This document shows, piece by piece, positions 1 through 64,000 of a stretch of 64,000 nt of DNA. Location: positions 14,219,001-14,283,000 of the forward strand of contig CM074856.1 in assembly GCA_037501455.1 (NCBI GenBank), written 5' to 3'. Numbering within the stretch: the stretch's first letter is position 1; each line of letters opens with the position of its first letter. The DNA is from Lantana camara. Its lineage: Eukaryota > Streptophyta > Magnoliopsida > Lamiales > Verbenaceae. The notes below the pieces were generated by a model. It did not search any database, was not told the DNA's origin, and saw only the letters and a list, made by a program, of their open reading frames with translations. The position numbers and the translations under genes were made by a program.

Positions 1-1650
1 CAGGCGTGTCGTAGATTCATGAGCAATATTTTTCTCAGGTTGACCTTTTGGAATCTCAATTCGAGCAGGAGCGTTAACAGCTGGTATATGTGACTTAGTC
101 ACTCGTTTTGCATCTGTAAAAGTATCTGGTAATTGATTTGCAATACTTTGCAAGTGTACAATCTTTTGTACTTCCATCTCACACTGCTTTGTGCGTGGAT
201 CAAGATGCAATAATGATGGTTCATACCATGAGATATCCTTTTCCAACTGTTTGTTTTCTCCCCCTAATGTTGGGAAAACATTTTCATCAAAATGACAGTC
301 AACAAAACGTGCTCTAAACATATCACCCGTTTGTGGTTCAAGATGTCTGATAATGGATGGACTTTCATATCCAACATAAATTCCCATTCTTCTCTGGGGC
401 CCCATTTTAGTACGTTGTGGTGGTGCTATAGGCACATATACTGCATAACCAAAAATTCGTAGATGGGAAATATTTGGTTCTTGACCACATGTAAGTTGGA
501 ACGGGGAGTATTTATGATAAGCACTTGGTCTAATGCGAATTAATGTCTCTGTATGTAAAATCGCATGTCCCCATACTGAAATTGGAAGCTTTGTTCTCAT
601 TATCAGTGGTCTAGCAATAAGCTGAAGACGTTTAATTAATGATTCAGCTAAACCATTCTGTGTATGGACATGAGCAACAGGATGCTCAACAGTAATTCCA
701 GTTGCCATACAATAATCATTAAATGTTTGGGATGTGAATTCACCAGCATTATCCAATCGAATTTTCTTTATTGTGTTATCAGGAAATTGTGTTCGTAATT
801 TAATAATTTGGGCAAGCAATCTTGCAAATGTCATATTACGAGTTGATAACAAACATACATGTGACCATCTGGTAGATGCATCGATCAATACCATAAAATA
901 TCGAAATGGCCCACATGGTGGATGAATTGGTCCATATATATCACCTTGAATACGTTCAAGAAAAACAGGTGATTCATCTTTTATTTTAACTGGTGATGGC
1001 CTCACAATCAATTTCCCAAGAGAACAAGTTGTACATGGATCCTTTCTTATTTGATGAATCTTCTGGTTCCTTAAAGGATGCCCTTGTGTACTTTCAATGA
1101 TCTTTCGCATCATTGTTAAACCGGGGTGACCCAATTGATCATGCCAAATAATAAAATCTTGTGGATCCACAAACTTCTGGTTTGTGATGGCATGTGCTTC
1201 AATTGCACTTATGCGTGTATAATATAAACCTGATGAGAAAGCAGGTAATTTTTCCAAAACACGCCTTTTGTTAGATTTAATACTTATTATATACAAGTAT
1301 TCAGTATTCTTCTCATTTCCAGTTTCAATGTGATATCCATTAAGACGGATATCTTTGAAGCTCAACAAATTTCTTTGGGACTTAGAGCAAAACAATGAAT
1401 CATTAATTATAAACTTTGTCCCATGGGGTAGTAATATTATAGCTCTTCCGGAGCCTTCAATCAATTTTGCACTGCCCGATATAGTATTGACATTTGCTTC
1501 ACTTTTTATCAAATGAGAGAAATATTTTCTATCCTTTAGGATTGTGTGCGTCGTGGCACTGTCTGCAAGACATATATTCCTTTTATTTGAGTTGATCTCG
1601 TATGAATGCAGTGATGTATCCATATCTTCATAATCAAAATAAAAATTCAT
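1..1650 (-). CDS. copia pol, protease and integrase part (partial)
   Basis: Reading the minus strand from an ATG at 1650, 550 codons are open to the window edge. Near the N-terminus is the aspartic protease motif ADSATTHTIL. Then comes the GAG-pre-integrase signature WHDQLGHPGL, followed by CTTCSLGK, which completes the HHCC zinc-binding site. The integrase core follows, with its acidic residues visible in DIYGP, RLDNAGEFTS and NGLAESLIKR. The last part reads LRIFGYAVYVP and GIYVGYESPS, the usual stretch after the integrase core. The frame has no start context of its own and is normally part of a gag-pol polyprotein. ATG 1650 is only the first in-frame methionine, not a demonstrated start. 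Confidence 0.88.
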   Translation of the reverse strand, partial: MNFYFDYEDMDTSLHSYEINSNKRNICLADSATTHTILKDRKYFSHLIKSEANVNTISGSAKLIEGSGRAIILLPHGTKFIINDSLFCSKSQRNLLSFKDIRLNGYHIETGNEKNTEYLYIISIKSNKRRVLEKLPAFSSGLYYTRISAIEAHAITNQKFVDPQDFIIWHDQLGHPGLTMMRKIIESTQGHPLRNQKIHQIRKDPCTTCSLGKLIVRPSPVKIKDESPVFLERIQGDIYGPIHPPCGPFRYFMVLIDASTRWSHVCLLSTRNMTFARLLAQIIKLRTQFPDNTIKKIRLDNAGEFTSQTFNDYCMATGITVEHPVAHVHTQNGLAESLIKRLQLIARPLIMRTKLPISVWGHAILHTETLIRIRPSAYHKYSPFQLTCGQEPNISHLRIFGYAVYVPIAPPQRTKMGPQRRMGIYVGYESPSIIRHLEPQTGDMFRARFVDCHFDENVFPTLGGENKQLEKDISWYEPSLLHLDPRTKQCEMEVQKIVHLQSIANQLPDTFTDAKRVTKSHIPAVNAPARIEIPKGQPEKNIAHESTTRL

Positions 1651-2008
1651 AATAAGAGAATGAAAATAACATGTGGGATAATAATAGTAATAGCAAAACG
1701 GGGTACATAATGATAGGAAATAAAACATAATACAATACGAGAGAAAGTTCAAATAACATATAACTAATAATCAACTATGTAAGTTAGAGTCCATTCGATA
1801 TGAGAAAATCAGTCGTATCGAGATGTGTGATACCGACGAAGCTGTCAAATTCATCATCCTTGAGAGCCATATTTGCTTCAATCTCATTATCTGGATTATC
1901 GAAATCAGGGATATTATTTGCAAAATTTGCCTCAACATTTTTTCCCTTTCCTTTGATTGAAGCTTGATATAGCTTTACAAAATGGTCAGGCGTACGACAG
2001 GTACGCGT
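1651..2008 (-). pseudogene. gag-protease junction of copia element A, with stops
   Basis: Directly after the TAG that ends the gag frame, the same frame continues with the rest of the zinc knuckle (TRTC) and a recognisable tail including KGKGKNVEANFANN and a stretch ending ITHLDTTDFL. It stops at a TAA near 1790. About 130 bases of AT-rich sequence with stops then separate it from the protease frame. In related elements this tail leads into the protease domain, so this reads as decay rather than a designed junction. Confidence 0.6.
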
Positions 2009-2848
2009 CTAGTGGCCCTTTAGACCACATCGAAAGCATGGGTTTTCTATACCCTTCTGATGATCATTTTGGGTAAATTTGCCTTTTCTTTGTTTGCTTT
2101 CGTGATTATTTTTCTGGCTTCCAGAAGGACCACCAGGATGATGATAACTGTAGTTTCTATGGCCTCGTCCACTGCCACGGCCACGCCTTCGGCCACGACC
2201 TCGTCCATGACCACGACCACCTCTTCCGGGGTAGTTGTGTACTGCTGCATTTGCTTCTGGCAAAGGAGCAGATCCAGTGGGGCGGCTTTCATGATTTTTC
2301 AATAAAAGCTCATTATTCATTTCGGCTACCAAGAGACATGAGATTAACTGAGAATATTTTGTAAAACCCTTTTCACGATATTGCTGTTGCAGGAGCAAAT
2401 TTGAGGGATGAAAAGTAGAGTAGGTTTTCTCAAGTAAATCATTATCAGTAAGGGGTTCACCACATAATTTCAGCTTAGAACTGATTTTGAAAACCATTGA
2501 GTTATACTCAGATACAGTTTTGAAATCTTGTAGCCTCAAATGAATCCACTCATAACGAGCCTTAGGGAGAATAACAGTTTTCTGATGATCATACCTCTCC
2601 CTTAAGTTGTCCCACAATTCAAGCGGATCCTCTACAGTTAAATACTCAGTTTTTAATCCTTCATCAAGGTGATGACGGATAAAAATCATGGACTTAGCCT
2701 TATCTTGGCTTGATACCTCATTTTCTTTCATAATTGTTTCACCGAGACCTCTTGCATTTAGATGGATCTTTGCATCAAGAACCCATGACAGATAATTTTT
2801 TCCAGAGAGATCTAGAGCAATGAACTCAAGCTTCGTAAGATTTGACAT
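2009..2848 (-). pseudogene. copia gag, broken in the zinc knuckle
   Basis: A 279-residue minus-strand frame starts at ATG 2848 with MSNLTKLEFIALDLSGKNYL, typical of the UBN2/copia gag N-terminus. A Gly/Arg-rich stretch at about residues 206-230 (GRGGRGHGRGRGRRRGRG) suits a nucleic-acid-binding linker. It ends at CFRCGLKGH followed by TAG. The next codons in frame supply TRTC, so the stop replaces one codon inside a C-x2-C-x4-H-x4-C knuckle. A G-to-A change of TGG (Trp, common at this site) to TAG would explain it. Without readthrough, gag would lack its last cysteine and be separated from pol. Confidence 0.85.
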
Positions 2849-3531
2849 ACGTGCAACTAATATAAAATAGAGAAAATAATTAGCAAATTTATTATATCAA
2901 ATAACACATAAAATAATTTAAATGCTAAGTTTAAATCTTATACCCAGCAATTAAGGGATCATGAAAAGTACAATGAAGATGATACGTATATATTTTATTT
3001 TATTTTACTAAGAGCACAAATAAATGTAAAAGCAATTAATACGTAAGTATAAATATAAGCTATCATGCAATTAAACGTATATGTAAGTATTAATGATAAT
3101 AAGTTATGCATGCTTAATGTTAATGAAAACATATGCAAAGCAATTAATACATAAGTATAAATATTAACAGTTAGAACATAATTTAAATGCATTTAATTAT
3201 GTACTGCATAAATGAATAAAGGAGGCATGATCTTCTATTACAGATAAATAAATATTATAAGGAGGTTCGGGCTTCCATTATAAATAAGTTAATATTATTA
3301 GGAGGTTTAGTCTTCCATTGGATATAAATAATTAAGTAATCTTATGAGAATTTAACATTTTATTATATATAAATAATTATTATGGGGAGATATACTCACT
3401 CGTAATAATACTATATATGAAATTGTAAATGGATATGTAATCTGAGAATGTAAATAAATAGATAGAAAATATTACTCTTGTCTTCTAGTCGATTCGCCGG
3501 AGGAAGTAGAACGATCGTGCTGATAACGTGT
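2849..3531 (-). other. untranslated leader of copia element A
   Basis: AT-rich stretch of about 680 bases between gag and the LTR, with no coding potential. It has three or four imperfect copies of a motif like GGAGGTTTAGTCTTCCATT (around 3220-3320). The bases next to the LTR, read on the minus strand, are ACACGTTATCAGCACG. This takes the position of the primer-binding site and partly resembles the initiator-tRNA-Met site (TGGTATCAGAGC), but the match is imperfect. Confidence 0.5.
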
Positions 3532-3800
3532 TGTAAAACTGAAATTGTAAATACGCGAAATAGGACAAAAGTAATTGAATGATTCTTAATACTCAGTATG
3601 AGATATATTTAATACTATCTATAATATGTATTACAAATATGTGTGTTGTACTAAATGAAATAATGAGATATTTATAAGAAGAATTTACATGTTGCCTAAT
3701 AGAATTTATTGTGCATTTACGCATTTAAAACGTAATACCTTAAATGCATAACATGAATGTTGAACAATGGCATTCACATCTTCATTAATTGTTTGTAACA
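3532..3800 (-). repeat. 5' LTR of copia element A (putative)
   Basis: A 269-bp stretch that, on the minus strand, begins TGTTACAAACAATTAATG and ends CAGTTTTACA, so it has TG...CA ends. It lies just outside the leader. A TATA-like CTTATAAATATC sits on the minus strand near 3670-3682. The boundaries come from the terminal dinucleotides and the position next to the leader; the second LTR is outside the window, so they are provisional. Confidence 0.6.
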
Positions 3801-4250
3801 TCTCGTAATTTTTCTATGGATTTTTATTTATTTATTTGTAATTGGGTTAAAACTCAGCTTATTCGTACTTATCCCCAAATCAATAATCAAGAGGCAAGAC
3901 CGCAAGAATCAGGAGTGCATGCGTTAGGGCAGACAATAAAAGGGATGAATGAAATCAAACTCTTCCCAACTTCACCAAAATATAGGGTAAAAATCAATGG
4001 AAAATCTTCTTAGTTTTTATCCAAATTTAAGATGAGCCCTAATCCTACAAATAGTCCAAAATATTTAACAAGATCGGGATTTAACTTACTCTCTAATCAC
4101 TTAAATAATATTAGATTAACTATAAAGATTATGATTTTATCTCTAATCACTTAAAATAAGAGTAGATTAATTATAACTGTCTCCTACACTCATCATCCCA
4201 TCACCGATGATCACAGGAGTTCTTCCTGCTCATGGCTCCTCTCCCACATG
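3801..4250 (+). other. upstream region of the subtilase gene
   Basis: Intergenic, with no credible reading frame. A direct repeat of about 50 bp is visible at roughly 4090-4180: TCTCTAATCACTTAAA occurs twice, each followed by a similar AGATTAA tail. The promoter of the subtilase probably lies here, and the copia LTR is about 450 bp upstream of the TATA box. Confidence 0.5.
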
Positions 4251-4258
4251 TATAAATA
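4251..4258 (+). promoter_or_regulatory. TATA box of the subtilase gene
   Basis: TATAAATA lies 119 bases upstream of the ATG at 4370. Transcription would start about 25-35 bases downstream, giving a 5' UTR of roughly 85-90 bases. The position and perfect match make this a likely core promoter. Confidence 0.65.
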
Positions 4259-4369
4259 ACCCATCACTTTTTACGTTTTTTTATTCAGAAATCTCAAAGG
4301 GTATAGAGAGAAAGCATCTCTATACCCAAGGAAAAAAGAGCATTGCAGTGACAAAAGCAGAAAAAAAAA

Positions 4370-7300
4370 ATGTTTTCAATATTTGTGGCACTATTCATTC
4401 TTTTTGCTGCGTTCCAAGAACCAGCTTTAGCCGTCAAAAAGGTGCACATTGTCCTCCTCTTTAATTGGTGATCTAACTCTTTTAACTTCATGCACTGATC
4501 ATGATTTTTTTCATGTTTCCTGAGAGCAGTCCTATATTGTCTACTTGGGATCGCATACTCATGACCATGGCCAAGAATTGACTTCGGTCGATCTTCACCG
4601 GATCACCGAGTCGCACACTGAGTTGCTTTCATCATTCGTGGGAAGGTTGGTTTTGTGAATTCTTACAAAATTTTGGTGATTTGAGGCAAAAGCCTGACAG
4701 ATTGGTTTTGTTGTGTGTGCAGCAAAAAGAAGGCAAAGGATGCTATCTTTTACACATACGATAAGAGTATAAATGGTTTTGCTGCTCTTCTTGAAGAGGA
4801 AGAGGCTGCTGAGATTGCAAGTATGATATATTTGTATATGCATTCCCAAATGTGTTTGATTTGCTTTAATGTTGATAAATTCTTGTTCTTCTTTTCGTAC
4901 AGAGCATCCGGATGTCGTTTCGGTTCTGCAGAATCAAGGCAGACAGCTGCACACAACACATTCATGGGATTTCCTCATGCTCGAGAGAAACGGTGTGATC
5001 CACAAATCCTCTATATGGAACAATGCTAGATTCGGCGAAGATACGATCATCGCAACTCTGGACAGTGGTAATCAGAAACCTTTCCCATCTTTCTGTTAAA
5101 GTTAAAAGAGTATTAAATTGAAGAGTTAACTGCACCAAACCCCCTGTGTTTGTTCCAAATTGTAAAAAAAACCCTCTGTTATAAAAATTAGTTCAAAAAA
5201 CCTTATGTTATTTTATTTTTTGCACACGGCCCCCTTATTCCATTTGGTCAACTATTAAATCTTTTAACCCTAAAATACCCTTACTCCATAAGGTTTTTTT
5301 AACAGTTGACCAAAGAAATGAGGGGGTGATGTGCAAAAAATTAAATAACATAAGGTTTTTTGAATTAATTTTTGTAACATAGGGTTTTTTTTTGCAAATT
5401 GGGACAAACACAGGGGGTTTTATGCAGTTAACTCATTAAGGGCATAATAGACATTTTATCCCAAAAAAACACATTCCTACACGCAATCAACGCGCGTGAG
5501 GGCCACACAATGCGCTCAGGGTTTTTTTTGCAAAATTTTAGAAAACACAGGGTTCTTTGGATGATATTCCATATGACGGGGTTTTTTTTGTTCTTTTCGC
5601 CTAACACGAGGTAGTTTTCGGCAATTTACTCTTAAATTGAATGATCTTGCTATGGCTTTACTTAGGTGTCTGGCCCGAATCAAAGAGCTTTAGTGGCGAA
5701 GGCTACGGGCCTGTTCCATCAAAGTGGAAAGGAATCTGTCAGTTTGATTCCAAAGATGGCAAAGGATGTAATAGGTACACTCTTTTCCTCAACAATGAAA
5801 CAAATCATGTGTCAACAGTGAAACAAATCATGTGATGATCTGGACTGCTAATTATCTTACATCATAAATTTGTTCTTGTTCTTCACTTTTTTACTGAATC
5901 CTTCGGTTTCATCAGATTTATCAAAAGTTCTCCCATCTTTTCACCACGGCACAATTGTTTATTCCATTCTTGCAAAAAGCAACCGACCACTAGTGTTACA
6001 AAGCAAATGCCTTTCTTTTATAAAAGCAGCACTTTAGTCACTTGAATGGGTCTCCAAATTAAGCTGCATTTAATCCATAATGCACGTTGATTGCAGGAAA
6101 CTAATTGGAGCTAGGTACTTCAACAAAGGCTTCGCACAATTCACAGGAGTAAAGAACGACTCTACCTTGAACTCACCCCGAGACCAAAAAGGCCACGGGT
6201 CCCACACGCTTTCCACAGCTGCCGGGAACTTTGTCCCTGGTGCGAGTGTGTTCGGAGTGGGGATCGGGACCGCGAAAGGGGGTTCACCGAGAGCTCGTGC
6301 TGCTTCATACAGAGTGTGTTACCCTCCTGTCGATGGGAGTGAGTGCTTTGATGCTGACATCATGAAGGGCTTTGATGCTGCAATAAGTGACGGTGTTGAT
6401 GTGCTCTCTGTTTCGTTGGGCGGTTTGCCGTTTGACTATTTCGATGATGGTGTCGCTATTGGTGCGTTCCATGCGGTCAAGAACGGGATTGTTGTTGTGG
6501 CTTCTGCTGGAAACAGTGGGCCTTTTCCTGGATCAGTGACTAATGTTGCCCCCTGGATCATTACGGTGGCTGCTAGCACGATTGATCGTGATTATGAAGC
6601 TGATGTTAAGTTGGTGAACGGGGATATCTTCAAGGGGATGAGCCTTTCGAGCCCGTTGCCTCATAAGTCGTTTTATAAGCTTATTAAATCTGCTGATGCT
6701 AAGGCTGCCAATGCAACAGAATCGGATGCGTAAGAATTTTCTTTTCTTTCTTGAGCTGTATTACAATGTTTGATATTGAGTGCTGACATTCATCATCCCT
6801 CTGTGGTACAGGAGCCTTTGCGTGGAGGATTCTTTGGATCCCGAGAAGGTGAAGGGCAAGATCGTGGTTTGTCTGAGGGGGGGGGCACAATTCCAGAGTA
6901 TCCAAAGGGGCCGAGTGTTATCGTGCTGGTGCTGCTGGAATGATTCTTTGCAATGATGAATTAGATGGGAATTCCGTGATTGCTGATCCTCATCTTGTTC
7001 CTGCTGTTCATATCAATTACAACGACAGCATTCGCCTCTTTTCCTATCTCAACTCCACCAAGTACGTTATAACATAACATATTTCTCTTTACATATTCTG
7101 ATCAATTGCTCATATATATTCTCATAATATTCTTTCATATTCCTACACTGTGCAGAAATCCTCAAGGCCTCATTACTCCTCCCAAGGCAGTGACGGGCCT
7201 TCAGCCGGCGCCGGTCATGGCTCCCTTCTCTTCCAGGGGTCCTAATCTTGTTACTCAAGAAATTCTCAAGGTAAATCAAGCTATTTCACCATCTGTGGAT

Positions 7301-8098
7301 TAAAATTTTGATTTGTCAATTCTTCTAAGTAGTTGAACTTTCCTTCAGCCTGATATCACAGCTCCAGGAGTAAACATCATAGCAGCTTTCAGCGAAGCAG
7401 TGAGCCCCACAGAGATTCCGTTTGATAAGCGTACAACTCCGTTCAACGTAGAATCAGGAACCTCCATGTCCTGCCCCCATGTTGCTGGTGTCGCCGGCCT
7501 GCTCAAAACCCTCCACCCTGATTGGAGCCCTGCTGCAATCCGATCCGCCATCATGACAACCGCACGAGTACGAGACAATGCGGAGGAGCCAATGATCGAC
7601 AGCATTGGATTGCAGGCGACACCATTCTCATACGGCGCAGGCCACATCAGACCCAACCGCGCCCAGGATCCTGGACTCGTCTACGACATGAACGTCAACG
7701 ATTACCTGGATTTCCTCTGCGGCCTCGGCTACGACGAGACCAAAATCAGCCGGTTCGCTGGATCCCACTACAAATGCCCCAAGAACTACAGCATTCTGAA
7801 CATGAACCACCCCTCCTTCAGTATCCAAAAGCTGAATGAATCGGTTACATTGACGAGGAAGGTGAAAAACGTGGGGAATCCCGGCACGTACGTGGCCCGT
7901 ATTCGCCACCCGCCGGGACATTTGGTGACGGTGACGCCGAGCGTTCTGAAATTTGAGAAAACTGGAGAAGAGAAGAGCTTTGAAGTGACCGTAAAACTCC
8001 TGAAACGTCAGAGTTATTATGAGTTCGGGGAGTTGATATGGTCGGATGGAAGCCATTACGTGAGGAGTCCGATTGTGATTGCTGATGCTCAGTCCTAA
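4370..8098 (+). CDS. subtilisin-like serine protease, SBT5/AIR3 type, with one frameshift
   Basis: Secreted plant subtilase (S8 family) that would cleave proteins in the cell wall space. Nine exons with GT-AG introns: 4370-4441, 4530-4645, 4723-4820, 4903-5067, 5666-5774, 6097-6729, 6812-7061, 7156-7270, 7349-8098. A signal peptide ([15 protein letters not shown]) precedes an I9 propeptide ([12 protein letters not shown] to [10 protein letters not shown]). The catalytic Asp is in IIATLDSG (about residue 149), His in GHGSHT (about 220), the oxyanion Asn in SAGNSGP and Ser in [14 protein letters not shown] domain lies between His and Ser, and a fibronectin-III-like domain at the end. All exon phases agree, giving about 768 residues, usual for the family, except that exon 7 has nine G at 6877-6885 where eight keep frame. 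As written it stops at 6954. Either a sequencing/assembly error or a recent pseudogene; every other part looks under selection. Confidence 0.9.
5123..5631. mobile_element. MULE-type MITE in subtilase intron 4
   Basis: Insertion of 509 bp flanked by a perfect 10-bp direct repeat TTAAATTGAA (5113-5122 and 5632-5641). Ends are inverted: GAGTTAACTGCACCAAAACC-like on the left against GAGTAAATTGCCGAAAAC-like on the right. A second, better inverted pair (GAGTTAACTGCA...AAACCCCCTGTGTTTGT) bounds 5123-5434, so the element may be composite. No coding capacity. The long target duplication and lack of ORF fit a non-autonomous Mutator-like element. It lengthens the intron but leaves both splice sites intact. 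Confidence 0.75.
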
Positions 8099-8880
8099 GT
8101 ACATATAGCTCCTCTAGTTAGTTATTCCTTAGCCAATCATTAGGATTTTGTTTTTACAAGTTTAGATTATCTTTAGTTTTATTTTAATTTCCAGTTATTC
8201 TTTATTGGGTGACAGGATTAAGTATTAAGATTTGGATTGGTATAAGTAGGGTCTAGGGATAACTGTAATTATTTTCTATCTACTATTATTATCATTATTA
8301 AATTTATTCTTCGAAGTGTTGGGCTTTTCCTTCCAATTTTCTTGATCCATGTATTCCATTTTCGCTGAATTTCTAACACTAATCAACTTTATTAGCAACT
8401 AATCAATGTTACTAACCCTAATCAATGTTACTAACCCTGATCAATCGAAAGAAGCTCCGAGTTTCATCTAGCTAATTAAATTTATCTTTTGTACTTAATG
8501 GAATGTTTGGTTTCGTGGAGTTTCCTCATTAAATTTATCTTTTGTACTTAAATGGAATGTTCAGAGTTTCATGTATAGAACTTTTCGAATATGTTGTCCT
8601 ATATTATGTTCTTATTTATTGTGTTTGGTGTTTATGTTTATTCTGTGTGTGTGTTGTATTTAAGTTCGTGTCTGATATTGTATTGATATCACTATATTGT
8701 TGTATGTATTTATGTCCTTTGTCATTGGTAGAGAAAGCATTATGTTATTGTATTTGTATCATTAAAAAGTGAAAAGACAGCTCATTTATATAGAAAAATT
8801 ATATGTAAAAATGTCGAATTCAAATAAATAAAATGTAAAAACATATATGTATAAAAATAGAAATTGGTATGATCAAAATA
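8099..8880. other. downstream flank of the subtilase gene
   Basis: 3' UTR and intergenic sequence. A short tandem motif (AATCAATGTTACTAACCCT, about two and a half copies near 8395-8440) is the only visible structure, together with a duplicated TTAAATTTATCTTTTGTACTTAA (near 8475 and 8530). No gene seen. Confidence 0.5.
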
Positions 8881-9658
8881 GGAAAAAAGGCAAATTTGGT
8901 CTGTAAATTTGCAATTTTGACAATTTAGTCCTGTTCGTTTCAAAATTTGTAATTAAGTCCTATAAGTTTGTAATTTTGGCAATTTTGGTCCTGTTCATTT
9001 CGAAATTTGCAATTAAGTCTTGTAAGTTCTAAAATTTTGCAATTTATGTTCGAATTCAGACGGCGAGGGTCGTGCCCAAATTCAGATCAAGCCAGGTTTT
9101 TCTTTGTTTGAGCTGCTCCCACGCACGCCTGGATTGGAACAAGTACGTAGAGATTTTCATGAGACCATAGTCGTCTATCTCTAATTTGCCGGCCGATAAG
9201 ATCTCTGAGATTGACCAGCTAGCTGGGTTTGTTTGGCTATTCTTTTCTATTGGAGAGGAGTTAACTGTCTAAGCGAGTCACCTTCTTATAGGCTCCGTTG
9301 GACGACACGACATTTTCGTTCAAATATAATTATGTTTTTTCATTTAATTTTTTTAATTAGATATGTCACATGTGTAATAATTTTTTTATACAGGTCAATT
9401 ATATTTGTCATGTCATTCCACCAAGTTAGCAACGAAATGAGTTACGTGGTCAATTTCGGCAATTAATAAACTTTCCTGCAAAAATCGGACATAAATTATA
9501 AAATTTTAGAACTTACAGGACTTAATTGCAAATTTCGAAACAAACAGAACCAAAATTGCCAAAATTACAAACTTATAGGACTTAATTACAAATTTTGAAA
9601 CGAACAGGACTAAATTGTCAAAATTACAAACTTACAAGATCAAATTTGCATTTTTGCC
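8881..9658. mobile_element. MULE-type MITE with long inverted repeats
   Basis: Element of 778 bp with terminal inverted repeats of about 175 bp (left arm 8881 to about 9055, right arm about 9485 to 9658). It is flanked by a perfect 9-bp duplication ATCAAAATA (8872-8880 and 9659-9667). The arms repeat phrases such as GACAATTTAGTCCTGTTCG and AAGTCCTATAAGTTTG. The interior (about 9056-9484) has no credible gene. Long arms plus a 9-bp duplication point to the Mutator superfamily. Confidence 0.82.
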
Positions 9659-9739
9659 ATCAAAATAAAATAATATTTTTAAAAAATCTATATATAAAAT
9701 AATATTTATATTTATTATTAGGAATATCCTCGAAATTAT

Positions 9740-10001
9740 CGGGTAATGTCGGATAAATCCCCACTTGGGCATCAAAATTTTATTTTACTCCCCACATGTA
9801 GTATGAATATGATATAATGCAGTATTGATATCCTATTATGTTGTATAAATTTTTATCACTCTCAAAACATGTTGTATAATTTTCACATAATGTAGTACTA
9901 AAATCTTCTAATGCAGTATTTATATCGTATTATGTAGTATAAATTTTTGGGGAGTAAAGTAAAAATTTTCAAACTTATGGGGAGTTATTTGAAATTGCCA
10001 C
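9740..10001. mobile_element. small MULE-type MITE with AATGTAGTA words
   Basis: Element of 262 bp flanked by a perfect 9-bp duplication CGAAATTAT (9731-9739 and 10002-10010). The ends are imperfectly inverted (GGGTAATGTCGGATAAATCCCC against GGCAATTTCAAATAACTCCCC). The interior repeats short words such as AATGCAGTATTTA, ATGTTGTATAA and CACATAATGTAGTA. The same words make up the tandem array at 35590-36160 and a remnant near 52190-52375. Confidence 0.75.
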
Positions 10002-10110
10002 CGAAATTATTTGGCTAGAAGAGTATGATCATCAAGCGGGGAATTAGGGAAAACTCCTCAATGCGGGACTCAAATTTGAGATAGCTCCCGGTTTTTAAAT
10101 TTGTCCATAC

Positions 10111-11016
10111 TAGGGATGTAAACGAATCGAGCCGAGCCGAACCCTGCTCTTTTTGTAGGGTTCAAGTTCGGTTCGAGAGATACTTTAACGAACCCGAACT
10201 CGAACTCGAGCCTGACGAATCTTAGAAAATGAGGTTCGAATTCGATTCGAGATATAGTTCGGTTCGAGTTCGGCTCGGGTTTGACTTGGGGGTTCTCGAA
10301 CCTTTTTCATGAATTCAAAGAAAACATAAAAATTTCAAGAGGAAAAGAAATGTAGGCGTGATTTGATCTGATGGCGCTGTGGTGGTTGAGGGCTTCAGGC
10401 GCAGCAGCAGAAGCAACGGTGAGCGGCAGGCGGTGGCGCTTTGGTGGTGAAGGAGACGCAGCCGGTGGTTGGTTGAGGGCTTCAGGCGTAGCAGCAGAAG
10501 CAACAGTGAGCGGCAGGCGGTGGCGCTGTGGTGGTGGGTTCTTGAAGACTTGAGGCGCTGCATCAACGATGGAGAATGTGGGGCAATGGTTGGCAGCAAT
10601 GGTGGTTTGGGAGAGAGAGACGAATGAGTTGAGAGAGTTTGAGAGGTAGGGGGATGAAGGGTCGGCGCATTTGAGAGATTTTGAGAATCCTAGGGTTTTG
10701 TCATTTTATTTTAATTTTTAATATTATATACATATTATATATATATAATATAAATTATAAGTAAATATATATATAGAATAATATATTATATAATATGTAA
10801 TATTATAAATAATATATAATTTTTTAAATAAATATAAGGGTTCGCGAGCCGGCTCGCGAACCTAAATTTAAGAAAGAAAGGATTCGAGTTTGATTCGTGG
10901 GGGTCACGAACCGAGCCAGGGCTCGGTTCGGGTTCGATTAACTCGAATTCGAGCCCGAACCTTTATTGATTCGGTTCGTTAGGCTCGCGAACGGGCTCGT
11001 CTCGTTTACATCCCTA
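10111..11016. mobile_element. hAT-type non-autonomous element 1
   Basis: Element of 906 bp with ends TAGGGATGTAAACGA...TCGTTTACATCCCTA, flanked by a perfect 8-bp duplication GTCCATAC (10103-10110 and 11017-11024). The subterminal regions are rich in GAGCCGAGCC/GGCTCGG words. The interior (about 10370-10560) holds a ~115-bp tandem duplication rich in GCAGCAGAAGCAAC and GGCGGTGGCGCT that gives chance reading frames but no recognisable protein. No transposase. The 8-bp duplication and short ends fit the hAT superfamily. Confidence 0.82.
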
Positions 11017-11024
11017 GTCCATAC

Positions 11025-11872
11025 TAACTCCCTAGTCCACTTTAGTATTTTTACTTCACTACCTATTGGGGCCGTTTTTACCAATTTGCCCCTGAAGTCA
11101 ATGACTTTCCCTCTCATTCAGGATACTCTCATTAATGTGAATTCAAAAAAAAAAAAAGACAGAAACGAGGTGAGGAATTTCTGAGCAAAAAACCGACCAC
11201 ATTATGGCGAGACGGGATTACGACGGTGAGTGGGTGACGGAGAAGTTGGTTTCCAAAGCGCACGACGTACGAAGGTGAGAGATTTCCGCCCTTGAGGGGG
11301 TTCCGTTGCCGACGGGTGTCCGCCGCTCTAGGGTTTCTGAGCGGAGGCGTTTTGGTTGCCGAAGTGTTTCCGTCGTCGACGAGGACTGCGATTCAGGTAT
11401 GTTCCCTTAAAGTTTTGACCCTTTTTTCCCCCTATTTGCTCCAATACGAAATATGACGTCTTAGATACGCTATTACCCTTTTTTTACACGAAATTGGTAG
11501 GGTTTTGCTTGAATTTAAATACCCTGCTTTGGTTGGGTGTTGATTGAGCCAAAATGCCCAAATTTGTGTAGTAGGTTGTTTGAACCTAAAAGCCCTAGTT
11601 TTTTTTCCCATATTATACTTGAATACGCTATTTCAGTTTTTAGATACGTCATTACACCATTTTTATACTCGAAAATGTCATTTAATTGATCGAATTGAAA
11701 TGCCCTGACTTCTTTGGATGTTCCTTGATCTGAAACGACCTTATTTCTTTGTGGATTATTTGAAATTAAAAGCCGTATCATTTTTTTCCTATCTTCTGCT
11801 CAAATACGATATTTCTGTGTTTAGATACGCTATTACTTATTTTTTGTGCACGAAATTGTTATTAATTTTGTG
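11025..11872 (+). other. 5' non-coding region of the Ulp1-type unit
   Basis: Between the hAT element and the first Ulp1-type exon. From about 11440 to 11870 four imperfect repeats of roughly 100-120 bp recur, each with a phrase like AATACGATATTTCTGTGTTTAGATACGCTATTAC followed by ACGAAATTG. Sequence left of the hAT (about 10045-10110) and right of it (from 11025) carries repeated CTCCC words (AACTCCTC, AGCTCCCGG, AACTCCCTAG) similar to the ends of the MITE at 9740-10001. It may be the terminal repeat of a MULE carrying the Ulp1 gene. No other gene. Confidence 0.4.
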
Positions 11873-12183
11873 ATGATGTCTATGGCAGAAATGGTTACCC
11901 TTCAAACTCGATGTTCTCCAGTGGCATTTTGCACTGAAATCCAACATATTCGACCTTTAATGAAGACCGAACATGAAGAAGTCATATCTCGATGTCCATT
12001 TGATTTTTTCATAAACATGCCATTTGCATTTGTATCAAATTCTAGAATCAAGTTGTTATTATCCAGGTATGACATAGATTCTTCTGCCTTTTCTGTGGGT
12101 GAAGATATTGTTGTTCCCTTCACGGTCTCGGAATTTCGCATAGTGAATGGTCTGCAACATTACAAACTGAATGTTGATCTACA
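11873..12183 (+). pseudogene. Ulp1-type transposon gene, N-terminal exon
   Basis: Coding piece that ends exactly at the target site of the copia insertion. The protein includes CPFDFFINMPFAFVSNSR, ...LLLSRYDIDSSAFSVG and VPFTVSEFRIVNGLQH. These match the general pattern of the DUF1985/plant-mobile-domain N-terminus found with Ulp1 proteases in plants (hydrophobic PF..., LLL.RYD, F.V.G, F...EF.IV.GL). Taking out the insert with one copy of its target duplication joins this frame to the exon at 32991 without a shift. The start is uncertain: ATG at 11873 or 11876, or a splice acceptor at 11889. Confidence 0.6.
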
Positions 12184-13751
12184 TGTTAGGAATAGTGCCC
12201 TAAAAGCCGATTGTATATCCGCTTTGTGCTTTTCCTTATTGTAATCACAGACAATCTTTGAATGAAATAACGAATTGAGGCAACACTTCTTTATATGCTC
12301 TTGTTTGGTATGCGTTTACTTTAGCTGTGCATGTATGAGAACTCCCCTAATCCTGATGGCTTTAGGACTCTACCATTTAGGTGAAATGGTTCATGAAACG
12401 AGCCCTATATCACATAAGTCATGATTAGTAAAATACTCCAAGCCGATGAGTCCTACAGATAGTGGGAGTGTCAACCTAACTCTTCTAAGGCTTGCTTATG
12501 GGATCACGCCCTTAAGAAGGACCACCTTGTTTCATGAAGGTACAAAGTGTATAGTTGATACGTGCGTGATACATGAGGGTGCTTACTTTAATAAGTAAGT
12601 TCACTGAGGTGCCCCGTGTGAGAACATTCCTAAATGGGAAAGAAAGTTTCTATTTCAGGAAATGGAAACTTCCAGATTAGGAAATATCTCACGAGTCATT
12701 GATGTGATTAATTGATCCTTAGACTTGAGGTTCCTTGTCACTTTATGAGTTAACTCTGTAGTCTTAGGTATAAGCTTTAAAGGGTGTCGCCTTAGACAAC
12801 TGATTCAAGGCTTATGCTGGGGCTGCACAAGTGATTCATGAAAGTGAATGAGAATCAAGAAAGGACCTACACTTGCATTTGCAAGGTGATCTCTTATTGT
12901 GTAAGTCATTCATATGCCATATGGAGTCCTTGGCCAAGGCAGTAGATCAAGACATCAAGAAAAGGGTTTCTTGGATTGAGATCAAATGGATATGAAATGC
13001 ACTTAGCTTTAAGACCGGATTATTAGGGTTCTGATTATTCCCTTGCCTTAGATCTTGGTTGAGAGATAGTAAGTAGGAGGATTGTATCTCACATGAATCA
13101 ATGACTTAAAGGTTATGTCGAATCCGAACATTCCAATTCAGCTAGGGGTTAAACACCTGTTGCTAGACTATGGTCGTTTAACCTGTGGACTGATTAATTA
13201 ATTAGTGAATTAAATTAATTAGGGTCACTGCTAATTGAATTGAGAACCTAGAGGGTCACACACAACAACTTGGTTACATGAGTTGAGGCTTAAAAATGAT
13301 TAAACGAGTTAATCGGGCCAAGAGGGTTCCACACGTGTGAAATCACACGTGTGGCTCACGTGAGTGACAGGTGTCACACACGTGTGAATAAATATATATC
13401 GTATATATATGTATTAAATAATTAAATGTGTTAATTATTTAATAGACTTTGGTTTAATTTTGAATTAAAAAGAATGTCTAATTTTGGAGAAAAATAATCT
13501 AGTTAATTAATTATGAATTAATTAATTAGATAAAATAAGTTATTTATTTTAAATAAATAAAGTATAAAATTATCCAAAAATAGTTTGGATATTTTTGGCT
13601 CTCTTAAAAGTTGACTTGAATTAGAATTCAAAGTCAAAGTTGGGAAATACTTGATGATCAAGTAATAGGAGAGAGAGGAACCAAATCCTTGCCCAACAAG
13701 GATTAGGATCGGCGCCCCTCTCCGCTGCTTTCCGATTCGTGTTTTCCAACA
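12184..13751 (+). repeat. 5' LTR of copia element B, promoter deleted
   Basis: 1568 bp, begins TGTTAGGAATAGTGCCC and ends TTTTCCAACA. It aligns over its whole length with the 3' LTR apart from a ~376-bp gap, after CTCTCC at about 13722, matching 32587-32962 of the 3' LTR. The missing part holds the TATA box and, by position, the transcription start and most of R. TCC at both edges of the gap is possible microhomology. It also has an 8-bp stretch (TTGAGGCA) near 12277 that the 3' LTR lacks. Confidence 0.9.
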
Positions 13752-13753
13752 AG

Positions 13754-13766
13754 TGGTATCAGAGCC
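13754..13766 (+). other. primer-binding site of copia element B
   Basis: TGGTATCAGAGCC, complementary to the 3' end of plant initiator tRNA-Met, two bases after the 5' LTR. This is where minus-strand DNA synthesis would start, and it fixes the element's orientation as +. Confidence 0.92.
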
Positions 13767-16001
13767 ATCTCGTTAATCGTGTTTCTGATTCGTCTCAATT
13801 ATTCTGAATTTGGTAGAAATTCTTAGGCTTAGATTCGAATTAGGTATTCATGAGTTCTTTTGAAAAAGCCTGAAATACGAAACTGTAATTTTTCTTGAAT
13901 TTCTGAAACTGCTTTCTTAAAATTGTGTTTTTGGAAAACCGTTTTGATAGAAATTAATTTAATTCGTGTTTTGAATTTTGGATTGTTTTGGTTTTTGAAC
14001 TGAAAGTACGAAACACGAAACCGCGTTACGAAAACGCGAGCCTGGACGTGATAAGGCGTAGCACGCCAAGCCCGCGCGCCCAGCAGTCCCGCAACCGCGC
14101 GGGACTGCCCGTCGCTGCCGCCCGCCAGCTCCTAGGCGCCCGCCAGCACCTCCCGCAACCGCGCGGGAGCCTTTCCCTCGCCCGCCTGCCTCCCGCCTAG
14201 GCGCAGCGCGCGCCATGCGCGCGAGAAGGCATGCGCGCTGCGCGTGCGTGCCGGCAGCCTTGCTGCTGGCGTGCGCGATGCGTGCTCTCGGCCTGGGCTG
14301 GCGCGCGGGCGAATCCGGGCCCTTCGTTTCGCGATCTTGATTTTCGTGTTTAGTCCAATCCAATCCCGATTTAATTTTTCTGAAAAATTTTATTTATTAA
14401 ATTTGAATTATTTTTGAAATAATTGTTTAAATTGGGATTTTAGAAATTTAAGCGATTTAAACTTTGGAAAAATTACAAATTTTATTTTCTGAAAATAATG
14501 AAAGAATAAAATTATTAATTTTGGAAATTAATTGGAATTTTATTGGTTTAATGTTTTTCGGGTTTTGTTGAAAAGGCTCTTGAACAAGAATTGCATCTAA
14601 GTCGTGTTTTAAGCTATTCGAGCTTAAAGCGAGAATTTTAATTTATTGGTTAAATTTAAATTCTTGCAAAAGCATGTTAGGTGATCATGGGTTTAGATCT
14701 ATGTATGGTTTTAATTTATGCACATGGATGGTTTAAATTGGGGTTGGAGCCCTATAGTTACGTTTTTCAATTGAGGTTGGAGCCTCACTTATGTGCGTAC
14801 TGTTATGTGATTTATTATGTGGCTTTCCATATTACTGTTTTTGAGGCCGGGGTATGCCCCGTGTAATTGTCTAAGGCCAATATGAAGATTGAGCCTTATT
14901 ACTTTATGTCTTTTTCTTTTTATTGTAATTTGAGAGTAGAGATAGGTGGTGAGGTTTTATTTTCATTTTGGAGACAATGCACCCATGGAGTAAGATGGAC
15001 CACATTCAAGTAACAAGGAGGCCATAAGTGAAGACCCCTCAAAATGTTAGGGAGGGGAATCTCAATTGTTAAATGTAATAGAGATAGGGCTCGTATTTTG
15101 TTACCGCTTTCCCTTATGTGATTTAAACTGTTTATGTGGCATGTATGTTAGAACTTGTGATTGTGGAGTGGCTCCCACATATCACGCATAAGATAGGTAG
15201 AACTCATGATCATTACATGTTAGTATCATGCTAGGACATGTTATCTGTTTATGTGCTTGTTTGAAATGCATTTAAGTGTACTTGCATTAATCAAGACTAA
15301 TAAAATTGGATAACATATATGTTGGTGAGGTCGAGCTGGACAACTCTCCGGTTGATTCGAAAATTCCCCTTAAATATTAAGCTAATTTCGAAGTTTAATT
15401 CGAGATGCAAATTTTGAATTAAATTCCTAGCATTCCATCAATAGGTTTTAAGTTTAGTAAGTAAAGCTAGTTATTGTCCGCTAGTCGTGGGATAGCTAGT
15501 GGAGCTTATTAGTTCTTAGTTACCTAATTGATCATTTTAAATGATCAATATTTCATGGTCGATTTTAGCAAGGGCGATATCCGCGAGTCGTGGGTCGTTC
15601 GAACTAAGTTTTGGTCATGATCTTATGATTGATGGGTCTAGCTTAACGCCTAAGTAAATATGGATGTCGCACGAGTCGTGGGTCCATATTGAAAGATAGG
15701 TGATGCAAAAATAATTACTAAGAGTTCTAAAGGTGTTAGAATTGGTAAGTTGTACCTACATAGGGTTCTTACTTAGAATGTCCGCGAGTCGTGGGTTCGA
15801 GGTAAAATGCCTAGGATCTTAGTACCCACTGGGAAACGTGTTCCTCTTAGATCTTTGGTAATTGTAGATCTTTGAAAAACAGTGGGAGCTACAATAGATT
15901 AAAGACCTTATCTTTTGTATATCGTTATAATTCAGCATGCTCACTAGTTCTCTGTTTTACCATTTAGGACGTAGATTCTGTGATTCTCTACGTGTTTTGA
16001 A
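13767..16001 (+). other. long leader of copia element B with a GC-rich island
   Basis: 2.2 kb between primer site and gag with no plausible coding frame. At about 14020-14320 lies an island of very high GC (GCGCGC-rich, with CCGCAACCGCGCGGGA occurring twice in slightly different form) in otherwise AT-rich sequence. From about 15570 to 15800 the phrase CGAGTCGTGGGT recurs at least four times with different flanks, a short dispersed repeat of unknown role. Confidence 0.6.
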
Positions 16002-17645
16002 ATGGCAACCAAAAACCCTCTTGTATCGATCCTCGAGTCAAACAAGTTGACTGGTCCCAACTATTCTGATTGGCTGAGGAATCTAAAAATCATTTTAGAT
16101 TCTGAGAAGAGAACTTATGTTCTCTTCGAAGGGGAGCCTAGTCCCGAAGGGGAGGCTCCCACTCGGGCCGAGCGGGACGCGATTCAGAAGTGGAAGGATG
16201 ATAATCTCCAAGCGCGTTGCCTTATGTTGGCTAACATGTCTCCGGACTTGCAAAGGGAACATGAGGCCATGGAATTCGCTTGGGAGATTTACGACCACTT
16301 AGAGCAACTTTACCGCCCTCATGAGCGTGTTACAAGGTATAACACTTCAAAGGAATTGTTCCACTTGAGAATGAGGGAAGGTTCAAGTGTCCATGAATAT
16401 GGACTCAAGTTTCTTGCCTTTACTGAGAAACTTGCCTCCATGGACATGCCACTAAAAGATGAGCTTTCAGTGGATTTGTTGCTAGCTTCGCTCCCACCAT
16501 CATTCAACCCATTTGTCCTTAACTTCAATATGAATCATGTTGGTGCTACTGTAGCTGAGCTGATTAGTCAGCTTATGACTGCTGAAAGCACGATCAAGAA
16601 GGACAATAAGATTTTGATGGTAAATGCTTCATCTTCCTCTTCGGGGCCTTCTAAAGGTAAGGGCAAGAAAGCCCAAAAGAAGAAGAAGAAACCCCTTAGG
16701 CCCACTGGTGGCATTTCGAAGGGGAAGGCCCAAAAGAAGAAGCGTGATCAGAAAGAGGATGTTTGCTTCCATTGTGGCAAAGCGGGACATTGGAGGAGAA
16801 ACTGCCCAGAGTACAAGGCTACTCTAAAGAAAGGAATCTTTCTCGTTGAAGTAAATCTTTCTATTAATTCTAGTTCTTGGGTACTTGATACCGGTTGTGG
16901 AACTCATATATGTAATGATGTACAAATACTAAGTGAAGTCCAACAACTCAAAGAAGGAGAATGTGTCTTAAAGATCGGCGATGGCTCAAACGTTGAAGCT
17001 CGAGCTTTAGGCACAATTAGATTAGATTTAGGTAATTTTGAGTTAGTCTTAAATAAAGTCCTTTATGTACCGAGCATTATCCGTAATATAATTTCAGTTC
17101 CAATATTAGATTGTGAAGGTTATGAAACTTATATTAAGAATGGTAAATACTTTATCAAACGGAACAACTCTTCCGTTCACATCGGTACTCTAAGTAATGG
17201 ACTTTACCTAACTCAAAATATCAATATTATGAATATACAACGAGAAACAAAGCGTAAGAGAGATGACAAAGTTTCAGCCCCCTTATGGCACGCTAGATTA
17301 GGACACATTTCCAAGAACAGAATTAGCAAGATAAACACTTTAGGATCATTCTCTGAAAATGATCTCAAAGAGTTAACTTCTTGCGAATCCTGTCTCAAAG
17401 GAAAAATGTCCAAAGTCCCTTTTAAAGGAACTGTGGAACGTGCCACTAAGGTTTTGGATTTGATCCATACTGATGTTTGTGGACCGCTTAGTGTAAGCAC
17501 TAGAAACAATCATCAGTATTTCATAACCTTTACTGATGACTTTAGTCGGTATGGTTATGTATACTTAATGAAGTATAAATCTGAAGCTTTTGAGAAATTC
17601 TTAGAATTTCAAAAGGAGGTCGAGAACCAAACTGGTCACAAGATC
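16002..17645 (+). CDS. copia B gag-protease-integrase N-terminal part
   Basis: First 548 codons of the polyprotein, beginning MATKNPLVSILESNKLTG. Gag (UBN2-like) covers about residues 1-200, followed by a Lys-rich linker. The zinc knuckle CFHCGKAGHWRRNC is at about 255-268. The protease motif WVLDTGCGTHIC is at about 293-304. The GAG-pre-integrase motif LWHARLGHISKNR and CESCLKGK follow, then the start of the integrase core with DLIHTDVCGP and FTDDFSRYGYVY. The frame runs without stop into the LARD insertion at codon ATC. It resumes in phase at 28761, so the two pieces together encode about 1306 residues. Confidence 0.95.
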
Positions 17646-20600
17646 TGTAGCACCCCGCACGTGAGGCACCACATCCCCCGCACTAAGGCTCAACATGAGT
17701 AACGAAATAGTAAATCCGCGCCCGTATCAAACCCTAGCGAACGGGAGACAAACACAAAAACCTTCCTAAGCTAGGCGGAACTAGACCCTGCAATGATAAC
17801 CAAATCACAATATATAATGCATGGCAGAGCCCAAATACAAACATACAAACCATAAGCAGAATTGAGCTCTTCAGGCCTCTTTTACATTCATAGCAAAACC
17901 CAGTAAAAGCAATTCAATAACGATTACATAAATATTCAAGTCCAAGATACTACAGAATCGAATCAAACATAAATCCAATACATGAATGAGTGCAGGGACT
18001 CTCCTAACCTAACTCGACCCACTTAAAGACTCCAAACACCTCCGCCTAGCTCGAAACTCCAAAGCCAAACCTGCACACTAAAGTGTTGGGGAGGGAGAGG
18101 GTCAGTCTCTAGAAGACTGAGTGAGCAGGAGCGATACATATATATAAAACATGCACATGCAAGTCATAAATCCCGAGCAAGGTTTTTATTTGAATTTAGT
18201 CCCCGAAAAGGGCAAGAAAATAGATAGACAATGCTCGACTTTTACGACTAATTCATATTAAATTCATTACATTCATAAATCATAAATAAATATAAGGCTC
18301 GACGAGTGAGCGTGCACAATCTCCAACCAAACTCCGACCGTGTACGACAAATATCATTAATATATTGATTAGGCGATCATGCAATATATCCTAATACACA
18401 CAGACCATAAATCATGTCATAAACATGTTCGTTTGGGCGATCCGGATCCCGGCCTTCCCGCACGGTGCATAATCATATCATAACATATACATAAGAAAAG
18501 GCATAAATCATAACCAACCTTCTTTCTCCGGGTGGTGGACGGGCTTGCAAGACCCGACCACCGGTTCATACATAGGCCAATGGGGGTACATGAATTCCCC
18601 AAAGGCACTCAGCTCCCATTCCCCGCTAAACCTCCTAGCGAGGGCCGGTATCACCGTAGTTTGGTTGGGACTAGTAAATGGGATCCCCGTCAGCCCTTGC
18701 TTCCTCGGTTAGCCACATATACTAAGTCCCGGGGCCCGAGCAATCAGAAATAGAAATGTGTCTCGCCAAACATATCAATACATACATATGATACATACTA
18801 TAAGAAATCATACCTTACCGTGTAACTCGGCATATGCTATATACGTACCTCTCCGTGTCATCCTAACCCGTAGCTAGCATGAACACACACGGTTTGGAGC
18901 ATAGCCTCATTACAAAACCATTTTTAAGCTTATATACGCTCATACGTATAATTCAGAAGAATTTACTCGATAACTTCATTTGAAAACCATATATATATAA
19001 TCATAAGGTTTTGGCCGAAGCTTTTCACATAAGGGTTGTAGGGTTTAATACGTAGCTAAAACGAAAACACCCTCACCTGAACCGTGACGAAACAAGGAAC
19101 GAGTTACCAAGTGCCCGAACGATCAAAATCTCTCCACCTTGGAGATAAACTGTACAAAAGACCACAAGACGTGTTTGTGAGACTCGAGACTCCATATGAA
19201 CCATATATGACGCACGAAAATGCTCAAGCATGATATGAAAGCATAAAGATCATATTAAGGCATTTAAATCATATAACCAATTCATTCACTTGTTCATTCA
19301 TTTTCATTCAAATTCTTCAATTCAATCTCCAATCAAATTAATTCAAGAATTCAAATAGGAGCATAGAACATATTAAAGCTCTCCCAAAATGCTACTACAT
19401 ACTTCATGTTACATAAGATAGCATATTTCCAAGGTTTGACAACAAGAAGGAAGCATATGATATAGAAAATGAGTTACGCGATTCATAGACGACATATAAA
19501 CACACATAAACGGCATTAAGCAAAAGCATGCCTACAACTCATCCAAAAGCCATGAAATTAAACCACAATGCTCCCAACATATAGCAAAACAAGTTCATAG
19601 TTCAACACAAAAGGAGATAAAGTCATTCAAGAGGTGAAACAAATCAAAACCCGAAAAGGGAGCAACACGGACTGCACAGGGGAAGGGACACGGGGGTGTC
19701 ACCTTCCTTAGCCAAACTGAGCCACGACCGTGGCTCAGTACAGAGCTTCCCAAAAGGTGTGACACGCCCGTGTCTCACACTTATGAGTAAATGAGACACG
19801 GGGGTGTCACGGTACAGAACTTAACCACACACAAAGTTTTACCGGCAAAACTGAACCCATACCAAATCAATCAAAAAGCATACCAAATCAACTCCAAACG
19901 CTATGAAACTTAATATAAAACAAATTTGGCATGTTAGGAACATATTTCATTTAGAGTGAAAAGGCTAATTCACACGTTAAGAGCATCTAAATCATGCAGC
20001 AAAACTGGGTCGCTAAAATCGCACATATGAGCCCTATTGATTCAATCAGCCATGATCAAGTACTTAGGGGTTGAATTTGGATCTGAAACTTTGGGGAGTG
20101 CATGCTAACATACTAAACTACTAATGTACTTCATATATATGCAAAATGGCACAATTAAAGCACATTAGGGTGACCAACAACCACACATATGCAACAGCAA
20201 CAAATCTGTCATGGAGCATGCATAAAAACAGGCCATGTACTTCGGTTTTGAGGCTTCAAATGGAACCAAACACTTAAAACATGAATGTTAACATATAGAA
20301 CAATGAGTGTACATAATATCCATGCAATTTCACATGAAAAGAAGATCATTAGGTCAAGCAACCAAGCAAAATGAATAGCAGCTGTTCGAAAAACAGGGGA
20401 AGCAGTTTGATCATCAAGTTTGGAGCTCCATATCTCATAATTTCATTAAAGGGTCAAGAGATAAAATCTCCTAATATCATATACTATCAGTTAGGAAAGA
20501 AATAGGTCAAGAAACAAGCTCATATGATCATGTATAAGCAAGGAAATCAGCTACATAAGCAAATAGGTCACAAGAGCAAAAATCCCTAAAAGTTCATACC

Positions 20601-21628
20601 AAACTCATCACCCAAACCCTAATCAAATCTGATCCAATCATGATGTAAGTAGATGAAATCAAGTATAATAGAGTAGAGAAGACATAAATATTCATACCTT
20701 AAAGATTTGGGAGAGAAAGGTGGTGGTTTGAGCTCCAAAACCACAAAAATGGCCAAGGGTTTTCTCTCTTCTCCTCTTCTTCTCTCTCTCGTTTCAGTTG
20801 CAGCTGAAAATGGAGATATTTGGCTCGGTTTTCAGAGCTAAAGGGAAGAGAAAGGGGTTAACTCAAGGTACAAGAGTCATGGTTAAAGCATGGTTAAGTT
20901 AAGAGGTGTTATGGGGTCCCACCATGAAGACTAGTCAACCAAAGGAGTTCCTATTGCACGAGTTGCTCGTTACAGTTGGATTTAGAAGGTCTTAATGATT
21001 TCAAAAAGGTATGAGGCTTGTTCCATTGTCTCCGAATCTTCGATACGAAGGCAACGGAGGTGTCGGAATTCGAATCCGAATTCCGAGCTCAAGATATCAC
21101 GCACGGAACCAAGGGTGCGCTAATTGCTCGTTAGCCCCAAATTTGGTTCCACTATCAAAATTAAATTCGTAAACACGTCAAATGAATCCGAAAACATAAA
21201 CCGAGCACATAGGAACGTTCATAACACACATATTTACGACATACTAAATTTCCATACCATTCCGATATCAATACATATAAGAACGAAGCACAAATAGAAC
21301 ACTCATGCGCATGAATGAATTCTTAACGTTATAAATTAATTACTAAAACTTAAGTTCCTTCTTAAATAAATTAAAGCCAACTAATAACATGTTGAAATTA
21401 ATTAACTAAATTACCGAAATAGTTAAGGTAACATGAAACCTTAATTAAGAAATTAAACACTAATTATCAAAGTAGAATAAAATGAAATAAATTAAAATAA
21501 CAATAGTTTATAGTTTAAATCAAATATAAACATTTATAAACAATTAATCATATAATTAAATAATTAAAGCGCGCAATTTATAAACAAATACGCCACATTA
21601 TTTTAAACTGCAAAACTGGGGCGTTACA
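17646..21628 (-). repeat. 3' LTR of the LARD (left copy)
   Basis: 3983 bp. On the minus strand it starts TGTAACGCCCCAGTTTTGCAG and ends GGGGTGCTACA. By eye about thirty substitutions or small indels separate it from the right copy, below roughly 1%. It contains GACACGGGGGTGTCAC and GACACGCCCGTGTCTC phrases (near 19688-19810), a palindromic style common in plant gypsy LTRs. Short frames within it are matched in the other copy but resemble no protein. Confidence 0.93.
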
Positions 21629-21685
21629 ATCTCTCCCCCTTAAAAAGAATCCGTCCTCGGATTCACAACACGCTTGAAAACAAAC

Positions 21686-21907
21686 AATGAGAGATTCCCC
21701 GTCTCTCACAAGCAACAAGGAGAGAGCCCTGTCTCTCGAGCAGCAATGAGAGAACCCCGTCTCTCCAACAACAATGAGAGAACCCCGTCTCTCGAGCAAC
21801 AATGAGAGAACCCCGTCTCTCGCAAGTAAAGAGAGTACCCCGTCTCTTAAACAAAAATAAGGGAATCCCCGTCTCTTAAAAACAAGAGAGAGCACCCCGT
21901 CTCTCAA
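21686..21907. repeat. palindromic minisatellite in the LARD interior
   Basis: About eight copies of a ~30-bp unit of the form CAATGAGAGAACCCCGTCTCTC with variants. Each unit contains an inverted pair GAGAGA...TCTCTC around CCCCG, so each could fold into a small hairpin. It lies about 60 bases inside the polypurine tract end of the element. Confidence 0.8.
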
Positions 21908-24750
21908 CCGTAAATAAAACAAGGAAGTCTCCAATACTCCCAAGCAACTCACGCAAAACCAAATTCAAAATCACGTAAGGCACCCAAAGCAAGTAATAAA
22001 TATCACCCACATTGATTTCAATTACTCCAAATAATTTAACACAGTAGGAGATCAAAGCACTTAACATAAAAATTTACGTAGGTTAAATTTGCATGAATGC
22101 ATGTATCATGAATGCTATAAAGTACCGTTCACCGTAGTTGTAAAATTCAGATTTGTGAGTTGTCGTTGTCCAAGGTATGATCTGTCCTGAATGTAACTCA
22201 ATGCCCAGCTTGTTTTGAACCTCTTCAGGGTTCCCCGGTGAAGCGATTGATGAATTCTTTAAGGAGTATATTCTTAGATCCTTTCTCACTTGTACTGCTA
22301 CCCAACTTCTTCAATCCTTATCCAACTCAGTGCTCAACATATCCCCGAGGATAACCACTCTGAGCAACTTGATAATTCGATCCCAACCTTACGACGTTTA
22401 TTCTTATAGTCTCTCTCAACACAAGTCTTTTCCCACCTTCCGTTCCAATTGTCCGTTCATTCCCTTTGACCCCCTCAATGTTATATTCGATACTGGTCCC
22501 ATATTTCTTTAATCAAAGACAGAAGATTCTTGATGATTCTTGAAATTTGATGTAATCTTCCAATTATCATCCTTTTCTATTTGGTCCCTTCTTAAGTTTC
22601 CTTCTGGATTATCGTTGATATAACTAATAACTCGATAATATTGTCTTGGGCCCCTTCATACTTCATTGACTAAGTCTTAATCGACACCATCCCCTTATAT
22701 GATAGCTTGATTCGGTTTTCCCCTTGTTAATTCTAACTTAGAAATCCATAGAAACTCTGTTATGATTCCATTACCTCCAGATCAGAATTCCATACGTAGC
22801 TTCCCTCTTAATAGCTTAACCATAACCGCCGTCTTATTCATTCCTAATCACCACCCTTAGGACTCCCAGATTCTCCTTAATTTGCATCCTCGTTATTACT
22901 CCTAACATATTCATTCGAGCACCACTCCCATCCTCCAATTCGCCTCTCGGTCGTGCTCTCCCCCTTAAAATTTTCGCTCTTACATGTCCAACTCCATGAA
23001 TCCTTCTTTCAAAGAAATTTTTGCTGAGCCACTTCTGCTTCTTTAATTCACTCCTACGGTTTAATTCAAACCATTCAATAATTACTTCCTTCCAATCACC
23101 AACTCTTCTCTTTCTCTCTCTTCTTGAAATCTAGACCAATTTAATCCCCTCTTGTATTTCCATTCTTCAACTAAAGGTAATCCCTCTGAGATTAAGGTTT
23201 CTCCAAAACTCTTCAACTTAGTTTCTTCGGTGTAGATTGTGCTAGCTAAGCTACATACCCGGAATTCCCAAGATATAACCCAACTATTCTTCTCGTCTTG
23301 ATTCAAGTAAGCCTTGATCAAAGAATCACGTGAAGAACAAGGTGTAGCCATTCCCTATCAATTAAACACTAAGCCATGCATGTTGGATTAACATGCCAAT
23401 GCACATAGTAAACAATTAAAGATGCAACGATGCAACACGTTGGAGCAATTACATTAATTAAACATAAACGTACATATAGATAAAGAAAGCAATTAATTTA
23501 AATCGATGCATGATGCTCATGCCATGAATATGCAAAACCTGTCACCGAGGTGGTAAGCTTTTAGCTTGATGACGTGTTCTTCATTCCCATAATTGTAACT
23601 TTCTTTGAAGACATTGATAACTCCTTAGCTTTCCATGGTTTTCGAGTCTTCCTAATCTTCTTCATCCATTTGTATATACCATGGCCCGAACGTGCTATTC
23701 TTGAACCCAAGGTCTTATTTATCAATGGAGTTTACCCCTCAACGTACTTCCAAGCATCAACCTCCAAAGGTCATCCGACTCTTCATCTTGATGTCCTCTC
23801 CGGAAAAAGTTCCTTTAGCTTATCCTTTGTTTCCGATCTACGCGCATAATTCACCCATGATAGCGCTTTCCATTCTTGCTTGCTTCTTGATGTCTCCATA
23901 AGGTTCTGAGAAGACGACACGATTTGTATTCCTCGATGCTCATAAGTATCTTTGCCTTGCGTCCATTTGTTGTCCCACGCTTATATTCGTATCAAGTGAG
24001 CTTCCATAGTTGACCTCATAATGAGCTTTATGATTAACGGCTCCCAATCCTTGCATCTGAGTTGAGTCGAACCCTTTTAACACATCTTGTATCCGATCCC
24101 TTGAAGCTTCCCAATTTGGTCTTCCAATCACTCAACCATTCCAAACTCGGAGCTTCAATGGTGAACCTTGGAGCATTTAATCTTGTATTAAATATCTTCA
24201 AAATCGGGGTGGTGAAGAGTTCCACACTCCTCTCGTTGTCTCACGCATCCCTCAAGTTAGAACTTGAGTCTTTGCAATTCTTGTATGTGGAGAACCTTCA
24301 AGGTTTGTAGGTAGGGCATGATTGATGAACCTTCCCGTGATCCAAGCTTCCTCCCATGATACGAGCTATGATAGGTAGTTCCATTGTGCAAGCCGCGGAA
24401 TTTGAACACTCGGCCTTCAGTTACTTTGTCAATGGTAGTTGGTGTGAATGGTAGCTTTGTTTGCATGATAGTAGCCTATATAAGAAAGATCAACTCAAAT
24501 ATGGGTGCATGAGGATTAGTGTGTGCTTATGGCACGTAGTTAAATGAATCAATGCACATAGAATGCAAAATGCAACAATTAAAGCACATTAAATGAGAGC
24601 GTAGATTGTATACATGTATTAAGCAATTTCCAACAATTAGTATCAAAGATTCATGCCAAATCGATGCAATGTACACATTAACAAGTTGTTCCTATGCCGT
24701 GCGACCTAACTAACTCAAACACGACTCAAGAACACCGGTTTTGCAACCGG

Positions 24751-24762
24751 GCTCTGATACCA
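24751..24762 (-). other. primer-binding site of the LARD
   Basis: The + strand reads GCTCTGATACCA, so the minus strand reads TGGTATCAGAGC, complementary to initiator tRNA-Met. Spacing to the right LTR is eight bases. Confidence 0.9.
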
Positions 24763-24770
24763 CTTAAGGA

Positions 24771-27700
24771 TGTAGCACCCCGCACGTGAGGCACCACATC
24801 CCCCGTACTAAGGCTCAACATGAGTAACGAAATAGTAAATCCGTACCCGTATCAAACCCTAGCGAACGGGAGACAAACACAAAAACCTTCCTAAGCTAGG
24901 CGGAACTAGACCCTGCAATGATAACCAAATCACAATATATAATGCATGGCAGAGCCCAAATACAAACATACAAACCATAAGCAGAATTGAGCTCTTCATG
25001 CCTCTTTTACATTCATAGCAAAACCCAGTAAAAGCAATTCAATAACGATTACATAAATATTCAAGTCCAAGATACTACAGAATCGAATCAAACATAAATC
25101 CAATACATGAATGAGTGCAGGGACTCTCCTAACCTAACTCGACCCACTTAAAGACTCCAAACACCTCCGCCTAGCTCGAAACTCCAAAGCCAAACCTGCA
25201 CACTAAAGTGTTGGGGAGGGAGAGGGTCAGTCTCTAGAAGACTGAGTGAGCAGGAGCGATACATATATATAAAACATGCACATGCAAGTCATAAATCCCG
25301 AGCAAGGTTTTTATTTGAATTTAGTCCCCGAAAAGGGCAAGAAAATAGATAGACAATGCTCGACTTTTACGACTAATTCATATTAAATTCATTACATTCA
25401 TAAATCATAAATAAATATAAGGCTCGACGAGTGAGCGTGCACAATCTCCAACCAAACTCCGACCGTGTACGACAAATATCATTAATATATTGATTAGGCG
25501 ATCATGCAATATATCCTAATACACACAGACCATAAATCATGTCATAAACATGTTCGTTTGGGCGATCCGGATCCCGGCCTTCCCGCACGGTGCATAACCA
25601 TATCATAACATATACATAAGAAAAGGCATAAATCATAACCAACCTTCTTCCTCCGGGTGGTGGACGGGCTTGCAAGACCCGACCACCGGTTCATACATAG
25701 GCCAATGGGGGTACATGAATTCCCCAAAGGCACTCAGCTCCCATTCCCCGCTAAACCTCCTAGCGAGGGCCGGTATCACCGTAGTTTGGTTGGGACTAGT
25801 AAATGGGATCCCCGTCAGCCCTTGCTTCCTCGGTTAGCCACATATACTAAGTCCCGGGGCCCGAGCAATCAGAAATAGAAATGTGTCTCGCCAAACATAT
25901 CAATACATACATATGATACATACTATAAGAAATCATACCTTACCGTGTAACTCGGCATATGCTATATACGTACCTCTCCGTGTCATCCTAACCCGTAGCT
26001 AGCATGAACACACACGGTTTGGAGCATAGCCTCATTACAAAACCATTTTTAAGCTTATATACGCTCATACGTATAATTCAGAAGAATTTACTCGATAACT
26101 TCATTTGAAAACCATATATATATAATCATAAGGTTTTGGCCGAAGCTTTTCACATAAGGGTTGTAGGGTTTAATACGTAGCTAAAACGAAAACACCCTCA
26201 CCTGAACCGTGACGAAACAAGGAACGAGTTACCAAGTGCCCGAACGATCAAAATCTCTCCACCTTGGAGATAAACTGTACAAAAGACCACAAGACGTGTT
26301 TGTGAGACTCGAGACTCCATATGAACCATATATGACGCACGAAAATGCTCAAGCATGATATGAAAGCATAAAGATCATATTAAGGCATTTAAATCATATA
26401 ACCAATTCATTCACTTGTTCATTCATTTTCATTCAAATTCTTCAATTCAATCTCCAATCAAATTAATTCAAGAATTCAAATAGGAGCATAGAACATATTA
26501 AAGCTCTCCCAAAATGCTACTACATACTTCATGTTACATAAGATAGCATATTTCCAAGGTTTGACAACAAGAAGGAAGCATATGATATAGAAAATGAGTT
26601 ACGCGATTCATAGACGACATATAAACACACATAAACGGCATTAAGCAAAAGCATGCCTACAAATCATCCAAAAGCCATGAAATTAAACCACAATGCTCCC
26701 AACATATAGCAAAACAAGTTCATAGTTCAACACAAAAGGAGATAAAGTCATTCAAGAGGTGAAACAAATCAAAACCCGAAAAGGGAGCAACACGGACTGC
26801 ACAGGGGAAGGGACACGGGGGTGTCACCTTCCTTAGCCAAACTGAGCCACGACCGTGGCTTAGTACAGAGCTTCCCAGAAGGTGTGACACGCCCGTGTCT
26901 CACACTTATGAGTAAATGAGACACGGGGGTGTCACGGTACAGAACTTAACCACACACAAAGTTTTACCGGCAAAACTGAACCCATACCAAATCAATCCAA
27001 AAGCATACCAAATCAACTCCAAATTCTATGAAACTTAATATACAACAAATTTGGCATGTTAGGAACATATTTCATTTAGAGTGAAAAGGCTAATTCACAC
27101 GTTAAGAGCATCTAAATCATGCAGCAAAACTGGGTCGCTAAAATCGCACATATGAGCCCTATTGATTTAATCAGCCATGATCAAGTACTTAGGGGTTGAA
27201 TTTGGATCTGAAACTTTGGGGAGTGCATGCTAACATACTAAACTACTAATGTACTTCATATATATGCAAAATGGCACAATTAAAGCACATTAGGGTGACC
27301 AACAACCACACATATGCAACAGCAACAAATCTGTCATGGAGCATGCATAAAAACAGGCCATGTACTTCGGTTTTGAGGCTTCAAATGGAACCAAATACTT
27401 AAAACATGAATGTTAACATATAGAACAATGAGTGTACATAATATCCATGCAATTTCACATGAAAAGAAGATCATTAGGTCAAGCAACCAAGCAAAATGAA
27501 CAGCAGCTGTTTGAAAAACAGGGGAAACAGTTTGATCATCAAGTTTGGAGCTCCATATCTCATAATTTCATTAAAGGGTCAAGAGATAAAATCCTCCTAA
27601 TATCATATACTATCAGTTAGGAAAGAAATAGGTCAAGAAACAAGCTCATATGATCATATATAAGCAAGGAAATCAGCTACATAAGCAAATAGGTCACAAG

Positions 27701-28755
27701 AGCAAAAATCCCTAAAAGTTCATACCAAACTCATCACCCAAACCCTAATCAAATCTGATCCAATCATGATGTAAGTAGATGAAATCAAGTATAATAGAGT
27801 AGAGAAGACATAAATATTCATACCTTAAAGATTTGGGAGAGAAAGGTGGTGGTTTGAGCTCCAAAACCACAAAAATGGCCAAGGGTTTTCTCTCTTCTCC
27901 TCTTCTTCTCTCTCTCGTTTCAGTTGCAGCTGAAAATGGAGATATTTGGCTCGGTTTTCAGAGCTAAAGGGAAGAGAAAGGGGTTAACTCAAGGTACAAG
28001 AGTCATGGTTAAAGCATGGTTAAGTTAAGAGGTGTTATGGGGTCCCACCATGAAGACTAGTCAACCAAAGGAGTTCCTCTTGCACGAGTTTCTCGTTACG
28101 GTTGGATTTCGAAGGTCTTAATGATTTCAAAAAGGTATGAGGCTTGTTCCATTGTCTCCGAATCTTCGATACGAAGGCAACGGAGATGTCGGAATTCGAA
28201 TCCGAATTCCCGAGCTCAAGATATCAGGCATGGAACCAAGGGTGCGCTAATTGCTCGTTAGCCCCAAATTTGGTTCCACTATCAAAATTAAATTCGTAAA
28301 CACGTCAAATGAATCCGAAAACATAAACCGAGCACATAGGCACGTTCATAACACACATATTTACGACATACTAAATTTCCATACCATTCCGATATCAATA
28401 CATATAAGAACGAAGCACAAATAGAACACTCATGCGCATGAATGAATTCTTAACGTTATAAATTAATTACTAAAACTTAAGTTCCTTCTTAAATAAATTA
28501 AAGCCAACTAATAACATGTTGAAATTAATTAACGAAATTACCGAAATAGTTAAGGTAACATGAAACCTTAATTAAGAAATTAAACACTAATTATCAAAGT
28601 AGAATAAAATGAAATAAATTAAAATAACAATAGTTTATAGTTTAAATCAAATATAAACATTTATAAACAATTAATCATATAATTAAATAATTAAAGCGCG
28701 CAATTTATAAACAAATACGCCACATTATTTTAAACTGCAAAACTGGGGCGTTACA
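24771..28755 (-). repeat. 5' LTR of the LARD (right copy)
   Basis: 3985 bp, same ends as the left copy. Differences are scattered single bases (for example CTTTCTCC against CTTCCTCC near 18530/25650). The low divergence shows that this is the youngest insertion in the nest that I can date. Confidence 0.93.
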
Positions 28756-28760
28756 AGATC

Positions 28761-31037
28761 AAAGCACTTCGATCTGATCGAGGAGGCGAGTATCTTAGTG
28801 AAGAATTCCTTAATCATCTAAAAGATAATGGGATTATCTCTCAGTGGACTCCTCCGGGAACTCCTCAGCTTAATGGAGTTTCTGAGAGAAGGAATCGAAC
28901 CCTACTTGATATGGTTCGTTCCATGATGAGTTTCACTGACTTACCACCTTCTTTCTGGGGTTATGCCCTAGAAAGTGCAACAAAGATTCTGAATCTAGCT
29001 CCCTCTAAGACAGTCCCCAAAACGCCCTATGAAATGTGGCATGGTAAAATCCCTAGTTATTCTTACTTAAGAATTTGGGGTTGTCCTGCTTACGTGAAGA
29101 GGACAGTGGGAGATAAGTTAGAATCTCGTTCTAACTTATGCTACTTTGTAGGTTATCCTAAGGAATCCATAGGATACTACTTCTATGATCAATCTGAGCA
29201 AAAGGTGTTTGTTTCCAGAAATGCCACTTTTCTTGAGGAACCGTTCCTTAAAGAAAAGAAAGGCAAGATCATAGAATTAGAAGAAGTACAAAGTGATCCC
29301 ACACCACCCACTGAAGAAACGTCCCCTTTTGATCAACCACAACCAATCACGAATTTCGATACACATGAAAATCCTCCTCTAAGGCGTTCTGAACGCACTC
29401 CTAGACAGCCGGAGAGATGGTATGGATTCTTCCATGAAATCTCTCAAAAGGATAATGATCCTTTAAGATATGAGGAGGCACTTTCAGATTCTGACTCTGA
29501 ACAGTGGATAGAAGCCATGAAATCCGAAATGGATTCCATGAACTCCAACCAAGTTTGGGCCTTGGTAGATTTGCCTGATAGGGTCAAACCCATAGGTTGC
29601 AAATGGATCTTTAAGAGAAAGCTTGGAGTTGATGGAAGCATTGCAGCCTATAAAGCAAGACTGGTTGCAAAAGGATTCACTCAAAGACCCGGCGTGGACT
29701 TTGATGAAACCTTTTCGCCAGTTGCAATGCAAAAGTCTATTCAGATCATGCTTGCTATTGCTGCATATTATGACTATGAGATATGGCAAATGGATGTGAA
29801 AACTACCTTTCTCAATGGTGACATTGACAAAGACATTTATATGGAGCAACCCATAGGTTTCACATTCAGTGGGAGTGAGCAAAAGGTTTGCAAACTCCAA
29901 AGATCAATCTATGGATTGAAACAGGCTTCTAGGAATTGGAACATTCGATTTGATGAATCAGTCAAAGCGTTTGGCTTCATTCAAATTTCGAATGAGTCCT
30001 GTGTGTATAGAAAGGAATTGGAGACCTCAGTGCAATTCTTAGTACTTTATGTTGATGACATCCTTCTTATTGGGAATTCGAAGGATGACATGAAAGTGAC
30101 TAAGTTATGGTTATCGAACCAATTCGAGATGAAAGATCTTGGTGATGCGTCCTATGTCCTTGGAATTAAAATATATAGAGATAGATCTAGAAGGTTAATA
30201 GGACTATCACAGTCGATGTACATTGACAAAGTATTGAAGAGATTCAATATGGAGTCAGCAAAGGTTAAGAACCTTCCTATGAGTGTAGGGACATGTCTTT
30301 CAAAGAAGATGTGTCCTAAGACTAACCTTGAGAAGGAAAGAATGACTCATACACCTTATGCATCAGCAATAGGTAGCATAATGTATGCAATGATATGTAC
30401 TCGACCGGATGTGGCTTATGCACTTAGTGTAACAAGTCGTTTCCAATCTGACCCTGGAGATGGTCACTGGGCTGCCGTGAAGAATATTCTTAAGTACTTG
30501 AAAAGTACTAAAGATTTATTCTTAGTTTACGGAGGTCAGAAAGATCTTAATGTCGAAGGATACTGCGATGCAAGCTTTGCATCTGACTTAGATGATTTTA
30601 AGTCAATGTCAGGATACATTTTCTGCCTAAACGACGGAGCAGTGAGTTGGAAGAGTTCCAAGCAAACAACCACTGCAGATTCGACCACTGAGGCCGAATA
30701 CTTAGCTGCAAATGATGCAGCTAAGGAAGGTGTTTGGATTAGAAACTTCATTCAAGAGTTGAATGCTGTTCCTAGCATGAAAGACCCCATTACTGTGTTT
30801 TGTGACAACACTGGGGCGGTTGCTCAAGCAAAAGAACCAAGATCTCACCAACGGACCAAGCACATTATGAGGAAGTATCACCTAATCCGTGATATTATCA
30901 AAAGAGGAGATGTGCAAATCGAGAGGGTCACATCAGCAGAGAACGTGGCAGATCCACTTACTAAACCCCTTAGTCGAGAAGCTTTCCAAGGTCATCTTCA
31001 GAAGATGGGACTTAGAGTAGCTTTAGAATGGCTTTGA
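28761..31037 (+). CDS. copia B integrase C-part, reverse transcriptase and RNase H
   Basis: Second part of the copia B polyprotein, 758 residues plus stop, in phase with the part ending at 17645. It begins KALRSDRGGEYLSEEF and includes NGVSERRNRTLL, giving the remaining acidic residues of the integrase. RT starts near WIEAMKSEMDSMNSNQVW, with KARLVAKGFTQRPGVDF, QMDVKTTFLNGDI and the catalytic LYVDDILLIG. RNase H is seen in EGYCDASFASD, SWKSSKQTTTADSTTEAEY and FCDNTGAVAQAKEP. The frame ends at TGA 31035-31037. No broken codon is visible, so the protein part looks recently active even though the DNA is split. Confidence 0.95.
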   Translation, partial: KALRSDRGGEYLSEEFLNHLKDNGIISQWTPPGTPQLNGVSERRNRTLLDMVRSMMSFTDLPPSFWGYALESATKILNLAPSKTVPKTPYEMWHGKIPSYSYLRIWGCPAYVKRTVGDKLESRSNLCYFVGYPKESIGYYFYDQSEQKVFVSRNATFLEEPFLKEKKGKIIELEEVQSDPTPPTEETSPFDQPQPITNFDTHENPPLRRSERTPRQPERWYGFFHEISQKDNDPLRYEEALSDSDSEQWIEAMKSEMDSMNSNQVWALVDLPDRVKPIGCKWIFKRKLGVDGSIAAYKARLVAKGFTQRPGVDFDETFSPVAMQKSIQIMLAIAAYYDYEIWQMDVKTTFLNGDIDKDIYMEQPIGFTFSGSEQKVCKLQRSIYGLKQASRNWNIRFDESVKAFGFIQISNESCVYRKELETSVQFLVLYVDDILLIGNSKDDMKVTKLWLSNQFEMKDLGDASYVLGIKIYRDRSRRLIGLSQSMYIDKVLKRFNMESAKVKNLPMSVGTCLSKKMCPKTNLEKERMTHTPYASAIGSIMYAMICTRPDVAYALSVTSRFQSDPGDGHWAAVKNILKYLKSTKDLFLVYGGQKDLNVEGYCDASFASDLDDFKSMSGYIFCLNDGAVSWKSSKQTTTADSTTEAEYLAANDAAKEGVWIRNFIQELNAVPSMKDPITVFCDNTGAVAQAKEPRSHQRTKHIMRKYHLIRDIIKRGDVQIERVTSAENVADPLTKPLSREAFQGHLQKMGLRVALEWL

Positions 31038-31042
31038 CGGGC

Positions 31043-31053
31043 AAGTGGGAGAT
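31043..31053 (+). other. polypurine tract of copia element B
   Basis: AAGTGGGAGAT directly before the 3' LTR start TGTTAGG. This is the expected position of the plus-strand primer. Confidence 0.85.
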
Positions 31054-32990
31054 TGTTAGGAATAGTGCCCTAAAAGCCGATTGTATATCCGCTTTGTGCT
31101 TTTCCTTATTGTAATCACAGACAATCTTTGAATGAAATAACGAATAACACTTCTTTATATGCTCTTGTTTGGTATGCGTTTACTTTAGTTGTGCATGTAT
31201 GAGAACTCCCCTAATCCTAATGACTTTAGGACTCTACCATTTAGGTGAAATGGTTCATGAAACGAGCCCTATATCACATAAGTCATGATTAGTAAAATAC
31301 TCCAAGCCGATGAGTCCTACAGACAGTGGGAGTGTCAACCTGACTCCTCTAAGGCTTGCTTATGGGATCACGCCCTTAAGAAGGACCACCTTGTTTCATG
31401 AAGGTGCAAAGTGTATAGTTGATACGTGCGTGATACATGAGGGTGCTTACTTTAATAAGTAAGTTCACTGAGGTGCCCCGTGTGAGAACATTCCTAAATG
31501 GGAAAGGAAGTTTCTATTTCAGGAAATGGAAACTTCCAGATTAGGAAATATCTCACGAGTCATTGATGTGATTAATTGATCCTTAGACTTGAGGTTCCTT
31601 GTCACTTTATGAGTTAACTCTGTAGTCTTAGGTATAAGCTTTAAAGGGTGTCGCCTTAGACAACTGATTCAAGGCTTATGCTGGGGCTGCACAAGTGATT
31701 CATGAAAGTGAAAGAGAATCAAGAAAGGATCTACACTTGCATTTGCAAGGTGATCTCTTATTGTGTAAGTCATTCATATGCCATATGGAGTCCTTGGCCA
31801 AGGCAGTAGATCAAGACATAAAGAAAAGGGTTTCTTGGATTGAGATCAAATGGATATGAAATGCACTTAGCTTTAAGACCGGATTATTAGGGTTCTGATT
31901 ATTCCCTTGCCCTAGATCTTGGTTGAGAGATAGTAAGTAGGAGGATTGTATCTCACATGAATCAATGACTTAAAGGTTATGTCGAATCCGAACATTCCAA
32001 TTCAGTTAGGGGTTAAACACCTGTTGCTAGACTATGGTCGTTTAATCTGTGGACTGATTAATTAATTAGTGAATTAAATTAATTAGGGTCACTGCTAATT
32101 GAATTGAGAACCTAGAGGGTCACACACAACAACTTGGTTACATGGTTGAGGCTTAAAAATGATTAAACGAGTTAATCGGGCCAAGAGGGTTCCACACGTG
32201 TGAAATCACACGTGTGGCTCACGTGAGTGACACGTGTCCCACACGTGTGAATAAATATATATTGTATATATATGTATTAAATAATTAAATGTGTTAATTA
32301 TTTAATAGACTTTGGTTTAATTTTGAATTAAAAAGAAAGTTTAATTTTGGAGAAAAATAATCTAGTTAATTAATTATGAATTAATTAATTAGATAAAATA
32401 AGTTATTTATTTTAAATAAATAAAGTATAAAATTATCCAAAAATAGTTTGGATATTTTTGGCTCTCTTAAAAGTTGACTTGAATTAGAATTCAAAGTCAA
32501 AGTTGGGAAATACTTGATGATCAAGTAATATGAGAGAGAGGAACCAAATCCTTGCCCAACAAGGATTAGGATCGGCGCCCCTCTCCCTTTCCTATATATA
32601 GGGGATCTCATGCTCCCCTTTAGAGCTAATTGGCAATTCTTTTGGTTCATGTGTTGAACACCTTCCTTTCTCCAAGATTAAATAAAACCCTAGGTTAAGC
32701 CTAAACAATAACTAGAGAACTAGCATCCTTACTAGTTAGATTGTGATCAAGTTGGTGGACTTTCTCTAGAGACTTCAAGTTAGAAGTTTGAAGATTCAAG
32801 CTTTACCAAAGGAGAGGGGATCAAGCCGCGAGAAGAGCGTTTTTGGGTGGCTTGAAACGCTTCAAGAAAGAATAAAAGAAAAGTAAGTTTTCTATCTCTA
32901 CGAATTTGGATACACGATTGCGAGTCCAAGGTCCTTTTGTTGGGAAAAAATTTTTAAATTCCGCTGCTTTCTGATTCGTGTTTTTCAACA
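31054..32990 (+). repeat. 3' LTR of copia element B, full length
   Basis: 1937 bp, TGTTAGG...CAACA. Unlike the 5' copy it keeps the promoter region with TATATATA at 32593-32600 and the downstream part that would be R/U5. Outside the gap the two LTRs differ at roughly one or two per hundred sites by eye. Related LTR pieces lie at 36452-39185 and 50311-51022. Confidence 0.92.
32593..32600 (+). promoter_or_regulatory. TATA box of the copia B 3' LTR
   Basis: TATATATA in CCTATATATAGGGG. The equivalent site in the LTR fragment at 50311-51022 is TATAAATA at 50628-50635. The 5' LTR lacks it. In this position it could only drive transcription out of the element, into the Ulp1-type gene remnant downstream. 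Confidence 0.6.
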
Positions 32991-35432
32991 CTATACTCGA
33001 AAATGCCATCCACCACAATAGAAAAATATTTTTATGGTGATCCAGGAATATGTACTAAGGATAACATTATATCCAATATGAGGGAATTAGTGAACAATAC
33101 GGAGAAAACTGATGTCGAGGATTTTTGTAGGATGTATACACACTTTGTATTCTCTACATTATTGTTCCCTGTCAACTCATTTGTTGTGCCTCGAGGTCTA
33201 ATTTGTTATGTGGATGACTTGTCTGCTATTGGAGATTTTTCTTGGGAGGTTGTTGCATGTCGGTTCTTGGTTGGAGCCATAAGGCATCATCTGGCGAAAG
33301 AAACACTATATGTCAATGGTTTTATGGCTGGAATGATGGTATTTAAACAAGTTCAAAATTTTTATTATTTGTTGTTTGTCTGTTATATGTGTAGTTGTGT
33401 TAATTAATTGAATTTGTTTTTTTTATTTAATGCAACAGGCTTGGTTTTATGAGCATTTTCCATCTTATGGTTGTCCTAGCTTGTTGCGGGTCTTTTCTTC
33501 ACTTTTTAGAAGGCAATCGAAAGCCAGCAATTTGCCTAGCAACATTGATAGAGCCAATGAGGTATTGGATGGCATTGACAGGATTGAGGTAAATCATTTT
33601 ACATTTTCCCTTTATTATTTTCTAAATAAGTACATGTTATTTGTGTATATTAGTAACATCATGTTCTTTATATTCTTTGAACTTTGTGGAGATTGTTGCA
33701 ACTCAAAAGAGGGAGTTACAATTGTTTGAACCTCCTTTGACAAAGGATAAGGATGATTTGGGGACTTTAGCAGTGTTGATGAGGGACATTATTGCTAATC
33801 AAAAGAGTGGGTTGAAGTTGTTAAGGCAATTGGTGAGTGAGAAGACGGGAGTGGTTGTTAATGAAAGTAAGGATGAAGAAAGTATTGGGGATGAGAATAA
33901 ACAGGAAGGGCATATTTATGAGAGTGAGGATGAAGACACTGTAGGGGAAAAGATTGAACCCGAAGGACACGCGGAGGATGGTGAGAATGAAGAAAATGTT
34001 GAAGAGGATAATGATATTGATACGGAACAAATTTTTAATGATGAGGGAAGTGACAAAGAAGCAACTATGGAGGAGAAGGGAGAGAATGATGTAGCTGTGA
34101 TATTGAGTGATATACAAGATAAGGCTGGGGAGGAGCATGGAGAGAAGGAAGGCTCAATTGTGGAGAGTGGGAAAGAAGAGAATGTGGATGAGAAGAATGA
34201 TGAGGAAGGAGTAGCTATGGACAATGAGAAGGAAGAAAATAAGGAAGAGAATGTTGGGGTTAATGAGAAGGGTGAGGATGTAGTATTTGGTCTTGTTGAT
34301 GATTATGCTAATGGAGACGAGTCAGATGATGTCAGTCGTCATGAAACTAGAATGAAGCAAGTGAATGATACCATTAGCTCCATTGTTATGTCTGTAAGAG
34401 AGATAGATGACAGGATCAAGAAAAGAAAAGCCCCCGACTTTATTACCCCTTCTTCATCCACTGTCCCGAAGATGAAGAAGAAAGTAAGATATCACATTTC
34501 GTTTAATTATAATTAATTATATGTTAGGTATATGATAATATGATAATCTGTAAGTTAAAACTCATGTATTTTGTAGGTGAACTTTGGAAAACACCCCTAT
34601 GGATGAGTGTTTTGCTTACGTTGGGAGATTGGACTACCTTGGACGAGAGGAGCTGACTACAAAAGAGGAAGAAAAAATCGATGGTTTCATCCGGGGACAG
34701 TCTAAGGAGGCACAAGATATTGTTTACCGTGGAAATGAAGTTGAAATCTTCAATTTTGATATATACCGATTGCTTTGGGGCCTGGAGATGAGGCAATCTG
34801 TCTTTGAGGGGTACATTGACATTTTGAGGAGCATGAACATGACAAGAATTTGGGGCATGTCAGCCCTTGTAACAACTGCTATATTGGATGCACTGCAGCG
34901 TCAATAGTTCATCAAAGGTTCAAAGAAGAAACTGGAACATGAAGATTTGGAAGGGCTGGATAAGTTCCTTACAGACAGTGTCATGAAGAGTGTGCGTTCA
35001 TTGCTTAGGCGTCTGAATCCTGATGTGTTGGGAGGTAACTGTTACATCATCTTCCCACTGAACACTAAAAACCATTGGCATATGGTGGTTCTCGACACTG
35101 AAACGAAGGTTTTTAAATGCTTGAACTCTATGCCTTCCTCCACTGCAACCGGGCATGCGAAGTTGTGGGCGAAATTCATTCGGATGTTCCTATTTCATGC
35201 ATACAAGAATGAGATTCCGAATGATGAAGTTGATGCTCAAGTATGTCCCTCTCAAGGTGATAATAGCCTCGATTGCGGTGCTTTTTTCTACCTTTTTGCT
35301 GAATGTTTTGCTAGGGATGACCCTACCTTCTGGACTGAATCTCGAAGTGCGAAGATGGCCTGTTATTGGGCCCATTTGGTTGCTAAGATACTATCTGCAG
35401 GAGACAATTCTAATGTTATGGTTGAAAACTGA
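32991..35432 (+). pseudogene. Ulp1/C48-protease-like transposon gene, main part
   Basis: Continuation of the gene begun at 11873. Likely exons: 32991-33338, 33439-33588, 33692-34483 and about 34575-35432, with GT-AG borders. The first exon continues the N-terminal domain. The third encodes an acidic region very rich in Glu/Asp/Lys/Asn (about 33850-34330). The last has the Ulp1 catalytic core: NHWHMVVLD (His), then CLNSMPS where the family often has Asp, and CPSQGDNSLDCGAFF (Gln and catalytic Cys). A TAG at 34905-34907 cuts the frame before this core, and the join into the last exon seems out of phase. Ulp1 enzymes remove SUMO-like modifiers; copies like this are carried by plant MULEs. Dead as a gene here. 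Confidence 0.75.
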
Positions 35433-35589
35433 TGTGTATGTTTGATATTTTGCGGGTGTGTTGTTGATCTGGAAGGGCTGTAATTTTTGGCGTTTGCCCT
35501 TGAAGCCTTATGATGGCTGGATACTGTTATTGTAGTATTACTAATGTTATGGTTGATGGTTGGATATTGATATTGTAGTATTAAACTTT

Positions 35590-36160
35590 GGTAATGTAGT
35601 ATGTTCACTTTGAAATACAGTATTTAGACGATATAATGTTGCATATTTTCATGGATCCGTGGTGGTTGGGACAAATAATCACATGTCTGAGAAAAAAGTA
35701 TGAAAATCACATAATGTAGTATAAAAACTCAAGAATGTAGTATTTAAATGATATAATGTTGCATATTTTCATGGATCCGTGGTGGTTGGGACAAATAATC
35801 ACGTCTGAGAAAAAATATATGTTGTATGAAAATCACATATTGTAGTGTAAAAACTCAAGAATGCAGTATTTAGATGATACAATGTTGCATATATTCATGG
35901 ATTCGTGGTAGTTAGGACAAATAAGCACATGTCTGAGAAAAAATATATGTTATATGAATTCACATAATGTAGTATAAAAACTCAAGAATGCAGTATTTAG
36001 ATGATATAATATTACATATATTTCTGTGGTGGTTGGGACAAATAAGCACATGTATGAGAAAAAAATGTATGTTGTATGAAATTCACATAATGTAGTATAA
36101 TAACTCAAGAATGCAGTATTTAGATGATATAATGTTGCATATATTCATGGATCTGGGGAC
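35590..36160. repeat. ~120-bp tandem array behind the Ulp1-type gene
   Basis: About five imperfect units, starting near 35590, 35712, 35838, 35957 and 36086. Each runs through AATGTAGTATAAAAACTCAA, GAATGCAGTATTTAGATGAT, ATGTTGCATAT, CATGGATCCGTGG and GGGACAAATAAGCACATG. The unit's words also appear in the MITE at 9740-10001, suggesting subterminal repeats of one transposon family. Confidence 0.8.
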
Positions 36161-36451
36161 GACAAGCTTATATTCAACATTTATGCTATATGATATAGTA
36201 TACGAACACATAATGTGGCCCGTGATATTATATTAACCATTGGTATCCATTGTTACGGACTCACACAACATAACATATATATCCACTTGTTAATTTGATC
36301 ATATAGTATATATCCTTCAGCATATGATAACACAATCTTATACTTTCATCATCTCATCTACTCTATTGAACCTTTATATCTATTGGTTTAAACTCAAACA
36401 AACACATCATTTGTATGAATTAGTATATTTCATCATTTGAGATGTACCATT
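36161..36451. other. AT-rich flank, no gene
   Basis: Sequence between the tandem array and the next LTR. It contains scattered ATATAGTATA words and nothing codable. It may be the 3' end of the Ulp1-bearing transposon, interrupted by the LTR at 36452. Confidence 0.4.
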
Positions 36452-37219
36452 TGTTAGGAAAAGTGCCCTGAAAGCCGATGTAATAGCCTGCTTTAGTACT
36501 TTCCTTTTGTAAATCACAGACAATCTTTGAATAATACGAATTAAGGCAACACTTCTTTATATGCTCTTGTTTGATTGTGTGTTTACTTTTGACTGCGCAT
36601 GTATAAGAACTTCCCTAATCAATATGACTTATAGGACTCAACCATTTAAGCAAAGTGGTTCATGAGACGAGCCCTATATCACATAAGTCATGATTAGAAA
36701 TCACTCCAAGCCGATGAGTCCTATAGACAGTGGAAGTGTCAACCTGACTCGTTCGAGGCTTGCCCGTGTGATCATGCCCTTAAGAAGGACCACCTTGTTT
36801 CATGGGGTGCAAAGTGTATAGTTGATACGTGCGTGATACATGGGGATGCTTACTTATTCTAAGTAAGTACACTGAGGTGTCCCGTGTGAGAAGATTCCTA
36901 AATGGGAAAGGAAGTTTCTATATCTAGAAATAGAAACTTCCATATTAGGAAATATCTCACGAGTCATTGATGTGATTGAGTGATCCTTAGACTTGAGGTT
37001 CCATTGATACTTTATGAGCTAACTCTGTAGTCTTAGGCGTAAGCTTTAAAGGGTGTCGCCTTAGACAACTGATTCAAGGCTTATGTTAGGGCTGCACAAG
37101 TGGCACATGAAAGTATATGAGAATCGATAAAGGACCTACGCTTGCATTGGCAAGATGATGATCTCTTATTGTGTAAGTCATTCATATGTCATCTAGGAGT
37201 CCTTGGCCAAGGCAGTGGA

Positions 37220-37437
37220 TAAGGATGTAAACGAGACGAGCCAGCTCGCGAGCTTAGCAAGCTGGCTCGTCAGAAGCTCGCGCTTGGATTCGATGGTTGC
37301 GAGCTGAGCCGAGCCATGGCTCGGTTCATGGAACCTCCGAGCCAAGCCCGAGCCATATGCTTCATAGCTCGTAGCTCGCGAGCTACCCTAATAACCTTAA
37401 AAAAAATTATATATATATATATATATATATACTAAAA

Positions 37438-37473
<36 letters not shown>

Positions 37474-38438
37474 TATATATATATGTGTAATGCATATACT
37501 GACTGAAAAAAAATACTATGTATAAATTTATTTATATAATATTTATATATATAATATTTTATATAAAAGACCAAAATGTCGTATGCTATAACTCAAAAGA
37601 CAAAACCCTATTTTTCTTGCCCACTTCCATCCTCCATTCTCTGTGTCAGCCGCCTATCCACCATTGGAGCTTGCACTACCACGGCACCACACCATCATCT
37701 TCCAGAGTTTCGTCGGCCGTCGCACTGCTACACCATCTTCAAACGCCCCACCACAGACCCACCATCCTCCAACGCCTCTCTATGACTCGCCGCCACCGCC
37801 CCTCATCGCTATGACTCGTTGCCACAGCCCACCATCGCTACGACTCGCTGCCGCCGGACCACAATCATATGATTTAATCTTCCACCGCTTTCTCTCGCCG
37901 GAATTTTGCGGAGCCACCTTTTCGTCTCCTTCACTTTTACCACGAAGTTACAAATTCAAGTGAAGATCTATCCAGAAAAGGGTTAGATCTAGAATTTTAA
38001 GTTGAGATCTAATTTATTTAGATACATATTTGTACAATCCATTTTTTTTTTCTTTGGATATGCATAGAAAATGGCTTAATTTTTTTGGTTTCTTTCGTCT
38101 GCCTGGGATATAGATATGGACATCAATCCAAAATTTTTTTTTTTGGTAAGGTATTGATCCAGATCTGCGATATAAATATAGATATAGATCCAATTTTTTT
38201 TTCTTGTTTTGGTAAGGTATAGATCAGATATGTGGCAAAACAAAGTTGAAAAATTGTTTTGAGAGGTTCTTTTGGCGGCTCGTGGCTCGGCTCGGCTCGT
38301 CCGAACCCTATTACAAGCCAAACTCGAACCATCCCTTTCAAGGCTCGCAAGCCGAACCCAAGCCAAAATTTTAGACCCCGAGCTCGAACCTGGAAAAAAC
38401 ATCTAGGCTCGACTCTGCTCGGCTCGTTTACATGCCTA
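37220..38438. mobile_element. hAT-type non-autonomous element 2
   Basis: 1219 bp, ends TAAGGATGTAAACGAG...CTCGTTTACATGCCTA, flanked by a perfect 8-bp duplication GCAGTGGA (37212-37219 and 38439-38446). Same family as the element at 10111-11016, with GAGCTCGCGAGC and GGCTCGGCTCG subterminal words. The interior has CCACCACC-rich chance frames at about 37620-37960 and no transposase. Confidence 0.85.
37406..37490. repeat. AT microsatellites
   Basis: Two (AT)n runs separated by ACTAAAAAAAA, within hAT-type element 2. A repeated AAAAAAATTATATATAT start suggests local duplication. Confidence 0.85.
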
Positions 38439-39185
38439 GCAGTGGATCAAGACATCAAGAAATGAGTTTCTTGGATTGAGATCAAATGGATATGAAATGC
38501 ACTTAACATTAAGATCAAGATTATTAGGGTTCTAATTATTCCCTTACCCTAGATCTTAATTGAGAGATGGGATGTAGGAGGATTGTATCTCACATATGTC
38601 AATGACTTAAAGGTTCTGTCGAATCGAGACATTCTTATTCAGCTAGGGGTCAAACACCTGTTGTTAGACTATGGTCGTTTGATCTGTGGACTGATTAATT
38701 AATTGGGGTTACTGCTAATTGATTTAAGAACCTAGAGGGTCACACACAACAACCCGGTCACGTGGGTTAAGGCTTGAAATCGATTAAACGAGTTGATCGG
38801 ATCAAGTGGGGGCCACACGTGTGAAATCACACGTGTGGAAGGCGTGAATGACACGTGTCCAGTCACGTGTATATATGTGTATATATTAAATAATTAATGT
38901 GTTAATTATTTAATGGACTTTGATTTAATTTTGAATTAATATTAAAGTCCTAGTTTGGAGAATTAAAGTCTAATAAATAATTAATTATGAATTAATTAAT
39001 TATTAGTCTTCAAGTTATTTATTATTTAATAAATAAAGTAAAATAAAATATCTAAGAGAGTTAGATATTATTCTTGCTTGACAAGTTGGTCAAAATGAGA
39101 CTTTTGGTTAAAGTAAGAGTCTTACTCTCCAAGCAAAGAAATCCCTTTCCAAGAGATTTTGGAATCCTCTGCTCCGTACCTAACA

Positions 39186-39542
39186 AGGCTGACAAAGAAC
39201 ACGTTGTAGCAAAATACAATTGCAATAGAATATGAAGGATACGAATTCATTATTGAATTACCTGAAGCTAGGCGATCCCATATGCTCAACTTCATCATCC
39301 CTATCAGACGCCCTGAGGTCAGCATATGTCAAATTGAACGTTTTATGCAGTTCAACCATGTCAGCAACATCTTCATCATTCAATAACCTAACTTCATGAT
39401 CTTTGGCATGAGGAGCAGTGTATGTCAATCTTAATTCTCTCATATTTATCTCAGGCTAATAACTACCAACAATTGTCCTCAGATTCATCAAATTGAAATC
39501 ACCCATAATTGAAAATACGTGCATTTTATTTATCTAAGGAGA
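39186..39542 (-). pseudogene. possible MULE transposase N-terminal fragment
   Basis: On the minus strand, 39443-39258 encodes 61 residues starting MRELRLTYTAPHAKDHEVRL, then LNDEDVADMVELH. This resembles in style the N-terminal region of plant MuDR-type transposases (a Leu-rich stretch followed by DEDV..M...H). The downstream part is gone. The LTR element at 39543-43353 is inserted just upstream of it. Identification is tentative; it could be another short host gene fragment. Confidence 0.35.
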
Positions 39543-39919
39543 TGTTACGATACCTATAATTGCTCCAACAATTTCAAAGAAAATACCCCTCAATCTTGGA
39601 GTAAACGTTACAGAAAAGTTGGAGAGAAAGAACAGAGAAATCAGTGAGAGAAGAAAAAGAGAGAGAAAAGAGCCATAGAAAAGAAATTGGGCATTCTTCA
39701 TTCATAAACTTGCCTTCCAAAACTCTACAAAAGGTATATAAGGACTCTCTAAACCGAAACCCTACTGGATTAACAAAAATCACCAGGTTTAAGGGAAAAA
39801 GGAATAAAACATATTGACACTTTCTCTTAAGTTACACATTTCTACTGCTTTCCAATTAAGCCCTCCCTTTTTCAATCCAATTGACGAGTTTGCCCCTAGT
39901 AATTGTCACAATCATAACA
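39543..39919 (-). repeat. 3' LTR of the gene-capturing element
   Basis: 377 bp. On the minus strand TGTTATGATTGTGACAATT...TATCGTAACA. It contains GGTATATAAGG (TATATA on both strands), a possible core promoter. It aligns over its full length with the right copy. Confidence 0.88.
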
Positions 39920-39957
39920 AATCTTCCCCCTTGAAAAGATACTTGTCCTCAAGGATC

Positions 39958-40415
39958 CTAACTGGCAACGGCTGCAAGAATGTTGTAAATATTATGCCTC
40001 CCTAGTAGCCCTGATGAAATCCCCAACATACCCTGAGGCATATTGACCAAAACCTGAGTCTCAAACAGAGACAACTCAAATTTCAAAGAATGAACATCTG
40101 CGTTTTTGTTCTCCATTACAAAAGTCACGATCAGTACATTTGGGTTACCCCCGTGAACATAATTCACAACGGTACTCAACATTCCTGTTCTCGAACCCAT
40201 GGCCTCGTACATTCCTTTAATCAAGAAAGAAGTTGTTTTCCCATTTGTCCCAGTGATGCCAATAACCAACATGCTTCTAGAAGGATGCCTGAAAAAAGGA
40301 AACTGTTAATGAAGCAAGAACCAGATTTGTGTCCTCTACAATGATTAAGGCTTTGCATCCTAATGTAACTTCTATATCAATCTCTTTACTTGCAACAATC
40401 GCAACAACGCCTCTC
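39958..40415 (-). pseudogene. MurE/PAP11-like captured fragment, second part
   Basis: Continuation of the MurE-like segment, read 40415 to 39958. After a TAG that ends the long frame come VVAIVASKEIDIEVTLGCKA and LIIVEDTNLVLAS, then a frameshift, then IGITGTNGKTTS, the ATP-binding P-loop of Mur ligases. Next is YEAMGSRTGMLSTV, an internal deletion that removes the central ligase domain, then FELSLFETQVLVNMPQG and GLLGRHNIYNILAAVA from the family's C-terminal half. In plants the intact homologue works in plastid transcription complexes rather than peptidoglycan synthesis. This copy has a stop, a shift and a deletion, and cannot encode the enzyme. Confidence 0.8.
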
Positions 40416-42556
40416 TAATCCGCCTCAGATAAATATAAATGCCCATCAGTATTCCCACCTACACAACAAACAAATAAATCTCCACTCTCAAATATACGAG
40501 AATCGTGGGAAATCCCAGTGATCTCCACCTCTAAGTTACCATATACAGATATCAACACCACTTTGCTCTCATATAATAGCTTAGCTAAACTCATTCTGAA
40601 CTTGGGTTCAGGAATTCTAGACTTGGTTTTCCCAAACTCATCAAAATCAATGTTGAATGAATCCGAAAACTCACCATCACTCACCTTGGAGTCGGACTTC
40701 TCATCATCTTCCACCTCTCTACCCTCGTCATCATCAATCTCCAAATTTCCTTTTCCAATCAGATCATGCTTACCATAACATTTGATAATAAAAAAGACAA
40801 CAAATTGAGAAATGGGGTCATTCCCGATTCTCATGTCATTCGGCGCTTTCCACATTGTTTCCTTAATTTCATCAGATTCAGGTGCATTTATTTCAGAAAC
40901 TGCAATCATCTTCTTATCAACATCACACTCAGAATCTCCAGCAAAAGTCTTTGAAAAGATAAATGAAATATCAAAATAAGCCACAAATGCATGGATGTAG
41001 TCATTCGGTTCAGACAAGAACTTAAGAGATGCAATGAAATAAATGTCTTCTGAAGCCATCATAAAATTACCCATTGTCTTAAGTAATTGGCAGTAGGTGA
41101 AAATTTGATTATGCTCTAAGGTGTCAGTAAGAAATTCCCGTATGGATTGCTTCAAAATGTAGCTCATATCAAATCCATATACATTGCTCCATAATCCAAT
41201 CTCGTTTTCCTTGTAATCAGCATCTTCAAGAGTTGTCAATTGAGGAGAGGCTTTATCAGGCAATGCAAGTCCATCTTGGGCAAGCCACTTGTCACGAACA
41301 TAAAGATCTGTGTTTAACATATTCTCATAAACCAGAAAATATCCTATCAGCTCATAAATAATAATATCAATATTAGGAAGTGGTAACTCAACCTCTTCAA
41401 TCTTTTCCTTAAGAACAATTATAACATTTGAAAATCCATTTTTCTTTACCATCTTCTGAGCTATATCAGCCATGCAGGAGCATTCCATCTCATAAACATG
41501 TTTTGCCCCAACCTTAGCACAAACGAGTGAGAAGATTCCAATTACTTCCGGAGCTGCAACATTTAGCGCATGCTCATCAAGCCTTATCTCTACCACCTCA
41601 GAATCTGTTTTCTTCCATCCAACAATGTTCAAGAGGAAATGGCCTGGTGCTTCACCAATAATCCATTGCATCTCATTTGTCTTAAAATAAATTGATGATG
41701 CAGATTGGAAAACATTTTCACGGAATGAGATATTAACCATCTTATTTACTTCTTTGCACGAAAACGACTCCTGATGCAATCTATAATAAAACCTCGAAAA
41801 TATGATTTCATCCTCAGTTTGAATTCTGACAATTGAACCTTCCAAAGATTCTCCCACATAAATACTACAAGTCAAAAGACTACTGGAAGTAGATCTTTCA
41901 CTAAAGAAAGTGATGATCTCCTCAAGAACTCCCACATCAACCTCGTCACTATCCTTGCTATGTTCAATTGCAATTGTCCCAAGAACTCGAGTATCAATCT
42001 GCGAAATTTGTACTAATTCAGAGACTTCCTTGGTCCTTACATCCCAACTTCTATATCTCAATTCCTCCAGCACTCCTTTTAGCAGCTCGTCCCCAATCCT
42101 AGGGGTGCCCCATATCTCACAACTTCCCTCAATATTATTAACAACTTTGCTAAGCAACACTACATGTGGACTATGTTGCACGAATCTCAGCAAATCAAAC
42201 AAACATCCACCCGGATCAATCATAAACTCAGTAAATGGATGAGCATACTTACAACACGAGAAGTGCAGACTATTAGTGAAACAATGATCATTTTGATTTT
42301 TGCAACTCTTTTGACTGTTTTCTGCAATTTCACCAAGTAGAATCAACTCAAACTTGGAGTTGAACTCATTTGCAGCAACTTCAATTTTAAATCCCTTTGC
42401 AATTTGGTTATTGCAATCTGTTAAGCTCCCGATCCACATCTCGCCATCAAACTCTAGTACATTTTTCTCAACCTTATTCTCTAGTACCTCATCGAACACA
42501 TCGTAATAGACTTCTTTTACCGTTGATTCCTTTTCTTCAAATACATATGTATCATT
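40415..42556 (-). CDS. chimeric frame: unknown, PRMT1-like and MurE-like segments
   Basis: Open minus-strand frame of over 700 codons between TGA 42559-42557 and TAG at about 40412; I see no ATG near its start. Counting from GTG 42499 (694 codons): residues 1-300 are unrecognised. About 311-515 match protein arginine methyltransferase 1, with FSLVCAKVGAKHVYEMECS, NGFSNVIIVLKEKIEE, YELIGYFLVYENMLNT, KWLAQDGLALPDKAS and WSNVYGFDM. Both Glu of the double-E loop remain, but SAM motif I (Gly-rich) is lost and the C-terminal THW region is absent. About 515-600 are unassigned or acidic. About 632-694 match the MurE N-terminus (FRMSLAKLLYESKVVLISVY, ISHDSRIFESGDLFVCCVGG, DGHLYLSEAD). Intronless, so captured from spliced RNA. 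Catalysis is unlikely. Confidence 0.78.
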   Translation of the reverse strand, partial: NDTYVFEEKESTVKEVYYDVFDEVLENKVEKNVLEFDGEMWIGSLTDCNNQIAKGFKIEVAANEFNSKFELILLGEIAENSQKSCKNQNDHCFTNSLHFSCCKYAHPFTEFMIDPGGCLFDLLRFVQHSPHVVLLSKVVNNIEGSCEIWGTPRIGDELLKGVLEELRYRSWDVRTKEVSELVQISQIDTRVLGTIAIEHSKDSDEVDVGVLEEIITFFSERSTSSSLLTCSIYVGESLEGSIVRIQTEDEIIFSRFYYRLHQESFSCKEVNKMVNISFRENVFQSASSIYFKTNEMQWIIGEAPGHFLLNIVGWKKTDSEVVEIRLDEHALNVAAPEVIGIFSLVCAKVGAKHVYEMECSCMADIAQKMVKKNGFSNVIIVLKEKIEEVELPLPNIDIIIYELIGYFLVYENMLNTDLYVRDKWLAQDGLALPDKASPQLTTLEDADYKENEIGLWSNVYGFDMSYILKQSIREFLTDTLEHNQIFTYCQLLKTMGNFMMASEDIYFIASLKFLSEPNDYIHAFVAYFDISFIFSKTFAGDSECDVDKKMIAVSEINAPESDEIKETMWKAPNDMRIGNDPISQFVVFFIIKCYGKHDLIGKGNLEIDDDEGREVEDDEKSDSKVSDGEFSDSFNIDFDEFGKTKSRIPEPKFRMSLAKLLYESKVVLISVYGNLEVEITGISHDSRIFESGDLFVCCVGGNTDGHLYLSEAD

Positions 42557-42931
42557 TCACATCATGTCTCCCATTTCTACTTCCAACAAATACTTGACTT
42601 CTCTTTCGGGCATTTCATCGAACATTTGCTTGTCAATCTCTTTTGCAGCTTCCTTTACTGTAAGTTTCTCATCCTTCAAGCCATCAACAAGATTTGGCAC
42701 AACCGCTTGAGTCTCCACTGAACCAAACCTCACAAACGTGATATTCTCCCCTCCGAGCAACCTCACAATTTCCTCCAACTTGGAGTTCATGGATCCCTCC
42801 ATTTTCTAAGAAAAATCCACAAACTGCCTTTTAATGTCTTCTAGACCACCTGCCAAGACCCCATATCCTTCTTTCAGCTGCATCACATCAAGCTCTGAAT
42901 CCTAAGTACGTTGAGTTTGAGTCCTTGTCAT
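42557..42931 (-). pseudogene. gag-like N-terminal remnant of the capturing element
   Basis: Starting at ATG 42931 (MTRTQTQRT), the minus strand holds a frame with two TAG stops that includes VMQLKEGYGVLAGGLEDIKR and MEGSMNSKLEEIVRLLGG, ending at TGA 42559-42557. The pattern (basic start, then short coiled-coil with Leu spacing) resembles the gag start of plant Ty3-gypsy elements. It is in the same frame as the chimeric frame downstream. It may once have been fused to it. Confidence 0.5.
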
Positions 42932-42973
42932 CTTCCTTCCCCAATATTGCTCGAAACCTTACTCTGAGGCCAT

Positions 42974-43353
42974 TGTTACGATACGTACAATTGCTCCAAC
43001 AATTTCACAGAAAATACCCCTCAATCTTGGAGTAAATGTTACAGAAAAGTGGGAGAGAAAGAACAGAGAAATCAGTGAGAGAAGAAAAAGAGAGAGAAAA
43101 GAGTCATAGAAAAGAAATTGGACATTCTTCATTCATAAACTTGTCTTCCAAAACTCATTACAAAAGGTATATAAGGACTCTCCAAACCGAAACCCTACTA
43201 GATTAACAAAAATCACCAGGTTTAAGGAAAAAAGGAATAAAACGTATTGACACTTTCTCTTAAGTTACACGTTTCTACTACTTTCCAATTAAGCCCTCCA
43301 TTTTTCAATCTAATTGACGAGTTTGCCCCTGAGTAATTGTCACGATCATGACA
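42974..43353 (-). repeat. 5' LTR of the gene-capturing element
   Basis: 380 bp; on the minus strand starts TGTCATGATCGTGACAATT and ends CGTAACA. The sequence next to it inside the element reads ATGGCCTCAGAGTAAGG on the minus strand, in the position of the primer site; I cannot name the tRNA with confidence. Confidence 0.88.
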
Positions 43354-44220
43354 GGAGACGCACAAGTGTGCTAGACTCACCATCTTCGTATGAGTTAGTC
43401 ATCACTAACTCCGAAACAGAGGCAAAAAATAAACCACGAAATTCAGCTCAGAAAATGTGAAATGAGCGAAATAGCCTGAGCTAAGCGGCGAGGGGAGTGG
43501 AGACTCAGACCTCGAGTTCGTCGGGGAGAGTTTCCGGTGTCGATTCTAGGGAGCTCTATCGTTTCCGTCGGAGAGAGCTGCTACCAGTGGTCGTGACCGA
43601 AATGGAGTAATACCAACGAAATAGAGGGAAGAAGAGTTTCCATGCTTGCCGAAATACACCTCCGTCGCCGGCGAAGTGGCTGGGACCGACTTCAAATTTG
43701 CCCTGGCGAGCTAGGGCAAAGCAGATCTTCTTGGTATATTCAGACAATTATTTTGGTAGTTAGAGATAATAAATGGTGGAAATTAATAAAATGAAGGGTA
43801 AAACAATCATTTTAGGTTAATAGGGAACAAACCAAAATTATAAATCTTATATAGGAAATTAATAGGAATAATTTTTAAATGGGGGGAACTAACTAAAATT
43901 TTTACAATACATGCGTAGTTTTAAACTAAGGCCATGGTCAAGACCGGTAAGTTAAAAAGCAAAGGAAATTGAGAAAAACAAACCTTCGACGCTGCTTTGC
44001 TGGAAGGTGGAACCGTCTGGATTAACCGTTAATCATTGTTTCACGACTCTTCCTTTTCTTATTTCTTATTTAATATTTAATAATATAGCCAAGTGCCAAT
44101 CATTCAACCTGTTCCTCCATTTCTATACCTGTCTTCCAAATTTCCTGTCGCCTCCTTTCTCGAATTACGCAGATTTTCCTCTTCCACTGCACAAATCGGC
44201 ATTAAGATTAATACAAAATT
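43354..44220. other. interrupted flank and upstream region of the Rab gene
   Basis: 43354-43930 continues the sequence interrupted by the capturing element and may be the 5' end of the same MULE-like fragment as 39186-39542. It contains a GC-richer stretch (43490-43740) and then AT-rich sequence. From about 43930 to 44220 lies the likely promoter and 5' UTR of the Rab gene. I see no clear TATA box, which is usual for a housekeeping gene. Confidence 0.4.
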
Positions 44221-46254
<2,034 letters not shown>

Positions 46255-46303
46255 TTTTGTATTGTAAGCACTGCTGAGACATTCATTCTGCAAATATATT
46301 TAC

Positions 46304-46634
46304 GGATAATTATATCAACACACCCTGAAGTTTTGGCCCAAGTAAATCAACTTCCGCTGAGGTTTGAGAAATTACATAAACTTCCCCTGTCAAATAATGT
46401 ATATTACATCTGGAAAGTTCATCATATTTTTTAAATTATTTTTATGAATACCCTTGATATCTACTAATCAATATTTAATCTTAATTCATGATTACAATAG
46501 CATGTGTTACCACCAATTTATATGGTATTTCAGGGGAAGTTTCTGTTACATGTTATTTGTCAAACCTGAAGGAAAGTTTGGGAAAGTGTGCATAGTTAGG
46601 GCAAGCCTCAGGATATGCACTAGTGTAATTTATC
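46304..46634. mobile_element. MITE-like inverted element behind the Rab gene
   Basis: About 330 bp whose two ends are imperfectly inverted. The left reads GGATAATTATATCAACACAC then CCTGAAGTTTTGGCCC; the right, reverse-complemented, reads GATAAATTACACTAGTGCAT then CCTGAGGCTTGCCC. Inner parts also pair (AAACTTCCCCTG on both arms). No clean target duplication found. It starts 50 bases after the Rab stop codon, so it probably lies inside the 3' UTR or directly behind it. Confidence 0.55.
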
Positions 46635-47575
46635 TCATATTCTTACCCCACAACTCACATCAAAATTTAACTATTTTTTAGGAATCAGATTCATTGTACA
46701 AATTTGGGGGACGGTCAGCTTGTGAAGAAAACATACCTTTTGCTAAGTTGGTAAACTTGGAAATGACAATTACTATCTGCTGTATTTTAGCTGCATTATT
46801 CACGCTTGCCTATATAAAAACCCACTGTAATTATCTTTTGAATGTGTTTATTATTTTTGTCACTCGTGGAAGATTTGATTGCAATAATACCTTAATTTGT
46901 TTCCATCTCCTCTTTCGTTTCTCTCTTTTTGTTCTTTTCTTGTCATAATAAGTTACTGCTTTTGCTCAGCCTACCAACCAGGGTAATTTTCATATTCCAG
47001 CCCTATAACCGCTGGCTTATATGTTTGTTGATTGATAATAATGATTAATGAGGGGTAATTCCAGCTAACTCTTTCGCCAAACTTGTCTTCTGATTTTGTG
47101 TAAATTTCAATGGGTGTGACTAGTTAACTTGTCCGGTTTGGTCGGCCAAGCTAGTTTCGGGGTTAAAATTTTCCAATAAGATTTATCTTTTTTCCTTTTT
47201 TGTTTTCTTCTTCCGAGTTCGGGTACAGTAGAATCCCCAACGAGGTCGATTGTTTTATTCATAAGGCTAATGTTTGAATCCTAAGTCTTGCTTGAGGGAT
47301 TTAGATTGTCATCCCAAGACTAGGGCTTGAACTCGAAATCCTGGTTAGGGGATCCAAGGTTTCGTCCCAATAAACTTGTTATTTAAAGAATTTTGTTTCT
47401 CATCCCAATCGGCAACTAAAAGTAAAGGTTGGATTGTTGGAACTTGGAAGTAATTTCTTCACGTTTAAATACATAATGGGGTATGTTGAAGCTGGAATCA
47501 TTTGCTTTAGATTGAATGCAAGATGATTGGTAATAAACATTTAGTGTTTTCGTAATAAAGATGGAATTTTATTGA
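46635..47575. other. intergenic sequence behind the Rab gene
   Basis: No gene seen. The stretch to about 46950 might be the rest of the Rab 3' region displaced by the MITE. The remainder has no structure that I can name. Confidence 0.4.
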
Positions 47576-47579
47576 TTAG

Positions 47580-47662
47580 GATTTGGTTCAATTGGTTAAA
47601 TTTTTATTTTCCCTAGGATAACAATTTGATTTCGAATTTCGCTCACCATTTGGGGATGTATA
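47580..47662 (+). repeat. possible tRNA-derived SINE fragment
   Basis: TTGGTTCAATTGGTTAAA resembles a polymerase III A box and ATTTCGAATTTCGC, about 45 bases later, a degenerate B box. No poly-A tail or flanking duplication is visible, so this is only a suggestion. Confidence 0.25.
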
Positions 47663-47716
47663 TTAGAAAATAAATATATGATTTTACCAAAACCAGCAAA
47701 CTGCGTTGCATGATTT

Positions 47717-48050
47717 CAAAAAATTCCAATTTGAGGTACTAAAAAAGGGCTTGAGATTCCCAATTATAAAACCCTGTTTCATCTCCCGTAAAGAGCGTTA
47801 GATTTATGATATGTGGCATTAAAAAAAAATACACGTTCACAGAATAAGTTTCTGCCTTCCAATTTAACTGACGTTATCAAACAAAACTTTTTCTTCGCAA
47901 ATATTCTCTGTTCTCTCTCTCTAAAACATAATTTTTTCTTCCCAATTATACAAAACTCACGAATTTTCTAATCTCACAAAGAAGTCTCAGTATTTCATCT
48001 ATTCATTATCTACACAAGAAGGCTCACAGGAGATGAAACAGGGTTTAAAA
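47717..48050. repeat. inverted-repeat element with TGTTTCATCTCC ends
   Basis: ACCCTGTTTCATCTCCCG (47771-47788) is mirrored by CAGGAGATGAAACAGGGT (about 48027-48044). The phrase AAAAAATTCCAATTTGAGGTACTAAAA beside the left arm (from 47717) recurs at 63547-63574, where GGAGATGAAACAGGG also occurs (63497). Dispersed, non-coding, probably a MITE or foldback family. Confidence 0.5.
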
Positions 48051-49062
48051 CAGGGGATGGGATCCCGTGCCTCATTGTTGGGTATTCTTTGTCGGACCTA
48101 AAATTTTTTGGTCTGATTCTAATCCGACTAAAAATGTGAAGAGGGCATTTGCATTCTAAGATTTAATCCTAACACATGGGCCGGAAACCAAGTTAATACT
48201 GAGCCCAAATTTTGATTAAAAAAAATATTAGCTGAAGCCCATCAGATCCCCGCCCCAAGATTGGAACCTCACCAATTCTTACACTTAAATCCCACGAAGT
48301 AAATTGCACCCATCACCCTATGTTATGTCAAAACTATTACAAAAAAATTCTGTGTTTCAAAAATTGTTATAAAAAATTATATATTTCTATGCATCAGAAA
48401 TTTTGAACGCACCGAGGGATGCACACGCGTTAATTGAACCTGCCAAAGAGAAAATAAGTAAGTAATATGTAAAAGTAGGCATGCAAATAGCTCGAGTCGG
48501 CCCAACAAAAGTTTGAGTTCGAGCTTGACGAATTCGAGCTGAGCACCAAGAAACGGCCAAGACTTGAAGCGTTTATGTAAAGTTGACTATGTCCTCGTGC
48601 ACTCTGTAAACCTACATTCTATTTCTAGATCATCCAACCCGTAAATAGAAACCTAATTAAACCTCAATTTCCAGAATTATACATATGATACAATCCGAAA
48701 AGCATTTAGAAATTTTTTTAATTGTAACTGTTCTCTCCTTCATAATGAAATAAAATATACATCTTTCAAATAACATGTGGATTATATTTACTATGTAACT
48801 GATACTAATTTGACTGAATTTGATTAAAATTAAATTGCCCAACAAACAATATACTTTTTACTTGACCCTAAATGTATATACCAAAGAAAAGAAAAGACGT
48901 GTTTCCAAGTGCGACTCCAAGATTATCGATCACTGGGGTCAAAATAATTTAACTACTAATAAAAAATATATATTATTAAGAAATAAAATTTTAAAATATT
49001 TATTTTACAATTGTCCTCTATGATTTTTTATTTGTACTAAATACAACCATCTCTAAGGAGGT
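48051..49062. other. intergenic, degraded repeats
   Basis: No gene seen. Around 48295-48400, GTAAATTGCACCCATCACCC resembles one end of the MITE in the subtilase intron, a likely truncated relative. Around 48485-48550, AGCTCGAGTCGG and TTCGAGCTTGACGAATTCGAGC resemble hAT-type subterminal sequence. Confidence 0.4.
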
Positions 49063-49830
49063 GTTTGAAAATTTTAATCAATAAGTAGAAGTTAAAATAG
49101 AAGTGAAATTTGAAAAAATAGAAGTAAAATTTGAAGAAAAAAATTGTAGTAGTAAAAGTAATGAGTGTTTGAAAAAAAGGTGTTCACAAATTTTAATCAA
49201 TAAGTAGAAATTAAAAAAGAAGTGAAATTTGAAGAAAAAAATTGTAATAGTAAAAGTAATTAGTGTTTGAAAAAAAGGCGTTTGCAAATTTTAATCAATA
49301 AGCAAAAGTTGAAATATAAGTGAAATTTGAAAAAAAAAAATTGTAGTAGTAAAAGTAATGAGTGTTTGAAACAAAAGGTGTTTGCAAATTTTAATCAATA
49401 ACTAGAAGTTAAAATAGAAGTAAAATTTGAAAAAATAGAAGTGAAATTTGAAGAAAAAAATTGTAGTAGTAAAAGTAATGAGTGTTTGAAAAAAAGGTGT
49501 TTGCAAATTTTAATCAATAAGTAGAAGTTAAAATAGAAGTGAAATTTTAATCAATAAGTAGAAGTTAAAATAGAAGTGAAATTTGAAAAAAAAAATTGTA
49601 GTAGTAAAAGTAATGAGTGTTTGAAAAAAAGGTGTTTGCAAATTTTAATCAATAAGTAGAAGTTAAAATAGAAGTGAAATTTGAAAAAAAAAATTGTAGT
49701 AGTAAAAGTAATGAGTGTTTGAAAAAAAGGTGTTTGCAAATTTTAATCAATAAGTAGAAGTTAAAATAGAAGTGAAATTTGAAAAAAAAAATTTATAGTA
49801 GTAAAAGTGTTTGAAAAAAAAATGATAGTC
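49063..49830. repeat. ~100-bp minisatellite array
   Basis: Seven main copies plus partial ones of a 97-135-bp unit. The unit contains GTGTTTGCAAATTTTAATCA, ATAAGTAGAAGTTAAAATAG, AAGTGAAATTTGAAAAAAAA and TTGTAGTAGTAAAAGTAATG. Units start near 49063, 49170, 49276, 49378, 49497, 49638 and 49729. Some have an internal duplication of the AAGTAGAAGTTAAAATAGAA part (49540-49580). Chance minus-strand frames rich in Phe/Leu arise from it. Confidence 0.9.
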
Positions 49831-49835
49831 AACAG

Positions 49836-49937
49836 GGGTTGATCAAATGCTTTGAGGGTGCTTTCTCGAAGGCAATGACCTACGTTCGAATCTCTCGGCC
49901 CTTGGGGTGTGTGTTTAAAAAAAAAAAAAAAAAATCA
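49836..49937 (+). mobile_element. SINE-like element with poly-A tail
   Basis: About 100 bp that ends in (A)n at about 49918-49935. It contains ACGTTCGAATCTC, a good match to a tRNA B box, and GGGGTTGATCAAATGCTTTG about 45 bases earlier as a possible A box. This layout is that of a short tRNA-derived SINE or a 5'-truncated one. It sits directly at the end of the tandem array. Confidence 0.45.
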
Positions 49938-50310
49938 AGATAGAAAAGGGAAAGATGTAATCAACGTATAAACATTAGATTTGTATTTGTCAAAATAAAA
50001 TTTTAAATAAATTTGAAAATCAAAAATTAGTTTTTCAAATACTCCAAAACTGTTAAAAATAATCACTTATCTCATAAGTGTTTGTTTAGAGTTTACAAAC
50101 ACTTTTTATCTATGTGTTTTGAAATGGTAGAAAACTACAAAATCATATTATTTAGAATATCGTTAAATAGATTTTTATTTTTATTTTTTTGTCATGAATT
50201 TTTTTTAATTATACTAATTTTAAATTTAATGGGTTAATATAATTTTTTTCATTTTTATCGTGGGGTCAAAAAGTTATTCTTAAATAAAAATATATAAAAA
50301 TAATTATTTG
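49938..50310. other. AT-rich intergenic sequence
   Basis: No gene or clear repeat seen between the SINE-like piece and the LTR fragment. Confidence 0.4.
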
Positions 50311-51022
50311 GTGATTAAATAATTAATTTGTTAATTATTTAATAGACTTTGGTTTAATTTTGAATTAAAAGGAAAGTCTAATTTTGGAGAAAAATAATCT
50401 TGTTAATTAATTATGAATTAATTAATTCGATAAAAATAAAAAATTTATTTTAAATAAATAAAGTATAAAATTATCCAAAAATAGTTTGGATATTTTTAGC
50501 TCTCTTGAAAGTTGATTTGAATTAGAATTCAAAGTCAAAGTCAAAATTACTTGATGATCAAGTAATAGGAGAGAGAGAGACCAAAATCCTAGCCCATTAA
50601 GGACTAGGAATTTCGGCACCCTCTCTCTATAAATAGGAGAGCTCGAGCTCCTTATGGAGCTAATTGGCAATTCTTTTGGTTCATGTGTTGAACACCTTCC
50701 TTTCTCCAAGATTAAATAAAATCCTAGGTTAAGCCTAAACACTAACTAGAGAACTAGTATCCTTACTAGTTAGATTGTGATCAAGTTGGTGGACTTTCTC
50801 TAGAGACTTCAAGTTAGAAGTTTGAAGATTCGAGTTTTACCAAGGAGAGGGGATCAAGCCGCGAGAAGAGCGTTCTTGGGTGGCTTGAAACGCTTCAAGA
50901 AAGAATAAAAGAAAAGTAAGTTTTCTATCTCTACGAATTTGGTTACACGATTGCGAGCCCAAGGTCCTTTTGTTGGGAAATTTTTTTAAATTCCGCTGTT
51001 TTCTGATTCGTGTTTTCCAACA
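50311..51022 (+). repeat. 3' part of a copia B-family LTR
   Basis: Matches roughly the last 710 bases of the copia B 3' LTR, including the promoter part (TATAAATA at 50628-50635) missing in the copia B 5' LTR, and ends TTTTCCAACA at 51022. The first ~1.2 kb of the LTR is absent. It abuts the lipid-transfer-protein-like gene fragment, whose reading frame runs straight into it. Confidence 0.85.
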
Positions 51023-51274
51023 CTTCGAGGCACTCTTTAGGTAGTCGCAGACTGCCTTCTTGTCCGCCGTGGTTGTGGTGGCGGCATCCAGATATTTCAT
51101 TCCGTTACAGCAAGCCGACGGTGGATTATCGCCGCCCGAGTTCGCGAGATAACAGAGGTAGAATTTTAATTCATTCATCATGTCGCTGCATGTAATTGCG
51201 GCAGCCGGAGAAATCACAAGAAAGATGGCGGCTGCCGCTAGACAACGAATTGGAGAAGATGATGATGAAGCCAT
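51023..51274 (-). pseudogene. lipid-transfer-protein-like gene, 5' part only
   Basis: Minus strand from ATG 51274. A signal peptide (MASSSSSPIRCLAAAAIFLV, ending near SPAAA) is followed by the start of an nsLTP/eight-cysteine domain: ITCSDMMNELKFYLCYLANS, PPSACCNGMKYLDAA, TADKKAVCDYLKSA. Such secreted proteins bind lipids in a cage held by four disulphides. Two defects: the C-x-C motif reads CDY, so one cysteine is missing, and after about 84 residues the gene is replaced by LTR sequence, losing the last two cysteines. I found no remaining 3' part on the far side of the LTR fragment. A pseudogene, possibly already divergent before truncation. Confidence 0.8.
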
Positions 51275-51303
51275 GACGAAATATTTGGAAAAGTAAGGAG
51301 AAG

Positions 51304-51515
51304 GGTGATTCGGTAATGAATTTGAGTAGGGTTTTATATAGGGTTGAGGCCTTGAGGGGTTTGTTTGAATTTAGGTGATCGATGCAAGAAGTATGAGGTT
51401 TTTTTTGGGTAGCAAGAAAGGTGTAAGCTTCGTGTTCGGTAATGAATTTGAGTAGGGTTTTTATAGGGTTGAGGCCTTGAGGGGTTTGTTTGAATTTAGG
51501 TGATCGATTGCAAGA
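51304..51515 (-). promoter_or_regulatory. duplicated promoter of the LTP-like gene
   Basis: A stretch of about 85 bp (CGGTAATGAATTTGAGTAGG ... GAATTTAGGTGATCGAT) occurs twice in tandem, near 51310-51390 and 51437-51510. The copy nearer the gene has TATATAAAAC on the minus strand (about 51331-51340), about 65 bases upstream of the ATG, a good TATA box. The far copy reads TATAAAAAC at the same place. Confidence 0.65.
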
Positions 51516-51702
51516 AGAGATTTTTATCAAAATAATATTTTTTTATTATAATTTCACAAAATGATATTGCTTTGGGGGGATTTCATATTTTACCACAAGT
51601 CGGGGATGATCCCCCCGACTCCTAGTATTTTATTAATATTTTTAGCGGAGTCGTGGAGATCTCCAACGACTCCAGAATTTTTTATAATATTTTATTAGAA
51701 GT

Positions 51703-52190
51703 CGTGCTTGACACGGACACGACACGACAAGGACACGGCGATACGGTTTTTTTCAATATTTTAGGACACGATACGGCTCCGACACGGCTATATTTTATAT
51801 AAATAAATATATTTTATATATAAATAAAAATATTTCACATAAAAATAAATATATTTTATAAGTATAATCTACATAACATAAATATTTATAAAAATTTGTA
51901 ATATTAAAAACTCAAATAAGTTTTGTTATTTCAATTTTCTCTCCAAAAAATTCAAAAAATATTAAAAAAGGCATAAAAAACTTTTGTATAATTATAAAAT
52001 TTGCCGAGCCGTGTCCGAGCCATGTCGAACACTTCACCTCGCCGTGTCCGACACCATGTCCCAAATTTTTATTTTTCTTTTGGACACGCCTTCAGTCGCG
52101 TCCGACACGTGTCGGAGAGCCGTGCCCGTGTCCGACAAGTGTCGGACACTGTACGGGCCATTTTTTAGGCGTGTTCGTGCTTTAGTGATT
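51703..52190. mobile_element. possible hAT-like MITE with GACACG ends
   Basis: About 490 bp: the left end has CGTGCTTGACACGGACACGACACG and the right end, reverse-complemented, has AAAGCACGAACACGCC and further in GTCCGACACTTGTCGGACAC. Both ends are rich in GACACG words around an AT-rich centre. No clean target duplication identified. Non-coding. Confidence 0.45.
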
Positions 52191-52380
52191 ATACTACATA
52201 ATAGGATATAAATACGATATTAGAACGTTTTAGTACTACATTTTGTGAAAATTATACAATATATTTTGATAGATATTGTAAGTACCACATTTTGTGAAAA
52301 TCATACGATATTTTGCCAAAATGGGGAGTTAAGTAAAAATATGATGCCCAATTGGGAATTTATCTCACATTACCCATAAT
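52191..52380. repeat. remnant of the AATGTAGTA MITE family
   Basis: TGGGGAGTTAAGTAAAAATATGATGCCCAATTGGG then TTTATCTCACATTACCC is the reverse complement, with changes, of the left end of the MITE at 9740. The inside carries ACTACATTTTGTGAAAATTATA phrases related to the 35590-36160 array. Only one end is recognisable. Confidence 0.55.
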
Positions 52381-53163
52381 TAGGTCTTCCTACATTACAA
52401 TATTTATTTTTTACTATTAAAATTAATATATTTTATAATAGTTATCATTAACATTTAAAATTTAAACTTTAAACATTTATATTACTTTGGGCCCAACTAA
52501 AAACCATATATAATACTTAAATCTAAAGCCCAAAAGCCCACACACGACACAAGAAGTATAGTGAAAATCTTAAAACCTTCATTCCAAACAGTTAGAAGCA
52601 TATCAGCCGCCGCAAGGACAACAAATTATATGCTTCATCTTCTTCAATTCAATGAGAAAATCGTCACGTAAAAGAATTTTTTTCAATTTTATTGAAATTG
52701 AAACAAAATACAAATCATCCAACCAACCATTCCTTCCTCTCTCTATCATCTCTCTCATCCCCTTTTAGCCCAACTCAAAAAGTGTGGATCGACCTTGCAG
52801 ATTTCTTTTTCTTTTAAAAGTAGATTTGTGCCTAGGAAGTATGAAACCGGCGGTCCGGTTTGGTTTTTGGAACCAAAACGCCAGTTAACCAGGCGGTTTT
52901 TCCGATTCTGGACTGGTCCGGTCCCCGTTGGTTTTATATGGTCTCCCGGATTGGATAAGGCATCGGTCACCGATTGAACCGGTCGAACCGGCCCATCCGG
53001 TCCGGTTTTGAAAACACTGGGTGTCACCTAGGTCACATAATACGGATGCGTGAGTGGGTGCGAGGGTGGATGCGCCAATTCGCAAAATTTTAATAAAATG
53101 AGAGTGCGAGAGCACCTTAAAGCGTTTAATAAAAAATATTTTGAATAATTATATTTATAATAT
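52381..53163. other. intergenic with a GGTCCGGTTT repeat
   Basis: 52490-52680 contains GGGCCCAAC, AAGCCCAAAAGCCCA and a transcript-like leader, perhaps a promoter fragment of a lost housekeeping gene; no coding exon follows. At about 52835-53025 lies a GC-richer piece with inverted ends (TATGAAACCGGCGGTCCGG against CCGGTCCGGTTTTGAAAACA), the style of a small hAT-like MITE. Confidence 0.4.
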
Positions 53164-53439
53164 TGATGGTGCTGGAAATCAGGTTTCCAAAAATGCAGCA
53201 ACACTTTAGTATTTGTATGGAAAGGGAAAGACCATCACAGGCGTGAGGGCCTCAGGATCTGGGTTTCCTCTTAAGCGTGGGTTCTTCCAGCTAGGATAAC
53301 ACCAGAGATGCAAGTTGCAGGGATGATGTTATTGTGGTGAGAATGGTGAGAAGCTTGAGAAGATCCGTGGAAATGCCCAGAATAATGTATGCAATTTGTA
53401 TGCAGATGATGATTGGGGGAGAATGCATGGGTTCCCCCC

Positions 53440-53449
53440 TATTTATATG
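53440..53449 (-). promoter_or_regulatory. sense-strand TATA box in the gypsy LTR
   Basis: On the minus strand CATATAAATAGGGG, pointing in the direction of the element's own gag-pol strand. This would be the ordinary promoter of an LTR. Confidence 0.5.
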
Positions 53450-54315
53450 TTAGGGGTGGGGGTAAATGGGTAAATTGACCATGTGGTCCCAAACCTGTGT
53501 TACCCTAACACGTGGCAGCCTTTGAGGATGTGAGAATGACATTTCTGAAAAGGAGACGGCGTGTCAGGTGCACGGTGCGCAGTACCTTTGTGTCAGAGGT
53601 TGTTGACGAGGGTCGCATGAGTGGAGGGTCCCGGATCCATCTTATGAGGGTTCAGGTCCACCACGGCGGTGGGGGATGACCCGCGAGCGATTAGTGACGC
53701 TCGAAGAGTGCTCGGATGGGTTCCTCATGGTTTATGAGCTTTGAGCGCCAAAACCCGAGCGACAAGAATATGGCCCTCGTGTGGATGATTCCTTGAGAAA
53801 GGTAATCCCGAGGGCCGATACGGGAGAGCCGGGCCTGCCTGCTCGTCCTCGCCTTTTAACTGGTTGTCCGAGGCTCAGGGGCCCATATTAATGGGCAAGT
53901 GAGTGGGCTGGGTTGGTCCACGAGCCCGTCAATGCGAGGGAGTAATCTCAGCGTTAGCAGATGGTGACAGGTGGACGGTCCTGATAAGAGCGCGTTCTTG
54001 GGCCTCATCATTTTGCCCCCCAAATTCTGTAGTATCGCTCGAGCATACTGTAGAATTTTTAATATGGAGGGAGCCTAGTATTTTGAATTTCTTGAGGATC
54101 AAGACGCTGCTAGATAAGTGACCGTCTGCCTTCTGTAATGGACATAATCTGACACCGCACTAATTGATGTCATGTCCGCATTTAATGTGGAGTGGGAACG
54201 TGGGCGCGTGTACTCCGGGAGACGTGAGGCGGTTACCAAAAGTGGGGGGATTTCCTAGGCGGGAAATGATTGCCATTTGAAATCTTAAACCCTAATTAAT
54301 GCTAGCCTTTACTCC

Positions 54316-54323
54316 TATAAATA
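54316..54323 (+). promoter_or_regulatory. antisense TATA box in the gypsy LTR
   Basis: TATAAATA in CCTATAAATAGGGATC on the + strand, 301 bases upstream of the ATG of the antisense reading frame at 54617. It could drive that frame. A possible 5' UTR intron (donor AGGTAAAA near 54441, acceptor TTTCAG near 54554) lies between. Confidence 0.5.
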
Positions 54324-54616
54324 GGGATCTGTAAGGCTTTGGAGCCTCTTTCACGCATTCAACTTTCTTCAAGCATATACTCAGCAAGAAAATTCTGCAA
54401 CCTTCTCCAGTTCAGGCGAGCTTCTGTCCTTCCAGCTTTTAGGTAAAAACTCCATAACATTTTCCTTATTTTCTTCGCGCTAACACTAGGCTTAGATTGA
54501 GTGAGTGGACTCCCTTGAGTGAAGAGCCACTGTCTATCATTGAACTTGTTTCAGAAATCTTCTCCCTCCTTGAGTTTTCTGTTAGAAATCCCGTTTCCAA
54601 AAGTTGAAAAGTGAAC

Positions 54617-57490
54617 ATGGCCAGAAACCAAGCTGACGATTACGTAAGGGAGATTGAGGAGATGTCGGTGGGGAGCTCTTCCCCTCATGGCGATGTCCCC
54701 ACAGCTGTTCCCCTGGCTAGGGCGCTCCCAGATGAAGGGATTCCCTTGGCGATCTCGGTGGCCCAGGCTCCGACTGATGCCGGGGAAGAAGAGGTGGACG
54801 CCGCCGTTCAAGGGATGAACGAGCGTGCTCCCGGAGGGGTGAACGACCTCTTTGAAGAGATGCATAACGTGATGGAAATGCAAAGGCAGGGGGAGAGAGT
54901 ATTCCCAGTGTTGAATAGCGCTGTGAGACCCCAAGATCACAGGATCACAGTGGCTATGATGGCCCCCGAGGGCGAAGCAGGGCCATCCGGGCGTCAATTT
55001 GAGGTTAAGCCCTCCCGAAGGCGCCATAGGAGAGGCAAGGAGCCTGCCACTCGAGTGAGGCAAGATAACCGTCATCAAACTGACAGATCTCCGGATGATA
55101 TTGAGAGTATTCTGACGCTCGACGATTTGGAGGATTTGAGGGCGAAGGCTTATTGGGATGAAGCAGTATTTCCCATGCGACTTCCCGAGGAGGGGAGAGG
55201 GCCAACCGACCGCCGCCTGGGATGATGACGGTCTATTGGGATGCAGTCCTGGATGGGGGCTTGAGGTTCCCTATTGCCCATTCTGCTGCTGTCATCTACC
55301 ACCACCTATGGCTTTGCCCTTCACAAATTCTGCCCAACGGTATAGCTTTAATCAACACCTTCCTAATAACGATGAGAGCCTTAAACCATGCAACCTCGAT
55401 CGTCAACTTCGACAGTTTGATACAAGTAGCCCGCTCGCCCCGTTCGTCGCCCATGGATGGGTTTTATTATGCCCAGGCCAAATCGGGCTTTAAGATGATA
55501 TACTCCCCATCTACCTCCTACGGCGAGCATTGGAAGGAGAAATACTTCTTCGTGGGGGCCCCCGGGGGAATTTTTGGGGTTCATCGCCAGTGGATGATAC
55601 ATGGCGAGGGTCCTTTGGTTAGGGAAAGGACAAGGAATAAAGCTTTTGAGGATTGGGCACAGGGGTTAGCCTTCGTGATGAGGAGTGAGAAAAAATAGAT
55701 TAAGGCTGAAACCCTGGTGAAGAACGAGGGAGTACTGTTTCGTTATGGCTTGTCCTGCCCTCCAGACATGATACTCAACCCTCCAGCCGACATCATGGCC
55801 CTCGATGGTTAGACCCTAGGAACTAACTGCTCTGACTCCTAGAATAACCTTCTAACTTGGTGTGATTTCTGTGTTTTTTGTCTCTGCGATCCGATCAACC
55901 AATTTCTGACGCTCGTTTCTTCTTATTGGCAGGTGTCCAAATACTATCCCAAGGCATGAATGCTGAAGCCCTTTCCCGCATGTTGGGTGCCCAAGGACCC
56001 GCTGCCGACCCTCAACACCCGCAACCGCAGCAAAACCGCCCTCCCAATGCTCCGAGGGGGAGGGTAAACCGTCGAGGAGCTGGCCGAGGGCAGAACAATG
56101 CCCGAGAGGGAGCAGGGAATGAGGCTCCCCCCAGAGGCCCTATTGAGGATCTGACAGTGGAGGGTACCCACGAGGCTACCCCTCTGTCGGCGGCCCCGGC
56201 GGGCCCAATTTCATTGAGTTCAAGCGGGTCTCGAAATCGCTCGGGTGAGCCCATCCGCATACATGAAACCCTTCGGGCCGACCGCCAAGGGAAGAGAAAG
56301 AGGCTTCCGAATTCAATTCCCATTTCTGGTAAGAGGAAAGAGGTGTTCATAGGGCACAGGGGCGAGGGCAGCGACACTTCTTCGTCAGAGGACGAAGATT
56401 TCTGGAAGATAGGCTGCAAGGGCGACTCCCGCTACAAGCGCCAACTGACTGAGGGTCCGGTGCTTCTGAAAAAGAGCGCCTACTCCGTGAACCTCGTTTC
56501 TGACATCGTCGGGAAACTTCAGTTTTTCGGCGATCATGACAAGCTGAACGAGCGTGACGCCGCTCGGGTTGCTGACGATGCCTGCCATGCCCTTATGACG
56601 GTAAGTCCTTAGTATCCTCTGAAGGTTTTCAACTTCCATTGTTTCCATTCTAATGCTAATCTTTGTGTCTGACTTTCCAGGAGGTAATCCCTAGGTTAAA
56701 GAATTTGTAGGGGCGAGCGCAGGCCTACTCCGAGCATAAGGCCAAGTACAAGAAACTGTTACGCATTTCTGACCCCGTCCAGTTGCAAGAGGATTACAAC
56801 ATTGTCAGCGCTCAACTGAATTCCGCCAACCTTGAGAACGTTCGGCTAAAGGAAAATCTGAAGAAGTCCGATGACGCTTTTCTGGTCCTTAATGAGCGTC
56901 ACAGGAAATTGAAGGATGAGCTGGACCAGCTGAGGGTGCAAAATGGGGAGCTGGGTGAGCAGCTGGCGGAGAGCACTCGCCAAAACGAGGAAACACATAA
57001 GGCCCTTGCTGACTTTCAGGCCAAGGTGCAGGGATTGGAGGCGAGGGTATCCTGGGAAGCAGTGAAGAAGTTTGTACGCTCCAAGGCTTTCGTGTTTGCA
57101 GCCAACATCCACTGCTTCGACAATGCTCGGCGTTTCTTTCACAAAGCCATCGGGCAAATGGTGAAACTTGGCTTGGCTCCTGAAAGCGCTCGAACGGACG
57201 TGCGTTTGCTTATGGACTTGGACGAAAACTGTGAGTCTATGGTCCAAGACGAGGATCCTTCCGAGAGCTTGGCGGAGCCAGAATACCAGGAGTTGGTGGA
57301 AACACTCCAGTGGGAGTTCATAGCTGCCAATACAGTAGGTCCCGAGCCTATCCAGATAGAAGATGAAGGCACCCAAATGGACACCGTGGATGTCGAGGAA
57401 CCGGGTGAGGCCCAAACTTCTGACGCTAACGTGTTGGCCCCCGTTCCCCTTGCAACTGCTCCTCCCGAGCCTGACGCTCCAGCCCAGTAA
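54617..57490 (+). pseudogene. spliced antisense ORF of the gypsy element (putative gypsy-type transposon domain)
   Basis: Runs opposite to gag-pol. Pieces: 54617-55225 (MARNQADDYVREIEEMS...), 55222-55807, 55933-56600 and 56681-57490, with introns 55808-55932 and 56601-56680 that have GT-AG ends and keep frame (GAT G|GT GTC; ATG ACG|GAG GTA). The second piece, with VYWDAVLDGGLRFPIAHS and LWLCPSQILPNG, matches the pattern of the plant domain called putative gypsy type transposon (Transposase_28). The last piece has a long coiled coil (QEDYNIVSAQLNSANLENVR on) and an acidic tail. Breaks: a one-base shift near 55200-55225 and in-frame TAG at 55696 and 56708. Function unknown even in intact relatives; it is not a transposase with known activity. 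Confidence 0.7.
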
Positions 57491-58567
57491 AGCTCCCTTG
57501 GCTACTAATCTCTTGCCCTTGTCAGTTCAAAATTCTTCTTTCCATTTACGAACAATTTTAAGTATGTACTTAATCTTTCAGTGATCTCCTGAATATTTTG
57601 GATCCTTTATGCCGCTTTCCGATATATTTGAACTCCTTTTTAAATGCTTGAATGTCTGAATGTTTTCTCCTTTACTTTTAAACGATGAATGATATTATTT
57701 CATTGCGCTCGTCATTCTTTCTTGTGTGAACTGGTCCTTCTTGTATGAACGTTTGCGATGAGTGTGTTTGTACGCGTGGGCGTTTCCTTTAAGAGGGCCC
57801 CTGCATTCGCCATATCACACCATCAGTTTAAAGTTTGGCAGCGTCCGGAGATTTGAGGGGCGTAGATACGAACGCGAGGGTGTTTCCCCCGGGGGTTCCC
57901 TGGCCGTACCCGCAATGAGGCTCGAATTTGAACTTAGGAAACCTCCGGGGATTTGCCTAAGTATTGGCCCTATAATGTGTACCCTCGTCTTGAATGATCC
58001 ATTAGGTTGTACATATTTTAGAAATCATCAGTAGGATTTGCTAAGTATGGGATCAAAGCGAGCGTAGCCGTGGGGTTAGCGTTATTTTGAGGGACCCATG
58101 AAAGGGTTATTATGGGATTCACTGTTTTCTGAGTGTTTCCTCACCCAAGAGGTCGAGGGTCTCCGGGGTTTTTACGAGCGCGAGCCGGAGTGACATGCAC
58201 TCAGCTGGCGTAAATTAAGCATTTTGCCTCCCGGTTGCCCAACACGCTCGTTCTTAGGATTTTTCACACTTACGAATTGTCACACACCCAAATAGCGTTG
58301 CTTCAAAACGATTGGGGTATTACTTAGGCCGTTCGACGTGGAGGATGCTCAACACGGAGTAGGCCTTAAGTTTTGCTCAAATCATTAATCAATAAGGAAA
58401 ACAAATAAATGACATAATTAAGAATTAAAAATGCTCACTGTTATATTCGCAATTTACAAAACGAGTACCATATACTTTCTGTCAAAAGAAAGTACCCCAT
58501 GCCATCGACGGGCAATTACAAAAAGAACCAATGTTTACACGTAGAACCTTCTAAGGTTACATGCATT
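57491..58567 (-). other. spacer between antisense ORF and integrase
   Basis: About 1.1 kb without a reading frame on either strand. It is where two converging transcription units would end. The minus-strand integrase tail (NACNLRRFYV) extends a little into it beyond a TAG. Confidence 0.5.
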
Positions 58568-59575
58568 CTATGGCCTAGGGAGACGCTCGCCTTGCAAAGT
58601 CTCTAACAAGTAGATGTTATTTGCTCGTACCTGAACGACTTTGAAGGGGCCTTCCCAATTGGGGTCCAACTTACCCACGTGTTTGGAGACTTCAACTTTT
58701 TTGAGGACCAAGTCCCCTAGCTGGAAAGTCCTTTCCTTAACACGTTTGTTGTATTGGCGAGCAACGATTGCTTTGTATTTGTGAATACGTGCCCAAGCAG
58801 CATTCCTCTTCTCATCCAGCAAATCTAACTCGAGCGTCCGATTGGCTTCGTTGGCAGCAGGCTCGAAATAGGCCACGCGTGCGGATTCTTGAGCAATTTC
58901 CGCAGGTATCATGGCCTCGGAGCCATAAACGAGGGAGTAAGGGATTTCCCCTGTTGCCGCTCGTGGAGTAGTACGGTAAGCCCACAGGGCTCCTTGGAGT
59001 TCTTCTGCCCATTCTCCTTTCTTACTCTCGAGCATCGTCTTCAGATGCTGGAGTATGGTTCGATTGGTTACTTCCGCTTGACCATGGGCTTGAGGGTGGC
59101 CCACGGAAGTGAACCGCTGTTCAATCCCTAGCTCATAGCACCAATCCCGCGTGTCGGCAGCGATAAACTGGGAGCCGTTGTCTGAGATGAGCACCCTCGG
59201 GACACCATATCTGCATATGATGTTTTTCCAAATGAAATCCCTCACAACCTTGAAAGTTATCTTGGCGACCGCTTCGGCTTCAGCCCACTTAGTGAAATAA
59301 TCCACGACAAGTATTACAAATTTCTTTTGCCCGACCGCCATTGGGAGGGGCCCCACAATATCGATGCCCCACTGATCAAAAGGCCATGAAACATCGATGG
59401 GAATCATTTGAGCCGCTGGCAACTGGGGGGTGTTAGAATGAAACTGGCACTTAGGGCATTTTTTGGAGTAGCTAATGACATCCTGTAGCACCGAGGGCCA
59501 GTAAAACCCACTCCTTAAGACTTTCTTTGCCAAGATCCGACCGCCCGAGTGGTTCCCGCAACTTCCATTGTGCAC
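58568..59575 (-). pseudogene. gypsy integrase
   Basis: 335 codons, minus strand. The zinc-binding part reads HNGSCGNHSGGR and CPKCQFH. The catalytic core has Asp in WGIDIVGPLP and ISDNGSQFI and Glu in GQAEVTNRTI, so the D,D,E triad is complete. The C-terminal part has FQLGDLVLKKVEVSKHVGKL and WEGPFKVV, the usual gypsy integrase tail. The frame ends LPRP-TAG, where relatives continue with Trp and about ten more residues; the bases after the stop still encode such a tail. Upstream in the same frame a TGA at about 59653 separates it from RNase H. Confidence 0.88.
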
Positions 59576-59650
59576 GTGTTCTAGAACTTCCTTGGCCTGC
59601 GAGGGTCTTAAGCATCTCAGCGGTGGGCCTTGGAAGGATCGCTTGAATAG

Positions 59651-60973
59651 TCAACCCTCGGCATCCAATGAGAAGCGAGGGGCTTTACTTCTGATCTTCC
59701 GAGCCTCAACCTTGTCTCTTGGGCTGGTTCCATCCTGGAGAAATCTGATGATCTCATCGAGCCAACAAGGTTCGGAAGGATCAATCATATGCACCTGCTT
59801 CAAAGGTTCCCCTCTACTTATCAACGGTTCCTCTGTCCTAAGAAATGTAATAGCACGCTCGCTAAAACCATCCAGGGCGGATGCGAACTTTGCCAGAGCG
59901 TCGGCCCGTTCGTTTTCTGCCCTCGGGATTTGCAAAAGGTGGAATTCTTTGAACTTGGCTATTATCTCCCTAGCGCTCACCAGATACTGCACCATGGTGG
60001 CTTCTCGGGCCTCATAGGAACCATCAATTTGGCTCGCGATCAACTGCAAATCAACATACGCAGCGACCCGAGTGGCGCCATTTTGGAGTGCAATCCTGAG
60101 CCCCTGGATGAGGGTCTCATACTCAGCTTCGTTGTTGGTGACTTGGAATGCTAGCTTAATGGCATAGTCAACTTCAGCTCCGAGAGGGTCTCTGAGGGTC
60201 ACCCCGGCTCCTCCCCCCTGTGAGGTCGAGGAGCCATCTGTGTGCAGAAGCCATAGGCCATCCTCTGCCGAGGGCCCTGTATCTAAGTTAAAACGCTCCA
60301 CCAAAAGGTCGGCCACGGCCTGAGCTTGTATCGCTGTGCGAGGCTCAAAGGTGATGTCGAATTGACTAAGTTCAATTGACCATTTGATTAACCTCCCTGA
60401 GACGTCCGGCTTTGCAAGCACTTGTCTGAGGGGCTGATCAGTGAGCACCACGATGGAATGCGCTTGAAAATAGTGCCTTAACCTCCGAGAGGCATTCACG
60501 AGCGCAAAAGCAAATTTCTCTATCTCCATGTATCTTTTCTCTGCTCCCTGTAGAGTCTTGCTCAAGTAATACACCGGCATATGCTTACGCTCGCGAATTG
60601 TCACGAGGACAGCGCTCGTGGCTTCCAAGGAAACTGATAGATAGACAAACAAGTTCTCCCCTGGGTTGGGTTTGGTCAGCAAAGGCACGCTCGAAAGGTA
60701 CTGTTTCATGTTCTGCAGAGCCTTTTCGCAGTCCTCGCTCCAGGTAAAGTGGCGGGCGTTACGCAGAATTTTAAAGAAGGGTAGGTTCCTATCCGCGGAG
60801 CGAGAGATGAACCGATTCAGTGAAATGATCTTACCCACAAGCACCTGGACTTCTCTCAGATTGCGAGGGGAGGGTATGTCCAGGATTGCTTTAATCTTCT
60901 TTGGGTTTGCCTCTACGCCCCGTGGCTGACCATATATCCCAAAAACTTGCCACCCCGTACGCCAAATGTACAT
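59651..60973 (-). pseudogene. gypsy RT C-terminal part and RNase H
   Basis: Minus strand. After a shifted start the frame reads RGVEANPKKIKAILDIPSPR (RT connection), then FTWSEDCEKALQNMKQYLSS and PVYYLSKTLQGAEKRYMEIE (the gypsy RNase H1). A second RNase H-like domain with LLHTDGSSTSQGGGAGVTL and TNNEAEYETLIQGLRIAL follows, as in Tat-lineage elements, which carry an additional archaeal-type RNase H. It ends at TGA after FSLDAEG and continues in the same frame into the integrase. Confidence 0.85.
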
Positions 60974-61659
60974 TTGGAAGGGTTCAGTTTCATACCATAA
61001 TGCCGCAGAATATTGAACGCTCGTTTGAGGTCTCCTAGATGAGAATACTGGCGTTCGCTTTTGACGATCATGTCATCCACATATACTTCCATGGATTTTC
61101 CGATCTCACACTCGAACATTCTGTTGACGAGGCGTTGATATGTCGCTCCTGCATTTTTGAGCCCAAAGGGCATGACCTTGAAGCAATAAACACCCATATG
61201 GACTACGAACGCAGTTTTGGGACAATCCTCAAGAGCCATAAATATCTGATAATATCCTTGGAAAGCATCCATCATGCTCATAAGTTCACACCCAGCGGTC
61301 GAATCTACCAACTGATCGATTCTAGGCAGAGGGTACGGATCTTTGGGACATGCCTTGTTGAGGTCCGTGAAGTCATTGCACATACGCCACTTGCTGGCGC
61401 TCTTCGGAACGAGCACCACATTGCAGAGCCATTCGGGATATAGAATTTCTTCTATGTACTGAGCGTCAAGCAGTTTATTGACTTCTTCTTCTATGACCTG
61501 CTTTCGAAATCCATGGACATCTCTCTTTTTCTGCTTTATAGGTTTGAAGGCCGGATCCACGTTCAGCCGATGGACAGTAACGCTCGGATTTATGCCGGTG
61601 AGGTCGGAAGCCTTCCAAGCAAAGACATCAATATTTTCTCGCAAGAAATCAATCATCAT
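60913..61659 (-). pseudogene. gypsy reverse transcriptase N-terminal part
   Basis: Minus strand, 248 codons. It includes IDVFAWKASDLTGI, WRMCNDFTDLNKACPKDPYP, MDAFQGYYQIFMA, FVVHMGVYCFKVMPFGLKNA and the catalytic VYVDDMIVKS. It ends at GYMVSHGA with a stop where relatives read HRGVEANP; that continuation is in the next frame (59651-60973), so one base is missing near 60920. A further one-base shift near 61655 separates it from the protease side. Confidence 0.9.
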
Positions 61660-61732
61660 ATCTGGGAGGGACCGTCGAGGCTGGAACCTATTTGCGTGGT
61701 CTTATCTGGATTCCCTGGCTCCAATTCGATGG

Positions 61733-63181
61733 TCAAGAAGCCTTCCGTAGGTTCCACTCGTACTTCAGGCCTCGGCTGCTCGAGCGCCCGTTTCTTACCT
61801 GTGACTCTTTCACTGGTATCTCCCGAGGGTGTATGACCCTCATCTTCCGAGGAGGAAGCCCAACCTCTCCGAGGGGCGAGTTCCCAGCATCTCCGGGTCT
61901 GCCCGTGGCCTTCTTCTTATTCTTCTTTTTATAGAGCTTGGCCCTCTTGCGATCGGGGCCATCCTCATCTAGTTTGGGGAAGTCAACCGATTTTTTGGTG
62001 GAGCCAACCTGGGTAGGTTGTTTGGGCTTGTGGCTTCGAAGGGAGAGTATGTAACATTCCCATGCTTCCTTAACATTGCACAGTACCTCTCCGGTACCCT
62101 CAGGGGTGGGAAATTTGACTTTCTGATGATAGGTGGATATGATTGCTTTGAAGTCAACGAGGGCGGGGCGCCCAATGATGATGTTGTAAGGTAGGTCCAC
62201 TTCGACTACCACGTAGAGAACATTTAAAGTTTTTCGCTGTGGGGCTCGACCAAAGGAGGTGGCCAAGCGAATTTGTCCGCGAGGGACGATCTCGGAACCC
62301 CCAAAGCCGACGAGGGCTGTTCTGAGGGGTTCGAGCGGGATGTTTGTGATGTTCATTTTCTGGAACGTGGAGTAAGGCAAAACATTTACGGAGCTTCCAC
62401 TATCAATCAAGACCCTCTTTACAACATGATTGTGAACGTCTAAGCTAACCACCATGGGGCAGTCAGAGGTTTCACCGACCCCATGGGGTGTTACAATGTG
62501 CTCTAAGTCTTTCTCCGTAAAACCTACGCTCTCATCCTTCTCCGAGCGTGATGACTTATCAATAGAGAGCACTGGGCGGGGCTGAGAAGATCTTTGGTCA
62601 TAACTCCGAATGTAGTGGCGTCGGGAAGCGTTAGAGTCACCCCCCGAGGGTCCGCCAGCAATCATGTGAATAACCGCGAAGGGCTGGTTTTCCACGTCCG
62701 AGGCTTTCCCTTTTCCCCGGTCACTGGGCTCGGTGTGACGGTGACGCGGGCTCCGGGAGCGCGAACGGCTTCTCCCTCCTGCGTGCGCTCGCTCCACGCA
62801 GTGTTCGTCGTACCTCTCCAACACCTTCACGAACTCTTTGAGGTGCCCCCCAGCGATCAGCCTCTGAATCTCCCTTTCTAGTTGATGACATTCACTGGTG
62901 TCATGCCCTTTCTGCTTGTGGAAAGCGCAATACTTCCCCGAACGCTTCTGAGTCTCCGTCTCTCTCAACTTTGGCGGCCTCTTGAACAACTTCTTATCCG
63001 CCATGGCATATACTTCGGCAATAGGGCGGTTGAGAGGGATGCGCTCGAACTTTCGAGGGGGTGAGGCGTTCCTCCGAGCGGGAAGGGGGCTTCGACGGCG
63101 GCCCCTGGTTGAATCTCCTCTGTCCTCGGGGGCTTTGCTGGGGCGAAGGGGGCTTCGACGGCGGCCCCTGGTTGAATCTCA
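61733..63181 (-). pseudogene. gypsy gag C-terminus and aspartic protease
   Basis: Minus strand. From the truncation at about 63181 the frame is open to 61733, so the visible ATG at 63004 is not the true start: upstream it reads FERIPLNRPIAEVYAMADKK. The zinc knuckle-like motif is CAFHKQKGHDTSEC. An Arg/Ser-rich linker follows, then the protease motif VLIDSGSSVNVLPYSTF and YNIIIGRPALVDF. At about 61790 the frame shifts: the sequence EVRVEPTEGFLTIELEPGNP continues one base off. A 34-bp tandem piece GATTCAACCAGGGGCCGCCG... occurs twice at 63093-63181 next to the breakpoint. Confidence 0.85.
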
Positions 63182-64000
63182 TCACACTTAAATATATAAA
63201 TTAGTGCAAGTTGTTTTTTTTGATAAAATACTCTTTCTGTAAAACTGCTACTTACTATTTATCTTATTTTTGTCTTTGTCTCTACCAATTTTTTTTAGGG
63301 TTTTTATTGTTGCATATATTTTTTCAGTGTTTGACATGACATTTTTTTATTTATTTTGCCTATTTTATCATGCAGGACATATACTCTAGAGTCATATCGC
63401 TGTCTAAATAACGTCAGGAAGACAGAAAATAATTATGTGTTCAGCGTGTACGTATATTTTTTAGTACCACTTGTCATAAATCTAAAGTTGCTCATAGGAG
63501 ATGAAACAGGGGATCACGAGCCCTAAAAAAGTTCGTAGGATCTCTCAAAAAATTCCAATTTGAGGTACTAAAAGCTCGTGGATTCCTACAAAAGAGTGAG
63601 AGAGAGGATAAGGCATAAATATAGCTAGTTTCACAAATAATGCTCATAAATACACAATTATCTAAAATAGTCGAAACTTAGCTCAAAATTCTAAAAAAAA
63701 AGATTAAGTAATTAAAATCCCATAAATCCATAACAAACTTTAGAAAAGTAGACGTAACAGAGGCATGGAAAGAGATAACGCCAGGAGCTCAACTTGGTAA
63801 AAGGCGTGACGAATGGCCTGCATTTTCTACGCATTCTCTCTCTGCAAAAACGGTTTCTAATTTTGCTCTATATCACTTAGCGTGTGACCCAAAAGATCAT
63901 CCTCATTTCCCACGAAACTTTGCCCCAAAACCTGGTAAGCATTCATCTCTCCTTTGTTTAATTATAAGCAATGTTCTTCGTTAATTTATGATTATCCTTT
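63182..64000. other. right flank, no gene identified
   Basis: AT-rich sequence after the gypsy breakpoint. It includes the dispersed phrase also seen at 47717 (63547-63574) and the motif GGAGATGAAACAGGG (63497-63511). A splice-donor-like GGTAAGC follows a transcript-like stretch near 63934, so a gene might begin outside the window; nothing codable is seen here. Confidence 0.35.

Follow-up and report, generated by a model that had tools for sequence, protein, structure and literature searches.

The window, that is, the whole stretch of 64,000 nucleotides of Lantana camara DNA analysed here, harbours on its minus strand a complete LTR element of 3.8 kb (39543-43353), the features of which are collected in Table 1. 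Its TG...CA LTR ends and 5-bp target duplication, together with the primer-binding site and the polypurine tract, are those of an LTR retrotransposon; the primer-binding site is presumably complementary to initiator tRNA-Met, and sister elements (denoted by L numbers) carry TGGTATCAGAGC or TGGCCTCAGAGC at that position. The two LTRs align with 359 matches in 380 columns, 14 of the 18 mismatches being transitions. An earlier note on this DNA had described LTRs of about 378 bp, a perfect GGAGA duplication, a purine tract and the absence of retroviral enzymes, and each point is borne out: the LTRs measure 377 and 380 bp, the duplication is present at both ends, the tract adjoins the 3' LTR, and the three ORFs scanned hold no protease, polymerase/reverse transcriptase, RNase H or integrase domain. 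An Rfam scan of the window returned no match.

Table 1. Features of the LTR element and its flanks, in the order of the element's own sense
Feature	Position in window	Strand	Remarks
Target-site duplication GGAGA	43354..43358		upstream end in element sense
5' LTR, 380 bp	42974..43353	-	
Primer-binding site TGGCCTCAGAGTAAGGTT	42955..42972	-	adjoins 5' LTR
Leader and core common to the family	42206..42970	-	85% at the amino-acid level against L017 over 246 aa
713-codon open frame	40415..42556	-	stop to stop, stop included in span
Segment common to several sister elements	41547..42088	-	donor unrecognised
PRMT1 fragment	40960..41546	-	host CDS nt 351-937; 587 nt, 84.3% identical, no gaps
Spacer between PRMT1 and MurE, ~217 nt	40743..40959	-	donor unrecognised
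MurE/PAP11 fragment, first part	40144..40742	-	544/602 to host MurE; frame stop inside
MurE/PAP11 fragment, second part	39955..40150	-	178/196 to host MurE; after ~0.3-kb internal deletion
Polypurine tract AAGGGGGAAGA	39922..39932	-	adjoins 3' LTR
3' LTR, 377 bp	39543..39919	-	
Target-site duplication GGAGA, other end	39538..39542		

The minus-strand frame of over 700 codons noticed earlier is indeed there and unites a PRMT1 part (residues 339-534; E 1.6e-52 against PDB PRMT1) with a MurE/PAP11 part (residues 614-713; E 2.5e-37), so that, as in elements of the Bs1 type, parts of at least two host genes are fused in frame. The two are not directly joined, however, since the spacer lies between them. 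The first ATG is codon 40, and the longest ATG-initiated product is predicted to comprise 674 aa. Upstream, the leader begins with ~80 residues similar to the N-terminus of Gag in an autonomous Ty3/gypsy element, and it is broken by four in-frame stops. The segment shared with several sisters (searched as 41552-42109) found no match in the PDB at E 10, the corresponding part of L018 three matches, with a best E of 0.26. In the sisters L015, L016, L018, L019 and L024 the spacer runs on into sequence other than MurE. An exportin-like piece was considered for the spacer and rejected: the window has already switched to MurE at the point where L024 continues into its Pfam Xpo1 match, and the spacer therefore stays without an assigned donor.

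As to its class, the element is no autonomous Ty3/gypsy chromovirus, in that the enzyme domains were not found in its three ORFs, and the leader resembling a Gag start is that of a non-autonomous Ty3/gypsy derivative. Non-autonomous LTR elements of the LARD and TRIM kinds have no pol of their own and rely on a helper, TRIMs being very short and devoid of coding capacity; the present interior, in contrast, is largely coding and partly host-derived, and 3.8 kb with a 713-codon frame does not make a TRIM. Pack-MULEs and gene-carrying Helitrons also shuffle host gene fragments, yet they are DNA elements that take up genomic DNA, whereas here introns are gone, the vehicle has LTRs, a primer site and a purine tract, and the ends are LTRs with a 5-bp duplication and not the termini of a DNA transposon. 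The genome contains further copies of the family, with at least 165 matches to the leader. The window element can thus be regarded, with good confidence, as an aged, single insertion of a short non-autonomous LTR family related to a Ty3/gypsy chromovirus.

The PRMT1 piece was captured from spliced RNA, as the earlier note had claimed: it spans five introns of the host gene, which lies on contig C9, and all five are absent, so that intron-less donor sequence of the Bs1 type is at hand. When host PRMT1 was searched against 21 sequences, 14 matched, and their 5' breakpoint falls at CDS nt 351 in 10 of them, at 353 in one and further in for three; the shared breakpoint at nt 351 points to one ancestral capture. 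A working PRMT1 was considered and rejected, for the piece starts inside what I take to be the cofactor-binding motif and ends before the C-terminus.

The same line of argument does not extend to MurE. The captured part lies entirely within one exon of the host gene (contig C3); the absence of introns is therefore uninformative, and MurE as a proof of RNA capture, which the earlier note had seen in its being intronless, had to be rejected. The remainder of MurE was expected in broken form and was found so, with GITGTNGKTT, at 39958-40305 in a different frame (Pfam Mur_ligase_M, 1.3e-11), and ~0.3 kb has been lost at a short repeat. Being stop-closed, frame-shifted and deleted, the piece was likewise rejected as a working MurE. 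Across 185 sites compared between the MurE of the window and that of L023, 5 derived states are shared, 7 are confined to L023 and 4 to the window, and the two pieces have different neighbours; shared derived sites in different surroundings suggest that they probably go back to one capture, shuffled later.

A search for further copies of the PRMT1-MurE join yielded the window's own copy alone among the 84 matches listed (40 of 166 candidates scored), and no second copy of the exact composite was found. The single-copy junction does not refute capture, because its parts occur separately in sister elements. Nor are host PRMT1 and MurE intronless neighbours: the former has introns, and the two lie on different contigs, with host MBTPS1, the source of a fragment in sister elements, on yet another. 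The reading as an LTR retroelement with captured gene pieces stands; its scale does not, the element being one of a large family which carries many more host genes.

Across the loci of the family, 14 kinds of host gene can be recognised from their fragments. In some members, LTRs that are 98-100% identical go together with single sense frames of 952-1196 codons in which two to five host genes are fused, and frameshifts occur inside PRMT1 or MBTPS1 in some members. A case in point is the pair L028 and L042, which share the same composite at 99% on different contigs, with LTRs free of mismatches. Besides the window element, 6 of 14 members tested have a 5-bp target duplication, none being found in the other 8 under a strict search. 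Twelve introns from four host genes are missing in total, namely five of PRMT1 in the window, four of an ACA-type and two of an ECA-type Ca-ATPase in L023, and one of MBTPS1 in L028, L042 and L027.

One ACA exon in L023 aligns at 79% over 39 nt only.

A full gag-pol relative exists in L047, a Ty3/gypsy chromovirus with protease, reverse transcriptase, RNase H and integrase, 458-bp LTRs that are 100% identical, and a Gag start related to the family leader. Its LTRs do not match those of family members beyond one 29-nt alignment (E 0.036), and it is therefore a relative and no proven helper. Along the same line, Tf2-type SH3 domains score above the cut-off in L025, L021 and L048; the gag matches in L026 and L028 do not reach the Pfam cut-offs, nor do the chromodomain matches in L017 and L025. 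Against a set of 5.8 billion proteins, the family leader gave 1873 candidates, none at E 1e-5.

Whether the open frames are selected is a separate matter. There is about an even chance that nothing beyond ordinary Bs1-like transduction is at work, the frames being open merely from their coding origin and young insertion, and the fused frames unselected. Amino-acid change is close to neutral in most pairs (dN/dS 0.76 between the window and L015, against a neutral 0.73; 1.08 between L023 and L009), and the longest sense frame decreases with LTR divergence (Spearman -0.66, P 0.011, n=14), as decay alone predicts. A conservative stop test, which used half the substitutions and elements chosen by DNA similarity, found 10 stops where 11.9 were expected (P 0.35) when pooled over five usable element pairs, the sixth having no overlap. 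Earlier stop-depletion tests had shown apparent significance in several pairs, which is gone under this design; their significance is weakened because the reference frames were open by choice, L042, L043, L048 and L049 having been picked by frame length. On the other hand, none of 34 donor matches (33 of them in elements) is antisense, several young members keep most of their interior open, and 5 of 6 neighbouring donor pairs share one frame, three of those being copies of one composite. The sixth pair is an artefact, for the ACA match of L023 is off-frame there and the roughly spliced ACA peptide contains stops; the longer ACA match in L023 is in the same frame as ECA and MurE. A less conservative null also opposes the unselected reading (10 stops against 22.1 expected, P 0.0045), as do frameshift indels per mismatch, 317/14719 in interiors against 486/4326 in LTRs, the pairs being non-independent. 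These observations leave room for a tentative and rather doubtful proposal, namely that the lineage might be an ongoing RNA-based exon-shuffling machine in which the openness of the frame would be selected throughout the interior, the encoded product would not, and host pieces would be retained only if they lie in sense and in frame. If true, fully translated RNA may escape decay or silencing, or host-like sequence may make silencing costly, and new multi-gene open frames would arise continually.

The main reading, to which I would assign a probability of roughly 0.8, is that of a family of non-autonomous elements into which pieces of spliced host RNA were inserted by template switching and then shuffled. 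The elements retain both LTRs, the primer site and the purine tract as well as a start resembling Gag, and host sequence stands in place of gag-pol. I infer that element RNA is transcribed and packaged in trans by an autonomous relative, that host mRNAs are co-packaged with it, and that reverse transcriptase switches templates at short shared stretches, thereby inserting spliced host fragments; later switches between different element RNAs would shuffle the fragments among members. Template switching, already named in the earlier note, is the best mechanism if taking place between co-packaged RNAs, though support at the joins is modest. Both joins that could be compared on two sides fit it, with overlaps that are short and imperfect: at the window MurE join, 9 of 10 bases are the same in the sister sequence and host MurE, where MBTPS1 meets PRMT1 in L028 the two host genes coincide in 6 of 7, and the longest run identical in the element and both partners is 5 and 4 bases, respectively, as raw counts. 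For the ACA-MurE join, the base-by-base comparison gave no partner match.

Capture by 3' transduction, in which transcription reads through from an element beside each gene and the resulting RNA is then spliced, would likewise yield intron-less sense pieces, and read-through capture is described for retrotransposons in PMC8616336. It is an improbable source here, for PRMT1 is represented by a stretch from within the CDS, and the pieces come from several loci and are positioned mid-element. Less probable still is DNA-level capture of host gene segments by repair patches or recombination: DNA repair also leaves short shared stretches, but the twelve missing introns of four genes contradict it.

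The precedent named in the earlier note, maize Bs1, is described in PMC13317346 and PMC8616336 as an LTR element in which gag is joined to parts of three host genes; the former also treats Pack-type elements. Bs1 resembles the present elements as an LTR element carrying fused host gene fragments, and differs from what is a whole family with 14 kinds of donor gene, up to five recognised genes per frame, young insertions and signs of shuffling between members. In a maize survey (PMC2774510), 425 LTR elements hold at least 189 captures of host genes, and none of the elements was found to combine pieces from two or more standard nuclear genes, Bs1 being the chief exception in the reviews; in contrast, 10 of the 18 delimited Lantana members, some scanned in part, carry at least two recognised host genes. 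Rice and sorghum, too, are reported to have intact LTR elements that contain pieces of host genes (PMC3726574). In agreement with the claim that the combination was undescribed, neither a PRMT1-MurE element nor a comparable multi-gene family was found in the open-access papers searched. Bs1 is the precedent, and the new part is a family that repeatedly captures host genes.

With its young insertions, 14 donor kinds and reshuffling, the family would be a natural laboratory for new multi-domain frames arising from RNA, and it would allow the protection of a parasite RNA by an open frame to be tested. It is also a warning to annotators, for a transposon mosaic can present itself as an open frame of more than 1000 codons that contains Pfam domains.

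The window element is a complete, minus-strand LTR retrotransposon with a GGAGA duplication, a primer site and a purine tract; its LTRs measure 380 and 377 bp (359 of 380 columns identical, K2P 0.050), and within its 713-codon frame PRMT1 occupies residues 339-534 and MurE/PAP11 begins at residue 614, the remainder of MurE lying in a different frame. All of this confirms the earlier note, which had observed PRMT1 and MurE in one frame of an LTR element. Its interpretation, capture of two host genes by a retroelement, is right in kind, too narrow in that a multi-gene family is involved, and partly over-inferred as regards the intronlessness of MurE. The element is of a known kind, the gene-transducing LTR element, here in the form of a Ty3/gypsy-related family that transduces pieces of several host genes.

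Among known systems, Bs1 is described as a gag joined to three host gene pieces (PMC13317346, PMC8616336), and 672 captured genes are given for rice and 1,343 for sorghum (PMC3726574); additional frames in plant LTR elements are treated in a review (PMC7264820). A maize survey (PMC2774510) reports 425 elements with gene fragments, and in none of them did fragments of two or more standard nuclear genes occur together. No description of the PRMT1-MurE combination, or of such a multi-gene family, was found in the open-access literature searched.

A search of the 1.27-Gb genome (G000, the window being C2:14219001-14283000) with the interior of the window element gave at least 84 matches, the best 40 of 166 candidates being scored; solely the window's own spans the PRMT1-MurE junction, and the second copy of the join that the earlier note proposed as a check is not among them. 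Twenty loci were fetched from these matches, one of which (L020) is the host MurE gene, and 14 were taken as having LTR pairs; L042, L043, L048 and L049 were picked by frame length. The 18 delimited members are the window element, the 14 LTR-paired loci, L042, L043 and L049. Under a strict search, 5-bp duplications flank six of the 14 (L013, L014, L016, L017, L018, L028), and LTR divergence across 16 elements (13 of the 14, L019 being omitted, with the window, L042 and L043) ranges from 0 (L015, L028, L042) to 0.116 (L012). The leader, the family-common 5' part of the interior with a Gag-like start, gave at least 165 matches (best 150 of 246 candidates scored). Among the matches listed, about 55-60 loci, counted by inspection, have its family-specific part, at least 11 of them with frames of 1000 codons or more and no stop within the match. 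In sisters such as L013, L017 and L043 the leader-frame start codon overlaps the primer-binding site, the same bases serving as primer site and first codons; in L028 the frame starts inside the LTR and continues through the primer site.

Twelve kinds of host gene were recognised in delimited elements: PRMT1, MurE, MBTPS1 (E 7e-98), ECA/SERCA-type and ACA8-type Ca-ATPases, P4-ATPase, subtilase propeptide, aspartic protease (E 6e-82), cystathionine gamma-synthase, PMR5N, alanine aminotransferase and cyclin (above cut-off in L011 and L048, under it in L028 and L042). Two further kinds, an exportin domain (L024) and RRM_8 (L021, L048), come from loci with family sequence whose LTR ends are not delimited. 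Two or more host genes were recognised in 10 of the 18 members (window, L009, L011, L013, L014, L023, L027, L028, L042, L043) in the frames scanned. The longest sense frames reach 1266 codons in L017, 1196 in L028, 1146 in L049, 1135 in L043, 983 in L023, 952 in L042 and 713 in the window, and 175-535 in the ten remaining elements of the 17 compared, the antisense maximum per element being 75-157. A single frame of L023 holds ECA, ACA, MurE, P4-ATPase and subtilase pieces; L043 carries PMR5N, PRMT1 (only 48% over 54 residues), ACA and cystathionine gamma-synthase, and L028 and L042 carry MBTPS1, PRMT1 and a weak cyclin-like piece. In L017, an aspartic protease fragment is the single recognised host match above cut-off; in L049 none was found above the Pfam cut-offs, its MFS and phosphomannomutase matches both falling under them.

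Spliced alignment places introns of the host PRMT1 gene at CDS nt 241, 252, 408, 472, 615, 703, 819 and 943, the last approximate owing to a stretch missing there from the guide protein. The window piece corresponds to CDS nt 351-937 (587 nt, 84.3% identity) free of gaps, and therefore lacks the five introns from 408 to 819, as the earlier note had supposed. Its parallel claim for MurE is not borne out: residues 20-609 of the host gene form one unbroken frame spanning the entire captured part, so that intron absence there says nothing of capture from spliced RNA. The window MurE piece is 90-91% identical to the host gene, whose nearest relatives are in Paulownia (88%) and Rehmannia (87%), which makes the host a probable member of the Lamiales. 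The captured piece is interrupted by a stop, changes frame, and has lost about 0.3 kb between short repeats. Shared derived sites suggest a single MurE capture, which would then have been transferred between elements.

None of 34 donor matches is antisense (five donor proteins, six frames; 33 from elements and the other from the host MurE gene), the matches not being independent, as one PRMT1 capture is common to many elements. Neighbouring donor pairs share a frame in five of six cases as scored by script; the sixth, ECA-ACA in L023, is an artefact of a rough splice, with stops within that stretch of the ACA peptide. Four distinct pairs are in frame: ECA-ACA, ACA-MurE, MBTPS1-PRMT1 and PRMT1-MurE. 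Frame changes occur inside PRMT1 or MBTPS1 in L009, L010, L012, L019 and L027, and 10 of 14 PRMT1-bearing sequences start at the same CDS base. Two joins were comparable on both sides: at the window MurE join, host MurE and the sister sequence are alike at 9/10 bases; in L028, where MBTPS1 meets PRMT1, the two host genes are alike at 6/7. Unbroken identity of the element with both partners extends over at most 5 and 4 bases, respectively. For the ACA-MurE join of L023, the ACA side was not found within the extra 0.7 kb fetched.

Most values of dN/dS among members come close to the neutral expectation of about 0.72 given by simulation (12 comparisons, of which two involve host PRMT1; raw median 0.67 over 76 pairs), the exceptions being L017 against L018 (0.38; 0 of 400 simulations that low), L028 against L027 (0.54, P 0.035) and L017 against L049 (0.55, P 0.048). 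Stop codons seem depleted under a simple null, which a conservative pooled test did not confirm. Relative to mismatches, frameshift indels are five times less frequent in the interior than in the LTRs, in non-independent pairs and with LTRs that may be more gap-prone. Frames are open in young members; that selection keeps them open may be hypothesised.

L047 is an autonomous chromovirus, its 1530-codon gag-pol matching capsid, protease, RT, RNase H, integrase and chromodomain, between identical (100%) LTRs of 458 bp with the duplication GGCCG. The beginning of its Gag is similar to the leader of the family, at about 70% DNA identity, and its LTRs gave no match to those of the family. The long frames matched at the Gag start only (see table) are likely autonomous relatives, the one examined being L047, and leader matches limited to the first ~85 residues may represent autonomous elements.

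In the surroundings, a Ras-family GTPase frame ~2 kb away places the insertion of the window element near a gene.

Positions of the window element, its surroundings and related loci
Feature	Position	Details
Interrupted copia-like polyprotein	15984-17702, 28734-31037	split by the 11.1-kb element
Repeats of this polyprotein	12184-13723, 31054-32586	1.5 kb
11.1-kb element	17646-28755	giant 4-kb LTRs, 99.2% identical; TSD AGATC
Ulp1-type C48 peptidase frame	34908-35432	possibly part of a DNA transposon
Window element	39543-43353	
Ras-family GTPase frame	45528-45998	
Imperfect tandem repeat block	49059-49829	
Host PRMT1 gene	C9:15041977-15044524	
Host MurE gene (L020)	C3	
Frames with Gag-start match only	G000:C9:16987725, C10:49735773, C11:3970626 and others	1530-1609 codons
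L015	C7:87909500-87918500	three LTR copies; 1.2-kb repeat, 99.6% identical; tandem or nested
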